From NCBI GenBank assembly GCA_947623305.1, contig CANQGQ010000009.1, forward strand, positions 1 to 64,000: a stretch of 64,000 bases of DNA, written 5' to 3'. Under the pieces are notes generated by a model. That model saw only the letters and a list, made by a program, of their open reading frames with translations, made no database searches and was not told where the DNA came from. Position 1 is the stretch's first letter. The number at the start of each line of letters is the position of its first letter. The DNA is from an uncultured Alistipes sp. (GTDB lineage Bacteria > Bacteroidota > Bacteroidia > Bacteroidales > Rikenellaceae). The translations under genes and the position numbers were made by a program. This document shows, piece by piece, positions 1-64,000 of the stretch.

Positions 1-72
1 CCGTATGAGGGGAAACTCTCATGTACGGTTCTTAGGGGGGAAGAGGGCAGCAATGCCCTTGACCTACCCGAT
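1..72 (+). mobile_element. 3' end of a group II intron (domains V and VI)
   Basis: Positions 1-31 form domain V, lacking only its first bases: CCGTA pairs with TACGG around a GAAA-type loop. Positions 35-69 form domain VI, a G-rich stem closed by GACCTACCC with an unpaired A as candidate branch point. The intron probably ends at AT (71-72), the usual AY 3' splice site. The body and any reverse transcriptase lie outside the window. It is in the sense orientation of the gene it interrupts, so it could be spliced out. Confidence 0.85.
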
Positions 73-1023
73 CGACCCGCCGACTTGGAGCAGCGCAACG
101 GTCGTGCTGTCCGCAAGGGCAATGGCGTGAAACTGTGGGGTGGCAACAAGGTAGACATCATCATCTACGGCACGGAAAAGACACTCGACGCCTACAAGTT
201 CAATCTTCTGAAAAACAAGCAGATGTTCATTAACCAAATCAACAGCGGTACGGTGGCGGCAAGGCGCATCGACGAGGACACGATGGACGAGAACAGCGGG
301 ATGAATTTCGCCGAGTTCGTGGCTATTCTTTCGGGCAACAACGACCTTTTGAACAAGGCGAAACTCGACAACAAAATCGGGCAGTTGGAAAAGGAGCAGG
401 CGATATTCAATAAAGAGCGTTACCGCGCCGAGCGCAAGATGGAGAAAAACCGGCAGGATATTGCACAGTACCGCCACGGCATCGAGCGGATGACCGAAGA
501 CCGCGCCTATTGCGCCGCCTACGACGGCGAGCGTCGGATGCTCCTGCTCTCCGCGCCGCAGGCGACAACGGAGGAACTGGGGCGCGAACTGCACCGCATA
601 TCCCGTTCCTATCGGGGCGGAGACAGTAAGGTCATAGGCAGTTACATCGGTTTAATGTTGTCCGTCCGCAGCCTATACACGCTGGACGGCTCTTTCGAGC
701 GCAACGTGTTCTATGTCGAGGGCAAGAGCGGATTGAAATACCAGTGCGGCATTTCGGGGGCATTGCCTTTGAGTTTTGCGGAGGCGGCTGTATATCCGCA
801 GACCGCCCTCGACCGGCTGCCGTCGATAATCGAGCGGCAGCAGAAGAGTATCGCCCAGTTGGAAAGCGAACTGCCGACGCTCCGGCAGATTGTCGCAAGG
901 CAATGGAGCAGGAGCGACGAACTTGTCGCCCTGCGCGCGGAGCGCGAAGCATTGCAGAAACGCATCGACGAGACGCTGAAACAGGCGGAGCGCAAAAATC
1001 AACCTATCGGAGAAGCGGCGTAA
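73..1023 (+). CDS. C-terminal exon of SNF2-type helicase/N6-methylase ICE protein
   Basis: This is the downstream exon of a large helicase gene interrupted by the group II intron. Reading opens directly after the intron with R-P-A-D-L-E-Q-R and contains EQRNGRAVRKGN, a superfamily-2 helicase motif VI with its arginine finger. About 300 residues of charged, coiled-coil-rich tail follow. Very large proteins joining a DNA methylase and an SNF2 helicase are common in Bacteroidales conjugative elements and may protect or remodel transferred DNA; that role is inferred. A TTG at 85 could be taken for a start but lies inside the conserved motif, so the gene is partial here. A strong terminator follows the stop. 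Confidence 0.8.
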   Translation, partial: RPADLEQRNGRAVRKGNGVKLWGGNKVDIIIYGTEKTLDAYKFNLLKNKQMFINQINSGTVAARRIDEDTMDENSGMNFAEFVAILSGNNDLLNKAKLDNKIGQLEKEQAIFNKERYRAERKMEKNRQDIAQYRHGIERMTEDRAYCAAYDGERRMLLLSAPQATTEELGRELHRISRSYRGGDSKVIGSYIGLMLSVRSLYTLDGSFERNVFYVEGKSGLKYQCGISGALPLSFAEAAVYPQTALDRLPSIIERQQKSIAQLESELPTLRQIVARQWSRSDELVALRAEREALQKRIDETLKQAERKNQPIGEAA

Positions 1024-1048
1024 CGCCTCTCACATATCAACCTTGTTC

Positions 1049-1084
1049 CCTTTGCCTTGCATCTTTGCAGGGCAAAGGTTTTTT
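1049..1084 (+). terminator. Rho-independent terminator after the helicase exon
   Basis: CCTTTGCC (1049-1056) pairs with GGCAAAGG (1071-1078), followed by a run of six T. Confidence 0.85.
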
Positions 1085-1439
1085 GTGCCAGTGCGCAGAG
1101 GGTGATGCCCTCTTATATAGTCTGACAAACAGACAGAAAGCCCATTTACAGCGCAGCATATCCTCTTTTACATCTTTGTCCCCTCTTGTAGATACTCCAA
1201 CCTTCTCTGTCCTTGCCGCGCCGTTGCGGTTTTCTGCTGCAAAGGTGGGACGTCGCGCTTGATCCTCCGGTTTGAAGTGCATTTCTCGTAAATTCTTCCT
1301 CCCTGCGGAGCGTAATTGCCGAGAAAACCGTCGGATAAAGCCCCGGCGACGTCCCTTGCCTGCACCATAAATCCCCAGCGGCTCCGAAAGTCAGGAGCAA
1401 GAAAAGGGAAAAGATGAAACGAATAAAAATTTTACGATT
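1085..1439. other. Intergenic region, no supported gene
   Basis: About 355 bases separate the terminator from the next gene. A short minus-strand frame (1168-1368) has no recognisable signal, start context or family resemblance and is not called. No repeat or RNA gene was recognised. Confidence 0.5.
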
Positions 1440-1736
1440 ATGGCAGATTATGCAACGAACTTGTTTTATGCAAGTACCCCGAACGAAAAAGACCGTGAAA
1501 AGTTGGAGCAGTTCTTCGACGAGGAAACGTGCGATTGTATGTTTATGGGCGACGACAACCACATCGAGGGCGAGTTTCTTTCTCGTTACGATTACCCCGA
1601 AAAAGAGGTGAACGAACTGATTGCATCGCTGGAGGCTCCGAATGAACTCTATCTGCGAGTGCTGACACACGACCTGTCCAACGAGTATGTAAGTTTTCGC
1701 ATATTTTCCGGAGGCAAGTGGAATATCAAACTCTAA
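1440..1736 (+). CDS. Small acidic hypothetical protein, 98 aa
   Basis: A short acidic protein beginning MADYATNLFYAS, with alternating polar stretches (CDCMFMGDDNHIEGEF) and no signal peptide or membrane segment. No family is recognised. It opens a run of four small same-strand genes with short spacers (1440-2809), which suggests one transcript. Similar batches of small cytosolic proteins in conjugative elements sometimes include anti-restriction or anti-defence factors, but nothing in the sequence shows this. A longer upstream frame starting at 1414 is in another phase and lacks support. Confidence 0.6.
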   Translation: MADYATNLFYASTPNEKDREKLEQFFDEETCDCMFMGDDNHIEGEFLSRYDYPEKEVNELIASLEAPNELYLRVLTHDLSNEYVSFRIFSGGKWNIKL

Positions 1737-1755
1737 CCCCTAAAAACTCAATACT

Positions 1756-1932
1756 ATGTACGAACAGGAAGACACTAACGGCATTATCGGCAGCCCCTGC
1801 ACTTTGCTTAATCCCTACAAGGGTTACACGGAGGGAACGGTTGTCGGTGAATACGGACACGAAATCGTTGTCCGATTGAACAACGGCAAGGAGGTCGTGG
1901 AGTTCCGCGACGAGGTGCTGATTTACGATTAA
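1756..1932 (+). CDS. Hypothetical protein, 58 aa
   Basis: A 58-residue frame starting MYEQEDTNGIIG and ending EVLIYD, 19 bases after the preceding gene and 18 bases before the next. The composition looks like a small beta-rich domain (EGTVVGEYGHEIVVRLNNGK), and the polarity pattern resembles real coding sequence. The function is unknown. It was called because it fills the gap between two genes of the same apparent operon in a coding-like manner. Confidence 0.55.
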   Translation: MYEQEDTNGIIGSPCTLLNPYKGYTEGTVVGEYGHEIVVRLNNGKEVVEFRDEVLIYD

Positions 1933-1950
1933 CCATTAACACAACAGATT

Positions 1951-2385
1951 ATGAGAGCAAAGATTATGACCTGCGACAGCACGGGCAGAAAGATTGTTTC
2001 AAAGTACAGCCAACTCACGCCCATAGGCAAAGACGTTTATGCCGCCCTTATCTCAAAGAGTGTAAGCGGCAACAGCGAGAACGATATATACAGCATCGTC
2101 TTCGCCATTGACAAGGTATTTTTCAGTGTCTGCTATGTTCCTCGCCGTGTTATCGACAACCGAGAATGCCGCGCAAAGTTCATCGAGGGCAGAAACGATT
2201 GGTGCGAGAGCGTCAAAAAAGCGGCGGCAGAGAATGCCTATATTCCGCTGCTCTATGTTCGGGTTTTTGAACTGTTGGGAGAAGACACTGCACCGCTCCT
2301 GCAAGCCAGAGAGAACGATATGCGCGTCCGTGCGGAACACAATGCCGAGAACAGCAAGCGATACCCCTATATCCAAGTAGCATAA
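1951..2385 (+). CDS. Hypothetical protein, 144 aa
   Basis: A soluble protein starting MRAKIMTCDSTGRKIVSK, with a mixed alpha/beta pattern and no export signal. No family is recognised. It is the third of four short genes between 1440 and 2809 on the same strand, each preceded by a short A-rich leader typical of Bacteroidetes translation starts. The grouping suggests co-expression as accessory functions of the conjugative element; the role is unknown. Confidence 0.6.
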   Translation: MRAKIMTCDSTGRKIVSKYSQLTPIGKDVYAALISKSVSGNSENDIYSIVFAIDKVFFSVCYVPRRVIDNRECRAKFIEGRNDWCESVKKAAAENAYIPLLYVRVFELLGEDTAPLLQARENDMRVRAEHNAENSKRYPYIQVA

Positions 2386-2407
2386 CATATTCTAACGCAA
2401 TAAAATT

Positions 2408-2809
2408 ATGGCAAAGTTCGATTTCTCGCACCTTTTCTCGCCTCGGCATAGCCCGAACAAGTTCGGCTCTGCGCTCGGCTTATCGAAAAGGTTCAGTTTT
2501 TACCAAGACCGCAAGGTTACCAGTTGGGAGCGTGATACATTTACGGTGGAAGCCGCGGATTACAGAGAAGCCGTCGAAATCATCCAATCGTTACAGGGGC
2601 AGGATATGTCGGATGTCGATGACGGGCGAATAGAGTTCGTCGAATGCCGCTCTTTGTGGGAAACGTCGGAGAATCTCTTGCCCGAAGAGAACGGCGGTGT
2701 AGCAACGATGATTGTCTATGATAACAACGATGCAGAGGTTATGGCAAACGGTGTTACACTCCCGTATTGCGGCAGTAATCCCGATACTGCCTTTGCGGAC
2801 AACCGATGA
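2408..2809 (+). CDS. Hypothetical protein, 133 aa
   Basis: A soluble protein starting MAKFDFSHLFSPRHSPNKFG, with an acidic C-terminal half and no membrane or signal segment. Not recognised. It is the last gene of the 1440-2809 cluster; its TGA stop is three bases before a 17-bp perfect hairpin that probably ends the transcript. Confidence 0.6.
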   Translation: MAKFDFSHLFSPRHSPNKFGSALGLSKRFSFYQDRKVTSWERDTFTVEAADYREAVEIIQSLQGQDMSDVDDGRIEFVECRSLWETSENLLPEENGGVATMIVYDNNDAEVMANGVTLPYCGSNPDTAFADNR

Positions 2810-2812
2810 CGC

Positions 2813-2850
2813 ACTCCTGCTGTGGCGGTGAATACCGCCACAGCAGGAGT
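2813..2850 (+). terminator. 17-bp perfect hairpin after the small-gene cluster
   Basis: ACTCCTGCTGTGGCGGT (2813-2829) and its exact complement (2834-2850) flank a GAAT loop. There is no immediate T run, only TTTT about 10 bases on, so it may end or stabilise the transcript rather than act as a classic intrinsic terminator. Confidence 0.6.
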
Positions 2851-3336
2851 TGCCGTCTGCCTTTTATAGAATTTCCCGAATGTATTTGTCCATTCTCTTT
2901 TGGCTGCGCCGCTCCCTTTTTTACCCCCTTTTCATTCGCACCGCAGGCGACCGGTCGTTCTGCTCGTCAGGCAGGCTTCTGCCTCTCATCGGGCTATGTG
3001 TTGCCTGCCCATTGCCGACCGGCGGGCAAATCGGGACTGCCGGCACGATAGCGTCCCGCCGTCTTTTTCTCTTGTCGGCACACATGGCGGGCGAATCCTT
3101 CACGGTCGCGTTCCCTTGGCTGCCCGCTACTGTTGCGGCATGTTCCTGCCGCTCCCACATTGGGCTCCCACACCGGTCTTAGCCTTTCTGTCGGTTTCTG
3201 GTCGATTGCCGGAGCGTGCGGCTTTTTCTCTTCGAGGAGCCGTGTTTCTTCATCCCTGCCGAATCCGCTCTCCGCTGTCGTGCCCCGTCTTTTTCATAAC
3301 TGTTCTTTTCTTCGGTTAACAATCATTTTCCTGATG
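2851..3336 (-). other. GC-rich gene-less stretch, possible minus-strand RNA
   Basis: No convincing protein frame exists on either strand: the frames present are short, overlapping and of odd composition. A near-perfect Bacteroidetes -7 box on the minus strand lies at its right edge and the 38-base hairpin at its left edge. A minus-strand transcript of roughly 480 bases could span it. This is inferred. Confidence 0.3.
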
Positions 3337-3344
3337 CAAAGATA
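3337..3344 (-). promoter_or_regulatory. Bacteroidetes -7 box TATCTTTG, minus strand
   Basis: The minus strand reads TATCTTTGCA, the canonical primary-sigma -7 motif. No clear -33 TTTG is seen at the right distance, and no protein gene lies downstream on that strand before 2810. Confidence 0.4.
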
Positions 3345-3537
3345 GTATGCAGACAGGCACGCATCTGCGATGCTTGACCAATGGCATATCGCGCAAATCT
3401 TCCTTTATCGAGCCTCCGGTTTTGTCCTGCGGACGAAAAATAAAGCGTATTTGTGCGCTATCCTTGGTGCATCCTTTTCTGCACCTACTTTATAAGCATC
3501 GTAAAATTAATTTAATAACCTTCAAAAACAGTTCAAA

Positions 3538-3927
3538 ATGAAAAAGTACGTAAACACCTTCGAGGTAACCGGCTTCGTAGCCACCGATGCAGAAATCCGT
3601 CAGCTCGCCTCTTCGAGCGTCGCACGCTTCCCGCTGTCAATCTCCCGTCAGGACAACAGCGGCAAAGAGACCACCCGCGTATCCGCGCTGATCACTGTGG
3701 AAGCGTGGCGCAGGAACGAGAACGCCCAGACGCTGGAGCAGCTCGTCAAGGGGACGCTCGTAACCGTCAAGGGCTTCTTCAAGCCCACCGAGTGGGTCGA
3801 CAAGGAGACCGGTGAGATGCACCACCGCGTCATCCTGGCAGCCACCGACATTTGCCCCGCCAATACCGACGAGGAGGCTCCGGCGGAGCAGCCGGCCAAA
3901 ACCCGAAAGAAGAAAGGGCAGAAGTAA
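3538..3927 (+). CDS. ssb: Single-stranded DNA-binding protein, element-encoded
   Basis: A 129-residue OB-fold protein of the SSB family. It begins MKKYVNTFEVTGFVATDAEI, has the variable loop and the strand VEAWRRNENAQTLEQLVKGT, then a basic Lys/Arg tail (KTRKKKGQK) instead of the acidic DDDIPF-like tip of housekeeping SSB. Element-borne SSBs coat transferred single-stranded DNA during conjugation. The altered tail suggests it may not recruit the host SSB-binding proteins in the usual way (inference). The AT-rich leader before the start has only a weak -7-like match at 3459-3466. A terminator follows directly. Confidence 0.85.
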   Translation: MKKYVNTFEVTGFVATDAEIRQLASSSVARFPLSISRQDNSGKETTRVSALITVEAWRRNENAQTLEQLVKGTLVTVKGFFKPTEWVDKETGEMHHRVILAATDICPANTDEEAPAEQPAKTRKKKGQK

Positions 3928-3946
3928 CTCCTGCCCGCCTTCGGAC

Positions 3947-3970
3947 AAAGCGACCTCCGGGTCGCTTTTG
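3947..3970 (+). terminator. Terminator after ssb
   Basis: AAAGCGACC (3947-3955) pairs with GGTCGCTTT (3960-3968) around a four-base loop and runs into TTTTGTTTTG. Confidence 0.85.
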
Positions 3971-4017
3971 TTTTGCTCATCGACGGTCCCCGATCACGAC
4001 TTTTATAGGCAAATGTG

Positions 4018-4044
4018 AAAAAGGCGTCCATTGCTGAACGCCTT
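4018..4044 (-). terminator. Terminator after HU-like gene
   Basis: On the minus strand AAGGCGT (4044-4038) pairs with ACGCCTT (4027-4021), followed by TTTTTC. It lies about 20 bases downstream of the HU-like gene stop. Confidence 0.8.
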
Positions 4045-4064
4045 CTCAATTCTATGTAACGCGG

Positions 4065-4331
4065 CTATTTCAGCGTCCAACTTTTCGACGGCTTGAACGC
4101 CGGGACATCGTGTGCGGGAATGACGATAGTCGTATTCTTCGAGATGTTGCGCGCTTTCTTCTCGGCACGATGTTTCAGATGAAACGTCCCGAACCCGCGC
4201 AGATAGACGTTCTCGCCGCTGGTGAGCGAGTTGCGTATCTGCTCCATAAACGATTCCACCACAGCCGAGACGGTTGCTTTTTCTACGCCGGTCTGCGATG
4301 CGGCGATAGATACTATTTCCTGTTTTGTCAT
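4065..4331 (-). CDS. HU/IHF-family DNA-bending protein
   Basis: An 88-residue histone-like protein starting MTKQEIVSIAASQTGVEK, with the family signature VYLRGFGTFHLKHRAEKKAR and a C-terminal VPAFKPSKSW segment. HU-type proteins bend DNA as dimers and support recombination, replication and relaxosome formation. The longer frame to 4404 in another phase is a shadow. It has its own -7 box upstream (4372-4379) and its own terminator, so it appears monocistronic, convergent with ssb. Confidence 0.9.
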   Translation of the reverse strand: MTKQEIVSIAASQTGVEKATVSAVVESFMEQIRNSLTSGENVYLRGFGTFHLKHRAEKKARNISKNTTIVIPAHDVPAFKPSKSWTLK

Positions 4332-4371
4332 AATCGGTATGTTTTATAAGTTCTTTTTGTTGTAATTTGCA

Positions 4372-4379
4372 CAAAGATA
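4372..4379 (-). promoter_or_regulatory. Promoter -7 box of the HU-like gene
   Basis: The minus strand reads TTTTGCTATCTTTGTGC; TATCTTTG is the Bacteroidetes -7 consensus, about 40 bases upstream of the ATG at 4331. Confidence 0.7.
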
Positions 4380-4460
4380 GCAAAAGATTTTTGCTCTGAA
4401 GCAATTATACCGCCTCCATGCCGGTTATTCCGGTTCCAGTTCTATCAGTCGTCGCACGCT

Positions 4461-4877
4461 TCATCTGTTATCGAATACTTCGCCTCTGATATCCGAGATG
4501 GCATCGAACGGTATGATCATCCCGTCTGTCAACACAATAGAGCCGCCTGCGTCATCGACCTTTTTTATCGCTCCGCTGACAGTGCGGTACGTTCCACCCG
4601 CCTTTTTCAGGTCTGGCTGGAAATAGGTGATTTCGACGACGGGGCTGCTGTCCGCATGAAGCAAATAATTCATCTTTCGATTCAGCATATCCCGCTCGCC
4701 CTGCGTCAGTTCCTGCTGTACGTCGGTCAGGCGGGCTGTCTCCTCGATGGCTGCGTCGTGCCCCGTCAGTGCGGCAAAGGGTGCGAACTGTGCGGCACGG
4801 TTGTAGAGCGACATCTGCGGATGCCGTTTGGAAACGTGGTGCGGCAGATGGATGATATCGTCGTAGGGTGTTTTCAT
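4461..4877 (-). CDS. YolD-like protein
   Basis: 138 residues starting [20 protein letters not shown]. The N-terminal part ([23 protein letters not shown]) matches the YolD-like family, followed by a small beta-rich domain ending [12 protein letters not shown]. YolD-like genes are typically paired with UvrX/UmuC-type Y-family polymerases, as here. The start at 4877 gives the usual ATGA overlap with the polymerase stop, so the two are translationally coupled. The much longer upstream frame is rejected because it runs through the polymerase gene. Its role is probably accessory to translesion synthesis. Confidence 0.8.
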
Positions 4878-6382
4878 GCCTTGTGTCCTCCGATTTGCTC
4901 GTTGCGTTCCTTTGTGGTTGCTCCTTCTTCGAAATTCAGCCCTTTCAGTATCGCATTCCTGCCGAACTGTTTCTTGATTTTCAGAATCGTCTCCTGCACC
5001 TTGCGCTCCTTTGTCAGTTCGGCATTCTCCTTCGTCTGTTCCGCCTCGATGGCTTCGTAATCGACAAACAGGTCGTATTGTATAGGCGTGCTCTGCTGCG
5101 GTGCCGCTCCCTCCGCTGTCACATGATTTGTGGTGAGATTCAGCCGTCGCACTAACAGGTCGCTGTGGATGATTCTGTCGTACAACTCCATAGCCGCCTT
5201 TGTTATCATTCGCGCCGAGGAGGTCGGCATGGAAAGATTCGCCGTTCCGTGCGAGTGCTTCGGAATCTGCCGCCCGTAGTAATCGGTCTTTATACTGCCT
5301 TTGTATTTCGACCGGATAGCCGGATCGTTCAGGCTCTCCGTGTCGTAGCCAACGGTCAGCACCAATTGATCCGTCACCATTCTTCTGTCGAGCAGGTCGA
5401 GAGCGGCAGACTCCGCCATCTCCCGGACCACCACGCGCGCCTTTTTCGCCGTGTACGGCTCCTGCAGCACCTGTCCGTTGCTGAACGAGTTGGTCTCGGG
5501 CCTGTAGGCTTTTACCATCTCCATCGTACACGGCTCCCAGCCCCATGCGTGGTCTATCAGCAGTTCGGCATTCACGCCGAACAGGTCGTACAGCAGCTGC
5601 TCATTCCGCTCGGACTGGCGGGCGATATCGCCCATCGTGTAGAGACCGTACTGCGCCAGCCGCTCCGCGATGCCTTTGCCCACCCGCCAGAAATCCGTCA
5701 GCGGACGGTGCGACCAGAGCGTCTGCCGATAGGAGGTCTCGTCCAGTTCAGCAATGCGCACGCCGTCTTTATCCGCCGGGATATGTTTGGCGACAATGTC
5801 CATCGCCACCTTGCACAAATACATATTGCTGCCGATGCCTGCCGTCGCCGTGATGCCGGTCTGTTTCAGGACATCGCTGATAATCGCGCGCGCAAGTTCT
5901 CGGGCCGACATCTTGTAGGTCGAGAGGTAGGAGGTCGCATCTATGAATACCTCGTCTATGGAGTAGACGTGCATATCCTCGGGTGCAATGTTTTTGAGGT
6001 AGATTTCGTAGATATGCGTGCTGTACTCGATGTAGAATGCCATGCGCGGCGGAGCGACGATGTAGTCCACCTCCCAGTCCGGATGCGCTTTGAGGTCGAT
6101 ATCCGACACGGACTTTCCGACAAGACGGCGTCCGCCGGTGCGGTATCGTCGCTCGTTGTTCACCTCGCGGATGCGCTGCACGACCTCGAAGAGCCGCGCA
6201 CGGCCGCCGATGCCGTAGGCCTTCATCGAGGGGCTGACGGCGAGACAGATGGTCTTCTCCGTCCGGCTCTTGTCGGCAACGACGAGGTTGGTGGTGAGCG
6301 GATTCAATCCTCTCTCCACACACTCGACCGACGCATAGAACGATTTCAGGTCGATGGCGATATAGGTGCGCTTGTCGGACAT
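4874..6382 (-). CDS. Y-family DNA polymerase (UmuC/UvrX type)
   Basis: A 502-residue translesion polymerase. The first catalytic block is [15 protein letters not shown] (metal-binding Asp and steric-gate-region Phe-Tyr), and the second carboxylate motif is [12 protein letters not shown] near residue 143. Then come the helix-hairpin-helix-like thumb ([18 protein letters not shown]) and the little-finger domain. The length fits UmuC/UvrX proteins. It lies 24 bases after the resolvase-like gene and overlaps the YolD gene, forming a three-gene operon. Polymerases on conjugative elements may help complete second-strand synthesis or raise mutation rates after transfer (inference). No LexA-like operator was identified. 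Confidence 0.88.
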
Positions 6383-6406
6383 ACTTTCTGCAATGCAAAT
6401 CGTGTG

Positions 6407-7042
6407 TCATTTTTTCTTTCTCGGCGCCCTCAATCCCGAACTCACGCTGAATTTTCCTCTGTCGAGCCGCACCGCATATCTCCTCAATACGTTGTATATC
6501 GTGGTCTTGCTCTTGCAACCGCTCTTGAGCATGATATCTTCTGCCGTGTAGCCGTTGCGATACATATCTATGATTTGCTTGTCCCGCTCACTCTTGGGGA
6601 GTTTCTCCTTATTCCCTTCGCTCATCAACCGGATATTGCGGTGCAACTCGAATATGTGGGCGGATGCTTTGCGAAGCGCGGCGACCTCCTCGGGCAAGGC
6701 ACCGATCATATAGAGGACATCCGACGCCGTCGTCTCGGGGAATAACTCGTCGCGGGAATCTATCTTGTCCCGAACGGATATGATACGCACCGCCTTGATG
6801 CGGCAATACTCCACGAACTTCGACATTTCCGACGAGCCGCGCAGCGCATTGCTGAACTTGGCGACAACGAGTTCGTCCCCTCGTCTCAACGTCGTCAACA
6901 ACTGTTTCCATTGCGGGCGCGTCTCTTCATTCCGCTCGGGTTCTTCCACCACCTGTACACAACCGTACTGTTGCATCCACGCCTTGTCCGCTTCGTATTC
7001 GGCGTAGTCGCCGGCCCTGAATATGTATCCTACCTTTGCCAT
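6407..7042 (-). CDS. Serine-recombinase-like protein without the catalytic serine
   Basis: 211 residues with the fold pattern of a small resolvase: an N-terminal strand MAKVGYIFRAGD, then DELVVAKFSNALRGSSEM, then a strand RIISVRDKIDS, and a C-terminal Hin-type helix-turn-helix (YTAEDIMLKSGCKSKTTIYNVLRR). In active resolvases the first strand reads YxRVS; here it reads YIFRAGD, so the nucleophilic serine is absent. It is therefore likely a DNA-binding regulator or a degenerate recombinase rather than an active one. It is the first gene of the operon with the Y-family polymerase and YolD protein. Confidence 0.75.
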   Translation of the reverse strand: MAKVGYIFRAGDYAEYEADKAWMQQYGCVQVVEEPERNEETRPQWKQLLTTLRRGDELVVAKFSNALRGSSEMSKFVEYCRIKAVRIISVRDKIDSRDELFPETTASDVLYMIGALPEEVAALRKASAHIFELHRNIRLMSEGNKEKLPKSERDKQIIDMYRNGYTAEDIMLKSGCKSKTTIYNVLRRYAVRLDRGKFSVSSGLRAPRKKK

Positions 7043-7069
7043 TGCTGCAGTGCATCATGATAACAAGTA

Positions 7070-7077
7070 CAAATATA
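7070..7077 (-). promoter_or_regulatory. Promoter -7 box of the resolvase/polymerase operon
   Basis: The minus strand reads TGTTATATTTGTAC; TATATTTG fits TAnnTTTG, about 30 bases upstream of the ATG at 7042. Confidence 0.6.
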
Positions 7078-7244
7078 ACACTTGTTTTGAAAAATATGTA
7101 CTCGTTCCGCTTATCGCCCTGCCGGCGCCCCGAGAAACTGCATTTTATTTTCATTTGTTTTCATTGATATTTAGACTATTAAGTACAAACAGAGAATATC
7201 ATCAATCTTTGAATATTTTTTGTTGCGATACCCGGAAATGTACT

Positions 7245-7252
7245 TACATTTG
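7245..7252 (+). promoter_or_regulatory. Promoter -7 box of the lipoprotein operon
   Basis: TACATTTG, with TTTG at 7219-7222 as -33 element (22-base spacer), 25 bases before the start at 7277. It is divergent from the resolvase operon promoter. Confidence 0.6.
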
Positions 7253-7276
7253 CTGAAAAATGAACTGTAACGGCGG

Positions 7277-8311
7277 ATGAAGACAAGAAAAATGTACTGC
7301 TTATATACGGCACTCTTTGCCGTTCCGATTGCCGCGCTTGTGTTCGCATCGTGCAGCGGCAAACAGGGAGATGCGATGCTCAAGACGGCGGCCAATCCTG
7401 CCGTCGCATACCGGGCATACCTTTTCGCTATGCGCAACCGCACCGATCTTTCTACGCAGGAGCTGGCTCGTGAACTCCGGCACTGGCAGGCGTTGGACGA
7501 TTCCGTCGCCCTGCACTTGCAGCGCGATACGCTCTCGTTCCACTCCGACACGCGCAACGAGTGCGACCTGCTGCACGATTCCGTCCGCACAGAGTTCTGC
7601 CGGCTGGCTCTTTCACGCTCGCGGACATACAGCGACCTGCTCTATCTGAAAGAGTACCTCTCTCCCTATTTCGATGATGATGAACTGCTCTTGTCGGCAG
7701 AGGAGATTCAGCCGTTCTTTGAGAGCGTGAGCCATCAGCCGCCTTTCTCGGGCAACTGCGAGCAAACGGTCAAGGCGTATCGGGATATGCTGCGCAAGAT
7801 ACTCGGCAGAGGAATCCGCAGCACGGACGACCTGATGCTTTTCATCAGACGGGAAGATGCCGTATTCCGCGCATTTCTCACGCATCTGAATGAACTCGGG
7901 CAGATGAATCTCTCCGACATCACACGCGACACCGAGCGGTGCTGTATGCAGGTATTCCATGCCGCCGAGCGCGGGGACCTATCGTACAAAGAGGCGGTGA
8001 TCTATCTGGCTATGCGCACCAACCGCCGCCTGCTGCTGAATATGCAGCAGTGTGCCGACGACATCCGCGGCGGGAAAGTCGGAACGGCGCAGCAGGCGCA
8101 AGCCTATATCTGGGTGCTTCTGCAGCCATACACCTCTTTGGATGCTTTCGGTATCGCGCTGCTCTCTCCGCAGGAGCGGAAGGCGCTCCATCTGGCGGCT
8201 GCCGATACACCCAATCTAATCGACCTGCTCAGCAATGCTGTGTCGCTCGACAACGAACACCTCGACGATATTCCGTCACTGCTTGTGCAGGCATATATCT
8301 CAACGCTGTAA
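7277..8311 (+). CDS. Predicted lipoprotein, 344 aa
   Basis: An exported lipoprotein: MKTRKMYCLYTALFAVPIAALVFASC is a signal peptide ending in a lipobox with the acylated Cys in FASC-SG. The mature part is mainly alpha-helical and charged, with no recognised domain. It starts a same-strand run of genes to 9666 (lipoprotein, small protein, small protein, membrane protein), suggesting an envelope-associated accessory operon of the element. The start is placed 25 bases after a good promoter box. The function is unknown. Confidence 0.75.
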   Translation: MKTRKMYCLYTALFAVPIAALVFASCSGKQGDAMLKTAANPAVAYRAYLFAMRNRTDLSTQELARELRHWQALDDSVALHLQRDTLSFHSDTRNECDLLHDSVRTEFCRLALSRSRTYSDLLYLKEYLSPYFDDDELLLSAEEIQPFFESVSHQPPFSGNCEQTVKAYRDMLRKILGRGIRSTDDLMLFIRREDAVFRAFLTHLNELGQMNLSDITRDTERCCMQVFHAAERGDLSYKEAVIYLAMRTNRRLLLNMQQCADDIRGGKVGTAQQAQAYIWVLLQPYTSLDAFGIALLSPQERKALHLAAADTPNLIDLLSNAVSLDNEHLDDIPSLLVQAYISTL

Positions 8312-8328
8312 TAGAAACGTAAACCGAT

Positions 8329-8783
8329 ATGATTATGATGCAGCATTTCATCGACAACTTTATGACGCTTGTCCCGTTGCAACTTCCCCAATTGATAGAT
8401 GTGACAACGATGGCGGAGCCGGAGTATTACGGTGACTATGCGCTGCTCCGCTTCCGCTCAAGGAGCCCTACGAACTGGAAGAGATAATGGACATGCTGGA
8501 AGACGACATCGAACTGATTACGCTCTACCACCATATACCTTCTTCATCCGCCGGCTTCGGACAAAGCACCTGCGCATACTCCAATCCCGCCTTCGGTCAG
8601 ATGTTCAAGGTGAACGCCCAGACGGACGAAAGCGGCAAGGTCAGCCTTATCTCCGTTACCGTCTACGACTCTCTGGAACTGATGTGCGGCGACGTCTGCC
8701 TCGACCTCAAACTGCACGCTGAGCGCAGCGGATATTTCAAGTACAAGAAAGACAAAGAGGACGTATTGATGGACTTTCTATGA
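8329..8783 (+). pseudogene. Hypothetical protein gene with a probable 1-base frameshift
   Basis: Two overlapping readings together look like one gene. From ATG 8329 the frame reads MIMMQHFIDNFMTLVPLQLP to GDYALL, then turns into an Arg/Ser-rich string and stops at 8485-8487. The other frame continues naturally as PLPLKEPYELEEIMDMLEDD and runs to 8783 (KKDKEDVLMDFL). The total of 455 bases becomes 152 codons if one base is restored near 8448. Alternatively they are two genes joined by a TAATG overlap (second start 8487, 98 residues). The frameshift reading is preferred because the sequence after the shift looks protein-like across the junction. No family is recognised. Confidence 0.55.
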
Positions 8784-9163
8784 GAAACACCCTGTACAGA
8801 CAAATGGTCTACTGGATCAACGCCAACCGGACATGGATTGAGGTCGATGACGCCTATGCGTACAAAGAGCATATCCTTACGTGCAATGGCAGAACCTCCT
8901 GCCTTGTGGGGCGAACGCTTGTTCTGCGGGCGTTCCGCGAACACGGGGAATACAAAGTCGGTCAGACATGGGACATACCGGATCATGAACTGGACAGGGC
9001 ATTGGCTGCATACCGCAAAGCGGACCGCTCATTCAAGTTCCGAATCAAAAAGGGAGGTTCATACCTGACCGTCAAAGATGCGGAGACCATCATCCATCTG
9101 GCGACACACGGCGTTATCCGGTTGGAACTCACCGATGCGCCGATACATACCCGTTACCAATAA
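8780..9163 (+). CDS. Hypothetical protein, 127 aa
   Basis: A soluble protein starting MRNTLYRQMVYWINANRTW. Its start overlaps the preceding stop as ATGA, showing translational coupling. It is rich in basic and aromatic residues (KFRIKKGGSYLTVKDAETII) with no export signal. Not recognised. It is part of the 7277-9666 operon. Confidence 0.65.
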   Translation: MRNTLYRQMVYWINANRTWIEVDDAYAYKEHILTCNGRTSCLVGRTLVLRAFREHGEYKVGQTWDIPDHELDRALAAYRKADRSFKFRIKKGGSYLTVKDAETIIHLATHGVIRLELTDAPIHTRYQ

Positions 9164-9171
9164 TACATACT

Positions 9172-9666
9172 ATGACTTGGAAAATACTCATACTGTTCTA
9201 TCTCGCGCTGCTTGTCGCCGTGCCGACGGCATTGTACAAGAACAGACGCCTCTTTATGACAAAGTTTTACCGCAGGATGCTCGATAGCGAGCGCGCACGC
9301 AAGTTCTATACGCAGGTGCTGCTGATTGTCCTGCTCCTGTTCCACTATGTCTATGCCCGATGCAATTCTGAAGACTTCGGCATCGTCTTCTCGACCATCG
9401 TCTGTGCCACGCTCTACTCCTTCCGCCGTGCGGACAGATGGCTGCGCCGGCTTCACGACGAGCGAAAGACTTTTGTATATGCAGCCCTGCTGGCGGTGGT
9501 CATTGCGGCTGTCCCGCATCTGTTCACGTTAGGCGTAACCGCCGGCTATCTTCTTTTGGCTGCACTGTTCTATCCCTCCGGTCGGGAATTGTCCGAATGG
9601 GCGGACGAAGACACGCGCCCCGATTGTCGCGAGCATCCCGAATCGCTGTCCGATATCTACTATTGA
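9172..9666 (+). CDS. Small polytopic membrane protein, 164 aa
   Basis: An inner-membrane protein with about four hydrophobic segments: ILILFYLALLVAVPTALY near the N-terminus, VLLIVLLLFHYVYA, FGIVFSTIVCATLYSF, and a long segment AALLAVVIAAVPHLF..GYLLLAALFY. A hydrophilic acidic tail ends the protein. It follows the preceding gene by 8 bases and closes the operon. The function is unknown; it may work with the lipoprotein at 7277. Confidence 0.7.
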   Translation: MTWKILILFYLALLVAVPTALYKNRRLFMTKFYRRMLDSERARKFYTQVLLIVLLLFHYVYARCNSEDFGIVFSTIVCATLYSFRRADRWLRRLHDERKTFVYAALLAVVIAAVPHLFTLGVTAGYLLLAALFYPSGRELSEWADEDTRPDCREHPESLSDIYY

Positions 9667-9753
9667 AATCATCACGCGCGGCTGCCACGATGATGTGGAT
9701 AATGGCAGTCGAAACTATCCACGCAACAGGTATAATCAAACAAGGAAACAAAG

Positions 9754-10593
9754 ATGAAAGACAACAAGAAAAACATCGCCATCGTAGTGGCAAGTGCGGA
9801 GGTATTCGACTTTCTGCGCGAGAAGGTCGGAGAACGCAAGACGCGCACGGAGGCCTATTACGACCTTCTGGACAAATCGCTGGCAGGCTTCGTCTCGGAA
9901 TTGCAGCGGCGAACCGGCTACGACCTGCAGCCCAACCAGTGCCATGTTACCATCTCCGGACTTGCCGAGGAGTGGCACTGGCATCGCGCCACCGTCCGCT
10001 CCTTCCTCGAAACGCTGGAGGAGTTGGGACAACTCGAAAAGGTCAAGTTACCCAAGAGCATCGTCATCACCATGCCCGTCAAGTTCGGCAGGACCCTCGC
10101 GGCAGAGAATGGACACGATGCGGCGGACCTCGGCTCTCTCCTCGACAGCGCGCTGTCCGGATGGGTAATCGGCAAAATGACCTCCGACGAAGCCGGGTCG
10201 CTGTGTGAGCAGATCATTCGTGAGCACCTCGACATGATTGCCAATCCGTCGGGCGGTCGCTCGTCGGACGGCAACGCCGAGATGACGGAGAAAGAGATTG
10301 TACAATTGGAAGACGACCTGCGCGAGAAGGCGATGACCTGCATCGCCCATGCCGCACTCACACGCGTATTGCGCAAGTCGCGCTTCGGCGACGTCGCTCC
10401 GATGGACGCCTATTTCCACGCCGACCTCGGTGAAGAGTGGGCTGCGCTCATCGACACCTTCAAGGCGCTGGCGGAGCTGCTCGTGGAGGGAGAGACCGAC
10501 AACCTCGGCGAGACGCTCGAAGAGAACGCTCCGCTGCGCGATTCCCTTTACAAAGCCTTTCATGCGCTGCTCGCCCGAAAGGAACCGGCATAG
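9754..10593 (+). CDS. Mobilisation-region DNA-binding protein candidate, 279 aa
   Basis: A 279-residue soluble protein starting MKDNKKNIAIVVASAEVFDF. Residues around 70-100 (HVTISGLAEEWHWHRATVRSFLETLEELGQLEK) look like a winged-helix or HTH unit, and the rest is helical and acidic. It sits where Bacteroidales elements carry a relaxosome accessory gene before the relaxase. Without the nested element at 10.7-19.86 kb the relaxase gene would follow after roughly 220 bases. A relaxosome accessory role is inferred from position only. It ends with a genuine TAG stop directly followed by a hairpin. Confidence 0.6.
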   Translation: MKDNKKNIAIVVASAEVFDFLREKVGERKTRTEAYYDLLDKSLAGFVSELQRRTGYDLQPNQCHVTISGLAEEWHWHRATVRSFLETLEELGQLEKVKLPKSIVITMPVKFGRTLAAENGHDAADLGSLLDSALSGWVIGKMTSDEAGSLCEQIIREHLDMIANPSGGRSSDGNAEMTEKEIVQLEDDLREKAMTCIAHAALTRVLRKSRFGDVAPMDAYFHADLGEEWAALIDTFKALAELLVEGETDNLGETLEENAPLRDSLYKAFHALLARKEPA

Positions 10594-10703
10594 CGGAGCC
10601 TTGCGGCTCCGGCAATAACGATTGTATAACACGGATAATCCTCTTCAATCCTGCGGCAGATTCTCTGCCGATGATATGAGGCAGCCGGGCTTGCCCGCCT
10701 GCC
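10594..10703. repeat. Three hairpins between mobilisation gene and nested element
   Basis: Three inverted repeats occur in 110 bases: CGGAGCC/GGCTCCG (10594-10611), CGGCAGA/TCTGCCG (10654-10670), and GGCAG-CGGGC/GCCCG-CTGCC (10680-10703). The first can act as a terminator. The others, lying before the relaxase in the unsplit element, are oriT candidates. Confidence 0.5.
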
Positions 10704-10723
10704 ACTGACAAAAGGGAAGTGGG

Positions 10724-10735
10724 AGCCTAATTCCC
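10724..10735 (+). other. Putative left attachment core of nested element
   Basis: AGCCTAATTCCC matches the right copy at 19849-19860 in 11 of 12 positions. Confidence 0.5.
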
Positions 10736-10858
10736 ATTTTAAGAGAAAACAAGAGAAAAATAAGGGATAAAAAGTAGAACAAGGGAATTATAATATACTG
10801 TTTCATAGTATTTTAATGAAATACACTCGTTTCATTAAAATTTCATAAAATCCCGTTA

Positions 10859-10884
10859 GTGTGACATTTTTCTGTGACATTTTT
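10859..10884 (+). repeat. Left arm-type repeats, TGTGACATTTTT twice
   Basis: Two direct GTGACAT repeats (10861 and 10874, 13 bases apart) precede the integrase promoter. A similar pair lies at 19733 and 19744 near the other end, as expected for integrase arm sites. Confidence 0.5.
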
Positions 10885-10897
10885 CGGGATAATTTTC

Positions 10898-10905
10898 TAT
10901 CTTTG
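10898..10905 (+). promoter_or_regulatory. Integrase promoter -7 box
   Basis: TATCTTTG, the Bacteroidetes -7 consensus, 26 bases before the integrase start. It lies next to the arm-type repeats, so integrase binding could repress it (inference). Confidence 0.65.
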
Positions 10906-10930
10906 TACCGTAATCAATGAATATCAGTTT

Positions 10931-12445
10931 ATGGCAAAGGCGACATTATCACTCTCGAAGAAAGCGAACCCGCAGGGTGAACACCCTATTTTAGTGCGGC
11001 TGGACATCACACGCACCAACCGCCCGCAGTTCAAGTCCGTTGTAGCCGTCAGGCCGGAGTACCTCGTGGACGGCGAAATAAGGATACCCGCCCGTGGCAG
11101 GCTCAACGCCGCGTTGCGTGACGGTCTGCTGAAGAAGAAGACGGAGATAGAGTCGTTCATCGCCTCGCTGCAAGCCATCTCCATGGCACTGCCAGAAGAA
11201 GCCCGTACCCGCAGGGACATCCTCGATGTGTACGAGGTGGTGAAATCGGTCAATCCCGCCGAGATAAGTCGCACGACGATTGTAGCCAAGAAAAAGGAGC
11301 AGGTCGCCGCCAATGCCGAACTCGTCCGCCAGTTGCAGGAGGCACGCCGTCCCGGAGTGCCGGACTTCATACGCAAGCGTCTGGAGGGTATGGCGGACGG
11401 CACAATCAAGCGCAAGGGCAACAACTACACGAAACAGACCCTGCACACCTATACGGGCTTCGCGAACATCCTCGAGACGTTCGTCAGGGAACACCCTTTC
11501 GACTGGGAGGACATCGACGAACGACTGATAGACGAATTTGTCCTCTACATGGAGAACTACGGCTACATGAAGAAGACCATCAACAAGAACCTCGCTGTTT
11601 TCTCCGCCATGCTCAACACGGCGTTCAAGGAGGGTTACCGTTTCAAGACATCGGTACTTGACCATTTCCCGAAACTCCACGTGACGCGGGAGGATAAGGT
11701 TGTGGAAATCTACCTGACAGAGGAAGAGCTGCAGGCCCTCTATGAAATGCCGTTAAGCGGAAAGGAGGACACGGCGCGTGACGTGTTCCTCGTGGGCTGC
11801 TACACGAGCCAGCGTTTTTCGGATTACTCCCGCATCACGGAGCGCAACGTAAGTTTCCATGACGGTGTGGGTATCATCACGTTGACCCAGCAGAAGACGG
11901 GTACGGAGGTCTCCATCCCCATACTCAATGACAACCTTATCCGCATCTTCGAGAAGTACGATTATAATCTGCCGCACATCCAGAACAGCGACCTGAACGA
12001 CACGATCAAGGTCGTGCTGGGGAAACTCTCGGAGACAGTCCCCAGCCTGAAGCGGGAAGTGGCGACCAGAATCACGCTTTTAAGCCGGCGGATGGAGGAA
12101 CAGAACAGGGTACAGTTCAAACGCAACGAGCACGGGGAGGTTCTTGTGCCACGTTACAGGCTCGCCACCACGCACACGGCACGGCGGACAGGAATCACCC
12201 TCATGTACCTGAGCAGGCTGCTCGACAGCCGGGAGATGATGTCCATCAGCGGGCACAAGACCGAGAGCGTGTTCAACGACTACATCAAGATAAGCGGCAT
12301 CGAGCTGGCCACCGGCATAGCCCGTAAAGTGGCGAAAGCGAAAAGGGAAGCCGGGGCGAAATCGGTGCTGATGGAACAGCTCGGGCAGATGTCGGCGGAA
12401 CAGCTTGCCGGGCTTCTCGAACTGGCAAAGGCCGGAAAACCATAA
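10931..12445 (+). CDS. Tyrosine recombinase (integrase) of nested element
   Basis: 504 residues from MAKATLSLSKKANPQGEHPI; this start follows a good promoter, and an upstream in-frame extension is ignored. It has an N-terminal arm-binding domain and a SAM-like core-binding domain (HTYTGFANILETFVREH). The catalytic domain has Arg I (TSQRFSDYSRI), a Lys-bearing turn (LTQQKTGTEVSI), the HxxR box (HTARRTGITLMYLS), the second His (SGHKTESV) and Tyr (FNDYIKI). It should catalyse integration and excision of the nested element. A hypothetical gene follows 12 bases later, so the two are probably co-transcribed. Confidence 0.92.
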   Translation: MAKATLSLSKKANPQGEHPILVRLDITRTNRPQFKSVVAVRPEYLVDGEIRIPARGRLNAALRDGLLKKKTEIESFIASLQAISMALPEEARTRRDILDVYEVVKSVNPAEISRTTIVAKKKEQVAANAELVRQLQEARRPGVPDFIRKRLEGMADGTIKRKGNNYTKQTLHTYTGFANILETFVREHPFDWEDIDERLIDEFVLYMENYGYMKKTINKNLAVFSAMLNTAFKEGYRFKTSVLDHFPKLHVTREDKVVEIYLTEEELQALYEMPLSGKEDTARDVFLVGCYTSQRFSDYSRITERNVSFHDGVGIITLTQQKTGTEVSIPILNDNLIRIFEKYDYNLPHIQNSDLNDTIKVVLGKLSETVPSLKREVATRITLLSRRMEEQNRVQFKRNEHGEVLVPRYRLATTHTARRTGITLMYLSRLLDSREMMSISGHKTESVFNDYIKISGIELATGIARKVAKAKREAGAKSVLMEQLGQMSAEQLAGLLELAKAGKP

Positions 12446-12457
12446 ATCCATGAGCGT

Positions 12458-13228
12458 ATGAAAGAGACCATCGAGGACATAAACGCCGATATAGAGTTGC
12501 AGTACGGGCAGCGGAACATGGAACGCAACATCGCCTACGCGCTCTCGCTTGTTGAAGCCCGTGTCAGGGAGGACGGGGAACCGGATGACGATATTCCCGT
12601 TCCGTCAGCCGAGGCGGCCGCCAAGACCGTCATGCTGCTCATCGACCGCCCGGAACTGCCGTGGGAGACGATATGCCGGGAGCGGCGTGTGAAGCACGTC
12701 ATGGAGTACCTTTTCATCCGTGCACGGAACCATCCCGACGAGGTGCACGGCTTCGTTGATTCCCTGCTGCGGAAATACCTGCCGGGAATACCGCCGCGGA
12801 TGTTACGGACATTTCTGAACGCGTGGATGCACGTCGCCGGGCATCCGAAGCCGTCCGGCTTCACGGACGAAATCCTCTACCCGGAACACTCGGAGAAGAT
12901 ACTCGACACGCTGCACTTCCTGCTACAGGGTGAGGTGGGACGCGGCGCGGCCCTTGTCATGGTGTGCGCGAGGGACGAGGGTCTTGTGCGCGACATCGCC
13001 CATGCCCGAATCGTCACCGAGTTCCGTCACGTTACGAAGACAGCCTACAACAACTACCTGCACGAGCGTTTCACCGACAGGGAGAGGAACCGCACCATCG
13101 GAACGCTGCGGACAAGGATCGGTTACACGAAAGAGGAGGACGGACGCATTGTCTTCCTGCCCGACAGACCAGGTCGCGGGAGCGTGTTCGTCCTGCTTTG
13201 GCAGATGTTGAAATCATTGGCCGAATAG
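12458..13228 (+). CDS. Hypothetical protein downstream of integrase, 256 aa
   Basis: A soluble, largely helical protein starting MKETIEDINADIELQYGQRN, charged throughout, with no signal peptide or membrane segment. No family is recognised. It lies 12 bases after the integrase and ends with TAG shortly before a terminator, so it probably shares the integrase transcript. A role in excision, regulation or replication of the nested element is possible but unproven. Confidence 0.65.
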   Translation: MKETIEDINADIELQYGQRNMERNIAYALSLVEARVREDGEPDDDIPVPSAEAAAKTVMLLIDRPELPWETICRERRVKHVMEYLFIRARNHPDEVHGFVDSLLRKYLPGIPPRMLRTFLNAWMHVAGHPKPSGFTDEILYPEHSEKILDTLHFLLQGEVGRGAALVMVCARDEGLVRDIAHARIVTEFRHVTKTAYNNYLHERFTDRERNRTIGTLRTRIGYTKEEDGRIVFLPDRPGRGSVFVLLWQMLKSLAE

Positions 13229-13265
13229 TCAATTCCCCCTGCGTGCGGATTACCGACCTGTTTCC

Positions 13266-13290
13266 GACCTGTCGGAGACGGGTCTTTTTT
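13266..13290 (+). terminator. Terminator after integrase operon
   Basis: GACC (13266-13269) pairs with GGTC (13281-13284) around a G-rich loop, followed by six T. Confidence 0.6.
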
Positions 13291-13510
13291 ATACGTCTTA
13301 TTCCTGCCTTGAACCGTTAATTCCATTCACAAAAATGTTTTCCGGTGTCCGGCAAGCAATGACAACCCGAAAAATTCCGTAATCGTTTCAAAGCGTTCTA
13401 ACTTCGCAAACGCGAATCCGCGGCAGGCCTCACTGCCGTGGTGAAGCCCGGACAGGTGCGAGGCAAATGTCTTGCCGTGAGGATCGCCAGAAAGCCTGTC
13501 CCCACTTGTA

Positions 13511-13810
13511 ATGACATCTTCAGACAAACTAGAATCACGACAGCCGGAGACGATAGTGGTCACCTCTGTCGAAACGCTCAAATCGGCTTTCAGGCAATGG
13601 GCGGGGGAACAGGCACGCGAAACCGCCGACAGGGAAGCGATGCTTGACGAGGCGGCTGTCCGCCACAGGCTCGGCAAGAGCCACGCAACACTCTGGCGCT
13701 GGAACAAATCCGGTTACCTGACCTTCCACAAGGTCGGTGGCAGGAACTGCTACAGGCTTTCGGACATCAAACGGATCGAGGGAGGCAAGGCTGACCTCGG
13801 TAACACCTAA
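13511..13810 (+). CDS. Excisionase-like helix-turn-helix protein
   Basis: 99 residues; the C-terminal half (EAAVRHRLGKSHATLWRWNK..YLTFHKVGGRNCYRLSDIKR) is a MerR-type winged helix as found in small excisionases/DNA-binding proteins of Bacteroidales mobile elements. It follows a 280-base gap after the integrase operon and precedes another HTH gene by 12 bases. It is likely a recombination directionality factor or regulator of the nested element. Confidence 0.8.
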   Translation: MTSSDKLESRQPETIVVTSVETLKSAFRQWAGEQARETADREAMLDEAAVRHRLGKSHATLWRWNKSGYLTFHKVGGRNCYRLSDIKRIEGGKADLGNT

Positions 13811-13822
13811 AAACCATGGATT

Positions 13823-14560
13823 ATGCACAAGGAAAAACAGACCGTACATTACTGCACCATCCTCTCGGAGGGGCAGTGGGATTTTCTTTTGGAGGGCAGG
13901 TTTTCCCTCCAAAGGCAGAAATGTCTGCACAGGCTGATGACCGGTGCCGTGCGGACAAAGACCGTCTATAGGATCAAGGGCATCGAGATAGTCCTGGAGG
14001 TGGGACAGGTCGCGGCTTCCGACGTGGATCTAGCGGAATACCTCGGCTGCAACCGCAAGACAGCAGGAAAGCTCATCGACAGACTTAACAGGCTCGGTAT
14101 GCTGACCACCCGGACCAACAACCGCACCTCCATTCATACCCTGCATTTCCTCACGGGCTGGTATGTCGGTGGTGTCCTCGTGACCAATCCCCATTACGTC
14201 AGGCCATCGGCTACCGCCAAAGGGCGGACGGACGGGACACGGACACCGTATGCCAACGACATATTACCTAATGATGGGCAAAACACCGTGCCGGATGGTT
14301 GCCGATGCCGGGAGCAGACAGCGGACAGCACGGAAAGCGTTGCAGTCCCCCTTTCTTCTTCCCTCTGTTCGTACTCCATATCCGCCCCGTCGTCCAACGG
14401 TCAGGAAAACGACCTGCCCGAAACAGTCAGATCCGAGAATCCCCGTATCATAGACCGTGGGGAGGGAACGCCTGACGGAAAAGTCAAGGAAAGCCCCAAG
14501 GAAGCGCGGGACGGCACGATTGGCAGTGCGGATGATACCGAGGTAGGCACGGGAGATTGA
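13823..14560 (+). CDS. Winged-helix protein of nested element, 245 aa
   Basis: The N-terminal half looks like a DNA-binding protein: residues about 60-105 (VGQVAASDVDLAEYLGCNRKTAGKLIDRLNRLGMLTTRTN) form a winged-helix pattern with a recognition helix. The C-terminal half is low-complexity, Ser/Thr/Asp-rich and probably disordered. It sits between the excisionase-like gene and the oriT/relaxase, where mobilizable elements carry replication or mobilisation accessory proteins. The precise role is unknown. Confidence 0.65.
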   Translation: MHKEKQTVHYCTILSEGQWDFLLEGRFSLQRQKCLHRLMTGAVRTKTVYRIKGIEIVLEVGQVAASDVDLAEYLGCNRKTAGKLIDRLNRLGMLTTRTNNRTSIHTLHFLTGWYVGGVLVTNPHYVRPSATAKGRTDGTRTPYANDILPNDGQNTVPDGCRCREQTADSTESVAVPLSSSLCSYSISAPSSNGQENDLPETVRSENPRIIDRGEGTPDGKVKESPKEARDGTIGSADDTEVGTGD

Positions 14561-14885
14561 CGGGCGCGGAGGGCGGAATTTCAGCGGTACTCCGTTGTCG
14601 TGGAGTGAGTGACCGGGCTTGCCCTGGTATAGCCCACTATAACTTCTCCGCTGCGCTCCGAAGTTGTGGGCTCTCCCGAGGGGCTTAGGACGCTGCCCTA
14701 AGAACCCGGCAAGGACTGTCAGCCCTATGCAACCCGACCAAAGAGTGACCCCCTCTTTGGAAACTCCGCTTAGGGCTGTTTGCCCCTTAGAACCCCAAGC
14801 GGGAAGTGACCCTCTCCCTGCACCCTCCGATCATGGCCCTGCCCTGATAACCCGAAGTGAAACTCAAAATACAGACAAGCCCTAT
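14561..14885 (+). other. Structured intergenic region, candidate oriT of nested element
   Basis: A GC-rich gap of 325 bases before the relaxase. It holds inverted repeats CCCAC-AACTTC/GAAGTT-GTGGG (14633-14670) and CTTAGG/CCTAAG (14684-14702), and a wide pair CCGCTT/AAGCGG further on. Position and structure suit an origin of transfer; no nick site is assigned. An open in-frame extension of the relaxase through this DNA lacks coding character. Confidence 0.45.
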
Positions 14886-16424
14886 ATGGCACAGAAGACA
14901 TCCATCAACATAAAGCCCTGCCTTGTCAGAAGCAGCGGGGCGCACAACAGACGGTCAGCGGAATATCTCGCAAATATCCGAAAGGAGAAGATCTATATCC
15001 GTACCGACCTCATGGCGAAAAACGAGGCTTGGGTAGCACCTGAAATCGGCGACACCTCATTGGCTGACTACTACAATCAGATAGCCGCGATGGTCAAGGA
15101 GAAGACAGGACGGGCGATGCAGACCAAAGACCGGGAACGTGTAAATAAAAAGACAGGCAAGGTGACCATCGTCCGGGGCAGCACGCCCATCAAGGAGGGT
15201 GTGGCCGTAATCAAGGAGAACACCACGATGGAGCAGCTGCGGCGTTTCTGCGAGATGTGCAGGGAACGTTGGGGAATCACAGCCCTGCAAGTGTTCATCC
15301 ACCGTGACGAGGGGCATTACGGAATACCCGGCGACAATGCCACGTGGAAGCCCAACCTGCACGCGCACATCGTATGGGATTGGATGAACCATGAAACGGG
15401 CAAGTCCTGCAAGCTGGACGAGAAAGCCATGAGCGAAATGCAGACCCTTTTGGCCGAGTATCTTGAAATGGAAAGGGGCATCTCGAAGAAAATAACGGGC
15501 AAGGAACATTTGGAGCGAAACGACTTCATTCTTGCCAGGCAGAAGCAGGAAGCCGAGCAGGTCAGAGCCGAAAAGAATGCCGCCCTTGCCGAAAAGGAGA
15601 AAGCCGAAAAGGAACGGCAGACCATTGAGGACGAGAACAAGACGAAAGAGCGGCATCTCCATTCACTCGACAGCGAGATTGCCGACAGGGATCGGCAACT
15701 CAAGGACGGGCGCAAGGCGAAAATGGACAGCATTCTGGACAGCGTAGGCAGTCTTGTCGGGATTGGAAAGTCCGCGGCGGTCGAAAAGGAAAACGCCAGG
15801 CTGAAAGCCGAGAACGAGCGCATCAGGAAAGCCTTTCCCGATGCCGTCAAAAACAAGGTGGAGGAACTGACAAAGACATTGGCCGCGGAGAAACAGAAAG
15901 CCGAAGCCGAGCGTGACAGGGCGTTGGTGCAGAGCCGTTCGCTTGCCATGGAAAAGGACAAGGCGGTGAAGCAGCTTCAAGAACAACAAGCCCATGAACA
16001 GCAGCATATCCGTCAAGCGGTGAGCCAAGCCACGGCTGAAAAAGACAGGACAATCCGCATGCTGCAAGGTGCGCTGAAAACGAGCCGGGACATTCTGAAT
16101 CTGCTTGCGAGTATCTTCTGCAAGGTAAGCGAGGTATTCAAACAAGCTGTCGACGCGATTATCCGTTTCGGGACGGATCGGCACAAGTCGTTCTTCACCC
16201 CGTCCGAGGCTTCCGACATCAAGAACGTGATGCGGAAATTTGGTGAAACCACCGAACGGCAGAAAATGGTCGGCGAATGGCTTTGTGGATATGCGGAAAG
16301 CCTACAGCCGTTTGACGAAATAAAACATCGTCACACGCACAATGAGGCAGACGATGTGGCAGAGGGTAAGTATGATCGGAGAATTGAACGAATTACGAAT
16401 CGAGAAGAATGTAAACATCATTGA
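14886..16424 (+). CDS. MOBV-like relaxase of nested element
   Basis: 512 residues starting MAQKTSINIKPCLVRSSGAH. The catalytic core has VFIHRDEGHYG and the metal-binding segment NLHAHIVWDW, the His-rich triad of Mob/Pre-type relaxases. After about residue 200 the protein becomes a long Lys/Glu/Ala coiled coil and ends in a small globular domain. It would nick the element's oriT and lead the strand through the host element's transfer machinery. The start at 14886 was chosen over an open upstream frame because the preceding DNA looks like oriT, not coding sequence. Confidence 0.85.
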   Translation: MAQKTSINIKPCLVRSSGAHNRRSAEYLANIRKEKIYIRTDLMAKNEAWVAPEIGDTSLADYYNQIAAMVKEKTGRAMQTKDRERVNKKTGKVTIVRGSTPIKEGVAVIKENTTMEQLRRFCEMCRERWGITALQVFIHRDEGHYGIPGDNATWKPNLHAHIVWDWMNHETGKSCKLDEKAMSEMQTLLAEYLEMERGISKKITGKEHLERNDFILARQKQEAEQVRAEKNAALAEKEKAEKERQTIEDENKTKERHLHSLDSEIADRDRQLKDGRKAKMDSILDSVGSLVGIGKSAAVEKENARLKAENERIRKAFPDAVKNKVEELTKTLAAEKQKAEAERDRALVQSRSLAMEKDKAVKQLQEQQAHEQQHIRQAVSQATAEKDRTIRMLQGALKTSRDILNLLASIFCKVSEVFKQAVDAIIRFGTDRHKSFFTPSEASDIKNVMRKFGETTERQKMVGEWLCGYAESLQPFDEIKHRHTHNEADDVAEGKYDRRIERITNREECKHH

Positions 16425-16506
16425 ATGTGTAATAGTCAAGACTTGTTCCGACAGCCTGTTTACTATAGGAAAAAAAACTGTCAGATGTTTGCTGCGAAGT
16501 TACACT

Positions 16507-16539
16507 AAAAAACGAGCGGCAGGAAATTCCGCCGCTCGT
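16507..16539 (-). terminator. Terminator of the lipoprotein cargo gene
   Basis: On the minus strand ACGAGCGGC pairs with GCCGCTCGT around a 10-base loop, followed by TTTTTT (16512-16507). It may also stop transcription from the relaxase side. Confidence 0.85.
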
Positions 16540-16573
16540 ACTTGCCTCCTAAAATCTGTGTATCACCATACAA

Positions 16574-19333
16574 TCAATTTTCCGTCGGGACGAACTTGAA
16601 TGTACCGCCTGTTACCTTGATAGTCGGGCCATCAGGCAATAATATGTCAAATCCCGTATCGAACGTATAGGTGGTTTCTGATTTAATGTTCTTGAGTTGG
16701 TCGTTTGATTTGACATTCACCGAATGCAACAGCGGTGAAGGACGTCCGCCAACCTTGCTGTAATACTCTAAATCCAAGGTTTCAGGCCCGTCTCCACTTG
16801 ATTTCGTACACTTTACTTTCTCTATATCATCACCAATAGTCGCATAAAAGAAAGGTGTGCCGCCTGTGAAGAATTTGCCGGTCACCGGCACCGTCTTGTC
16901 CTGCGGAATGAGTATGGGTGACAATTGCAAATACATCAAGGCGTAGGCTGTGCCGTTTCCCCATCCTTCGTATTTCTTGGGATCGGTTGCCATCACCACC
17001 GGTTTCTCTGCCGTTCCGATTTTAATGTTCAAATCGGTTTCAGTAGGTCCCTCGAATGTCAGCTGTCCGGTAACCGTAATCTTTTTGATGCCCGAAGTCG
17101 GAATGCCGTCTCCGGCACCTTCACGCTTGATTTTAACGACCTTTTCACCGGCACTGTATTTGTAGCCCTTGACCGTAAAGGCCAAATCCTGGATGTTAGT
17201 CGCAACATTTACATCCAGATTGTTCTCGACATTTAAATCTCTAGGAAGATCCCCGTCAATCTTCCAAGGCCGGCCGTCCCCGAAAATCTCCCGTCTGATA
17301 CGAGGGGGCAGATTGCTTTCATCTGCAAGTGTATTATCCTTCTTGTATTTCAGAGTAACTCTGTCAGAAGTATAGGCAGCCTCATCGCTATGCCAACCTT
17401 TTGATTTGCCATTATACCATTTTCCGCTGTTCCAAATGATATGTGCGTCAACCACATATTCAGCCGGCATCACTGTCACATAAGCCTTGACATCTGAAAG
17501 GATATCTACTGATTTACCTCCCGCAGAAATAGAGGCTTTGTATCCGCAGCTCCAATTCTTGCCGACATTGTCTGAACTGATAGCGCTTTGACTAAGTTGG
17601 AACGTCAACGGGTCTGTCGTGTTCTTTTGGTAATCCTGCGGCGTTATGACATAATCACTGGAAGTTGTCCAACTGCCAGGGTATGTTCTTCCGGTACGTT
17701 TTATCTCCCCTGTCAGTTCGCCATCCCACTCGTATTTCTCCTTGGCCTCCGCAAGCGACATCACGGTCTCGCCGTTGTCGTAAACCACTTCGTAGCCCTT
17801 CATAAACTCAACTGGCGTAACGTCATCGTATATCAGTGTGTAATCGATTCTGTCGGTACGGCTTACCTTGGAATATGTACCGTCTTCCTCACTCTTTGCC
17901 ACATAGAATCTACCTGTCAGGTTGGTTCCCTCACCGATAACCGTCGTATAGGGGGATGTAAATTCGGTAAGCACACCCGTATTCGTGTTGTTTTGCCTGA
18001 TGCAGAGTGCCACAGCGAGGTCTTCGTGCGTAAAATCGTGCTCGTTGTCGACGGTAATCAGAAGCGTTCCTGCATCGTTGCCCGCCTCAATCTTTACCAC
18101 GTTGAATTCATTCAGTCCGTCATGACCCTCGCGTGTCTCGGCACGGGTAGCAACAACCGATGACTGACGTACCCTTAATCCCTGAGGTGCGGAAATTGCC
18201 ACTGTCCCCTCCCGCGACACATGGGCCTGATAGAACGAGAAAGTAACCTCCTCCTCATACTCAAGCAAGTAGTCGCGCAATTCAGCCGGTGAAACACGAT
18301 ATTCCAGTTTCTTTGTGGAACTAAGCTCGATTTTATTTCCGGTCTTCGCACCGGATTCATCAACCGCACTGATGTACGAGGTGCCGATATGGATTTTACC
18401 GTCGGCGGTTTTAGGCACATACACCAAGGACTGGATGCGGCCGAGAAGACCTGCCACTTGTGCTTCTAATTTTTCCACTCTCGTAATTAGGTCATCGACC
18501 TTGGAGGCATAGTTGTCTCCCAATTCTTTTATAGCTTGTTGCAGTGCCTCTGAAAGTTCTTCTTGGTCAATAGTAGCCTCTGTCACAATATCCAAAACAC
18601 CTTGCTTGAAACTCTCTGTCTCCTTTGTAAACAATGCCTCGACTTCTTTCGTTGTAACATATCCTGCACTCTCAATTTTAGTCTTGAATTCAGTATATTT
18701 ATTTTTAAAGTCGTCAAATTCCGACTTTAACACACCGTTGCCAAGAGATGAAGTGAGACCCTCCATTGCCTTGTCGATATATTCCTTAATCGTGCTGCTT
18801 CCCTCATAGTCTACGGCGGAACCACATAGAGCCTGTAAATCACCGAGTATTTTAAGACCATCCAACACTTTCTCCACAAGCCCTGTATAACCTTCTTCCG
18901 AGGCCTCTCCGAGCAGCTTTTCAAGTTTACTTTTGTAATTCTCTAATTCATTGATGCTTGCCTCAATGCCCGTAATTTTGCTATTTATATCTTCTATTTG
19001 ATTTTCAAAGCCATTGATTTGCGAATTCAAATTCTGATTTTCACCTTCAAGTCTGCCTTTTTCAGACTCCAATTCTGTTTTCTTCTGCTCTAATTCCTGC
19101 TTATCTTTTACAAGTTGCTCCTTTTCATCCTCTAAACCTTTATTTATCTTTTCCAAATCTTCTTTCGCTCTTTTCAATTCATTATAGTCCGCCTGTAGGT
19201 TTCTTAAATTCTCAGTCAAACCTGAAATTTCCTTTTCCTGATCTGCGATCAAATCCTTGTCGTCATCCGAACATCCTGCGAATACAAATGCAGACAAGAC
19301 AACTACTAATAAAAAAGTTTTTAATGTCTCCAT
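16574..19333 (-). CDS. Phase-variable surface lipoprotein with long coiled coil, 919 aa
   Basis: A large lipoprotein. Signal peptide METLKTFLLVVVLSAFVFAGC ends in a lipobox (FAGC) followed by Ser and acidic residues, a context linked to surface export in Bacteroidetes. Residues about 25-145 are a continuous heptad coiled coil. Then comes a helical region, and near residue 300 RIQSLVYVPKTADGK, a segment resembling Bacteroides surface proteins with a PL29-type N-terminal domain. The rest is beta-rich and Ig-like. It is the only evident cargo of the nested element, in opposite orientation to its other genes, and its upstream region is an invertible promoter. A ligand, adhesin or enzyme role cannot be assigned. 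Confidence 0.75.
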   Translation of the reverse strand: METLKTFLLVVVLSAFVFAGCSDDDKDLIADQEKEISGLTENLRNLQADYNELKRAKEDLEKINKGLEDEKEQLVKDKQELEQKKTELESEKGRLEGENQNLNSQINGFENQIEDINSKITGIEASINELENYKSKLEKLLGEASEEGYTGLVEKVLDGLKILGDLQALCGSAVDYEGSSTIKEYIDKAMEGLTSSLGNGVLKSEFDDFKNKYTEFKTKIESAGYVTTKEVEALFTKETESFKQGVLDIVTEATIDQEELSEALQQAIKELGDNYASKVDDLITRVEKLEAQVAGLLGRIQSLVYVPKTADGKIHIGTSYISAVDESGAKTGNKIELSSTKKLEYRVSPAELRDYLLEYEEEVTFSFYQAHVSREGTVAISAPQGLRVRQSSVVATRAETREGHDGLNEFNVVKIEAGNDAGTLLITVDNEHDFTHEDLAVALCIRQNNTNTGVLTEFTSPYTTVIGEGTNLTGRFYVAKSEEDGTYSKVSRTDRIDYTLIYDDVTPVEFMKGYEVVYDNGETVMSLAEAKEKYEWDGELTGEIKRTGRTYPGSWTTSSDYVITPQDYQKNTTDPLTFQLSQSAISSDNVGKNWSCGYKASISAGGKSVDILSDVKAYVTVMPAEYVVDAHIIWNSGKWYNGKSKGWHSDEAAYTSDRVTLKYKKDNTLADESNLPPRIRREIFGDGRPWKIDGDLPRDLNVENNLDVNVATNIQDLAFTVKGYKYSAGEKVVKIKREGAGDGIPTSGIKKITVTGQLTFEGPTETDLNIKIGTAEKPVVMATDPKKYEGWGNGTAYALMYLQLSPILIPQDKTVPVTGKFFTGGTPFFYATIGDDIEKVKCTKSSGDGPETLDLEYYSKVGGRPSPLLHSVNVKSNDQLKNIKSETTYTFDTGFDILLPDGPTIKVTGGTFKFVPTEN

Positions 19334-19436
19334 ACTTTCTTAAAAATGGGTTCTGTGATTAATATTCCACGAAGATCGGAAGAACCCGATTAAGCCCGGT
19401 CTATGTAGATTTTATCTGTTCAAGTCGTTTTCTCTT

Positions 19437-19621
19437 TCTTGACGAGAGAAGTACATACGGACACAAAGGTACGTAAAAGAATGAAAAGCAACGATTTTTC
19501 TCCAGTAAAATCTTCTTGTTATGCACGAAATCATGAAAATGTTGAGCAAAAATGGATTTTACAGGAGGTTAAGTCTTTGATTCTAAGTTGGTTTTTAAGA
19601 CCTGTACTTCTCTCGTCAAGA
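19437..19621. promoter_or_regulatory. Invertible promoter segment of the surface lipoprotein
   Basis: A perfect 19-bp inverted repeat, TCTTGACGAGAGAAGTACA (19437-19455) and its complement (19603-19621), bounds 147 bases. Inside, the minus strand carries TACCTTTG (19471-19464), a Bacteroidetes -7 box pointing to the lipoprotein start at 19333, so the sequence is in the ON state. Size and layout match the invertible promoters of Bacteroides capsule and surface genes. No dedicated invertase lies beside it. Confidence 0.8.
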
Positions 19622-19730
19622 TAAATACCATTATGCTCAACATTCCCGTCTTTTTATTCAGCATTATTTCATCTTGCCTCGTCTATCTTTAGTATTTGAA
19701 ATCTCATTTTTTTTGCTATATTATTAGGAA

Positions 19731-19755
19731 GTGTGACATTATAGTGACATTTTTA
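19731..19755 (+). repeat. Right arm-type repeats of nested element
   Basis: Two direct GTGACAT repeats (19733 and 19744) in the same orientation as the pair near the left end. They lie about 110 bases inside the right attachment core. Confidence 0.5.
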
Positions 19756-19848
19756 GAATTCAACCAATTTCATATATATCTAAAATAAGTATATATTCTA
19801 TTGATATAGAATGAAATACAATAAAGACTGAATTAGCTGTATTTGAGT

Positions 19849-19860
19849 AGCCTAATACCC
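19849..19860 (+). other. Putative right attachment core of nested element
   Basis: AGCCTAATACCC, matching the left copy at 10724-10735 except for one base. Confidence 0.5.
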
Positions 19861-19883
19861 CTCCCGTCTTACGACGCGGGGAG
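19861..19883 (+). repeat. Inverted repeat before the host relaxase, oriT candidate
   Basis: CTCCCGTC (19861-19868) pairs imperfectly with GAC-GC-GGGGAG (19873-19883) around TTAC. It lies 60 bases before the relaxase start and directly beside the nested element's right end. Confidence 0.45.
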
Positions 19884-19945
19884 AATTGTCCGGATGAACT
19901 GCAAGCAGGGACAAAGAGGATTATCCACCAAACGGTTTATACGAT

Positions 19946-21400
19946 ATGGCAAATGCAAAGCAGGTAATGGACGTCCATGTTTCGAAAGGCATGACATCCG
20001 CCCAAAGCAACGAGCACCTGCGCAGACGCTCGGAAAAGACCCAAGAATACGCAATGAGCAAGGGCAACTATGACCCTACGCGCGAGAGGCTGAATTTCGA
20101 GGTCGTGAACGGCGGAAAGATCCGTCCCGTAGACAAGAGCCGCAGCATCCCGCAGCGTATGGCTGACCTGCTCCGTTGGCGGGGCATCAAAGACCCCAAC
20201 GAAGGTCTCGCCGAGCCGAAGTACCGCACCGTCGTGAACTTCATCTTCGGCGGCTCGCGGGAGCGGATGCAGGAGTTGGCATTCGGCAGCCAGGCCGTGA
20301 ATTACGACAAGGGAGCCGACAACTCCGCCGTCGTCCGCAAGCCTGATATCGAGCAATGGGCGAAAGATGCCTACACATTCGTCAGCGGCAAATACGGCGA
20401 GGAGAACATTGCTGCCTTCATTGTACATCTCGACGAACTGAACCCGCATATCCACTGTACGCTTTTGCCGATAAAGGACGGTAGGTTTGCGTACAAGGAT
20501 ATTTTCGCCGGCAAGGACAAATACGAGTACAGTGCCAGAATGAAGCAGCTGCACAGCGACTTCGCCGAGGTCAACCGCCTGTGGGGAATGACGCGCGGCG
20601 CGAGCGTCTCCGAGACGGGAGCGCGGCACCGGACGACCGAGGAATACCGCCGTCATCTGTCCGAAGAGTGTACGACCATCGAGCAGCAGATCGAGCAGCA
20701 CCGCAAGGCGCTCTCCGACCTGCAAACGGAAATCCGGCTGGCAGAGCGCAGGGTCAAAGGTCTTACGACTATGGTCGAGAACCTGCAGAACGACAAGGCG
20801 GAGAAGGAGGCGCAGATAGCGGCAGCCGAGCGGGATTTGGCAGCGCATAACGGCGACGCGAAAATACTGTCCGACCGCATCGCCCGGCTTCGCTCCGAAC
20901 TTGGCGGAATCGAGACGAAACTGGCAGACAAAAACGGAAAGTTGCAGGCGGCCGACCAACAACTCGATGCACTCAAAGAGGATATGGATGCCATTCGTCA
21001 GCGCACGGAGGAGCTGCGTAAGGAAGCCTACAAGTATTCGGGCGATATTCAGTCCAAAGTGGACACCTTGCTCAAAGATGTCCTCCTCGAAGATATGGTC
21101 GGCGAATACCGCGACGCATCGGCACGGATGGACGATTCCAGGCGGCAGCTATTCGACGATTCGCTGCTACGCTCCGTAGCCGAGCAGGGGCAGGAGGTGA
21201 TGCACTGCGCCACGATGCTCTTCCTCGGGATGGTCGATGATGCCACGACTTTTGCCGAAACACGCGGCGGTGGAGGTGGCGGAACAAAGTCCGGTTGGGG
21301 GCGCGATGACGACGAAGACAACCGCGCATGGGCGCGCCGATGTCTGAGGATGGCCAGGCGCATGATGCGTCCGGCTATCGGCAAAAAGCCCAAACGCTGA
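19946..21400 (+). CDS. MOBV-family relaxase of the conjugative element
   Basis: 484 residues starting MANAKQVMDVHVSKGMTSAQ. The catalytic motif HLDELNPHIHCTLLPI carries the HxDExxPHxH pattern of Mob/Pre (MOBV) relaxases, with Asn/Tyr-rich N-terminal motifs upstream. The second half is a long coiled coil ending in a Gly-rich, basic tail. It nicks oriT, probably the inverted-repeat region just upstream, and pilots DNA to the coupling protein. The nested element separates it from the mobilisation gene at 9754. An OmpA-family gene follows after 52 bases. Confidence 0.88.
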   Translation: MANAKQVMDVHVSKGMTSAQSNEHLRRRSEKTQEYAMSKGNYDPTRERLNFEVVNGGKIRPVDKSRSIPQRMADLLRWRGIKDPNEGLAEPKYRTVVNFIFGGSRERMQELAFGSQAVNYDKGADNSAVVRKPDIEQWAKDAYTFVSGKYGEENIAAFIVHLDELNPHIHCTLLPIKDGRFAYKDIFAGKDKYEYSARMKQLHSDFAEVNRLWGMTRGASVSETGARHRTTEEYRRHLSEECTTIEQQIEQHRKALSDLQTEIRLAERRVKGLTTMVENLQNDKAEKEAQIAAAERDLAAHNGDAKILSDRIARLRSELGGIETKLADKNGKLQAADQQLDALKEDMDAIRQRTEELRKEAYKYSGDIQSKVDTLLKDVLLEDMVGEYRDASARMDDSRRQLFDDSLLRSVAEQGQEVMHCATMLFLGMVDDATTFAETRGGGGGGTKSGWGRDDDEDNRAWARRCLRMARRMMRPAIGKKPKR

Positions 21401-21452
21401 CCGGCAAAGTTTTCAACGACAAACAAACAGCAACGACAAAATTTTATCGAAT

Positions 21453-23006
21453 ATGACACGCAAAATCATCTTTATCTTCGCAGTGCTCTGCTCACTGCAT
21501 TTTCAGGCGAGTGCCCAGTCTGCGGACACGGCCACTGTCGCTTACGCAGCCGTTACCGATGACAACGGGCTGCTCCAGCCTATGCAGCCTGCATACCTCG
21601 ACGGTGTGATTACTTCGCCGCCTTGGAGCGGCAACTGGTTCGTCACGCTCTCCGGCGGTGCGAGTGCCTTTCTCGGCACGCCACTCGGATGCAACGACCT
21701 CTTTGGGCGTATTCAGCCGACCTATCATGTAGCTGTCGGCAAGTGGTTCACTCCGGCAATCGGCGCGCGGATAGACTATCAGGGAATGTGGCTGCGTGAC
21801 AGCAAAAATGCCGGTCAGACCTATCATTATGTTCATGCGGATCTGATGTGGAATGTCCTCGGACGGAAGTACGGCAGGCAGGAGCGTGTGCGCTGGAACC
21901 TCTCGCCGTTTCTCGGCGTCGGGCTGCTGCACAATGCCACGAACGGTCGGAATCCTTTCGCATTCTCTTACGGAGTGCAGGGACAGTACAACATCTCCCG
22001 TCGGGTCGGCTTCGTTATGGAGTTGTCCGGAATGACGACCTTTCAGGATTTCGACGGCTGCGGCAAAGCCGGTCGGCTCGGAGACAATATGCTGACGCTG
22101 ACAGCCGGTTTCTCGTTCCGCCTCGGCAAGGTCGGCTGGAAACGGGTGGTCGATGCCAATCCCTACATTCGGCAAAACGACTGGCTAATCGACTACGCCA
22201 ATTCGCTTGCGGAGAGCAACCGCCGCTATGCCAGCCAGCACAAGAAAGACGCACGGACATTGGTCGAACTGAAAAAGATTCTCGAAATAGAGGGTCTGCT
22301 GGACAAGTGCAGCCGCCTGTTCGAGACGGATGAACACGACTACACCGTCTTCCCGAGGAACGACTACAGCGGACTGAATTCGCTTCGAGCCCGTCTGAAG
22401 AACCGCCATTGGGACGGCAGGTCGCCACTTGTGGATAAGAATGCCACAAAGAACGACAAGGAAAGAGTGTGCGACAAAGCCGACACGAACAGTTGCGACA
22501 CCTCCGGCAGCACAGTGAAAGACAGCAATACTTTCGACGGCGGGCAGAGCATCGACCGCAGCCAGTCTGCATCGGAGCAGTCAGGCGGCTATGGCAATGC
22601 CGCAGACACTGAGTCCTCTTTTACGGACTATCTCTCGCTTATAGAGTCAGGCGAGGAGTGCATCGGTGCGCCCATCTATTTCTTCTTCGCGCTCGGTACG
22701 AATCGGCTGACGGATGCTTCGCAGATGCTCAATCTCGACGAACTGGCACGAGTGGCGAAGAAATATGGTCTATCTATAACAGTTGCAGGGGCAGCGGATA
22801 GCGCAACCGGAACTCCCGAGACAAACAATGTACTGGGCACCGCAAGGGCGGATTTCATCGTCGCTGAATTGCTCAAACGCGGTATTTCGGCAGAGAGGAT
22901 TCAGTCGACCAGCAACGGCGGCATAGACGACCATACGCCCATCGAGGCGAACAGGCATACGAGGGTGGAACTATGGTTTCCGCTCGAAAGGGATAACTCG
23001 AAATAA
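21453..23006 (+). CDS. OmpA-family outer-membrane protein, 517 aa
   Basis: An N-terminal signal peptide (MTRKIIFIFAVLCSLHFQASAQ) is followed by a beta-barrel-like domain with many aromatic, alternating strands (residues about 60-235). A polar linker with Ser/Asp/Lys-rich sequence follows. The C-terminal OmpA/Pal-like peptidoglycan-binding domain (IYFFFALGTNRLTDASQMLN..ARADFIVAELLKRGI..RHTRVELWF) ends the protein. Such a protein anchors outer membrane to cell wall and may aid mating-pair formation. It lies directly behind the relaxase and ends before a strong terminator. Confidence 0.82.
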   Translation: MTRKIIFIFAVLCSLHFQASAQSADTATVAYAAVTDDNGLLQPMQPAYLDGVITSPPWSGNWFVTLSGGASAFLGTPLGCNDLFGRIQPTYHVAVGKWFTPAIGARIDYQGMWLRDSKNAGQTYHYVHADLMWNVLGRKYGRQERVRWNLSPFLGVGLLHNATNGRNPFAFSYGVQGQYNISRRVGFVMELSGMTTFQDFDGCGKAGRLGDNMLTLTAGFSFRLGKVGWKRVVDANPYIRQNDWLIDYANSLAESNRRYASQHKKDARTLVELKKILEIEGLLDKCSRLFETDEHDYTVFPRNDYSGLNSLRARLKNRHWDGRSPLVDKNATKNDKERVCDKADTNSCDTSGSTVKDSNTFDGGQSIDRSQSASEQSGGYGNAADTESSFTDYLSLIESGEECIGAPIYFFFALGTNRLTDASQMLNLDELARVAKKYGLSITVAGAADSATGTPETNNVLGTARADFIVAELLKRGISAERIQSTSNGGIDDHTPIEANRHTRVELWFPLERDNSK

Positions 23007-23036
23007 CGGTTCCATTGGTCGTACTTTTTTTGTGGG

Positions 23037-23069
23037 GAGAGCCTGCCTATGAAGGTCGGCTCTCTTTTT
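23037..23069 (+). terminator. Terminator after the OmpA-family gene
   Basis: GAGAGCC (23037-23043) pairs with GGCTCTC (23058-23064), followed by TTTTT. Confidence 0.85.
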
Positions 23070-23377
23070 ACTTTTATATGGATTTCCGCTATTCGGGACC
23101 TCCATCATATCGTCTCATTGTCGGCAATATTTTTCTTTGCAAAGGTACAGCGACCGGACGAACGACAAGGATCGCATCGCTAATAGCTGGATGCAGTAAT
23201 GACAGCCTTCCGCAAATCGAAGATTTGGGTATTCCATTACTGCAATCGACTGTTTCCTTGTCTTTTCGTCCTTTCTTTCGCCGTTCTTCATTGCTCGAAA
23301 AATTCATCCCGACAATGAGGCTGAAATATACCTCAAAAAGAGGGGAAAGAAATAACAAACATTTAATAATTAAAGCA
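23070..23377. other. Intergenic region with nested hairpin and minus-strand promoter box
   Basis: TGCAGTAATG (23192-23201) and CATTACTGCA (23235-23244) enclose an inner hairpin CAAATC/GATTTG, giving a cruciform-like structure. On the minus strand TACCTTTG (23147-23140) fits a -7 box, but no gene follows it on that strand. An open frame through this region is an upstream extension of the 23378 gene and lacks coding character. Confidence 0.4.
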
Positions 23378-23662
23378 ATGGAGAATTATACCAATCTCGA
23401 AAACTCGAAAGAGTACCAACTCGCCAAAGAGTGGGAAATGGCGGTGAACAGTTACAGTTTCGACCCTAAAAAATTCGCAGTGGCTATCCCGTCGATGCAC
23501 CCGACACTCCAGCAGAGCCTTTACCGGCTTATCAAGGAGTGTATCAAGGTTATGGCTGATGAAAGCCGCAGATACGATGACCGCGACCGTGCTTCACACG
23601 AGGAAGCTGTGCGTATTATGAAATATCTCAACGAACACCGAAAGAATATACCCGTAAGATAA
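23378..23662 (+). CDS. Hypothetical protein, 94 aa
   Basis: A small helical protein starting MENYTNLENSKEYQLAKEWE; the start at 23378 follows an A-rich leader and is preferred over a 121-codon upstream extension. It is rich in charged residues (CIKVMADESRRYDDRDRASH) with no export signal. It is the first of three small genes spaced 7 and 12 bases apart, a likely operon. No family is recognised. Confidence 0.65.
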   Translation: MENYTNLENSKEYQLAKEWEMAVNSYSFDPKKFAVAIPSMHPTLQQSLYRLIKECIKVMADESRRYDDRDRASHEEAVRIMKYLNEHRKNIPVR

Positions 23663-23669
23663 CGAACCT

Positions 23670-23942
23670 ATGAAAACAACGAATTTGGAATTTGACGGCA
23701 AAACCTATGTTTGCCGTATCGTGAACTCAAACGAGGGCGAGGAGTTGATAATCGCTCCGACCTCTTTGCTCGATGCTTTGCATCCGCATCCTTTCGGAAC
23801 GGAGAACGACGGATTTGTCAGTGAGGATGCCGTGCGGCTCGATGAAGAGGTGTTTTTCTTCACCAATGATGCCGACCTTAAACTGCCGGACGAAGAATTA
23901 GTAGTAGAGTTGAAAGAGAGTAACGCAGAATGGTTTGATTAA
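23670..23942 (+). CDS. Hypothetical acidic protein, 90 aa
   Basis: A small, strongly acidic soluble protein starting MKTTNLEFDGKTYVCRIVNS and ending VVELKESNAEWFD. Such acidity recalls DNA-mimic anti-defence proteins, but nothing specific supports that here. It is the middle gene of the 23378-24326 operon. Confidence 0.6.
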   Translation: MKTTNLEFDGKTYVCRIVNSNEGEELIIAPTSLLDALHPHPFGTENDGFVSEDAVRLDEEVFFFTNDADLKLPDEELVVELKESNAEWFD

Positions 23943-23954
23943 ATATTTACAGAT

Positions 23955-24326
23955 ATGGAAAAGGAGTATGTTTTAGAGGTCGCCAACACAATACGTGAGC
24001 AACTGGTAACGCTGACGCCGTTTAATACGATTATGTCGTGGGGCATAGGCAGATTTACCGCAACAGTCTACAAGGATATGCCCGCTCTCACATTCAAGGT
24101 AAACGGACGGTTGCACAAGGGAGCGGTTATCATTGCCCTTAACGGATTGGACTATTACGAGGTCTATCTTCAAGATGACAAAGAAACGACCTTAATCAAT
24201 GACGAGGTATGTTTCGACGAGTTGGGCGATGTCATCGACGAATACATCGAGAGGGGAAAAGATAGGGAGGAATACAATCGGTTCTGCGAACAGCAACTCA
24301 AAGAGTTGATGCGCGTTTGCTCGTAG
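23955..24326 (+). CDS. Hypothetical protein, 123 aa
   Basis: A soluble protein starting MEKEYVLEVANTIREQLVTL, with an alpha/beta pattern and an acidic C-terminal helix (CFDELGDVIDEYIERGKDRE). It ends with a TAG stop nine bases before a terminator hairpin, so this TAG is a real stop. It closes the three-gene operon. No family is recognised. Confidence 0.6.
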   Translation: MEKEYVLEVANTIREQLVTLTPFNTIMSWGIGRFTATVYKDMPALTFKVNGRLHKGAVIIALNGLDYYEVYLQDDKETTLINDEVCFDELGDVIDEYIERGKDREEYNRFCEQQLKELMRVCS

Positions 24327-24334
24327 CAGAACGA

Positions 24335-24378
24335 TTGTCGAATCAGCTCCGCTGTGCATATCGGGGCTGATTTGACAA
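24335..24378 (+). terminator. Hairpin after the small-gene operon
   Basis: TTGTCGAATCAGC (24335-24347) pairs with GCTGATTTGACAA (24366-24378) with one mismatch (G-T pair in RNA). No T run follows. The next 190 bases are AT-rich with no gene and may include a junction between element and flanking DNA. Confidence 0.6.
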
Positions 24379-24566
24379 TGATAGGATGTGTCTGTTATAA
24401 TATTAGCAAGGAGCCTAAAACCTTTTATACATATGCAAATGTTTTACATTTGATGACGATTGTATCTTCCCTCCATAACTATGGGTACGCTTGACTGCCT
24501 CAAATATCATCTAGGATATTAACCGTATTGATTTCAATTCCAGAGAATAAACTATTCATAATAACA

Positions 24567-26819
24567 TTATACAACAATAATGGACACTATTTGTGCGTGT
24601 CCCGATGAGTCGATGACTGTGATGCGATGTACGCCACTTCTTAACTGTACTGACATCTGGTGTACGTATATGGTCGAGCCAAGATAGGAGTTATCTAAAT
24701 GCCAGAAAACCTCCGTTGCAGGGTCGCTGTGCGTTACCGAGCAGTTCAGTGCCGCCAGCGTGCCGTCGATTTGCCGCGGCAGCGACACGACGCTCCCGTC
24801 CGACGGGTAGATGAAGTGCATTGACGGGGCAGTCGGCTCGATGCCGGCTCCCTTCTTCAGCGGCGGCAGCGGCCGGTAGTCGGGATGTTGCTGTTTGTAA
24901 TAGTGTTCCATGACCGGAGGCAGTACGAAGAAATGCCCGACCCGCGTCGGCTCGCTGCGGTCGGCGATGCGCCAGGCCCCGTCGAGCGAGAGGTGCTCCT
25001 CGCGGCAATAAGGGCATACACGGCTTTTGCATGCATTCGGTGACAACATCACCGTATCGACCTCGGTGCAGCAGCGACCGGCCAAGTGCCCTGAGTGGCG
25101 GCAAACGGCTCTCTTCACCCCTTCATTCTCGCTCGGGGGCTCGAACCACCCGGTGCGGGGCAGCAGGTTGAACAGGTCGAAGAGAATCGGCCCTGCGGTT
25201 CGCGCTCCCGTCATATCGGGGATGCCGCTTCCGTCGGCGTTCCCAGCCCACACGCCCACGGCATACTGCGGTGTGACGCCCACGGCCCACGCATCGCGCG
25301 AACCGTAGCTCGTGCCGGTTTTCCAGGCGACATTTTGGACCGAGACGGCGCGCCGCCAGTCCATCTGGTCGGGGCGGTTCACCTCGCGCATCGCTTCGAA
25401 GGTGCGGTAGAGGGCGATCCGGTCGCGAAGCGGGAATCCGCGGTACCGCGTGGTATCGGCATAGCAGGCCGCCATCTTCGCGTAGCACGACACGGCATCT
25501 AAGAGCGTCACCTCCGCACCGCCCAAGACCAGCGAAAGTCCGTACTCCTTCGCCGGACGGTTCAGCGAGCGAAACCCTGCCTGCTGCAGCGTCTCGGCGA
25601 ATCGCATGACTCCGAACTCCTTGAGCAGATGCACATTCGGAACGTTGAGCGACCGAGCGAGCGCCTCGTCGGCAGCAACCGCTCCGGCATACGTGCCGTC
25701 GAAGTTCTTGGGTGCGAAGCCGCCGAAGTCGGTCGGCACATCGGGCAGTAGCGTGCGGGGCAAAATCACACCCTCCTGCAGCGCCGCCGCATAGAGCAGC
25801 GGTTTGAGGATGCTGCCCGACGAGCGCGGCGCCCGGGCGATGTCGACCCACCGGCCGTCGCGCTCGAATGTCGGGTCGCTGTTGCCGCAATAGGCAACGA
25901 CCTCGCCGCTTTCGACGTCGACAACGACCGCCGCAAGGTCGCGAACCCCCGACAGCCGCAACTCGCGGCTCCAGCGTGCGGTCAGCTCTTCGACGCGCCG
26001 CTGCAACACGAGGTCGATCTGCGTCTCGGTCAGCCGCCCGTGTTCGGTGCGGTCGCACCACGCGACACAATGCGGCGCATGTTGCGGCATCGGGAGGGGT
26101 CGGCCGATCAGCGGCTCCTCGACAGCCAGGGCATACTCCTCCTCCGACAGTACGCCCTTGTCGCGCAGACGGGCCAGCAGCCGGTTGCGCTTGGTCAGCA
26201 GCAGGTCGCGACTCTTGGCAAGGTGGATCGACGAGGGGGCGTTCTGCAGCACGGCTAACGTGGCGGCTTCGGCCCACGAAAGCTCCGCGCCGCTGTCGCC
26301 TAAATAGCGCCACAGGGCGGCATCTATGCCCACCACGTTGCCGCCGAACGGCGCATGTGCGGCATAGAGGCGCAAAATCTCCTCTTTCGAGCAACGCGCC
26401 TCCAAGCGGGTTGACATGAATAGCTCGATGACCTTCTGCCATACGGTGCGCGGCTTGCGACGCGAGAGGCGGATTACCTGCATCGAAATCGTGCTGCCGC
26501 CGCTCACGATGCGGCCGCTGCGGATGTTCTGCACGGCAGCGCGGGCCAAAGCCCGCAGACTGACGCCGCAATGGTCGAAGAATCTGCGGTCTTCGAACTC
26601 GACGAGCGCCCGGACGAACTTTTCGGGCAGCGTGTCGCGGGGCGGGAAGCGCCACTGCCCGTCGTCGGCCACGCGCGCCCCGAGCAGGGCGCCGTGACGG
26701 TCGGTGACGACGGTCGAATAACTCACCCCCTCGAACAGATCGCGCGGCAGGCAAAAGAGCCAGAGCAGCAGGAGCCCGCCTGCCGCTAGGCCGGCCGCAT
26801 ATCGGAGCCGATGTTTCAT
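24567..26819 (-). CDS. pbpC: Penicillin-binding protein 1C
   Basis: A bifunctional class A PBP of about 750 residues, anchored by an N-terminal membrane segment (AAGLAAGGLLLLWLFCL). The glycosyltransferase (GT51) domain has the catalytic Glu region FVRALVEFEDRRFFDH and the GGSTISMQVIRL motif. The transpeptidase domain has the SxxK serine in SSGSILKP, SLN and AWKTGTS. A C-terminal domain (SDGSVVSLPRQI onward) matches the PBP1C-specific end. The start at 26819 overlaps the stop of the alpha-2-macroglobulin gene as ATGA. The same pairing occurs in E. coli (pbpC-yfhM), where both are linked to periplasmic defence and wall repair. Confidence 0.92.
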   Translation of the reverse strand: MKHRLRYAAGLAAGGLLLLWLFCLPRDLFEGVSYSTVVTDRHGALLGARVADDGQWRFPPRDTLPEKFVRALVEFEDRRFFDHCGVSLRALARAAVQNIRSGRIVSGGSTISMQVIRLSRRKPRTVWQKVIELFMSTRLEARCSKEEILRLYAAHAPFGGNVVGIDAALWRYLGDSGAELSWAEAATLAVLQNAPSSIHLAKSRDLLLTKRNRLLARLRDKGVLSEEEYALAVEEPLIGRPLPMPQHAPHCVAWCDRTEHGRLTETQIDLVLQRRVEELTARWSRELRLSGVRDLAAVVVDVESGEVVAYCGNSDPTFERDGRWVDIARAPRSSGSILKPLLYAAALQEGVILPRTLLPDVPTDFGGFAPKNFDGTYAGAVAADEALARSLNVPNVHLLKEFGVMRFAETLQQAGFRSLNRPAKEYGLSLVLGGAEVTLLDAVSCYAKMAACYADTTRYRGFPLRDRIALYRTFEAMREVNRPDQMDWRRAVSVQNVAWKTGTSYGSRDAWAVGVTPQYAVGVWAGNADGSGIPDMTGARTAGPILFDLFNLLPRTGWFEPPSENEGVKRAVCRHSGHLAGRCCTEVDTVMLSPNACKSRVCPYCREEHLSLDGAWRIADRSEPTRVGHFFVLPPVMEHYYKQQHPDYRPLPPLKKGAGIEPTAPSMHFIYPSDGSVVSLPRQIDGTLAALNCSVTHSDPATEVFWHLDNSYLGSTIYVHQMSVQLRSGVHRITVIDSSGHAQIVSIIVV

Positions 26820-29800
26820 TTCACCACTTCGACCGTTCGGTTCGCCGTCATAGCTCGGCACTGCGGGTCGTACATATCTTCGCAAACCGTCGGCGGCAGC
26901 ATGAACCGCCCGCAATAGGCGGCCCGCAGACGCACCGTGAAACTTTTGCTTTCGCCGCTGCCTAACGAAAAATACCAGCTGATGCGCTCGTCGCGCAGGT
27001 CGGTGTAGTCGGCTCCGGGAGACACCGCGCCGCCGACTAACCGCTCGTTCCAGATCTCCCAGCCCGACGGTACGGCGTAGGTCAGGGCCAGCGATTCGGA
27101 CCTTTCGCCGCTCTTGCGGACCAGAATCGTGGCGAGGAACTCTTCGCCCTGCTGCAACCGGTCGGGCGAGACGACGTGGTCTTGAAGGTCGGTATAGGCA
27201 ATGTCGATCGTCACGCCTTCGGCCGCTGCGGCAACGGTCTCGCCGGCGCTCGGACGACGGGAGGTCTTGAGCGACACGACCAACGCGCCCGTGCCGCGGT
27301 TTTCCACCGTCACCCGTCCTTTCGCCGGATCGAGATCGAGGCTCTTTATGCAGCCGATATTGCGGAACGTTTTAGGGGCTTTCCCCTCCTCGACAACGGC
27401 TACCTCGGTATCGCCCGTCTTGACCACGTCGGCCAGTCGGTTCATCGCCGCGCCGACGAATGCCGCCTCCTGCGTCGAACACGAGGTCGCCGAAAACTCC
27501 TCCGCCACCTTGCGGGCTGCGGCCAACGCCTGCTCCATCCGTCCGGTCAGCGCATAGGCCTCGACAGCCATTGCCCGGTCACGCAGCTGGGACCAGAAGG
27601 TCGTATAGTCCCCCTTGGCGGCAGGAGCCTGCTCGGCCCGGTCGAGCAGGGACGCAGCGACCTCCGGCCGTCCGGCTACGGCGTAGGCCGCAGCGAGCCG
27701 CAGCAGTGCCTGCCGGGAGAGCCCTTTCGATTCGCGCAGCCGGTTCATGGCGGCGGCAGGCGCCTCGCCGGCGAGTGCCAGCGTATAGAGGCGGTAGGCC
27801 TGCCGGAGGTCATCCGAGCCGCCGGTCGCATGGCGGTAGCGACGCGCTGCGTCGGTCTGGTAGGCTTTCCATCGGTCGTAACACTGCGTGTTGACGGCGA
27901 ATCCCTGCCGCCGCGCCTCGGTCAGCACCTCGCCGGCCATCGAGGTTGCCCAGTTGTGCGCCTCGAAATCCCCGGGCCAGTAGGCGAATCCGCCGCCGGC
28001 AAGTTGCCGCGAAGCGATGGTTTTCAGCAGTCTGGGCAGCGCCGCCTCCGCCCGCGTCTGCTCGTCGCGGGCGAGGAACCGCCGCGCGTAGAGCAAGAAC
28101 ATCGCCCGTGAGGAGAGCTGCTCGGTGCAATAGTGCGCATAGTTCTCGACGAACGAAAAGGTGCCGCTGAAGTTGATGACGGGCATCGCAGCGAGTTCCA
28201 AGTGCGCCGTGCCGTCCGTAAACTCCGGCCAGGTCAGCACGCACGATTCGCCGTCCCCGACCGTATGGCTTTGAACCGTTAGCTTGTCCGGCAGCGGATT
28301 GCGCACATCCATGTAAATCGTCTCGGAGGCGGTGTGCCCTCCGCCCGTGGCCGTGACGGTAATCTTTGCCCGGCCGCTCCTCACCCGGTCGCAAACCAAC
28401 TCGAAGGCAGTCAGCTGCTCGGAGGGACCAGCGAAGGCGAGGGCCTTTAATGCACTGCCGGCAACAGCCACCGGCCCCTCGACCGCCACCTGCACCGAAG
28501 CACTGCGCAGCTGCTCGTCCATACAAAATACATTGACCGGCAGTTGCACGCGGTCGCCGCATACGAGCGTGCGCGGGAGCGTCGGCAGCACCATAAGCGG
28601 CGAACGCACCGCGACCGTCTTGTCGGCATGGCCGTAACTGCCCTCGTGTGCCGCCACGACCATCACGCGCACCGAGCCGACATACATCGGGAGCGTAATG
28701 CGGTGCGTCTTCGTCCCCTTCGCAAGCGTAAAAGGCCCGAGGAACTGCACCACCGGATTGAACCGCTTCTCCTTGCCTGCGGCACGGCGCAGCGCCTCGT
28801 CGCCGCCGATGCTCAGGATCTTCGTGAATCGGTCTCCATAAGCCCCAACGACGTCGTCGTACATATCCCAGGTCCGTACACCCAGTGCCTCGCGCTGATT
28901 CATCGCCCGCCACGGCTGCGGCGTGCTGTACGAGGTAATATCCAACAGTCCCTCGTCGACAATTGCGAGTGTATAGGTCATCGGCTTGCAGTCGCGCTCG
29001 CGTACCTTGATCGCAAACTCCTGCTGCGGGCGGACCGCGTCTGCCACCTCGATTTCGGGGTGCAGAATCGTGCGGCGGTCGACGACCTCGGCCCCCTCCA
29101 CGCCGTACAGGCGAATCGGCAGGTCGCTGCACTTGGCATGGGGCTGCAGCAGCGTGGCATGGACATAGAAGTTCGGCGCCATCTCGCGCGTGACGGGCAG
29201 CCGGACGGCCATCTCCCGCACGGCCGAGGTGCGCACCCAGCGGCGCGAAAGGACACGCGAACCGTTCTCGACCGACAACAGCACGCGTCCGCCGTCGGAC
29301 TTCGGCAGATAGACCGTCGCCGCGTCGCCCACCTCGTAGTTGCGTTTGTCGAGGGCGAAGGAGAGCATCGTACTGGCCGTGGCATTACCCTTACCGGCGT
29401 GTCCCCGCCAGTCGGGCCAGTCGATGAATACCACGCCGCCCGTTGCGTGGCCGCTCTGCAGGTCGCGCACGAAGACGAGGTATTTGCCCCACCCCGGATA
29501 GTCGACACGGAACGGAATCTGCGCCTTGCCGCCGGCGGTCTCCACCTCGCCCGACGCCGCCACCTCGGCCGAGGTGTTCTGCACATAGCGCGTCAGATCG
29601 GAGGACGATCCCTCCCACCACCAATTCCAGTCGAGGCGGTAGATTTTGTATTCCAATTTGTGTTTGTCCTGCAGCCTGCCCTCGGCATCGACGCACACGA
29701 CGGGGAAGGTCAGGTCGCTGTCGGTCTCGAACTCCTTTTCGCCCAGACGGATGCCGACATACGACCGGTAGGGGGAGTAGCGCATGCTGCGGGCCGCAAA

Positions 29801-32275
29801 ACTCTCGTCGCCGCCCGCCTCGCGGACCCGCGCGATGAGGTTGGCCTGTAGCATCCCGGGGGCGGTCTCTTTCTTGGCCAACTCGATCCGTTGGGTCATG
29901 CGCCCCAGCGAATCGAGAACACCCTGGCTCAATTCGATATGCTCCGACGAAAAGGTGCTCAGCGGATTCGTGAAGGTGTAGCCGCCGAACTGCTTGAAAG
30001 GCTGCGGGTTGTTGTAGAGCACCAACTCCAACGCCGCCGGCAGCCGGCCGGCAACCGGCCCCGTCAGCCAGTGCGCCTCGATCGAGCAGGTGGCAGTGCC
30101 CGGAGCCTGCAGCGTCCCGGCGGTCTCGATGCCGATTTTGAGGCGGTTGGGCTTGATCGTCTCGATCCTGACGGGGTAGTCGACGGTCTTGCCGCCCACC
30201 TTGAACCGGGCATTCCAGCGCCCCGTGGGGGCATCCTCCGACGTCCGGATGTGGAAGACGTAGAACCCGTCGGTGCCTTGGGTCAGCGTCTGCCGCTCGT
30301 AAAGTTGCTCCGAGGGGGTGTAGAACTCCAGCGTCACGGGGTGGTTGGCCGGCAAGGCCTTCTGGCGATCCTCGACAAGAAGCGTGAGGTGCACCTCGTC
30401 GCCCGGGCGCCACACGCCGCGCTCGCCGTAGACAAAACTCTTGATGCCCTGCGGATTCCGCTTGCCGCCGACATCGAAATTGCTGAGCGACTGCTCGCGT
30501 CCGCCCGTTACCTTCAGATAGGTGGTCGAAACCCCGTCCGAGGCGGTCACGACGAAGGGGTTGCCGGCGACCTCGAAGTCGGCGAAGCCGCTGCCGTCCG
30601 TCGTGCCGTGCCCGATCTCCTGCAGCTGGTAGTTGTAGGCCGTAACGCGCACGCCGGCCAACGGTGCGGCGGTCATGATGTTCGACACCGAGGTCCACAG
30701 CCGGAACCCGTCGGCCCGCTTGACAATCAGACCGAGGTTCGAGGCGGCCAGATTGTATTCGGGCATCCGGCCCGACACCATGTAGTAACTTGCTTTCGAC
30801 GGGTCGTCGCGCTCCTTCCAGTCGTAATTCCGCCAATCGTAATCTGCCGCCTCGCGCTCCATATAGGCATCGTCCTGGTCCCACACGGCACGATCTTCCG
30901 CCGTAACCCCTTCGGCCAGCGAAAAATCGGCGGCTTGCGTCCGGTCGTAGAGCGAATAGGCCCGGCGGAACGAGAGGCGGATGTTGTAGACCGCGCCGCG
31001 CTCCTGCCGAAAAAGATTTTTCAAGTCGACGGAGAAGTTCTGCCACCGGTGCAGATCGACCGCGGGGTCCCGGTCGAGGCGCACCGTCTGCCGGTAAATC
31101 AACCGGCCGAAACGTCGCAAACGCCACGATTCGTCCAACTCGTTCTCCTGCAGGAAGGCCATCAGGTTGTCGGTATAGATTTTCACCACCTCGACATCTA
31201 CAGCGGCGAGGTTGACGGTCCGAAAAGGCAGCGTGAGGTTGCGCCCGTCGGGCAGGATCGAGCCGTGAATCGGGATTTCGACAGCGGGCGGGATAACCTC
31301 CTGCTCGAAATGCTGCTCCACCTCGCTGTTGAGCGACTGTCCGTCGCGGTTGCGCACCAAATCGGAGACGCGCAGCACCAAGTCGGTCAGCCCGTTCGGG
31401 TCGTAAAAAACTTTTGCGTTGGTGCCCTTGCGCTCGATCCGCACCCGGTCGATGCGGTCGATGGTGATCAGCCCGTCCAACTCCTGCTCCGTGGATAGCG
31501 GGGCGCTGAACTCCAACTCGATATAGGGCTGCGCCGCCTCGCGCCGTTCGGCCGAGAGCAGTTTGAACTCCCGGATTCCGGGAATTGCGATTTTTTGCGG
31601 TTCCGGAAGATCGAAATTCAGTTTGTCGGCCTGGAACGAGACATGCACCTGCAACTCCTGTTCCGCGCGCTTCAACTGTGTGAGGGTGAAGCGGAAGAGC
31701 GTCGGGTCGCCGGTCGGTTCGATCATTGCCCGAGCCGGATGCCCCTCCACGTCGCAGTGCAGCAGCGAGGCATCGACCTGTGCAGCCTCCACCGGCTCGC
31801 TGAATGCAAGCGTACCCTCCGCCTGCATGTACCGGACGTCGGCCGGATCGACCCGAACGTTTGTGATCTGCAGCTGCATTTTCCGCTCCGCAACAAAGAA
31901 CGTAAAGGCGAAGTCGCGGAGTGTGTCGATCTTCGTCAGCTCCGCCATCCGAACGCGGCAGGTGTACTTTCGTCCGGGTTTCAAGGCCCCCTCCTGCGGT
32001 GTAAATTCGAGCAGCCGTTTCTCCGCCAGCTGCAATTCGCCCTTGACGCGGGGTGAGAACTGCAACACTTCGTTGAGCGGCGTATCGGGATAGAGATGCC
32101 GCACGCTGTCGGTCAATTCAATGCGGATCGTCGAGCCGGAGTTGATGCGCCCAGGCGTGTAGCCAGCGATCCATTTCGCCGCCTCGTCGTCGGTCATCGT
32201 CTTCTGCGGCGAGCAGGCCGCCGCACCGGCCAGCACAAGACCGGCGAGACAAAGTTTGAGCAAAGTCGTTTTCAT
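26816..32275 (-). CDS. Bacterial alpha-2-macroglobulin lipoprotein
   Basis: A protein of 1,819 residues with a lipoprotein signal (MKTTLLKLCLAGLVLAGAAAC). Repeated macroglobulin-type beta domains fill the first two thirds, and the thioester motif CTEQ is intact near residue 1383 (NYAHYCTEQLSSR), followed by a helical alpha/alpha thioester domain (Gly-Gly-rich repeats such as RQLAGGGFAYW). Bacterial A2Ms trap proteases in the periplasm and pair with PBP1C. The start at 32275 gives the signal peptide; a 19-codon upstream extension is rejected. Paired LytTR-like repeats lie about 95 bases upstream, suggesting control by the LytTR protein at 33759. Confidence 0.92.
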   Translation of the reverse strand: MKTTLLKLCLAGLVLAGAAACSPQKTMTDDEAAKWIAGYTPGRINSGSTIRIELTDSVRHLYPDTPLNEVLQFSPRVKGELQLAEKRLLEFTPQEGALKPGRKYTCRVRMAELTKIDTLRDFAFTFFVAERKMQLQITNVRVDPADVRYMQAEGTLAFSEPVEAAQVDASLLHCDVEGHPARAMIEPTGDPTLFRFTLTQLKRAEQELQVHVSFQADKLNFDLPEPQKIAIPGIREFKLLSAERREAAQPYIELEFSAPLSTEQELDGLITIDRIDRVRIERKGTNAKVFYDPNGLTDLVLRVSDLVRNRDGQSLNSEVEQHFEQEVIPPAVEIPIHGSILPDGRNLTLPFRTVNLAAVDVEVVKIYTDNLMAFLQENELDESWRLRRFGRLIYRQTVRLDRDPAVDLHRWQNFSVDLKNLFRQERGAVYNIRLSFRRAYSLYDRTQAADFSLAEGVTAEDRAVWDQDDAYMEREAADYDWRNYDWKERDDPSKASYYMVSGRMPEYNLAASNLGLIVKRADGFRLWTSVSNIMTAAPLAGVRVTAYNYQLQEIGHGTTDGSGFADFEVAGNPFVVTASDGVSTTYLKVTGGREQSLSNFDVGGKRNPQGIKSFVYGERGVWRPGDEVHLTLLVEDRQKALPANHPVTLEFYTPSEQLYERQTLTQGTDGFYVFHIRTSEDAPTGRWNARFKVGGKTVDYPVRIETIKPNRLKIGIETAGTLQAPGTATCSIEAHWLTGPVAGRLPAALELVLYNNPQPFKQFGGYTFTNPLSTFSSEHIELSQGVLDSLGRMTQRIELAKKETAPGMLQANLIARVREAGGDESFAARSMRYSPYRSYVGIRLGEKEFETDSDLTFPVVCVDAEGRLQDKHKLEYKIYRLDWNWWWEGSSSDLTRYVQNTSAEVAASGEVETAGGKAQIPFRVDYPGWGKYLVFVRDLQSGHATGGVVFIDWPDWRGHAGKGNATASTMLSFALDKRNYEVGDAATVYLPKSDGGRVLLSVENGSRVLSRRWVRTSAVREMAVRLPVTREMAPNFYVHATLLQPHAKCSDLPIRLYGVEGAEVVDRRTILHPEIEVADAVRPQQEFAIKVRERDCKPMTYTLAIVDEGLLDITSYSTPQPWRAMNQREALGVRTWDMYDDVVGAYGDRFTKILSIGGDEALRRAAGKEKRFNPVVQFLGPFTLAKGTKTHRITLPMYVGSVRVMVVAAHEGSYGHADKTVAVRSPLMVLPTLPRTLVCGDRVQLPVNVFCMDEQLRSASVQVAVEGPVAVAGSALKALAFAGPSEQLTAFELVCDRVRSGRAKITVTATGGGHTASETIYMDVRNPLPDKLTVQSHTVGDGESCVLTWPEFTDGTAHLELAAMPVINFSGTFSFVENYAHYCTEQLSSRAMFLLYARRFLARDEQTRAEAALPRLLKTIASRQLAGGGFAYWPGDFEAHNWATSMAGEVLTEARRQGFAVNTQCYDRWKAYQTDAARRYRHATGGSDDLRQAYRLYTLALAGEAPAAAMNRLRESKGLSRQALLRLAAAYAVAGRPEVAASLLDRAEQAPAAKGDYTTFWSQLRDRAMAVEAYALTGRMEQALAAARKVAEEFSATSCSTQEAAFVGAAMNRLADVVKTGDTEVAVVEEGKAPKTFRNIGCIKSLDLDPAKGRVTVENRGTGALVVSLKTSRRPSAGETVAAAAEGVTIDIAYTDLQDHVVSPDRLQQGEEFLATILVRKSGERSESLALTYAVPSGWEIWNERLVGGAVSPGADYTDLRDERISWYFSLGSGESKSFTVRLRAAYCGRFMLPPTVCEDMYDPQCRAMTANRTVEVVK

Positions 32276-32367
32276 CGGTTTTATACTTGTTTTTGTGTTA
32301 TCGCCACACGTTTGCAAGTACAAAACTGACAAAAAGAAATCGTACAGCCGCGCGATTCAGCGACAAC

Positions 32368-32398
32368 TGTACGAAATAGATGCGAGGGTGTATGAAAT
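32368..32398 (-). promoter_or_regulatory. Putative LytTR operator upstream of alpha-2-macroglobulin
   Basis: TGTACGAAAT (32368) and TGTATGAAAT (32389) are direct repeats exactly 21 bases apart, two helical turns, as for LytTR-domain sites. They lie 93 bases upstream of the gene start. Confidence 0.6.
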
Positions 32399-32403
32399 GG
32401 ATT

Positions 32404-32856
32404 CTACTGTAGCATTTCAGCAGACACAGCCGGCGAATCCATCCGTTCCTGCGTTATATGGCAGCGGGTTCCGTGATAGAATCGCTCCAATACCCGGGCG
32501 AAAATGTCGTCCGGGCTGACAGTATCGAACAGCGTCATCGACGAGCAGACCTTCAGGGCGTCGAGCGCTCTGAAAATTTGTTCGGCGCTCTTGTCGCCGT
32601 GCGTCAGCAGAGCTTGCGCAATCTCCCGAAGCCGCACGCCCAATACGGGATGGGTGAGGTAGCGTTCCGCCTCCGCACGATCTTCGATGCCATACAGCTC
32701 GGCATAGGCACTCCGGCCGAGACCCCGCAGCTGCGGGAAAACATACCATATCCAGTGCGACCGTTTTCTGCCGGCTTGCACCTCCGACAGCGCCGTCGCA
32801 TAGTCGCGTTCCTGCGCGTCTATAAAACGCTGTAAATTATAGAAGTTATGCGACAT
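32404..32856 (-). CDS. DUF1810 family protein
   Basis: 150 residues starting MSHNFYNLQRFIDAQERDY, with the DUF1810 pattern KRSHWIWYVFPQLRGLGRSA and HPVLGVRLREI. The start at 32856 keeps the full conserved N-terminus. Members are small helical cytosolic proteins of poorly known function, sometimes linked to calpastatin-like annotations. The gene ends just before the putative LytTR operator of the alpha-2-macroglobulin gene. Confidence 0.82.
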   Translation of the reverse strand: MSHNFYNLQRFIDAQERDYATALSEVQAGRKRSHWIWYVFPQLRGLGRSAYAELYGIEDRAEAERYLTHPVLGVRLREIAQALLTHGDKSAEQIFRALDALKVCSSMTLFDTVSPDDIFARVLERFYHGTRCHITQERMDSPAVSAEMLQ

Positions 32857-32869
32857 GATGTCTAAAAAA

Positions 32870-33757
32870 CTATTCTCTTCTCCATACAATGTAACTCGTA
32901 TTTCTCGGCATACGCGGGTTCTCGACGCCGAACTCGTGCCGCACCCCCTCGCCGTCCACAGCCCACCCGTAGGAGGTCGAGCCGACCAAATAGATCGCAT
33001 GGTCTGCGCCCAGGTCGACCAATGCCTGCGCGAAGTCGTGGAACGATTCCGCCGAAAGCGTTTCGATCATCATGATCTCGCCGTTGCGGTCGCAAAGTGA
33101 ACGGCGGATCGACTTGTTCTTCGGTTCGTTCTCGACCAGCTGGCCGTTGTCCACCAACGCATACTGGCGGAAGAAGTAGCCGTCGCGCTCGGTCGCCTCC
33201 TCGAAGAGCGGCGAGTTGGCCGCGACGCCGACCGTGATCTTGCCGTCGATTATGGCGCAATAGCCCTTCTTCGAGAGGCCCCAGGCCAATGGTTCGCCCT
33301 TCAAAACGAAAGCCCCCACGATCTTGCGGTTGTCGCGCCGGATGTCGGCCGCCTGTGCGGCATAGACGATCGTCGTGTCGCACTTGTCGAGCCGCCCGAC
33401 GTGCAGGGCCATCTCGGCATTGTGCGGAATATAGATGCGCAGCGGGATGTCGTTGATCGTCGTGTCGCGCATCTCGGTGAATCCGCGTACCAGCGAATCG
33501 ACTGCTTGGCCCAACTGCTGCGGCGCCCGGACCTCGGTGACCGGCGGTGCAGGCTGCGGGTCGAAGTAGGTTTCGGCATCCGACTGCGCGGCTTCCCGGC
33601 CGCTCCTTACTGCAAGCACCAATACAATTATAAGAACGACAGCCGCAAGGCCGCCTGCCACCCAGCGCCACAGTCGTCGGGCAGACGGCTGCGGAGTGGG
33701 CGATTCGTTGCCGATGATGCGGATTTCGTCATCCCGTATCTCTTTATCTTCCTTCAT
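32870..33757 (-). CDS. Membrane-anchored phosphodiester-glycosidase-like (DUF2233) protein
   Basis: 295 residues. A short cytosolic N-terminus and one membrane segment (GGLAAVVLIIVLVLAV, near residue 40) are followed by a periplasmic domain. Motifs IVGAFVLKGEPLAWG, CAIIDGKITVG, RRSLCDRNGEIMMIE and FAQALVDLGADHAIYLVGS resemble the NAGPA/DUF2233 phosphodiester-glycosidase fold. It may act on a phosphodiester-linked sugar polymer of the envelope. The reaction is inferred from the family only. It is separated from the LytTR gene by one base, so the two are co-transcribed. Confidence 0.7.
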   Translation of the reverse strand: MKEDKEIRDDEIRIIGNESPTPQPSARRLWRWVAGGLAAVVLIIVLVLAVRSGREAAQSDAETYFDPQPAPPVTEVRAPQQLGQAVDSLVRGFTEMRDTTINDIPLRIYIPHNAEMALHVGRLDKCDTTIVYAAQAADIRRDNRKIVGAFVLKGEPLAWGLSKKGYCAIIDGKITVGVAANSPLFEEATERDGYFFRQYALVDNGQLVENEPKNKSIRRSLCDRNGEIMMIETLSAESFHDFAQALVDLGADHAIYLVGSTSYGWAVDGEGVRHEFGVENPRMPRNTSYIVWRRE

Positions 33758-33758
33758 G

Positions 33759-34121
33759 TTATTTGGCCTCCTTCTCCAAAAGCTCCTTCAACTGCTTCAA
33801 CGCCTCGCGCGATGCCGTGACCGTATGGTTGAACGTCGCCACATCCGAGAGCACGAGTTTCTGCTTCGGCATGTTGATGTAATAAATGTAGGAGCGGTTA
33901 ATAATCAGACTCTTGCCGATGCGGATGAAGATGTTGCCCTCGCTGCCAAGTTGCGAAGCGATCATCTTCTCGATCTGTCCCAATTGGAACGACAACATGC
34001 GCGTCTCGCCGTCAGCCTGCACGAGCATCGAGTAGTTGCCGTCGGAGGAGATGTAGACGATGCGGACGGGTGCTATGCGTACCAAATCGTTCGAGGTGGC
34101 TATGATTAACTGTTTCGTCAT
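33759..34121 (-). CDS. Stand-alone LytTR DNA-binding regulator
   Basis: 120 residues from MTKQLIIATSNDLVRIAPVR (an in-frame Met seven codons upstream is possible). The whole protein is a LytTR domain: IVYISSDGNYSMLVQADGE, then FIRIGKSLIINRSYIYYI and a C-terminal helix KQLKELLEKEA. No receiver or sensor domain is attached. LytTR proteins bind two direct repeats about 21 bases apart. Such pairs (TGTAYGAAAY) lie upstream of this gene, of the alpha-2-macroglobulin gene and of the TPR/protease gene, implying autoregulation and a local envelope regulon. Confidence 0.85.
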   Translation of the reverse strand: MTKQLIIATSNDLVRIAPVRIVYISSDGNYSMLVQADGETRMLSFQLGQIEKMIASQLGSEGNIFIRIGKSLIINRSYIYYINMPKQKLVLSDVATFNHTVTASREALKQLKELLEKEAK

Positions 34122-34186
34122 CGGTCGGGTTTGCGTAAGCAAAAGTAGGAAAGTTTCAGATGAAGGTCAAATAATCCCGCGGCCGA

Positions 34187-34217
34187 TGTATGAAATAGCC
34201 GCGGGAGTGTATGAAAT
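34187..34217 (-). promoter_or_regulatory. Putative LytTR operator upstream of the LytTR gene
   Basis: TGTATGAAAT at 34187 and again at 34208, exactly 21 bases apart, 66 bases upstream of the start at 34121. Confidence 0.65.
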
Positions 34218-34228
34218 TTATGGTACGG

Positions 34229-34969
34229 TCAATTGATATTTTTCGTGTCGCCTCTCTCGCAGTCTGTAATTGTTTGCGGAGTCTTGCCGGTACTGAATAT
34301 CCAATCGACAAAGGCTTCGACATCGGGCTGTGATTCCAGCTCCCCGTAATTTGTGTGCTGCGAACCTTGCATACGGCCCAGTACCCATTTGCCGTTGTAG
34401 GAAAACTCCAGCGTATAGTAGTCGAATACCTTGGTTTGTGTATTCAGCAAGATGGCTCCGTACTTGGCTTCGGGAATGCTTTGAGGTTCAGGGAACCCAT
34501 AGACGATGAGTTTGTAGTCGCCGTAATTATCAATACGTTCGATATGAAACGCGCTCCATTCTTGGGCCGCTTCTACAGCTGGAATTCTCGAAATGATCTG
34601 CTGGCGCAGCCACGCTTCATCCGATAATGCTTTGACAGCCAATTCCCCTTTGCAGACCTCCTCAACTATCTGGGGGATCCAATAGTATTCCGGAAAATAG
34701 AACTCATCGCGCCGAGGTGCAGACGCAGCACTTTCTTGATGCTGGCCGTGATAATAATCAAGCAATTGTCCAAATTTGTTCATTGCAGTACGGACAATGC
34801 TTACATAGTCCGAAAATCGTTTTGCTATCTCCTCGGCCGAGTCGGTCACAACCTCGACCGACATCATAATCAACAGGGCTTGTTCCTGCTCCGGATTTTG
34901 TTGAACGTAAATTTTGACCACAGCTATATCGTCCATTACTTTGAGAGCCGCTACGCGGGCGGTATCCAC
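34229..34969 (-). CDS. Hypothetical protein, 246 aa
   Basis: A soluble-looking protein without signal peptide. The first possible start is a GTG (34969); an internal ATG at 34936 (MDDIAVVKIYV) is an alternative. Aromatic-rich C-terminal half (YYTLEFSYNGKWVLGRMQ) and a helical N-terminal half. No family is recognised. It follows the 179-residue membrane protein gene by 12 bases and is the last gene of the operon headed by the TPR/protease gene. Confidence 0.6.
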   Translation of the reverse strand: MDTARVAALKVMDDIAVVKIYVQQNPEQEQALLIMMSVEVVTDSAEEIAKRFSDYVSIVRTAMNKFGQLLDYYHGQHQESAASAPRRDEFYFPEYYWIPQIVEEVCKGELAVKALSDEAWLRQQIISRIPAVEAAQEWSAFHIERIDNYGDYKLIVYGFPEPQSIPEAKYGAILLNTQTKVFDYYTLEFSYNGKWVLGRMQGSQHTNYGELESQPDVEAFVDWIFSTGKTPQTITDCERGDTKNIN

Positions 34970-34981
34970 GTCTTCTTCATG

Positions 34982-35521
34982 TTAGAATCCGTACATCAGC
35001 TGAAATACAGGCTGTTCATAACGAACCACATAAGCTCCTCCTTCTATTTTGAAGATTATCTGGCCACTCTCTCCCTCTTGCGGTCTGTAGCCTTCAACAC
35101 GAAGGAGCTCTTTGATCTTCTTCCGATTCAACTTGCTGCGGTTGCGCCCTATATTACGACCTCGCGCGTGAAAAAATAGGCACAGAGAAATGCCGATTAT
35201 TACTACACCGACGGCAAGTAACACCCATGTGACATTCGGCTCAGCATCTCCGACCAACGCACTTATAAGCATAAACAGATAGGTAAAGATGACTGCGGGA
35301 AGTTCCCGGATAAGATTGGGTTCGTCCGCCTCTTTCCTGCTTGCCTCCATGTATTTTCGGGCGCGCAGTTTGGCGATATAGGCTTCGCTGGCGTCGAACT
35401 CCGGGCACTCTCCGTCGAATGCCGCATATTCATCGGTCAGCCCGCAAAGGATACCGCGCTCGACATCCCGTTTGCAATGCGTGCAATTTTCGCAAATTTC
35501 GACTTGTGCTTTGCGGTTCAT
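34982..35521 (-). CDS. Cys-rich membrane protein, 179 aa
   Basis: The N-terminus has a four-cysteine pattern (CENCTHCKRD and C-13 residues-C), suggestive of a small metal-binding knuckle. Two adjacent membrane segments follow (ELPAVIFTYLFMLISALVG and VTWVLLAVGVVIIGISLCLFF), then a basic cytosolic stretch and a small domain. It overlaps neither neighbour but lies two bases after the TPR/protease gene. A role alongside that gene is likely; nothing more specific can be said. Confidence 0.65.
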   Translation of the reverse strand: MNRKAQVEICENCTHCKRDVERGILCGLTDEYAAFDGECPEFDASEAYIAKLRARKYMEASRKEADEPNLIRELPAVIFTYLFMLISALVGDAEPNVTWVLLAVGVVIIGISLCLFFHARGRNIGRNRSKLNRKKIKELLRVEGYRPQEGESGQIIFKIEGGAYVVRYEQPVFQLMYGF

Positions 35522-35523
35522 GG

Positions 35524-37570
35524 CTATTTCTGTTTGATGATTAGTTTCGAATTGATGTTGTCGATCGTGACGGTTCCAAACCGCTCCAGCACCGACTGCC
35601 CGAGCAGAAGGGGCGCTTGCTGGTTGTGTGTCACCGAGGCTTCGACATTGCGCAGTACGGAATCGCCGATTTTGATTTCCCGCAATCGGATCTTCGTCCC
35701 TTCGTGGATTTCGCCCGTCGCCGTGCTGAAATACTCCCGCCCCTTGATGTCCGCCTCTTTCAGATACCCGTTTTTAAGCATGAACGATGCCTCTACCGAT
35801 GAAATTGTCACGGTGCTCGCTCCCGTATCGAAGATGAATTTCAGCGGCAGTTCGTTGATCGTACAGGGCACTTCATATACACCGCTGTACATCTTGCGTA
35901 TCTGAATTTCCGATATCGTTTCGACCTTGTCCGCCGAAGTGCTCTCCTTTACGATGTTTATGGGCTTTGCCTTGTACTCCTCGATCAGGGTCTTAAACTC
36001 CGGCAACTCGCGAAGCGAATCCATATCATCGTCGTGCTCAATATGGGCAAAACTGCGGAAACCGAGTTCAAAGGCTTTGCGCAGCGCTTCGAGCGATTCC
36101 GGCAAGTGTCCCATGCGCGCAAGCAGGCAGGCCTTGTCGTAGAAACAACCGCTATTGTTCGGCTCCGATTCGATTATTTTCTCCATCCATTCGACGGCCT
36201 CTTCACCCCTGCCGAGGAAATGCAGTGCATATTGGCGGCAGCTGCCAGATTCCGCAACCGTGTCCTGCCTAATAACCTCTTCAAAGTCGGCATTTGCCCG
36301 CTCCGTATCGCCTCGTTTGCGATACAATTCACCGCGCATCAAGAAAATATACGGATAGGACTTATCTACATCAATACCCGCATTATAGTCTTCCATTGCC
36401 TTATCATCGTCGCCCGACAACTCGCAGCACCAGCCCCGCTGGTAATACGGATAGGCCGAGGTCGGGTCGAGCTCGATGCCGCGCGTAAAGTCGGCAATGG
36501 CCTCCACGTATCGACCGCCCTCGCGGTAATAACCACCCCTTGCGACGATGGCATAATAATCCTCGCCGTCGTTCATCTCGATAGCCCGCGTAATATCCGC
36601 AACAGCCCGCTCGGTATTGCCGACTTCGTTGTAACAGTCGCTTCGGTTGTAATAAATCGTGGCGGATGCCCCATACTCCTGCTCCAGCTGGTCATAGCAG
36701 CCGCATAATCACACCCCCACTTGTAGATATGGATGCGCAGCTGTTTCCACGAATAGTCGTTGTCCTTCTGAATCTGCGTCTGCACCTTGGCGAGGGCGTA
36801 TGTCAGGTGCTTCCTAAATATCAGCTCATATATCGCAGCATGCGGCTCCTCGGCATATTCTATGTATCTGATTGCATCATCAATAGCCTTGTCTGTTTCT
36901 CCCATCTCGTCATATACCTTGCATCGAAACTGATAGATTGCCTCGTACTTTGAGTCGTATTTTTCGCAGTTATTTAACATTTCCAGCGCCGCATTGTATT
37001 CTTTACGGGCAAGCATATTGCGAGCAAGACCAATCATCGCATATAGGTCCGATTCGTTCATTTTAAGTATTTGACCATAATCTTCGTCCGCTTTGTTATA
37101 CTCTTTACGCTCGTAATATATCTGTGCACGGGCTGAAAAGAATGTTCGCCTCATTGCATCATCAGCTTTTTTGAGATATTTATAGGCCATCTGTTGGTCT
37201 GCAAGAGCCTTGTCGGTATCTTCCAGTTCTGTATGATAAATTTCAGCACGCCAAAGGTAGAATGCACATAGTGGTTTCGATGCGGTCTTTTTGTCATATT
37301 TAGCGATAGCCTTAGTGGCATCCGAAAGTGCCAGGTCGACTTTTTCCTGATACAAATAAATAAGGGAGCGCATCATCAGCGCATCGCAGTGATTGGGGTT
37401 TCAGTTAATTGTTTGTCGAGCAACGACAAAATTTCATCCGGGGCACCATTGTTGTTGTACAATTCTTCTGCTTTCCGATAGTTGAAATCGGATGTGTGCT
37501 TTTTCTGCGCAAAAGCACACTCATTGGTAAGGAGCAAAACCCCAAAGACGATAAGGATAATTCTTTTCAT
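35524..37570 (-). pseudogene. Secreted TPR plus retropepsin-like protease gene, two frameshifts
   Basis: Three frames (37570-37376, 37376-36573, 36576-35524) join into one protein of about 682 residues if one base is restored near 37390 and another near 36697. It has a signal peptide (MKRIILIVFGVLLLTNECAFAQ), many TPR units (for example YYQRGWCCELSGDDDKAMED) and a C-terminal retroviral-type aspartyl protease domain with FIFDTGASTV and LLLGQSVLERF. Across each shift the alternate frame continues the TPR pattern (YDQLEQEYGASATIYYNRSD). The total of 2,047 bases plus two is a whole number of codons. Either the gene is broken or these are assembly errors. Paired LytTR-like repeats lie upstream. 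Confidence 0.75.
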
Positions 37571-37635
37571 ATGCTGTTAATTTTTATCCAAAGTTGGGAA
37601 TATTGTGGGTATTATTGAACACGCTCTTTAACTAT

Positions 37636-37666
37636 TGTATGAAACCCATGCTCTGCCTTATGAAAC
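37636..37666 (-). promoter_or_regulatory. Putative LytTR operator upstream of the TPR/protease gene
   Basis: TGTATGAAAC (37636) and CTTATGAAAC (37657), 21 bases apart and 66 bases before the start at 37570, the same distance as at the LytTR gene itself. Confidence 0.6.
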
Positions 37667-37698
37667 ACATATTAACTATGTATTTTGTATAGACTACT

Positions 37699-38448
37699 CT
37701 AATGAATGTATGGTTTGATTAGCCTGATGTTAATAGCAAAATTTAGGTTTGCACCAGAATCATCTAATCCAGAGGTTGTGATTCCAATCGCTTCTCCACG
37801 CGAGTTCAATAAAACGCCACCACTACTACCATGATCAATAGGCGCACTTATTTGTAGTATTTCACTACCATCTCCTCGTATCTGTGAAATCTCTCCTGAT
37901 GAAAAGGTGTTATCTAACCCTCTTGGGCTACCTATCGTATATACTTTCTCTCCAACCTTTGGAATCTCTTTTGCCAAAGGAATATATTTTACTCTTTTAT
38001 CAATATCTACCTTAAAGATTATAAAATCACATTCTTTGTCCTTGTGATAAACCTGCTTAATTTTGTACTCTCCGCCATCACTTAATATAATATCTTCAAA
38101 TCCTACGGCTGTTCCTTCAAAGACATGATAATTGCTTACTGCAATCCCATCATTTGAGATGAAAAAGCCAGAGCCTTGGAATCCTTGGTAGCCAGTCGAT
38201 GTGTGAATTTTGAAAACCGCCGGGGACAACTGTTCAAATATCTCACTTGCGGATTTAACAGACCTATTATTAGTTGTGTTCGGAACAGATGACTTGGCAC
38301 TTTTATTGGGCATAGGAGGCCGTTGTCTCTTACTATTATCTGTTATGGGTCGAGACATCGGTTGTCTATTACCGGTTGGCGCGGCAGGTTTTTGTGTACA
38401 TCCATAAAGAACTACACAACAAAGCAGTATAGCGCTCAGGTTCTTCAT
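37699..38448 (-). CDS. Trypsin-like serine protease lipoprotein
   Basis: 249 residues. A lipoprotein signal (MKNLSAILLCCVVLYGC) and a Pro/Ser/Asn-rich linker precede a trypsin/DegP-type domain. The catalytic triad is visible as His in AVSNYHVFEG, Asp in ECDFIIFKVD, and Ser in IDHGSSGGVLLN. No PDZ domain follows. It is the last gene of the eight-gene AT-rich operon, 26 bases after the MotB-like gene. It could process partner proteins or serve as the periplasmic effector of the system (inference). Confidence 0.85.
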   Translation of the reverse strand: MKNLSAILLCCVVLYGCTQKPAAPTGNRQPMSRPITDNSKRQRPPMPNKSAKSSVPNTTNNRSVKSASEIFEQLSPAVFKIHTSTGYQGFQGSGFFISNDGIAVSNYHVFEGTAVGFEDIILSDGGEYKIKQVYHKDKECDFIIFKVDIDKRVKYIPLAKEIPKVGEKVYTIGSPRGLDNTFSSGEISQIRGDGSEILQISAPIDHGSSGGVLLNSRGEAIGITTSGLDDSGANLNFAINIRLIKPYIH

Positions 38449-38474
38449 TCTCTGAAAATATAGTTATACAATTC

Positions 38475-39128
38475 TTAATCTCCAATCTTGCCTGGCTTAG
38501 GGAGTATATGTATAAGGAACCGCTGATTAAGCACCTCAATTTCTTCTCTCATCAGTCCTGTACCAGACAACCTACCATCGCCGCTACCGCAAATTAAGAC
38601 TTCGCAATTCTTATCATTGAATAGTATTCCACTCTCCTCCCAAAACCGTTTTAGGGATAATGCTCGCTCGTAACTCAACTCATAATTACGAGTATAGTTG
38701 TCCTTAGATGCCTGACCCTCAATTATCAGTAAATATTGTATGTTAGGGTTGTTTAAGGTTGTTTTCGCAATGAACTTCTGCAATATTTGCCCAGTCTGTT
38801 TTAAATCTTTTTTTGTCTGTTCTGGTATGTTACTCATTGATGCGCTATTGACAGGAAAACTTACAGTGATTCCTAACTTATGTTTTTTGTACTCAGGAAA
38901 ATATTGAAAATAGTTAGAATGCAGGCTGTCAAGTTCTCTCGTCGCATTGTTAATCTCATCCGCCTTGTCTATTTTTGCCTGCAATTCTTCAGAACGCTCA
39001 ACCGCATCTATTCGTGCACCATTGAGAGCAACAATAGTAACGATGAACAATGTAAGCATCACGAAAAACAGACTTGTCATTAAGTCTGCATAACTTGCCC
39101 AAAAAAAAGATTTATTCTCCGATGACAT
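38475..39128 (-). CDS. MotB/ZorB-like stator protein with OmpA domain
   Basis: 217 residues. The N-terminus FFWASYADLMTSLFFVMLTLFIVTIV is a MotB-type membrane helix carrying the conserved proton-carrier Asp (D15 in YADLMTS). A short coiled coil and a periplasmic OmpA-like peptidoglycan-binding domain follow (YLLIIEGQAS..YELSYERALSLKRFW..FLIHIL). It lies four bases after the MotA-like gene. Together they resemble ZorA/ZorB of Zorya defence systems: proton-driven, cell-wall-anchored motors. Confidence 0.85.
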   Translation of the reverse strand: MSSENKSFFWASYADLMTSLFFVMLTLFIVTIVALNGARIDAVERSEELQAKIDKADEINNATRELDSLHSNYFQYFPEYKKHKLGITVSFPVNSASMSNIPEQTKKDLKQTGQILQKFIAKTTLNNPNIQYLLIIEGQASKDNYTRNYELSYERALSLKRFWEESGILFNDKNCEVLICGSGDGRLSGTGLMREEIEVLNQRFLIHILPKPGKIGD

Positions 39129-39132
39129 AACT

Positions 39133-40809
39133 TTAAGAATCTTTTTCTGTGGTATTGTCCTCCCTCACTACAGTATTTGCATCCTCATTAACTGTTGGCA
39201 TCGAAATGGAGCTCTGCATCTGCTCAAACTTATTATATGGTTGAGTTATAGCAATAGAAGGTTCTGTTAGAACTTTCGGCCTTACAATAAAACTATTATA
39301 GATATACACACCAAATGCAGCCAGAACAACAAACATGATTACCGCAACCATATATACTATTACTTTAGGAAATTGTATCGTTTGTGACACTGTTGCAACT
39401 TCTGAACACTCATTAAGAATGGGTTCTTGTTTTTGCACACTCTGATTATTCAAAATGCCGCACAACCTGTCCAATATCTTTGACTGCTCTTTTGTAGAAT
39501 CAAGGATTTGAGTCATGACCGACTTTACATCCGCAAGATTCTTAATCTCTTGGATAATGTCCGGCATATCAGCATAACGGGCAAATAGTTCCTCTCGTTG
39601 AGCAAGAACCATCTTACTAAACTCGTCTTTCTGTTCTGTATATTGTTTAAGAAGAGCATCGAATTCTGCTGTTGAGTTATTATGCAGTTCAATGACTCCA
39701 TCTTTGGCGCTTTCCGAAAGTTTTTCAAAGGTTTTTCGCAAGGTGTCATCAACCTTTGCTACAACCTCGTTGATGTATTGCTCTCGTGATGTTACCTGCT
39801 CAATTTCCTTCTCGAAAAATGCACCCATTTTTTCAATGGCTGCAGTTCGATTTAGATGCTCGTTAATTTTGTCATTTAATTCATTAACTGAAACTAAATA
39901 TCCTGACACATTGTGGAGATATTTGTTAAAGACAGAGATTTCTCCTGTACAGTCTTTAAGTTCTTTAAGAACTGTCACATTAGCTTGCGCTACTCGTTTA
40001 ATATCGATATCTTTAATAAGCGATATAAGTTCTACCTGTTCTTTTGAGGAGTCTTCAACTTTTGAAAGAGCGGATTCCAAACCATCAATATTGGTCTTGA
40101 AAGTTTGGTTAAATGACATCAGATTTTGTTGTAAAAGATATAAGGCATTAACTGCATTGCCTGATAATACCGGGAGAAGTTCAGTTTGTAGCCACGAGTA
40201 AAATCTATTTTTATTTTCTACTACATGGGAATTAGCATTTTTAGCAGACCATGATAAGGAAGTAGTGCAGAAAATACCCACAAAACTTGCAGCCATCGCA
40301 ATAGCCACGCAAGTCATCAGAGACGAAATGTTGTTAACTAATTCTGAACTATTAAGACCACCATTAAATGCTATGAATCCTATCCCTATTATAATACCTA
40401 CCATAGTCCCCATAAGTCCAAGATAAAGAGGTATAGGCTGTTGAATGTTTATTTCTTCTTCTTTCGCATGGCAATATCTCTCCACAACATCCTTCATAAG
40501 ATAAAAATCACTCGCAGCACCTTTATTCTTTTGAAGATACACATTCAGTGCAGTCCTAATCTCCTGTAGTGTAGGATTATTTGTACTGATATATAACTGC
40601 GAAACTTTTACCATTTCAACATCTTCATCGTGCTCAGACATTGAAGAGTTCACTGGAACATCAAGTTCAACGACAGAATATTCTATCGTTGAACCGGGGA
40701 ATATATCTTCGAAAGTTTCAATCTTGTTTTTGGTATTTCGATAAATGTAGCACTGGAATCCAATTATCGCAACGATGACCAAAACAACTATAATATAGTG
40801 GATTAACAT
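39133..40809 (-). CDS. MotA/ZorA-like membrane protein with long cytosolic tail
   Basis: 558 residues. An N-terminal membrane helix (residues 4-20), then a soluble segment, then a MotA/TolQ-like helix pair: IPLYLGLMGTMVGIIIGIGF (about 126-145) and LMTCVAIAMAASFVGIFCTT (about 164-183). A coiled coil of about 290 residues follows, and one more helix near residue 482-505, with a short C-terminal tail. The GxxGTxxG element is the family signature. ZorA proteins also carry a long coiled tail, but the extra C-terminal membrane helix here is unusual. It pairs with the MotB-like gene downstream. Confidence 0.82.
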   Translation of the reverse strand: MLIHYIIVVLVIVAIIGFQCYIYRNTKNKIETFEDIFPGSTIEYSVVELDVPVNSSMSEHDEDVEMVKVSQLYISTNNPTLQEIRTALNVYLQKNKGAASDFYLMKDVVERYCHAKEEEINIQQPIPLYLGLMGTMVGIIIGIGFIAFNGGLNSSELVNNISSLMTCVAIAMAASFVGIFCTTSLSWSAKNANSHVVENKNRFYSWLQTELLPVLSGNAVNALYLLQQNLMSFNQTFKTNIDGLESALSKVEDSSKEQVELISLIKDIDIKRVAQANVTVLKELKDCTGEISVFNKYLHNVSGYLVSVNELNDKINEHLNRTAAIEKMGAFFEKEIEQVTSREQYINEVVAKVDDTLRKTFEKLSESAKDGVIELHNNSTAEFDALLKQYTEQKDEFSKMVLAQREELFARYADMPDIIQEIKNLADVKSVMTQILDSTKEQSKILDRLCGILNNQSVQKQEPILNECSEVATVSQTIQFPKVIVYMVAVIMFVVLAAFGVYIYNSFIVRPKVLTEPSIAITQPYNKFEQMQSSISMPTVNEDANTVVREDNTTEKDS

Positions 40810-40813
40810 AGCA

Positions 40814-41827
40814 TTATCTTAGTTCTACCATTATTTTCTTTACAACCCTCCATTCTGATTTACTTACCTTCTCCACAATACCTTTAGCCAATATAACTAC
40901 ATCCTTAGGATCTTCAGAGATTCGCTTTATATCACAGATTGAAGATAATAATGTGTCATCATTTTTTGTTATCCTTCGCTTCGCATCATCGTGATTGGTA
41001 CACAACTCTATTTCGGCTGTTGTGCTATCTTGATGTTGAAGAACCAAACGATATATTGAATATCCAGGTTGATATTTTTCATAAACCTCAGATATAGCCA
41101 TACTGTTTGTCTCATTAGCATACAACTCATAAGTAGCCTGTTGTGCCGTTAATATATGCTCATACGCATTTTGCATTCCATTCCTATCATCAGATTGAAC
41201 GCGCTTGAGGACCGACACAGATTGCCTGTAAGTGGCGTCATATCGTTCGGATTTTGCCTCTATCTTGGTTTTTAGCTCATTTATTTCTTTTTTCGTTGCA
41301 TATACATTGCTGATTTGTCTTGCTAATGTCGAATTACAGATTGTTTCCAGCGCTTTTTTTACACGCTGACTTTCAAATTTTTTAAGAAACACTTCAGTTG
41401 AGATAGACTTCGTCCCATACAAATTCATCGTTTTTAATTTTAATAATGCAAGTACAGCACAAGCAAAACCAATTAATCCAAAAACAAGCCCCACGAGTCC
41501 AACTCTCTTGGACTTTTTTATATCACTTTCAATCTCCTTCTTGATTTCTACGCTCTGCTTTTTAATCTCGGCATTAACATTTTCTTTAATAGTTGATTGC
41601 GCCAATTCAATGGCAGTCTTTAACGTATCATCAGCTTTGCCAATGGCATTAGTTATTTCCGCCTCTATCCTTGTGGTAGCATCCAGCACAACCTTGTCTG
41701 CTTCTTCCTTTATTGCGTTGATGGCTTGTCCCTCTTGCTGTTTAATGGCAGATTCAGACTCCTTATTTGGTAGCAATGAGCAGCCTGATATAAAAACTAC
41801 AATAGATATAATAAGTATTTTTCTCAT
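40814..41827 (-). CDS. Coiled-coil lipoprotein with internal membrane helix
   Basis: 337 residues. The signal MRKILIISIVVFISGC ends in a lipobox-like Cys, followed by about 90 residues of Ala/Glu/Lys coiled coil. A hydrophobic helix (VGLVGLVFGLIGFACAVLALL) near residue 115-135 then leads to a helical C-terminal domain. Having both a lipobox and an internal helix is odd; the first segment may instead be a membrane anchor. It lies five bases after the actin-like gene and four before the MotA-like gene. It may be an adaptor between the cytoskeleton-like ATPase and the motor (inference). Confidence 0.7.
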   Translation of the reverse strand: MRKILIISIVVFISGCSLLPNKESESAIKQQEGQAINAIKEEADKVVLDATTRIEAEITNAIGKADDTLKTAIELAQSTIKENVNAEIKKQSVEIKKEIESDIKKSKRVGLVGLVFGLIGFACAVLALLKLKTMNLYGTKSISTEVFLKKFESQRVKKALETICNSTLARQISNVYATKKEINELKTKIEAKSERYDATYRQSVSVLKRVQSDDRNGMQNAYEHILTAQQATYELYANETNSMAISEVYEKYQPGYSIYRLVLQHQDSTTAEIELCTNHDDAKRRITKNDDTLLSSICDIKRISEDPKDVVILAKGIVEKVSKSEWRVVKKIMVELR

Positions 41828-41832
41828 AAATA

Positions 41833-44800
41833 TTATAACTTATAAATATTTCTTACAACTGCATTCAGGATACCAACAAGCGGATAGAAGAACAGCGTCT
41901 CCTCTAATTTATCATCAGCACCATCTTGTTCAATATCTCTCTTCTTATTTGATAGCCCATTGTCGAGATAGGTCTTAACATCACGTAGGCACAAATCTTT
42001 GACGCGATCTTTGATGGAACGATCGATTTCAAAGTTATCAAAGAATGAGAACCTGTGATCAAGATTAAATGCAAAGTCAATATATGATTCCACTGTTGCA
42101 ACAACCTTGTCCTTTATTTCATCAGTTACATCTTCGTAAGTCATCTCGTTATCAGCAAAGGTGCTACTATCTGAACCGAGAAGAACTGTTTTCATATCCT
42201 TTATCTCACTGTAATCTTGAGATTGGAAAGGATTCAAAATTATTCCGCCCTTACATGTAGACTCTTTAGAGTTAGCCGGACGAATTATATCCAGCCCATC
42301 TCTTGAATACGTTTGTTTGTATATTTCCTCAAAAATTATCTTTGTAAACTTAACTAACGTATCATCATTAGAACTGAGGATGTTCAATACCTTTGACCCA
42401 TTACCGCTGAATGTAATATGACGAGGCATATCGTATCCCTTTGCTTTCATTAGATTTGCAATATGATACATTATTGCAACATAGAAAAGTAAAACGACAT
42501 ATTTACCTCTGCTGTCATCAGCCAACATTTCAGCAAAGTCAATCTTTACATTTGCTTTCTGAATTTCTTTATTGGCGGATAGCGAAAATAAGAATGCCAT
42601 AATATCTGTGGAGTTCTTCTTCTCAAGAACAGATTTAAAGACATTCTTTAATGCTCCAAATTTGTTTATTTCTAACTGATTAAGGATTTGACCTTTATAT
42701 TTGTTAACCAATCCATTTGTTTCGGAGTCATACGAATACCCATCGCCAAAAATAGTATTAGCTGCGAATCTGAATGAGGTGAGATATTTCGGCTCGCCTT
42801 TATCAACAATTAAAACATCCGTTGTACCACCACCAATATCGACTGATACCACTGTTGATGTTGCCCCTTTTTTTGCCTTGTGATAATAATATGGTGCAAC
42901 CGATTCGGAAACGGCGATTATATTGTTAATTGGAGCGTCAAACAAAGAAACAAAGGTTTTAACCCATGTATCCTTGAATCGATTAAAACGATTCTGCGTC
43001 ATGCTCGCTGGATAAAACCACACTATCTCCGTCTTGCTTAAGTCTCCATTATTCAACAATACTTTATTGCGAATCATCAACAATAGACATTCAACGTATT
43101 TTGCAGCACGCTGTTTATCCTCGATGTTTGTAGACCATTTAAGATCAGTGTGTAACACATTATATGGCAGTGCCATACTTTTTTCATATGTGTACGGGAT
43201 ATTGACATTGCCCATTGCAATAACAGCTTTGGACCAATTAGTGTTATTCCCCTCAGATATTACAGTACGCATTGGGTATCCGAATAGGCTATCTCCACCA
43301 ATGGTGTTTGGAACCATATCAGAATTAAATGTGCTTCTAATATAAAAGTCTTCATCTATATGCAGCTTCTGAATCTGAAGGTCTTTTTCGCTAATATCAA
43401 ATGGCTTTGACGCTTCGCCATCAATGCTATACTCTATGTGAGTATTTGTGGTTCCAAAGTCAATGGCAAAACGGAATTTCCGTCCGCCATTTTTTGACGA
43501 GAATCGGGGAATTACAACACCATGAATATTTTTATCAATATCATTTATACGCATATATTGATACTCGGAATCCAGTGCATAGATGGCAGAGTCAATAAAA
43601 TCCTTATCATATCGAGAATTATCATTATTTCTATTTCTATACACTACGCCCAAAGGCGACAGCTCATTATTATTCGCATTATAGAATGATATGTTATACG
43701 TATTCGAGGTATCCATAGATACAGTTCCTCGATCAAGTAGGGCAATACGATATATTGGTTTCGTATTATTCGAGTACTTTATACTCGGATATAACCCAAG
43801 AGTAAACCTACATTCTACAATAGCACCCTTGTTGGCATCAACATCTATACGACCATCCTTATAATATATACGTTCATATTGAATGTATCCTTTTTTGATA
43901 GGTATGCGTAAAACTACCTTTACACTATCACCGGCAAGTCTATTAATTTCAATACAATTTTTGCCATTGATAGTGCCAGTTAGATCATCAACCGTGAAGT
44001 AGTCAAAGTATGCTTTTTTCAACGGAAGAAGATAACTATCCTTTGCGTCTTGTTTTTTTAACCCTTCATCATTCCCATTAAAAAAACCATCCGGATTAAA
44101 TTTAAATGGTAACTTGACAATCGAATCCTCCAAAAAATCACTTACTGTTACATACGGATATACTGCTCCGTCGTCTGGAAGTGTTCTGTCATTGATAGGA
44201 CGTTCATCATAATAGGAGACATGTGTGTTTTTATCCCAATTTGCCACAACATAAAAGGTCGGTTCAGTGTATTTCTCAACAGGCAGGGCCAAAGGTATTT
44301 GCATTCCAATCTTATAAAGACTGTTGGAAATTTTCATTTCAAACTCGCTGTTGATATTTGTTATAGAGCGTTTTTTACGCAATTTTTCATCCAATATCAT
44401 CACATATTGCTGTACAGATGATGTTATTGGAATCTCATCGTAGTTATCGAGATAGAAATTGCTATTCACCTGTCGTAATTCTTCTCGCTGTTTATCGTTT
44501 AATTTACGAAAACTTTTTTCAAGATATCTGTCAACTTCAGGGAACTCGCGAGCGAATTCTTTTCGACTATTTTTTAATCCCCACCAGTATTTGACATACT
44601 CAAAATCTCTCATGTAAAGAGGTTTATAATCGTCATCAAAAGGTGTATCGTTGCCAAACTTAATTTTCTTGCCAACATATTTTAAATTATTTGCGGATGT
44701 AAAAAAAACGGTGGCAGGAGATGTGGCTCCTATAATATTCATTTCGTTAGGTGCCGTCGGGTCAATGTAGTTCAATAAGTAAATACAATCCATTTTATCG

Positions 44801-45228
44801 AAATTGTATTCACTATAATCTTGACGCAAATATGTCTGGTATGTTTTTCCTAACCTTCGATGTCCCTCGTAATCTGATACTAATAACTCATCAAGTCCAG
44901 TTTTTTTGTCCCATACGACAATCTCTACAAACTTCCGATATTTTTCAATATTGAAAAATATCTGTCCAACATCCAGACAATCAGATACCAATTTATGATA
45001 TGCTGTTTTCCCATCAAGAGAATCCGAACCCTCTGCGACAATTTTGAAAGCCCGCTTAATTAAATCCATTCGCGCAAAAGGAGAAGGAATAGATGTAATT
45101 TCCCTTTTATCCGTTGCTCCAATTGGGTCTTCAATGGAGTCGATCGCATTTGTACCGATTATTGAGGAATTATCCCAATGCTCTATTGTGTCAGCAGCAC
45201 CTTTATGTAGTCTTAAGACTTTAGCCAT
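41833..45228 (-). CDS. Large actin/Hsp70-like ATPase, 1131 aa
   Basis: The first 580 residues form an unrecognised, Tyr/Asp-rich region. An actin/Hsp70-fold ATPase follows: phosphate-1 loop FAIDFGTTNTHIEY (residues 587-600), connect-like YPASMTQNRF (739), phosphate-2 loop VSVDIGGGTTDVLIVD (794-809) and adenosine motif HITFSGNGSKVL (937-948). All nucleotide-binding loops look intact. Known relatives by fold are chaperones, ParM/MreB-type filaments and sugar kinases; the N-terminal extension is not typical of any. It lies five bases after the tubulin-like gene. Two cytoskeleton-type NTPases side by side are the most unusual aspect of this operon. Confidence 0.8.
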   Translation of the reverse strand: MAKVLRLHKGAADTIEHWDNSSIIGTNAIDSIEDPIGATDKREITSIPSPFARMDLIKRAFKIVAEGSDSLDGKTAYHKLVSDCLDVGQIFFNIEKYRKFVEIVVWDKKTGLDELLVSDYEGHRRLGKTYQTYLRQDYSEYNFDKMDCIYLLNYIDPTAPNEMNIIGATSPATVFFTSANNLKYVGKKIKFGNDTPFDDDYKPLYMRDFEYVKYWWGLKNSRKEFAREFPEVDRYLEKSFRKLNDKQREELRQVNSNFYLDNYDEIPITSSVQQYVMILDEKLRKKRSITNINSEFEMKISNSLYKIGMQIPLALPVEKYTEPTFYVVANWDKNTHVSYYDERPINDRTLPDDGAVYPYVTVSDFLEDSIVKLPFKFNPDGFFNGNDEGLKKQDAKDSYLLPLKKAYFDYFTVDDLTGTINGKNCIEINRLAGDSVKVVLRIPIKKGYIQYERIYYKDGRIDVDANKGAIVECRFTLGLYPSIKYSNNTKPIYRIALLDRGTVSMDTSNTYNISFYNANNNELSPLGVVYRNRNNDNSRYDKDFIDSAIYALDSEYQYMRINDIDKNIHGVVIPRFSSKNGGRKFRFAIDFGTTNTHIEYSIDGEASKPFDISEKDLQIQKLHIDEDFYIRSTFNSDMVPNTIGGDSLFGYPMRTVISEGNNTNWSKAVIAMGNVNIPYTYEKSMALPYNVLHTDLKWSTNIEDKQRAAKYVECLLLMIRNKVLLNNGDLSKTEIVWFYPASMTQNRFNRFKDTWVKTFVSLFDAPINNIIAVSESVAPYYYHKAKKGATSTVVSVDIGGGTTDVLIVDKGEPKYLTSFRFAANTIFGDGYSYDSETNGLVNKYKGQILNQLEINKFGALKNVFKSVLEKKNSTDIMAFLFSLSANKEIQKANVKIDFAEMLADDSRGKYVVLLFYVAIMYHIANLMKAKGYDMPRHITFSGNGSKVLNILSSNDDTLVKFTKIIFEEIYKQTYSRDGLDIIRPANSKESTCKGGIILNPFQSQDYSEIKDMKTVLLGSDSSTFADNEMTYEDVTDEIKDKVVATVESYIDFAFNLDHRFSFFDNFEIDRSIKDRVKDLCLRDVKTYLDNGLSNKKRDIEQDGADDKLEETLFFYPLVGILNAVVRNIYKL

Positions 45229-45233
45229 ATTGC

Positions 45234-46706
45234 TTAAAATTTATATTTCTTTTCAACAAGTTCCTTTGTTACATTGTAGAACAGTTCCATAAATTTCTGT
45301 TCTGTTGTGAGTTTCTTGGGAAGGCTCTTATGACGCTCATTAAGGGCCGCATCATAAAGGTCATATCCACTTTTGTTGAATGCCCACAAAGCCTTAATAG
45401 AAGCAGGTTTAACTCCGCTAACAATCGAATATAAATTGGAATCTGAGACATCAAGGACAAACGGCTTGAATGATCTGTCGTTATCTGCCATCTCCTTAAA
45501 CCACTCCGTGTAAGATTTAACGGCTTTTTTAAGGTTAATTGAAAATGACGATTTAAGATAAGCGTCATCAAACTTATTATCTGTTGCCCAAGGTTGATAG
45601 AGCGCCTTTTTTATATGCTCCTCAATATATTTTGAAAACAAAATATACTGTGTGAAAGGGTAACATAGTATGTCTCTTGTTGTTTGTGTAAGATTTCCGA
45701 ACAAAACCTCTTTAACATCGTTCTCGATTCCAAATTCTTTAAATAAGGAGTTCGGGGCGAATATTTTTGCGTTATCATCTGGTGTGCAGACCAATACTGC
45801 ATCATCATCTGGAATAGAGGCAAAATCAACAATAGAAAGAGCCGAGGCCAATTCAATAATATGCGCATTATTTTTTTGCTCGACGCCTCCTTCTTTGTTT
45901 TCATATTGCTTTGTCCTATCGTCTGCTATGTAATACATTACATTAACAGAGGACTGACCTCCATTCACGTTCTTTTCGTAATATTGAAGTGCAGCTTTGG
46001 TCTTTCCAATGAATGTCGAGGAATCAATTTCACTTTCTTCATCAGGCTTAACGGCAAAGTATGGAAGTACAGATATAGCTCCTATGGGTGCATTTTGTAT
46101 GGCATCACTATTTGGCATGTTGCTATCCAATCCTCTCAAATTCTTCAATAACAGAGGGAAGCCACTTGCTCCAGTTCCGCCAAATATAGAACTTATTATA
46201 AAAATCCTGTCGCCAGGATTAAATGCTGCCGCAAAATCGATAAAGTCTTGTGAATCGGTAAACTGATTAAGGACAACGCTACCGATGTTGGGATTTCCCT
46301 TAAATCCTACTTCCATATTGGATTCAAGGTTGCTCTCAGAGAAAAGCATCGAAGCTAATGCTTTGTTCTCTTTTGATAATATACTATACTCAATAAATTC
46401 ACGGAATTGCTTACTTTTTGTGTCCTTCAAAGTCAAGCGATAGTCATTGACAACATTTTCGATTGCCGTACCAAAAAATTGATTTTTAGTTGTTTCATTA
46501 AATGACAATCTCTCTCGAATGGATCTATATGTTTTGATTTGCTCAATTGTCCGCGTAACATCAGCATTAGCGAAGTCTGGGTCAATGATGATTGGAACAA
46601 TAGCATCAGCATCTACTTTTACTCCAGAAGAAGTCAACATAACCAGTGATTTGATAACGCGGGAACCCGTGCCACCAATTCCGAATATGTATAATTTACC
46701 GTTCAT
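45234..46706 (-). CDS. Tubulin/FtsZ-like GTPase
   Basis: 490 residues. The N-terminal loop YIFGIGGTGSRVIKSLVML has the Rossmann-like tubulin T1 pattern, and IFGGTGASGFPLL (residues 174-186) is the tubulin/FtsZ G-box signature (GGTGxG). Length and motifs fit the tubulin-like proteins found in accessory gene clusters rather than cell-division FtsZ. The protein likely binds GTP and may polymerise. It is the third gene of the operon, directly before the actin-like ATPase. Confidence 0.82.
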   Translation of the reverse strand: MNGKLYIFGIGGTGSRVIKSLVMLTSSGVKVDADAIVPIIIDPDFANADVTRTIEQIKTYRSIRERLSFNETTKNQFFGTAIENVVNDYRLTLKDTKSKQFREFIEYSILSKENKALASMLFSESNLESNMEVGFKGNPNIGSVVLNQFTDSQDFIDFAAAFNPGDRIFIISSIFGGTGASGFPLLLKNLRGLDSNMPNSDAIQNAPIGAISVLPYFAVKPDEESEIDSSTFIGKTKAALQYYEKNVNGGQSSVNVMYYIADDRTKQYENKEGGVEQKNNAHIIELASALSIVDFASIPDDDAVLVCTPDDNAKIFAPNSLFKEFGIENDVKEVLFGNLTQTTRDILCYPFTQYILFSKYIEEHIKKALYQPWATDNKFDDAYLKSSFSINLKKAVKSYTEWFKEMADNDRSFKPFVLDVSDSNLYSIVSGVKPASIKALWAFNKSGYDLYDAALNERHKSLPKKLTTEQKFMELFYNVTKELVEKKYKF

Positions 46707-46718
46707 ATCTTATGTTAT

Positions 46719-47201
46719 TTAGAGAAAAGGAACATGCTTAGCGCAACTGCTCCACCATTTCAGTATAAAGGAGAGGATTATAAAAAACATAGCAGCGACG
46801 AAAAAATTCGCAATGCCGAATCCCCAACAATTTGTTTGACCAATAAGAGTAGATGCCACATTGCCATCTTCATCAAACTGATAGACCAAACTTTCCGGAA
46901 TAAATCCATTGATAAGTTTAGATACTGTAACACCAAATCCAATAAACAATGTAATAGCACTATTTACGCCTAATGTTATTAACCAACTCCACCATTTACA
47001 ATATCTAGGATGATTGATGATATAATAAAATACCACTACGATAATGAGCGATATTACAAGCGTAATCAAGCCAACTAAATTGTATAGATTCGGATTAGTG
47101 TATGCTTCCGTCGCAGGATCATAGCCCCACATAAAATAACTCAAGTCCTGTCCGTACAGAGACTGAAACCAGCAATAGATATGTCCAAGTAAATTTTCCA
47201 T
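46719..47201 (-). CDS. Small four-helix membrane protein, 160 aa
   Basis: Hydrophobic segments at LYNLVGLITLVISLIIVVVF, WWSWLITLGVNSAITLFIGF and NFFVAAMFFIILSFIL, with a possible N-terminal amphipathic helix, suggest three or four passes. A conserved-looking polar loop between them (VYQFDEDGNVASTLIGQTNC) contains one Cys. No family is recognised. It sits three bases after the vWA-like gene and 12 before the tubulin-like gene, so it probably anchors that complex to the inner membrane. Confidence 0.7.
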   Translation of the reverse strand: MENLLGHIYCWFQSLYGQDLSYFMWGYDPATEAYTNPNLYNLVGLITLVISLIIVVVFYYIINHPRYCKWWSWLITLGVNSAITLFIGFGVTVSKLINGFIPESLVYQFDEDGNVASTLIGQTNCWGFGIANFFVAAMFFIILSFILKWWSSCAKHVPFL

Positions 47202-47204
47202 ATT

Positions 47205-48503
47205 TTAATTAATGTTTATTGTTATCGTTGCATATTTATCTGATGATGCATAGGCATCAAATACGCCTTCAACCAAGTACTTCAATCCATACGTTTTTTC
47301 CATTGCACCGGCCGCATGAATATTCAATCCATCCGCATCATTGCAATCATCTATCCACTGTGGCAATTTGCTCAATAATGAGATTTTTACAGTTCCTTTG
47401 CTAATTATTGGCTGATTAAGGGTCAACTTAATAATATGAGAGTACTGAGAAGAAAGATTAGAGTTCTTCGCTATCTCCACAGAATACGACTTGTTTGAAA
47501 TATCATAATTACTATAGTCTAAAAGGTATTCATCTTCAAGCAATAATCTGGAATAGTTAACGCCTATTGATAACTGGAACATATTACTGCCACCTTTATT
47601 TTCCGTCTTAGCTTTGATAATAGAAGTTTTAGGCGATTTTTTATCAAGCGAAAACTTGCCAATTCTTGGCTGAGGCAATATGCTATAATTGACATTTCCA
47701 ACAGAAGATGAAACGGCATATATATTTTGGACACCGCTGCCTTTAATCTTGTGGTAATCGACAGTGGACATAACCTTTTTAAGATACTTGCTATCTCCAA
47801 TCAGCCAAATGTAAAATGGACGTGTATCCTTGATATATTCGTTATCATCAAACTTGTTGTAATATTTACCATCAAACTGGGATAACAAACGCATCACAAC
47901 GAACGAAATGTTGGGATTCTCTAACATCTTTTTTGCAATATGATTTTTAATGCCAATTTGTTGTGCGACTAAATAATCATCAGCATTATCTTTAGCTTTG
48001 TATCTTTTCCCTGGGGAAAAGATACAATCAGATACTAGAACCGCTATTTCATTATTATTCAAGTTCTCCAAGATCTTGCCGATTATATCTGAGATGTCAG
48101 ATGTGCCTAAATTCCCACCGCTATTCAAGCTTACCTGCTTAAAGGTAGATGGCTCAAGTTTGTCAATAAATTCCTTAATATCACTGGTTTGTTGCGAAAT
48201 AACACTATTAATGTAGTTAAGTTCCATCACATTCTTAAATAACGAATCTTCCCGTACACCCAAGTCCGCTAATTGTAAGTCTGATAAATAACTATACACC
48301 GCATTCTCGAAATCGGTTGCCCCTTTAACATATCCATTCATACTGCCGGAATTTTCCACGTAAACCTTCACGGTTGGGGCCGACATACCTTCTGATTGAC
48401 TGATCGAATCAGCAACCTTTTTTGGAGGCTGAGGACCTCCACCACAGCCCACACATACAATCAGGGCGGGAATCAATGTTTTCAGAGCCAACTTAAAACT
48501 CAT
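47205..48503 (-). CDS. vWA-like lipoprotein, first gene of the operon
   Basis: 432 residues from the start at 48503, which gives a good lipoprotein signal (MSFKLALKTLIPALIVCVGC, acylated Cys at 20). An upstream in-frame extension to 48569 runs into the inverted repeat and is rejected. The domain resembles von Willebrand factor A: VKVYVENSGSMNGYVKG occupies the MIDAS position (Glu-Asn-Ser-Gly-Ser in place of Asp-x-Ser-x-Ser) and AVLVSDCIFSPG the second strand. The altered first acid may weaken metal binding. It lies about 40 bases from the invertible promoter segment. Confidence 0.75.
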   Translation of the reverse strand: MSFKLALKTLIPALIVCVGCGGGPQPPKKVADSISQSEGMSAPTVKVYVENSGSMNGYVKGATDFENAVYSYLSDLQLADLGVREDSLFKNVMELNYINSVISQQTSDIKEFIDKLEPSTFKQVSLNSGGNLGTSDISDIIGKILENLNNNEIAVLVSDCIFSPGKRYKAKDNADDYLVAQQIGIKNHIAKKMLENPNISFVVMRLLSQFDGKYYNKFDDNEYIKDTRPFYIWLIGDSKYLKKVMSTVDYHKIKGSGVQNIYAVSSSVGNVNYSILPQPRIGKFSLDKKSPKTSIIKAKTENKGGSNMFQLSIGVNYSRLLLEDEYLLDYSNYDISNKSYSVEIAKNSNLSSQYSHIIKLTLNQPIISKGTVKISLLSKLPQWIDDCNDADGLNIHAAGAMEKTYGLKYLVEGVFDAYASSDKYATITININ

Positions 48504-48543
48504 AATATACTGTAATTCAAACTTTATTTTATTTATTGAGATT

Positions 48544-48824
48544 TCTACAAAAGAAATCTTATATCGCATAATGTATTAAAATACAGCATATTGAATTTAC
48601 TTAGCATCTAACATCTCGTATTAGATGCTTTCTTTTTCATCGCCTTTTTGTAGGATGTGTAAATTTGTATACGCAACGAAATAGTTATGCAAATACGATT
48701 AAACGATGTATAATCACTATATTAAATGACTTTGTGCTATATTGAAAAAAGTTGGCTTATACAAAGTTTGCTTTTATTTTTTTTCATATCTTTGCATAAC
48801 GTAAATTGAGATTTCTTTTGTAGA
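48544..48824. promoter_or_regulatory. Invertible promoter segment of the AT-rich operon, OFF orientation
   Basis: A perfect 16-bp inverted repeat (TCTACAAAAGAAATCT, 48544-48559; complement 48809-48824), partly extended, bounds a 281-base segment. It contains TATCTTTG (48787-48794, plus strand), a -7 box with TTTG at 48767 as weak -33. It now points toward the recombinase gene. Inversion would place it at 48581-48574 on the minus strand, about 70 bases before the vWA-like start. No minus-strand promoter is seen there now. Confidence 0.75.
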
Positions 48825-48826
48825 GA

Positions 48827-50026
48827 TTATTTGTATAACTCCGATATAATGCCCAGATTGACAGAGTCTATCTCATTATTATCCAACGATGTTAGATAAA
48901 TTTGAGTGGTTTTCTCAGATGTATGACCCAATCCTGCACTTATTACCGATATCGGAGCATTGTGCCTCCTAGCAGCAGTAGCCCAACTATGTCGTGCTGT
49001 ATATGAACTAAGAGGAATATCTATTGACAGCATCTTTGACAATTTCTTCAGTTGGCAGTTATACAAATTTATGCCTTTACGGTACTCATTATATGCCTCA
49101 ATTACATCGCTTGATTTAATAATGGGAAACACATATGGGGAATCGTTTGTATATAGTTTGTACCGATTTATAATATCCGCTATATTAGGCTCTATTCTGA
49201 TTGACAACAATTGACCTGTCTTGTGTCTTGCATAGAGAATCATTCCATCCTGGATGTTCGATTTCTTCAAATATGCTATGTCGACAAAAGCCATCCCTCT
49301 TGTACAAAAACTGAAAATAAAAATATTACGGGCAAGTTCTGATGAAGAACCTTCAGTCAGTTCAAGTTTTAATAGTTTTGCAATCAGTTTTTCATCAACG
49401 GCTCTTTTCCGCGTTTTATCTATGCCGGTATATACATTCTGAAATGGATTAGTCTGCTCCACTAAATGTCGACGAACAGCTTTATTGTAGACAGCTCGTA
49501 AAATGCGCATATAAAATGAAATAGAGTTCCTAACTACACCTCTTTGCAATAAATATGCATTGTAATTATCTATCAATTGTTCTGTTATGGCAACAATAGG
49601 GAGATCGGCTCCAATGAAATGCGCAAAGCTTTGCATAGCCCGTTCATAATTTTTGGCTGTACCAATACGATTACATCGCTGCAGGTATTCAATCTGCTCC
49701 TTCATAAATACCAATATCGTAGACTTATTGTATTGATTACGAAACAGCAAGACAATATCATTTGCTGTAAATGCACATCCACGAGATTCAAGTCCCTTGA
49801 TAATAAAAGAAAGCATAGACACCCCACCATCTATTCTGCTTTGAATAGAACTATATTCGACATCAGTGAGGATAATGCGTTGTAATTTGTCATCCCAACA
49901 TTCCGGACTGATATGAATATCGGTCGATATCTGTCGTGTCACTCGTTGATGTGATATTTGATACAAAATTGTCCCCGCTTTTCCTTGGACGCAAGACGGA
50001 CGTAGTTTTACTTTTACTGTTGCCAT
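48827..50026 (-). CDS. Tyrosine recombinase beside the invertible segment
   Basis: 399 residues starting MATVKVKLRPSCVQGKAGT. It has an arm-type N-terminal domain, a SAM-like core-binding domain (ATAKNYERAMQSFAHFIG-like), and the catalytic residues Arg in FCTRGMAFVD, Lys in YARHKTGQ, HxxR in TARHSWAT, His in GLGHTSEKT and Tyr in QIYLTS. Its stop lies two bases from the right inverted repeat. It could be the invertase for that segment or the integrase of the AT-rich island. Its A+T richness matches the operon and not the flanking transfer genes. Confidence 0.9.
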   Translation of the reverse strand: MATVKVKLRPSCVQGKAGTILYQISHQRVTRQISTDIHISPECWDDKLQRIILTDVEYSSIQSRIDGGVSMLSFIIKGLESRGCAFTANDIVLLFRNQYNKSTILVFMKEQIEYLQRCNRIGTAKNYERAMQSFAHFIGADLPIVAITEQLIDNYNAYLLQRGVVRNSISFYMRILRAVYNKAVRRHLVEQTNPFQNVYTGIDKTRKRAVDEKLIAKLLKLELTEGSSSELARNIFIFSFCTRGMAFVDIAYLKKSNIQDGMILYARHKTGQLLSIRIEPNIADIINRYKLYTNDSPYVFPIIKSSDVIEAYNEYRKGINLYNCQLKKLSKMLSIDIPLSSYTARHSWATAARRHNAPISVISAGLGHTSEKTTQIYLTSLDNNEIDSVNLGIISELYK

Positions 50027-50122
50027 AAATTTATAAGTTTGAATAAGATAAAAGTATGTCCGTCTGATGTATTACAGCATAGAGATACAGAATCTTATTA
50101 GTTATATGTTTTAATTTTGAAA

Positions 50123-52312
50123 TTACTTCGCATTTTTCTTGTTGCTGATATCGGCTATCATCGCCTTGACATCCTGACCGACCTGCACGAAATTTCTGTA
50201 GAGAATGCGCTCGCGTTCATCTCGTGACTTGAACACATAGAACTTGGGCAGCGGGAGATATCCAGCCTCTTCCTGCTTTATTTCCTTCATGTCGAAATCT
50301 GTCTTGCAGAAGAATTTCGAGGTCTTGAACTCGTCGGACTCCTGAATGTTCATCGAGCCGCCGACGCCGACTTTCGTCTGCACGAAGTCGCGTGCCGTCT
50401 GACCGCAAATCTAACCTGTTGGCATATCCGATATCTTCGATGCCGGCACAAGGCTGTCCATATTCTCATTGAGATTGATGGAGGTTTTGTCGCGGTCGAT
50501 TGTCACGCCTTTTTTGAGTTGCACGACCTTACCGAAGATGTCGCTCGACAGCCACTCCAATGTCTCCTTGTTCCGGGCGGAACCGCTGACCACATTGCCG
50601 ACGGTCGTGATGATTTTCTGCATACCCACCTTGCCATAGTCGGCTTCGAGCTGCGGCAGTTCGTGAAAACCGAGCGTAACGCTGACCTTGTTGCTTCGCG
50701 CCGTACCGATCAGACGGTCGATTTTGTGGAAATAGAGCGTCGGCAACTCGTCGACAATGATGCTGACGGGTACATTCTTTCCCTGTCCGGTATTCACTCT
50801 CGTCACCAGACGATTGAGGATAAGGGCGTTCAGCGCACCGATGATGCTCTCCATTTCCGGGTCGTTGGCAATAAGCAGGTAACTGGGCGACTTGGGGTCG
50901 GAGACTTTCAAGTCGAAGTCGTCACCGTCCTTGTGGAATATCCAGTAACTCTCCTTTGTCGCCAATCGGGAGGTATAGACACGCAGCGTACCGATCATAC
51001 CTTCCAACTGTTCCATCGCCTTGTTCTTCAATGCGGTCTGAAACGGTCCGAGCAGAGGGGCGACCTCGTTGTCGGTCTCCAACACCTCGAAGATTGTTTG
51101 GTAACTCTCATTGAGGAACGAGAGGATGTGCGGCATATCGGAGTATTTGCCGAGCCAATATGCCGGCTCGACGATATTTCCGTCCTTGCGGTCCCGCACG
51201 ACGCCCGTCGGTTTCCAAAATTTCGTTTTCGGATCCTGTGCCTTCTCCGCATAGAGTTTGTTGCCGTCGGCGTCATAGGGTTCTTTCTCGTAGTTCACGA
51301 AAAAGTAGATGCAGGCAGCAAGAAAGTTCACCGCCGAGGTCTGGAAGAACTGGTCGCTGCCGCCACCGCCTTCCTTCTTGCCCTTCTGCAATGATTCCAG
51401 CAGTGTCTCCGCCGTTTCGCTGGCGGCTGCAAGATTGTTGATGTACTTCGATTGAATCGGGTTTACGCGGCGCGAATACTCCACATCGACGAAGTTGATG
51501 ATGTTGAACTTGCAGCCTTGGGGGAGCAGCCCCAATTTTTTGTTCTTCTTGTAGTGGTAGTAAAGTTTTGTCGCCAGCGTCGGAAACTTGTAGTCGTAGA
51601 CCACCATTGCGAAACCCTTTGCACTGTGCTGCCGGATGAACGGCTCGATAATCGAAAAGGTCTTGCCGGAGCCGGGCGTTCCCACGACCCACGTGCCACG
51701 AAATGGGTTGACGATATTGACCCAGCCCTTGCGGAACTTGCCCTTGTAGTAGTACCGCATAGGAATGTTTACGCTGTACTTGTTCTTCTGCTCCTCCTGA
51801 CACTGCTCGAAACTCTCGTTCTCGAAATTGAAGCGGTCTTTGAGCAAACCCTCTTTGAGAAACTTGGAGATATTGTCGAGCGCGATATGCACCAATACGA
51901 CACCAACGACAGTCGTGAGCATATAGAAGATGATGTTCAAAGGCAGGGAATAAAACCGCACTTGTATCGGGTGATTGAACAACCATACCGAGAGGACGAG
52001 CAGCAGCACGCCGCTCACTAACGGGTAGAGCACCTGCCGGCGGGCATTGAACTCCAAATGTTTCTTGTTGCGCGTGCCGATGCAGGTGATGCAGATAAGC
52101 ACAAAGGTGGCAATCTTGCTGTACACGAGGTTGCCGTCGTTGTAAATCATCCACCGTTTGATACGGTCGTGAATATCCACGAGGATGCCGCCCCAGTGGT
52201 CGAGCATCACGGGGTCAATTGCATACTCGAAGAACTCCATCAGCACGGAGACATAGATCGCCGCGCGAAACAGTTTATAAAAGCCCTGCAACTCCTTGCT
52301 CTCTTCCATCAT
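50123..52312 (-). pseudogene. VirD4-type coupling protein with in-frame TAG
   Basis: A conjugative coupling protein of about 730 codons. It has N-terminal membrane helices (VLYPLVSGVLLLVLSVWLF and LNIIFYMLTTVVGVVLVHI), Walker A GTPGSGKTFS and Walker B SIIVDELPTLYF. The reading frame is closed by TAG at 50413-50411 after ISDMPTG. It continues in the same frame with ICGQTARDFVQTKVG to a natural end at 50123 (ISNKKNAK). The base change is compatible with a former Gln, Trp or Tyr codon. The protein normally brings the relaxase-DNA complex to the transfer channel; the stop removes about 96 residues. Confidence 0.85.
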
Positions 52313-52322
52313 CTTGTCGTTT

Positions 52323-52976
52323 CTATTTGTTGAGTGTGATTATCGGACGCGCCTTGTGCGGCTGCGTCTTCGGGGTCTCCTGCATGGCACCGCTCCCTGC
52401 GGAATAGAGCCACGCCTTGGCGGTCTGCTGATCCTCTACCTCGGTCGATGTCCAGTACCAGCAGTTGTCCGCCACGTCGGGCAACGGATCGCCGCCGCAT
52501 TTTTCAATTACAGGGTTTACGACCTCTTTCATCGAATAGAGCAACCGCATCTGCGCCGCCGAGGGAATATAGGCACTCTGCCCATATCGCCACAGGGCAA
52601 AGACGGATTCCGCCAACGGCGAGGAGATCTCTTTCGTGGCAAACATCGCAAACGTGTTCTCGTTGCCGTCCATCGCATGGATGTCGGCAGAGGTTTTCTG
52701 CGATACGCCTAAACTGTCGGCGAATGCCGCCAGCGCAAGGTCGTGCAGATAGACGGCATAGCCGTCGCCCTCCGTCTCGTCCGAGTGGTCGATGTGGAAC
52801 ACGACGGCAATCGCCTGTTTGCCGGATTCCATGTATTCGGCGTAGGACACAGCCTTGCCGTCCGTGCAGAGGATATGCCCCGGCTTCACCGCCGTATCGG
52901 GGATGTCGATATGTGCATCGCAGGCGGTCAGCAGCATCGTGCCGATTGCCGCCAGTATTAAAAGTCTCTGTTTCAT
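52323..52976 (-). CDS. Transfer-region lipoprotein, 217 aa
   Basis: Lipoprotein signal MKQRLLILAAIGTMLLTAC, followed by an acidic N-terminal stretch. The mature domain (DNCWYWTSTEVEDQQTAKAWL with GAMQETPKTQPHKARPII) resembles DUF1566/FGE-like or fimbrial-tip-like folds seen in Bacteroidetes surface proteins. It lies 10 bases after the coupling protein in the opposite direction of transcription order (upstream of it) and nine after TraO. The role is unknown; it may mediate cell contact. Confidence 0.65.
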   Translation of the reverse strand: MKQRLLILAAIGTMLLTACDAHIDIPDTAVKPGHILCTDGKAVSYAEYMESGKQAIAVVFHIDHSDETEGDGYAVYLHDLALAAFADSLGVSQKTSADIHAMDGNENTFAMFATKEISSPLAESVFALWRYGQSAYIPSAAQMRLLYSMKEVVNPVIEKCGGDPLPDVADNCWYWTSTEVEDQQTAKAWLYSAGSGAMQETPKTQPHKARPIITLNK

Positions 52977-52985
52977 CGTTCGATT

Positions 52986-53498
52986 CTATTTTACGGGTAT
53001 CTTGAATCCGAGGACAACGTCCGTGCGGAACAGGTCGCGCCCCTTAATCATCAAATCGCTTTTCACCTGCCAGTAGAGCACCCAGCCCGAGCGCAACACA
53101 TAGTTGTGCTCGTAGCCCACATGGATGCCGGCGAGGAAACGGTCGGTGTCGCTGCCGAACGATGCGCCGATACGGGCATTGCCGAAGTGGTTGCGCCCGC
53201 GCACCACGCAGGGCTTGTAGGCAACGCCGAGAGCATAGGAGCGGTAGTTTCGCCAAAAGGATTCCGGGCATACGTGTCCGCACGAGGCGCAATCCGCCCA
53301 TTTAAGGTAACCGTTAGCAAGGACCTCGACGGCATTATGGTAATTCAACTCGTGTTCGTATGCGACAGTCGTATCCAGTCCGTTCTCGTAAAGCAACCCG
53401 ACGCCGAGCGATATGCGGTCGCTGTTGCGCTGTGCGCTTGCACTGACGGCAATACAGAGGCTCGCCAGAATAAGGCTTATCGTCTTTTTCATCGTCAA
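52986..53498 (-). CDS. traO: Conjugative transfer protein TraO
   Basis: 170 residues with signal peptide (MTMKKTISLILASLCIAVSASAQ). Beta-strand-rich, with the pattern ISLGVGLLYENG..ALGVAYKPC..IGASFGS..AGIHVGYEHNYVL..DVVLGFKIPVK, typical of TraO-like small outer-membrane barrels in Bacteroidales conjugative elements. It overlaps the TraN stop by four bases, so they are coupled. Confidence 0.75.
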   Translation of the reverse strand: MTMKKTISLILASLCIAVSASAQRNSDRISLGVGLLYENGLDTTVAYEHELNYHNAVEVLANGYLKWADCASCGHVCPESFWRNYRSYALGVAYKPCVVRGRNHFGNARIGASFGSDTDRFLAGIHVGYEHNYVLRSGWVLYWQVKSDLMIKGRDLFRTDVVLGFKIPVK

Positions 53499-54340
53499 TC
53501 CTCTTCCAGCAATACGGCGTTGAACGAATCGGCAGAGAGCACATCTTCGTAGTCGATATTCATGCTGATGTTGCGTCCGCTAATCTGCTTCTCGGTCATC
53601 TCAATCGACAGCATCTTGCCGTTCGGGAAGGTCATCTTCTTAAGGACAATCACATTGCGGTAGCCATGCCGGAACGACTTGCTCTGTTCGAGCACCAAAG
53701 CCGGCGACAATTCGACGACCTGCGTATTGGTCGCCTTCGATACCTTTTTGTCGGCGAGTTTCACGCGGATCTCGTCGATATCGAAACGGATGTTTGTCTT
53801 GTTGTCGATTGAAAAGTCGATGAAGAAGTAGTCGCCGACCGAGTAGATGTTGTTCAGGCGCATGACCATTCTGTGCGCCTTGCTCGCCACGTTGTGATAC
53901 TTGGCCGGAGAGTTCCAGATACGCCGCGCAAAGCGGTTCATATCGACCGTCGACATCGAGACGGCAGGGTTTTCGTAGGCATTGCGCTCCCGCAGTTGAA
54001 TCTCCTTGTCCGTGACCGCTTCCTGCATTCGTGTCGTGTAGAGCAGCGCATATTGGGTGCGGTATCGCTCCGTAACGATCGTCACGATAGCCAGCACCTC
54101 GCCGTCCTCGTGTCCCGCCTCCTTCGGTTTGAGACGGATTACGTTGTCGATGGGCTGGTCGCCCGCAACCTTGTCGGTGGAGATGTCCACAAGGCGGACA
54201 GGCTCCGAGGCGGTAATGACGGTCGTCACCTGTTCGTTGACCGTCAGCTGCTCCATCTCTTCATAGGTTCGCTGGGCTTTCGCCTCATGCCCCGCAAACA
54301 CGCCCGTCGAGAGCAGGAGCAGTGTCATCATTCGTTTCAT
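53495..54340 (-). CDS. traN: Conjugative transfer protein TraN
   Basis: 281 residues from MKRMMTLLLLSTGVFAGHEAKAQ, a signal peptide; an 18-codon upstream extension is rejected. The body fits DUF4138/TraN: INVDN-like NVIRLKP, a helical linker, then IYSVGDYFFIDFSIDNKTNIRFDIDEIRV and MTEKQISGRNISMNIDYEDV. TraN is a periplasmic/outer-membrane component of the CTnDOT-type transfer channel, equivalent in place to VirB9. It follows the DNA methyltransferase gene by 13 bases. Confidence 0.82.
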   Translation of the reverse strand: MKRMMTLLLLSTGVFAGHEAKAQRTYEEMEQLTVNEQVTTVITASEPVRLVDISTDKVAGDQPIDNVIRLKPKEAGHEDGEVLAIVTIVTERYRTQYALLYTTRMQEAVTDKEIQLRERNAYENPAVSMSTVDMNRFARRIWNSPAKYHNVASKAHRMVMRLNNIYSVGDYFFIDFSIDNKTNIRFDIDEIRVKLADKKVSKATNTQVVELSPALVLEQSKSFRHGYRNVIVLKKMTFPNGKMLSIEMTEKQISGRNISMNIDYEDVLSADSFNAVLLEED

Positions 54341-54353
54341 TGTGTATTCGGTT

Positions 54354-55133
54354 TTATTTAAGTTTATTCTGCTGTCGAGTGAGTTCCTCGGCAATTCTTG
54401 AATCGGCTATATCGCAATACTCCTTTACAACCTCGAACCCTATGAAATGCCGCTTCGTGCGTATTGCAGCCACAGCCGTCGTTCCCGACCCGATGCAGTT
54501 GTCCAGAATGATATCGCCCGCATCGGAATAGGTCTCTATCAAGTATTCGATAAGCGCAACCGGCTTCTGCGTAGGGTGGTAAAAGGCTCCCGTCCGATGC
54601 TCTTTCGGCATATAAATAACCGAGGTCGGATATTTGTCGTCAGCCATTCGCACGGGCGTCATTTTCATCTCGCCGTAGCACCGGTTCGTGAAGGCGCCGC
54701 TCGTGCGGCGACCGTGATTGCGCTGCTTGGGCAGACAAGGACGCATCTGCGGATGATAGACGGGCTGATGTTTGTAGAAGACGATGATGTCCTCGTGCTG
54801 ACGGAGCGGCATACGCCGTGCGTTGAGATGTCCCGTCACCCGGTCTTTCTGCCACACGAGATTATACCGCCACAGGTCGGGCTGCGAGAGAATCAACTTT
54901 GCCGAAAACATTCCCTGTGCGAACAGAATTATCGGGCTGTTCGGCTTGGTTATTCTTCGATACTGCTCCCACAGCGGTTCAAGCGGAATCTGCTTGTCCC
55001 ACCGAGCAGCACCGTTCCTGCTGTTCAGCATGCCATAGGGCAAATCCGCTATGACTGCATCGACGCTCTCATCCGCCATTTGACGCATACCGTCTAAACA
55101 ATCCATGTGATATATGCGGTCCGTTTCAATCAT
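54354..55133 (-). CDS. Orphan adenine/cytosine-N4 DNA methyltransferase
   Basis: 259 residues from MIETDRIYHMDCLDGMRQMA (55133; upstream frame rejected). Motif IV is DAVIADLPYGM, a DPPY variant, and the SAM-binding motif I is ILDNCIGSGTTAVAAI near the C-terminus, an order of the beta class. No restriction partner gene is next to it. It sits between traM and traN inside the transfer operon, so it is made when transfer genes are on and may protect the element from restriction in the recipient (inference). Confidence 0.88.
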   Translation of the reverse strand: MIETDRIYHMDCLDGMRQMADESVDAVIADLPYGMLNSRNGAARWDKQIPLEPLWEQYRRITKPNSPIILFAQGMFSAKLILSQPDLWRYNLVWQKDRVTGHLNARRMPLRQHEDIIVFYKHQPVYHPQMRPCLPKQRNHGRRTSGAFTNRCYGEMKMTPVRMADDKYPTSVIYMPKEHRTGAFYHPTQKPVALIEYLIETYSDAGDIILDNCIGSGTTAVAAIRTKRHFIGFEVVKEYCDIADSRIAEELTRQQNKLK

Positions 55134-55138
55134 CGCCG

Positions 55139-56290
55139 TTACCGATTTTTCGTTTCGCGTCCGTTGACCAAATAGACGAACGTGCCGTATTTCAACTTGA
55201 CCTTGTTTTTCTTGATAGCCTTGCCGATGGCGCTGCTCGTCTGCTGATAGGCGTTCTGCACGGCTTGCATTCCCCATTGCGAGAGGCTGCTGCCGTAGCT
55301 GCCCGTGTTCATGTTCATATTGCTCGAAACGGCTCCGCCTGCTACATCCTTGCTCGTCTCGCGGAACTGGCTGTTCGGAACATAAAGTCCTTCCAGTCCG
55401 TCCGTATCGTAAAGCGACAGACTGACCTTTACCAGTTCGTCGTCGATCAGGATGCTGTTGATGGTTCCTTTCACGCGCTCCGACGAGAATCCGCTCATCG
55501 TGGCATAGAGGTACGACCCGCGTCTGACTATGCTCTCGTTGATTTCCACATCGTCCAGAAGACGCAGGCGCACCCGCGAGCCGTCCACCACCTTGATATC
55601 CTCGTCGATGATAGCCTTGATGAGTTTGGGCGCTGCCTCGTTCTGCGCCAGCGTATTGAAATAGTCGGACGAAAGCTTCGTCTTCTTCATGACCTCATTG
55701 GCCTTGTCGTTCTCCGAGAGGGCACTCACGGAGCGGCTGTCCTCGGCAATCTGTCCTTTGATTTCAACCGCCGGATTCTGCGGTTGCTCCATATCGGTCG
55801 TGTCGGGCGGCGCTATTTGCATCTGCTGCTACGCCTTGAGACGGGCTTCTGCAAGCGCTTTTTCAAGTTCCGCGAGGGCTTCCTGCTCTCGCGCCGCGGC
55901 ATCGGCTGCTTGCGCTGCCGACTCTTTTTCCTGCTTTTGCTCATCGAGCAGGGCGAGGTCTTCCTCTGTATATTGGGATTCATACTCCTCGAATACCTGA
56001 TTGGGTTCATCTCGTTCAATGTTGTCTATGGCTGAGTGGTCCTGAATCTTGCCCCAGGACTTGGCCATGTTCTCGTACTTCGTTCCGATGCCGTCACCGC
56101 CCTTAATCTGCGCCTCGGGCAGTTCGGGATTGAGGTACTCGGTCGTCTGCAGCGACTTGTCCCGGATCTCGGCTGTCTGCACGTTGAAGAGGTCGAAGAT
56201 GAAATACGACGCTCCCAGCAGCGGGATGTAGAGTATCGCCGGCAGCATATACTTCGGTTGGCGAAAATTGATTTTCTCAAACAGTTTCAT
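55139..56290 (-). pseudogene. traM: TraM with in-frame TAG
   Basis: 384 codons. The N-terminal half has a membrane helix (YMLPAILYIPLLGASYFIFDLF), then a charged coiled coil. It is closed by TAG at 55831-55829 after EARLKA. The same frame goes on QQMQIAPPDTTDMEQPQNPA to the TraM C-terminal domain (SLYDTDGLEGLYVPNSQFRE..KLKYGTFVYLVNGRE). The stop lies in a run of CAG codons, so CAG to TAG is the simplest origin. The downstream ATG at 55822 could restart a fragment without the membrane anchor. TraM is a VirB10-like core component of the transfer channel. It overlaps traL as ATGA. Confidence 0.85.
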
Positions 56291-56649
56291 CGTTTTTCTT
56301 TGTTGATAGGTTGTACTTTGTGTGGCAGCGGCAGGGTGCGGCGCAAATGCAGCACGCTGTCCTGCATCTCGGTCGCCGTGCGCTGCGCCGGTCGGTGGAA
56401 GACGACCGACAAGCGGTAGATATTCCACGCGAGACTGGCGGCGATGAAGCCGAAGACGATGACTAAAAACAGCGTCCTGTGCAGATTGGCAAAGCCCTGC
56501 ACCTTTGCCGCCACTTTGTCTATGCGCGTTATGCGTGCGAACTTGCGCCCGGCACTCACCTCACGCTCGTAGCGTTCCTTATACTGCGGATCGTTCCTGT
56601 CGGGCATCTTCTCGCCGAGCAGCATCCGCCTAAATCCTTTCATACTCAT
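56287..56649 (-). CDS. traL: Conjugative transfer protein TraL
   Basis: 120 residues starting MSMKGFRRMLLGEKMPDRND, with a basic cytosolic N-terminus and one membrane helix (TLFLVIVFGFIAASLAWNIY) near residue 60-80, then a short tail. The size, helix and position between traK and traM fit TraL of CTnDOT-type elements. It overlaps traM by four bases. Confidence 0.8.
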   Translation of the reverse strand: MSMKGFRRMLLGEKMPDRNDPQYKERYEREVSAGRKFARITRIDKVAAKVQGFANLHRTLFLVIVFGFIAASLAWNIYRLSVVFHRPAQRTATEMQDSVLHLRRTLPLPHKVQPINKEKR

Positions 56650-56661
56650 ACTCGCAGCCGT

Positions 56662-57276
56662 TTAATAGTTGTTCTTCGTTTTCTGGTCTACATCCTTGTT
56701 CAGCAGCGTGCGCCAGTTCACGATGAGCAGCCCGTGCGGGTTGTTGTCCGTGCGCGGCACGCGCTGCAGCTGACCTGCCGTGACCAATTCACGGGTGAGG
56801 ATGTTGCTACGCCGTTCGATGCGCTGATGACCGTAGTAGGTGAACTCCATCCGCTCCCTGTTGAAGGCAATGCTATCGCAAACAATTGAGAAGACCGCGC
56901 TCGTGCCGAGGATATTGTTGTAAAAACCTTTCTCCTTGAGCGTGTTGTATTGCGCCAAACCCGTCTCGTCGACTAAATACATCGCCTTCTCCATCGTGTA
57001 GCGGATATACTTATCATCGGGCGCGAGGGTGAAGAAGTAGTGGTGGAACATCTCCACATGGCTTTTCGCTTCCACATCGAGCGTCTCGTCCATCGTCGTG
57101 CGGTTTACCAGAATGGGAACCGTGCCGTCCAACACATAAATCTTCTTCTGCGCATCGACGACCATCGTGCGGGCGGTCCAGATGCTCGATACGCTGATGA
57201 TGATGCAGCCGACAAGGAATGCCGTACAGACGATTCCCACCAACTTGATTTTGTTTTCCAAATTCTTGATTACCAT
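56662..57276 (-). CDS. traK: Conjugative transfer protein TraK
   Basis: 204 residues from MVIKNLENKIKLVGIVCTAF; the longer upstream frame through traJ is rejected. One N-terminal membrane helix (LVGIVCTAFLVGCIIISVSSIW) and a periplasmic domain (MFHHYFFTLAPDDKYIRYTME..GQLQRVPRTDNNPHGLLIVNW) match TraK, the VirB8-like assembly factor of Bacteroidales transfer systems. It starts 24 bases after traJ. Confidence 0.85.
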   Translation of the reverse strand: MVIKNLENKIKLVGIVCTAFLVGCIIISVSSIWTARTMVVDAQKKIYVLDGTVPILVNRTTMDETLDVEAKSHVEMFHHYFFTLAPDDKYIRYTMEKAMYLVDETGLAQYNTLKEKGFYNNILGTSAVFSIVCDSIAFNRERMEFTYYGHQRIERRSNILTRELVTAGQLQRVPRTDNNPHGLLIVNWRTLLNKDVDQKTKNNY

Positions 57277-57299
57277 TTCGCTATTGTTTTTTTTGATTG

Positions 57300-58433
57300 T
57301 TATCGCATCATTGTTCCGATTGCACCCGTCGCTGTCATCTTGGCCTGCTGCGCCACACCCTCGCCGAAATTTCGGGTCGAGAATGCCGTGTCGCCCTCCG
57401 GAATCATCCACGCCGCAAGGTCCGGCACGAGGTTCAGACATTTCAGCGCCACGATGCTCGCAGCCATCAGATAGCCGGCAGAGAAGAAACTGTTTTGCAG
57501 GTAGGCCGCCATCGTTTGCTCGCTCGCCGTGATTGCCGTCAGGTTCTCCACCTGAATGCACAGCACGATATCGAACAGCAACAGGACATAGAAGCCCACG
57601 AAGTAGAGCATCGCACCGTAGAAATGCACGGTCAGATACCGTGTCAGCCACTTTGCCCACGCTCCTTCCCACTTGGGCAATAGTGAGAATGCCCACTGTA
57701 TCGGTCCGAAGATGGTGAGCATCCCGAGCAGAATCTGCTGGCAGTAGATAGTTGCCCACCAGCCGATGCGGAAGACAATGAGTGCAATGAGCATAATAAT
57801 TTTGTCGATGCCCACGACAGCACCCGCCGTCAGAGAGGTGAACCACAGTTCCGCCGCGTCCTTCTCCATACTCGTCACCGCATCCACGCCCGTCTGCTCC
57901 ATAGTCGCCTCGATAAGATTGGGGTCGGAGGTTCCGGCATGGGCCACATCCGCCTGCGCCTGCAAATTCTTATAGAGCGTGTCGCGTGCGTAGATGAGCT
58001 ACTGCACCTCCTCGAACTTGTCCGTTATCTGCGCCGCCTCCGCCTGGTAGAGATCGTGCGTGTAGGAGCCTATGCAGTTGGGAATATAGGAGAGAAAGTC
58101 CAGAAAGCACCAGTTGCTGCCGCTGCGCACCATGCCCGTGTCTGCCGGCGGATACCACCAGCACAGGACAATGGAGACGGCCAGCGGACGGAAAAGTTTC
58201 ATCACATCGAGCGGCTCGTTCTTGACCATCATCTTGTAGGCGATACCTGCCGCCACGACGATGGAGAACAAGGCCGCCAGCGCCATGCACATCTGCAGGA
58301 TCCACCAGAACGGACCTTGCGAACCTGTGAAGGTGGCGTCCGTCAGAAACTCGTTCGTCTGAAAGATGACGTCGTCGATCTCCTCTTCCAGCAGGTTGAT
58401 GCCGAAATCCGAAAGTATTCCATCGCTTGCCAT
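57300..58433 (-). pseudogene. traJ: TraJ with in-frame TAG
   Basis: 378 codons. The first part (MASDGILSDFGINLLEEEID, then membrane segments MALAALFSIVVAAGIAYKMM) is closed by TAG at 58001-57999 after KFEEVQ. The frame continues directly LIYARDTLYKNLQAQADVAH into the second half with several membrane helices (IIMLIALIVFRIGWWATIYC; FVGFYVLLLFDIVLCIQV). TraJ is a polytopic VirB6-like inner-membrane channel protein; the stop would remove most of it. CAG to TAG is the simplest change. No other defect is visible in the gene. Confidence 0.85.
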
Positions 58434-58444
58434 TGTATTTATTT

Positions 58445-59197
58445 TTATCTGTTTACACGCTCTTCACCGTCGCTGTCGCTGCCGCCGGAGTGGAACCCGC
58501 GCACCATGCGGCACGAGCTGTTCCAGCGTCCCAAAGCACTGGCGGCGATACTCGCCTTGTTAAGCGTTCTGTTGTCGGTCGCTGAGAGCATCTCACCGGT
58601 AAGCGTTGCATTGTGCTGCCGGACAAGATAGCGGACGAGCAGTTCGTTCTGCCTCGCGACATCCTCGTAGATGCGCAGATACTCCTTCTTGCGCTGCGCA
58701 TTGGGCATATAGACGTCTCGGGTTGCGTCGATTGCGCACTCGTACACCTTGTAGTATTCCGTCCACCGCTCACGGTCCGACGGTAAGCCGCCTGTCGCAA
58801 TGATGCGGTCGATGTTGCGCTTGAAGCGCTCCATCATCCCATTCACCTTGTCGCCCTCCGCTAACCACGCAATGTCTATCTTGCGGTCTGCCATATTCAG
58901 CGCCTCTATTTCGGCACGCTTGACAAGCGCCGTGTCGATGGTCTTGGCTTCATCGACCTGATTGTAGAGATGAACACCCGAAAGCGTGCGGAAAGAAAGT
59001 TTGTTTGTGGATGCGGCTCTCTTTCTGTAACTGTTATGCAGCAGCCAATAGTAAAAATCCGGTTTGAGGGTTCCTGTTCCCGTCTCCATCACGGTCACCT
59101 GATTCATCTTGGCGGCGTCGTGATTGTAGGTTACATACTGCGCCTTGGCGCCCGCGACGCCCGCCAGAAGTGCGATAAACATCATTAATCTTTTCAT
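58445..59197 (-). CDS. Secreted transfer-operon protein, 250 aa
   Basis: Signal peptide MKRLMMFIALLAGVAGAKAQ and a helical mature domain (WTEYYKVYECAIDATRDVYM..QRKKEYLRIYEDVARQNELLVRYL). It ends in a Ser/Asp-rich tail. It lies between the TraI-like gene and traJ in the transfer operon, where Bacteroidales elements carry such periplasmic helical proteins. The exact role is not known. Confidence 0.7.
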   Translation of the reverse strand: MKRLMMFIALLAGVAGAKAQYVTYNHDAAKMNQVTVMETGTGTLKPDFYYWLLHNSYRKRAASTNKLSFRTLSGVHLYNQVDEAKTIDTALVKRAEIEALNMADRKIDIAWLAEGDKVNGMMERFKRNIDRIIATGGLPSDRERWTEYYKVYECAIDATRDVYMPNAQRKKEYLRIYEDVARQNELLVRYLVRQHNATLTGEMLSATDNRTLNKASIAASALGRWNSSCRMVRGFHSGGSDSDGEERVNR

Positions 59198-59215
59198 ATC
59201 CTTTCCCTTTTTTCG

Positions 59216-59938
59216 TTAATAGTCCAGTTTGCCCGCGCCGCGCCACCTGCCGAAAGCACCGTCGATAATCTCCTGCCGCGTCTTCGTGCGGTAGATTTTG
59301 CTCTTCCAGTAGCCGATGCGGACCTGTATGTATCGCCACGTTTCGAAATAGGCACGGTTCAGATGCCGTTCGATGTTATCCAGCGACCTGTTCACGGATT
59401 CGAATACCAGCAGCAAATCGGAGGTCGAGCAGGCTGCCGCGCCTGTGGCGTACAGCACCAAATCGCTCACAGACTTGTAGAGTTGCTCACCCTCGCCGGC
59501 GATATCCTCGATTGCCCGGGCGTTGATTGTAATAATCTGCAAATCCGCCCACTCGGGCTGCCCGCGCCGCAGAATCTTGTCGTTGAACTCCGACAGCATC
59601 TTCTTGTAGTCGCCGATGCGGTCGCTCACAGTACGGCTGGTGTTCTTCACGTTCAGAGCCGTGCGCAGCGTCTGGTACATCACGTCGATCACATCGAAAG
59701 CCCGCGTGTACTTGTCGAGATCCACATTCAGCTCCTTATACTCACCGACCTCCTTGCGGCTGTACTCGTGCAGCAACCTGTTGCTGTATTCCAGCGTACT
59801 GCGGGCCAGCAGCAGGCTGCGCTGCTGCTTGTGGTCGTTGATGTAAGCCTCGACCGACGGAATATCGAACATCAACTGCGCCTTGACCGCTCCGGGCAGG
59901 AGCGCCGCAAGAACGACCATCATAAAAGCCCGTTTCAT
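59216..59938 (-). CDS. TraI-like periplasmic transfer protein
   Basis: 240 residues from MKRAFMMVVLAALLPGAVKAQ, a signal peptide (an 18-codon upstream extension is rejected). Helical throughout, with SVEAYINDHKQQRSLLLARS and AGEGEQLYKSVSDLVLYATGAAAC, similar in plan to TraI/DUF4141-type VirB5-like proteins. It overlaps the 840-residue gene by four bases (ATGA type). It may be a minor component of the transfer apparatus. Confidence 0.65.
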   Translation of the reverse strand: MKRAFMMVVLAALLPGAVKAQLMFDIPSVEAYINDHKQQRSLLLARSTLEYSNRLLHEYSRKEVGEYKELNVDLDKYTRAFDVIDVMYQTLRTALNVKNTSRTVSDRIGDYKKMLSEFNDKILRRGQPEWADLQIITINARAIEDIAGEGEQLYKSVSDLVLYATGAAACSTSDLLLVFESVNRSLDNIERHLNRAYFETWRYIQVRIGYWKSKIYRTKTRQEIIDGAFGRWRGAGKLDY

Positions 59939-62457
59939 TGCCGACCCTCCTTTCCGTTGCTGCGCGCATTCTCCATCCATCGCTGGTGGCACTCCTCGAC
60001 AAGCATGAGCCTGCGCCCCTGATTGTCATCGAGCGGCGGCAGCACACCTTTCAGGACATCGACGATGCTGCGCTTGTAGTGCATCATCTTTTCAAGAGAT
60101 ACCAAATCGGCATAGATTTTCGTCAGGCGCGAATCCACCTCGCGGGCGATTTCCAAGCGGTCGCTCGACCAAAGAAGATGATAGACATCACTCTCCGCCG
60201 TCTCGTCCATCGGGGCTGTCCGGGCATACTCCGTCGTTATCTTGCAGGTCGGATGCTCCCGCGCCAGCTCCGCAATGCGGTCGTTGACCTGACGCGCCTT
60301 CTCCGCCTCGGACATACTGCTGTCAAAGGTCAGCACATCGGCGACGTGCGTGTCGGTGTACTCTGTTGTCAGCTCCCAACTGATCTGGACGATGGCGCGG
60401 TGAATCTTGATGCCCAGAAAGTATTTCGGCTTGCGGGCAATCGTGACAGTCGCCTTGAAAGTTACGATACCGTTCACGTTGGGCATCGTCGCCTTGCGGA
60501 CAAAGGTGTAGCCGCTCCATGAACCGCCGTCCTGCCACGAGAGGCTGTACACTGCCTTGCAATCCTGCATAATGGCGGGTATGCGGTAGTAATCATCCGT
60601 CGGCACATCGTTGTCGCCGGCGGCTTCGGCTTTTGCCTGCTCCAATTCCGCCTGCTTCTGTTGCCATGCGGCAAGTTCGGGTTTCAACCGGTCGATCTCC
60701 GCCTTGTTGGCATTGTATTGCTGACGATAGACCGCCGCATCCTCGATGCTCGACTCGGCAATCAGCCGCAGCAGCGAGGCATTCTCCGATTCCAACTGGC
60801 TGATTTGCGACTGGAGCGCCGCGGCCTGACGCTCCGCCTCGCGCAACTGAGCGTCCAACTCCGAAAAGTCGAGGTTATTGTCCGACACGGAGGTCTGCAT
60901 CGCACACTGTTTGGTGTGGGCATTGAGCGAACTGCCGCATTTGCGGCATTTGTACTGCGTCGTGCCTTGCCCGAGCGTCGCACCGTCCGAACAGGTGACG
61001 CTGATGGTGACGCTCTCGCATCCCTGCATCTTCGCCTCGTCGGTCGCCTGATAGTAGTTGCGGGCGTCGGACGAAATGTAATAGACGTATCCGTCCTCGT
61101 TGTCGTTGAACTCCGACAGCCGTGCATTCAACTGCGCCTTGAACGCATTCAGTTCCATCGTGTAGGAGTCGAAGAGGTCCTCGTAAACGACCACCTCCCG
61201 GTTCCAACTCTTCGTCACATGGATTTCGCAGGCGTATGCCTTCTTCGTCTGCCTGTTGCCGCGGTTGATAATGTAGCCGGACATATACGAGTTGAATGTA
61301 TAGGTATAGCCGTCCTTGGAGGCGTTGAGCTGCTGCACGCGCGAGCGCGACCAGCCGGCATAGCCCTCCGAGTTGGAGAGCACCTGCTCGCGCTGTGAGG
61401 TGTTGGGGTAGAAACTGGGGTCGGTGGTCTCAAAACGTGTCCACTGGCCACCGCTGAGGATGCTGTTGTCGTCGGTCGGAGGATAGTAGTCGCACAGCGA
61501 AACGCTCCCTTGGTCGCGACGGGCGATGTACCACCGCTGCGTGTAGTAGTTGCCGCGCGTCTCGTCGAGGTAGTCGGTCATCCACGCCGTGAGGTTGTAG
61601 TTGCTGAAATTAAAGAGCGCAGCCACATTCTCCTCGCCGCCCACCATGCCGAGCAGCGTGCTGCCGACGCTGTTCTCCGCCTGCTCGAACAGTCCGTTAT
61701 AGTGGTCGTACAAATCGGCAATCGCACCGATCTTGCCGTTGAAGAGGTCGTTGAACGAGTTTTTCTGAAGCAGGGCATCGCCGATGTTGCTGATGCCTGC
61801 CGTAGCCAGACCAACGCCCATGTTGTAGAGATTGTCGAGGTCGCTTTCCAGATTCTCGCGGGTAAAGTGTCCCGGCACGTTGGCGAGGTCGTCGATCATT
61901 TGCTGCCAGTCCACATCCCCGATTTCAGAGAGTTTCAGCAGCGAGGCGATCTCCGGTTTGAATTCCAGAAACGCAATGTCCGAGAACGAAAGGGTGCTGT
62001 TCGTCACGACACTCTCGAACTGCATACACAGATTCTTCGTGTCGTCGCACACTTTCATCAGGTAGCTGCCCCAGTGGAGTGCCGTCTGCGGAGAGTGAAG
62101 CATCTGCTTGGTTACAATCCAAATCTTCGGGATAATCTTCTCCGCCACCATGTGGTAAATGCGGCGATAGTAGTAGTTCTCCGTACTGCTCGACCAGATG
62201 CCCAAATCGGTCAGTGCCTTGCGCTCCAAAAACTTGGAGGCGAAGATGCCGGCTGTCGCCACCTCTGCGGCATTGTAGTGCTTGAGAATCGCCTGCACCT
62301 GCTCGTTGGAATAGGCTTCGGCAACGCTCTCCGTGCCGAAAGCCGCCGCCATCGCCGCGACCGTCTTAGCGTCGATATTCACGCTGTAATACTGAGCGTG
62401 TGCAATCTCGACAAAAAGGGTCAGAGCAGCAATGAGTATAGCAAGCAGTCGTTTCAT
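59935..62457 (-). CDS. Large secreted transfer protein with zinc ribbon, 840 aa
   Basis: Signal peptide MKRLLAILIAALTLFVEIAHA, then a helical region, a Tyr/Asn/Ser-rich beta region (GYTYTFNSYMSGYIINRGNR), and a zinc-ribbon-like knuckle CRKCGSSLNAHTKQC (about residue 505-520). A coiled coil (QAAALQSQISQLESENASLL) and a final helical domain follow. No family name is certain. Zinc ribbons in exported proteins are rare. It lies between the VirB4-like gene and the TraI-like gene, so it probably belongs to the mating channel or its surface part. Confidence 0.65.
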   Translation of the reverse strand: MKRLLAILIAALTLFVEIAHAQYYSVNIDAKTVAAMAAAFGTESVAEAYSNEQVQAILKHYNAAEVATAGIFASKFLERKALTDLGIWSSSTENYYYRRIYHMVAEKIIPKIWIVTKQMLHSPQTALHWGSYLMKVCDDTKNLCMQFESVVTNSTLSFSDIAFLEFKPEIASLLKLSEIGDVDWQQMIDDLANVPGHFTRENLESDLDNLYNMGVGLATAGISNIGDALLQKNSFNDLFNGKIGAIADLYDHYNGLFEQAENSVGSTLLGMVGGEENVAALFNFSNYNLTAWMTDYLDETRGNYYTQRWYIARRDQGSVSLCDYYPPTDDNSILSGGQWTRFETTDPSFYPNTSQREQVLSNSEGYAGWSRSRVQQLNASKDGYTYTFNSYMSGYIINRGNRQTKKAYACEIHVTKSWNREVVVYEDLFDSYTMELNAFKAQLNARLSEFNDNEDGYVYYISSDARNYYQATDEAKMQGCESVTISVTCSDGATLGQGTTQYKCRKCGSSLNAHTKQCAMQTSVSDNNLDFSELDAQLREAERQAAALQSQISQLESENASLLRLIAESSIEDAAVYRQQYNANKAEIDRLKPELAAWQQKQAELEQAKAEAAGDNDVPTDDYYRIPAIMQDCKAVYSLSWQDGGSWSGYTFVRKATMPNVNGIVTFKATVTIARKPKYFLGIKIHRAIVQISWELTTEYTDTHVADVLTFDSSMSEAEKARQVNDRIAELAREHPTCKITTEYARTAPMDETAESDVYHLLWSSDRLEIAREVDSRLTKIYADLVSLEKMMHYKRSIVDVLKGVLPPLDDNQGRRLMLVEECHQRWMENARSNGKEGRQ

Positions 62458-62468
62458 TTCCGCTGTTA

Positions 62469-64000
62469 TTATTCCATTTCGAGATTGAGCACATGCCCGG
62501 CGGCATTCACCTTTTGGGCGAAAGTCAGCGACTTGCCGATACCGCTGGCGTTCCAGTCACGGCAATAGGCCTCAATCGCTTGCTGGTGGCTGCACTGCAG
62601 TTCCCGCTTGTAAAGTTTCAACGCCTCCTTCTCGGCGCGCTCGGTGGTGTAGGTCATGTAGCACTCGCGCGGCTCCTCCACGCCGTACACGCCGCTGGTC
62701 GTGCCGCGCCGGATGAAGACCTCGCGGAAGAAACTGCGCCCCTCCTTGTTTTCGAGGCGGTTGATCGTGAAAATCTTCTTGCAGTCCACGTCCGTAAGCC
62801 CGAGAATCGCCTTGATGGTGTCGAAACGCTCGCGGAACTTGCTTTGGTCGAGCAGCATCACCACATCCGAATTGTTGATGATCGCCTCCTTGACGATCTC
62901 GCTGCCGATGATGTCCTGTATCTCCTGCGTAACCACGCCGACCGACGCCCAGAACTTGCGGGCGGTCTTATACATGAACTTGATGTACTCCGCCATAAGC
63001 GGACTGGCGATGGCTTTCCACGCCTCTTCGATGACCAGCACCTTGCGGTTCTTCTTGATACGCATCTTCTGAAGAAATACGTCCATGATAATGAGCGTGA
63101 CAAGAGGGAAAAGAAGAGGGTCGTCCTTGATGCTGTCGATCTCGAACACGATGAAGGTCTCGTCGAAGAGCGAGCTGTCCATATTCTCGTTGAGTGTCTT
63201 CTCGTGGTTGCCGCCCCGGTAAAAGTCCTTCATCATGTAGCGGTAGGTCGAGATGTCGATGCCCGAAATGCCGTTTTCATTGCAGATGTCGGGAATGCGC
63301 TGCACGGAGTATTCGTAGAAGGAGTTGAAAGACAATTCTTCAACTTTTAACTCCTTGCGCCGGGACTCGATTTCGTCGATCGTGCGCTCGATGCGCTCGG
63401 CACGCTGCGCCTCGCTCTCGTCCTGTTGTACGGCACGGTTGCGGTCGTCGATCAGGAGGCTCTTGCGCAAATCCTCGCGCTGCGGGGGCGTAAAGCCCTC
63501 GAAACCGTTGAAATAGGTGTCGTAATACTCCGTGATGACCTGTTCTATCAGGCGGTCTTCGGTCTTGGTGACCGTGCCCTGCGTTCCTTTCCATATCAGC
63601 AGGACAAGGTTTTTCAGAAAACCCGTCTTCTCCACATTCAACTCCTCGCGGTTGATGCGGAAAGGGTTCATCGTAATGGGGCGCTCCTCCGTGTAGGAGA
63701 TATACTTGCCGCCCAGATACTCGCACAGACCCTCGTAGGAGTTACCCGTATCGACCATCACCACATCCGTTCCCTGCTCGTGAAGTTGGCGCACCACACT
63801 GTTCATGTGAAATGATTTACCACTGCCCGACGGTCCAAGGCAGAAGAAATTCGAGTTGTCCGTCAACTTGTTCTTGCCCTCCTTTCCGGTGATGTCTATC
63901 GCCACCGGCACCCCTTGGCGGTCGGTGTAGTAAATCTTCAGCAGCGTCTGCTCGCTGTGCTGGATGCGCTCCTTGTACATCAGGCAGGTCGCGGCATCGC
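62469..64000 (-). CDS. traG: VirB4-type conjugation ATPase TraG (partial)
   Basis: The gene runs off the right edge; 510 codons are present and the frame stays open to 64000 (DAATCLMYKERIQH). Walker A is FFCLGPSGSGKSFHM, Walker B KVLVIEEAWKAI, and later motifs include VGVVTQEIQDI and IINNSDVVMLLDQSKF, diagnostic of VirB4/TraG. The missing N-terminus is probably about 300 residues. It powers the transfer channel from the cytosolic face. The Met shown as a start inside the window is internal. No stop interrupts the part present. Confidence 0.9.
   Translation of the reverse strand, partial: DAATCLMYKERIQHSEQTLLKIYYTDRQGVPVAIDITGKEGKNKLTDNSNFFCLGPSGSGKSFHMNSVVRQLHEQGTDVVMVDTGNSYEGLCEYLGGKYISYTEERPITMNPFRINREELNVEKTGFLKNLVLLIWKGTQGTVTKTEDRLIEQVITEYYDTYFNGFEGFTPPQREDLRKSLLIDDRNRAVQQDESEAQRAERIERTIDEIESRRKELKVEELSFNSFYEYSVQRIPDICNENGISGIDISTYRYMMKDFYRGGNHEKTLNENMDSSLFDETFIVFEIDSIKDDPLLFPLVTLIIMDVFLQKMRIKKNRKVLVIEEAWKAIASPLMAEYIKFMYKTARKFWASVGVVTQEIQDIIGSEIVKEAIINNSDVVMLLDQSKFRERFDTIKAILGLTDVDCKKIFTINRLENKEGRSFFREVFIRRGTTSGVYGVEEPRECYMTYTTERAEKEALKLYKRELQCSHQQAIEAYCRDWNASGIGKSLTFAQKVNAAGHVLNLEME

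Follow-up and report, generated by a model that had tools for sequence, protein, structure and literature searches.

What would a bacterium do with relatives of tubulin, actin and the flagellar stator encoded side by side? This question is raised by the block at 37699..48503 of the window, by which we mean the whole analysed stretch of 64,000 nucleotides from an uncultured Alistipes sp. (contig CANQGQ010000009.1, positions 1 to 64,000). The initial annotation had described an AT-rich operon of eight minus-strand genes, and this description held on re-examination. The genes are tightly packed and their key residues are intact. Their predicted products are as follows.

47205..48503, minus strand: vWA-like lipoprotein; the ORF opens at 48569, and the lipobox suits the ATG at 48503
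46719..47201, minus strand: 160-aa membrane protein with three hydrophobic segments; family in 83 of 90 loci
45234..46706, minus strand: tubulin/FtsZ-like GTPase, 490 aa, assigned by family matches and GGTG loops
41833..45228, minus strand: actin/MreB-fold ATPase, 1131 aa, with a 580-residue N-terminal part, assigned by predicted fold
40814..41827, minus strand: coiled-coil protein with a lipobox-like start and one inner hydrophobic segment; family in 74 of 90 loci
39133..40809, minus strand: MotA/ZorA-like protein with four hydrophobic segments plus an extended tail resembling a coiled coil
38475..39128, minus strand: MotB/ZorB-like protein with one transmembrane segment bearing Asp15 and an OmpA-type peptidoglycan-binding domain
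37699..38448, minus strand: HtrA/trypsin-like lipoprotein protease, this locus's occupant of a swappable hydrolase slot

Lipobox and transmembrane assignments were made by simple scripts and hydrophobicity, not by SignalP or TMHMM. The tubulin-like protein matched the Pfam families Tubulin_2 (5.7e-4) and Tubulin (2.1e-3), both below the cut-off, and its profile alignment with FtsZ was not significant. Several of its homologues carry PF13809 or PF00091, and its GGTG loops were invariant in all 91 alignment rows. For the 1131-aa ATPase, the predicted structure gave an actin-type fold with phosphate loops; the earlier label of an actin/Hsp70-like protein stood as to the superfamily and was refined to the actin/MreB fold. 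An SrfB identity was dropped (Pfam E 0.05, a single loop only), and the open-licence PMC literature on srfABC held nothing on the operon. The predicted model of the vWA-like lipoprotein (pLDDT 88.5) found vWA and integrin-I folds prominently among its structure matches, with middling Z. Folds missing from the structure matches of these two models were not counted as differences. In the alignment of the vWA-like family, the lipobox cysteine was present in 78 of 82 rows, and E72-x-S-x-S76 and D181 were nearly invariant; the MIDAS metal site of vWA domains reads DxSxS...D. The coiled-coil protein had a Pfam match to SseC below the cut-off.

Related loci numbered 555, of which 80 fetched genomic loci were kept. 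Most of the 80 share one order: vWA-like lipoprotein, small membrane protein, tubulin-like protein, actin-fold ATPase, coiled-coil protein, MotA-like protein and MotB-like protein. This recurrence implied that the genes form a conserved set and not a chance cluster, as the initial annotation had proposed. The neighbourhood was also found in ten further genomes retrieved by the tubulin-like profile alone, with the vWA-like gene in all ten, the actin-fold gene in nine and both MotA and MotB in six. (Twelve regions were examined for this set; L205 and L206 were treated as repeats of L044 and L086, and G333, G432, G565 and G580, with distant matches only, were kept outside it.) Near-identical loci were counted separately, so the counts are not independent, and the short copies L001-L007 were excluded from later locus counts. 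The residues first judged intact were kept in the aligned relatives, but broken copies occurred in two of the ten further genomes (L207 and L208); the residue alignments hold the window's own sequence twice, as query and as match. Tubulin-like relatives turned up in 12 of the 395 phylum genomes sampled, and in counts of 7 of 200 and 6 of 150 genomes, each count including the window's own genome and some distant matches. Because of this patchy spread, the gene set is regarded as accessory in the sampled genomes.

The last gene of the operon is, on comparison of the relatives, a swappable slot for exported hydrolases. The slot families, all with predicted export, are the trypsin-like and aspartyl proteases, the DNA/RNA non-specific nucleases, the staphylococcal-type nucleases and the DNase-I-like enzymes. 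At least one of these five families stood in the operon tail in 46 of the 54 loci with MotB, the window included; such a hydrolase was absent from the other eight, some of which run up to a contig end. (The tail-slot counts exclude L095, a copy of L096, and L010-L013, which are distant tubulin-like relatives lacking the operon.) Hydrolase families were matched by 64 of 144 downstream ORFs that continue the operon vs 0 of 481 upstream ORFs, and lipobox-like starts were seen in 71 and 39 of them, respectively. Trypsin-like and aspartyl types never occurred in the same locus (0/54). On the tubulin tree the protease state changed at least 13 times; counts of changes were 15 and 13 on a looser set of 58 loci and 13 and 12 on the 54 loci. 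Beyond the 80 nearest loci the hydrolase tail was weaker, being on the same strand in three of the ten further genomes. The window operon has a protease and no nuclease. In the trypsin-like family His108, Asp141 and Ser209 were kept in all 33 rows, and no PDZ domain was found in the window's protease. Hydrolase swapping did not figure in the initial annotation.

The likeness of the motor pair to Zorya, also pointed out earlier, was upheld for the MotB-like protein. Asp15 was present in 57 of 58 rows of its alignment and the OmpA motif was kept. Its nearest solved structure was 8vvn (E 4.3e-15), followed by 8qyd (2.3e-8), which is labelled just "Membrane protein" and which we take to be a ZorB, and then by flagellar MotB (1.2e-5). 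The structure 8vvn is the ZorB of Zorya I (PMC11890865). All 35 MotB-like members tested matched ZorB (ZorB1) models, a result that alone does not discriminate because the MotB-type models of PADLOC are ZorB ones. The MotA-like protein seemed weakly ZorA-like: the window's copy matched ZorA1 with an E of 1.6e-5, and any single ZorA model matched at most 7 of 33 members. ZorA was absent from the solved-structure matches of the MotA-like profile; these were coiled coils and lactose permease, and were taken as chance.

Upstream of the operon lies a recombinase gene, which had first been read as a sign of horizontal transfer. The features of this region are given below.

48827..50026, minus strand: tyrosine recombinase, predicted local promoter invertase (Pfam Phage_int_SAM_5 1.2e-18, Phage_integrase 3.9e-9)
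48807..48827, no strand: outer arm of an inverted repeat (predicted recombination site), 21 nt, 2 mismatches vs the inner arm
48562..48806, no strand: predicted invertible promoter segment, 245 bp; its -7 element faces away from the operon as assembled (OFF)
48541..48561, no strand: inner arm of the inverted repeat, 37 nt ahead of the likely vWA-like start codon (48503)

The inverted repeat begins at the 3' end of the recombinase gene. No equally good pair arose in 200 shuffles, and the arm had one further match only in the genome at up to 3 mismatches. The -7 element, TATCTTTG followed by C, lies at 48787-48794 on the plus strand, 12 nt from the arm that it faces, and the segment has a second TAAATTTG on that strand. 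As for the -33 element, reading by eye found TTTG at an odd 16-nt spacing only, and the scan of the relatives found a full TTTG for the arm-near -7 element in L080 only. A repeat scan of 77 upstream regions gave 15 repeat pairs. The close look took in nine loci, picked for a recombinase or for good repeats; a tenth, L065, has no vWA-like start within the sequence retrieved, and L023, L032, L034, L047, L054, L074 and L075 were outside the selection. Repeats together with a -7 element were found in eight of ten regions examined closely, while L071 had neither and L089 had repeats without the -7 element. In the eight loci with the layout, the element (TANNTTTGY) lies 8-14 nt inside the arm faced. 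Among the seven relatives with the window's design it points toward the operon in three and, as in the window, away from it in four. The close pair L061 and L063 differ by inversion of such a segment.

Four of five other fetched recombinase homologues from the genus have the same repeat-promoter layout at their 3' ends, and the fifth, L157, meets a contig end. We therefore set aside the integrase or mobility reading of 48827-50026; with the inverted repeats, the -7 element and the homologues' layout taken together, the recombinase is probably a promoter invertase. The same invertase family also precedes genes in L156 and L159 that are presumably UpxY-like. Promoter inversion drives capsules and other traits as well, and so does not single out defence.

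A conjugative element adjoins the recombinase, and no convincing long direct repeat marking element ends was found. No plasmid records held window DNA in a near-match search, and no phage records had the tubulin-like protein; four records of the plasmid collection, three of them cyanobacterial, had distant tubulin-like proteins. We also surveyed the neighbourhood for defence genes. The upstream set began as 200 ORFs (at most 3 per locus, at least 130 aa); it was restricted to ORFs of at most 700 aa, cut to the first 150 in locus order and thinned by hand to 125, and it contains no loci after L078. For the control, 20 contigs of other genomes supplied 85 ORFs from their starts, a position that is not an ideal control. 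Both sets gave matches: among the families listed (25 of 55 and 25 of 81, respectively), type I methyltransferase, AriA and UzuA for the upstream set, and Hachiman and AbiE for the control. Since the control ORFs also gave defence-family matches, there was no defence-island signal.

Our leading answer, which we hold tentatively as quite possible, is that the operon encodes an anti-phage device of the cell envelope, built from the conserved tubulin-like, actin-fold and ZorB-like proteins with MotA-like, vWA-like and swappable-hydrolase parts; promoter inversion is predicted to turn the device on and off. Such a machine would be phase-variable, anchored to peptidoglycan and probably anti-phage, acting through periplasmic hydrolases. 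In this model an ion-driven stator, formed in the inner membrane by the MotA/MotB pair, would be held to peptidoglycan through the OmpA-type domain and would extend a long tail into the cytoplasm. There the tail might serve the tubulin-like and actin-fold proteins as a platform for assembly, as FtsZ and FtsA come together in division. The motor would start to move when a phage damages peptidoglycan on its way in, or on a cue from the cytoplasm, and the motion might be relayed outward through the coiled-coil and vWA-like lipoproteins. Its effect there would be the release or activation of the periplasmic protease, which is trypsin-like in this locus and aspartyl in others, and also of a nuclease in those relatives that carry one. 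Where the phage enters, these enzymes would attack the injection apparatus and the DNA. Enzymes of this kind would carry a cost or a danger, for which reason the promoter might be ON in part of the population only.

A stronger version seems to us rather unlikely: a new class of immune machine, in which a tubulin-like and an actin-type filament work together on a peptidoglycan-anchored rotary motor that fires from the inside out, turning interchangeable periplasmic proteases and nucleases on phage crossing the envelope, as a population gamble run by a flipping promoter. If the leading answer is right, the device would be the first machine, as far as our searches show, in which relatives of tubulin, actin and the flagellar stator act together, and motor-based defence would have the periplasm as its battlefield. 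A prediction of 2010 without an assigned function (FtsZl1) would become directly testable; the switch would provide ON and OFF states that occur naturally, and the swappable slot would point to the damaging part.

Another possible explanation, which we consider unlikely, is a machine for envelope remodelling or vesicles that follows the FtsZl1 proposal of 2010 and takes no part in immunity. In it, the inner membrane would be deformed by the tubulin-like and actin-fold proteins, and the motor would drive the loading or shedding of lipoprotein hydrolases. The cargo does consist of lipoproteins. The accessible text of PMC2875224 predicts that sets of FtsZ-like, vWA and OmpA proteins remodel membranes, and that of PMC4747536 reports B. 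fragilis vesicle formation under DNA inversion. However, a basic device would be expected to be common, and the tubulin-like relatives occur in just 12 of 395 genomes of the phylum; in our judgement, the swappable protease/nuclease slot also resembles conflict systems.

Phase variation is common among surface competition traits, and the variable part of the operon is a set of exported hydrolases. These points would also suit a device for contact or competition whose proteases and nucleases, exposed or delivered, would be directed at rival bacteria. A small DUF6804 membrane protein, which the anti-phage model leaves unplaced and which recurs downstream (7 of 80 proteins tested), could then be an immunity protein. 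Against this, no known immunity family was recognised beside the hydrolases among the families listed, 25 of 75 in the downstream tally, and no secretion or needle family was matched by the eight proteins, save the sub-cut-off SseC match. We think such a device quite improbable. More doubtful still is a nutrient device, in which the periplasmic enzymes would cut DNA and protein and a Ton- or gliding-type motor would power uptake of the fragments; the MotA/MotB-type pair and the broad-specificity protease and nuclease families agree with it, but the SusCD/TonB receptor family is absent among the eight proteins, and the tubulin-like and actin-fold proteins are left unexplained. Zorya proper with unrecognised ZorC-E is highly improbable in spite of a MotB nearest to ZorB, as none of the eight proteins matched a ZorC, ZorD or ZorE model (E up to 0.1), the MotA is weakly ZorA-like and the hydrolases have export signals.

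How, then, does the proposed anti-phage device compare with known systems? The initial annotation did not recognise the gene set. Its kind proved partly known: a tubulin-like/vWA/OmpA set was noted in 2010 as FtsZl1, without an assigned function (Makarova and Koonin 2010, PMC2875224). Like the operon, FtsZl1 systems combine a GTPase resembling tubulin with neighbouring genes for vWA and OmpA-domain proteins and with additional, uncharacterised membrane genes; both kinds of partner are present in the operon, the vWA by fold. Most FtsZl1 members have an extended coiled coil after the GTPase domain, and the alignment legend names a Bacteroides caccae sequence. The partners described in the accessible text include no actin-type ATPase, MotA, hydrolase slot or switch, although a Bacteroides operon may already stand in the supplementary tables. 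For the full set, the searches made turned up no homologous operon of known function, and the open-licence PMC literature gave no description beyond PMC2875224 and, loosely, PMC7159879. The latter, on GTPase-centric conflict systems (Kaur et al. 2020), shares tubulin, HSP70-type and vWA parts with the operon. Its systems have TRAFAC GTPases, are mainly from Firmicutes and Actinobacteria and have no motor, neither MotA nor TolQ being found in the accessible text; the eight operon proteins had zero P-loop GTPase family matches in Pfam, the Kaur TRAFAC (GAP1-N2) profile not being among the models.

In Bacteroidales invertible promoters (capsule, IP-ARG), as in the window, inverted repeats flank a promoter with the -7 element TANNTTTGY immediately 3' of the invertase gene (PMC8748976, accessible text), whereas the cargo here is a tubulin-actin-motor machine. 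The main text of an inverton survey (PMC11892184) had no match for tubulin, MotA or von Willebrand. SNIPE, a nuclease of the membrane that cleaves phage DNA as it is injected, resembles the proposed machine in placing a nuclease at the membrane against DNA in transit; it is membrane-bound and, as described in the accessible part of PMC13190303, without the operon's motor, NTPases and exported enzymes. The closest parallel in the motor is Zorya, whose function depends on ion flow, on binding to peptidoglycan and on the tail of ZorA (PMC11890865, accessible text). Zorya I and II (ZorAB with ZorCD or ZorE) share with the operon the MotA/MotB-type pair, the MotB Asp, the OmpA-type peptidoglycan-binding domain and a long MotA tail, in the operon a predicted one, and in both the effectors differ between types. 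In contrast to Zorya, the operon has no ZorC/D/E match and carries extra tubulin-like, actin-fold, vWA-like and coiled-coil genes; its effectors would be exported proteases and nucleases, with predicted promoter inversion in some loci.

All eight minus-strand ORFs of the operon lie where the initial annotation had placed them, with intergenic gaps of 3-26 bases, and the stretch is AT-rich as it had claimed (GC 0.35-0.39, against about 0.50-0.57 in the flanks). The first ORF (vWA-like) is open from 48569; the start proposed earlier, the ATG at 48503, is the one that fits the lipoprotein signal. In single-sequence family scans, the protease matched its family strongly and the MotB-like protein moderately, and the tubulin-like, MotA-like and actin-type proteins gave weak matches only.

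The initial annotation had proposed a search for the same neighbourhood in other genomes, and the gene set does recur. A protein search with the tubulin-like protein yielded 5770 relatives among 7999 scored candidates. In named genomes, there were at least 555 such relatives among at least 597 candidate stretches, from which the best 80 were kept; with three viral-contig loci and six regions of other genomes they made 89 loci, and 90 with the window. Profiles found the vWA-like protein and the small membrane protein in 83 of the 90 loci each, the actin-fold ATPase in 85, the coiled-coil protein in 74, and the MotA-like, MotB-like and trypsin-like proteins in 67, 55 and 32, respectively, many of the absences being contig ends. 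The tubulin-like protein was present in 90 of 90 by construction of the set. Judged by record titles, Bacteroidota made up most hosts of the named-genome loci, alongside some Leptospiraceae, one Sulfuricurvum and a few titled Firmicutes. The gene set is rare despite its conservation: tubulin-like relatives occurred in 12 of 395 genomes of the phylum, 7 of 200 of the family and 6 of 150 relatives, counts that each include the own genome and some distant matches. Among ten further genomes picked by the tubulin-like protein alone, the vWA-like gene was found in ten, the actin-fold gene in nine, and MotA together with MotB in six. Decaying copies also exist. In one of these genomes (L207) foreign ORFs break up the vWA-like gene and the tubulin-like gene, and another (L208) is without the actin-fold and coiled-coil genes.

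Several loci showed variations of their own. In L018, L032, L038, L047, L049 and L051 the MotA-like gene was divided in two, a short gene with one TM and the remainder. Genes of purK and purE type stood upstream in L057, L062, L076 and L079 (Pfam ATP-grasp and AIRC in L057, clustering in the others), which marks a chromosomal site favoured in one clade. On a contig classed as viral in IMG/VR (L096:8303-19343), the operon lacked the coiled-coil gene in the profile map and ended in a DUF4357 protein and a non-specific nuclease.

The last operon position is a slot for different hydrolases. Clustering of the unassigned genes gave families located mostly directly downstream of MotB, whose representatives matched DNA/RNA non-specific endonuclease (7e-48), gag-type aspartyl protease (7e-18), staphylococcal nuclease (1.6e-24) and endonuclease/exonuclease/phosphatase (5e-13) in Pfam. 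Their conserved alignment positions agreed with the catalytic motifs of these families, and most members had a lipobox or signal-like start. At least one of five hydrolase families was present in the operon tail of 46 of the 54 loci with MotB, the window included (27 with a protease alone, 7 with a nuclease alone and 12 with both), and trypsin-like and aspartyl proteases never shared a tail among these 54. Hydrolase profiles matched 64 of 144 downstream ORFs continuing the operon and 0 of 481 upstream ORFs. On the tubulin tree we counted at least 13 protease-state changes and 12 nuclease-state changes, fewer than the means of 22.6 and 17.7 from 200 label shufflings, yet far from a single change. 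In L048 a transglutaminase-like lipoprotein occupied the slot instead. The pattern was weaker beyond the 80 nearest loci: three of the ten further genomes had an in-line hydrolase of these families and a fourth had one on the other strand. Two related ones seem, by reading of the sequence, to encode a prolyl-oligopeptidase-like lipoprotein nearby.

Other proteins were seen downstream. L050:19291-20172 encodes a protein that combines a DnaJ domain (2.3e-12) with a hydrophobic segment; DnaJ was matched by 4 of the 80 downstream proteins tested, and the actin/Hsp70-type ATPase would be a possible target of such a J-domain. DUF6804, a family of small membrane proteins, accounted for 7 of the 80, at several loci (e.g. 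L034:16722-17015). Of the loci in which MotB was not detected, L025, L037, L053 and L054 continue after the operon with a four-TM protein of 474-523 aa and with proteins that match zinc-ribbon/SH3 weakly. In the window, 1.1 kb beyond the operon, 35524-36576 encodes a TPR protein whose gag-type aspartyl protease domain (Pfam 1.1e-16) is of the family occupying the protease slot in relatives; the gene has the GC of the flanks and lacks a signal-like start.

In the window, the interval from the recombinase gene to the vWA-like gene contains an inverted repeat:
48541-48561 and 48807-48827, repeat arms of 21 nt with 2 mismatches, 245 bp between them
None of 200 shuffles was equally good. Each arm itself reads as a dyad, with two half-sites separated by a spacer, and resembles a tyrosine-recombinase site. 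The predicted promoter, as assembled, points away from the operon.

A repeat pair was present in 15 of 77 upstream regions scanned. We looked closely at the window and at nine loci selected because they had a recombinase or good repeats; in this set L071 had no repeats and L089 had repeats and no -7 element. The remaining eight (window, L014, L061, L063, L066, L080, L081 and L084) had a common repeat-promoter layout, with a TANNTTTG element ending 8-14 nt short of the arm it faces. In three of them (L014, the outer segment of L061, and L080) it was directed toward the operon; in the other five it was directed away. A same-strand recombinase of the family lay directly upstream in the window, L014, L063, L066, L081 and L084; L061 starts at a contig end, and L080 had none within the available sequence. 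L061 and L063 have almost identical tubulin-like proteins and collinear flanks (86-89% identity), and the segment between the arms is inverted (86%):
L061:74-273 versus L063:533-732, inverted segment of 200 bp
Extra repeat sites upstream of the operon were also seen in these two loci and suggest two tandem invertible segments. The switch loci fell into two well separated clades on the tubulin tree, window/L014 and the L061-L084 group; parsimony gave seven changes of the switch label, with absence calls uncertain.

Of 151 genomes of the genus, 70 contained recombinase homologues (E up to 1e-40); among five homologues fetched, four had a repeat-promoter layout at their 3' end. The genes that follow, named from sequence, are presumably NusG/UpxY-like (twice), an AAA ATPase gene and an FHA/kinase pair. 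The family looks like a general promoter-invertase module in the genus (L156, L158, L159 and L160). Conjugation genes (T4CP, TraM, DUF4138, TraG) start 0.4 kb past the recombinase, and the operon therefore adjoins a conjugative element. Its coupling-protein gene, 50123-52312, may end early; by eye, a short ORF after it resembles its C-terminus. Close to a Mob relaxase, 16574-19333 encodes a 919-aa protein with coiled-coil-type matches only, in a lower-GC stretch.

PMC8748976 describes Bacteroidales invertible promoters that drive resistance genes: they lie immediately downstream of an invertase gene, have links both to upxY capsule loci and to conjugative elements, and can comprise two adjacent segments. 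The -7 element of our layout loci is that of these promoters, and L063 resembles them in having two adjacent segments.

In the envelope defence machine that we consider the best explanation, the sensing, transmission and target steps are what we infer, and the motor requirements are borrowed from what was tested in Zorya, which depends on ion flow, on binding to peptidoglycan and on the tail (PMC11890865). The model differs from Zorya in that the effectors would be on a different side. Our searches of the open-licence PMC literature turned up no description of an actin-fold ATPase combined with a ZorB-like motor part, an exported hydrolase slot and promoter inversion. Makarova and Koonin (PMC2875224) reported vWA and OmpA neighbours for FtsZl1 and suggested that it remodels membranes; a reviewer of that paper asked how parts in the cytoplasm and parts in the periplasm could cooperate. 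Kaur et al. (PMC7159879) placed tubulin, HSP70 and vWA parts in predicted conflict systems. Because of these two precedents, the gene set is of a known kind and new as a variant.
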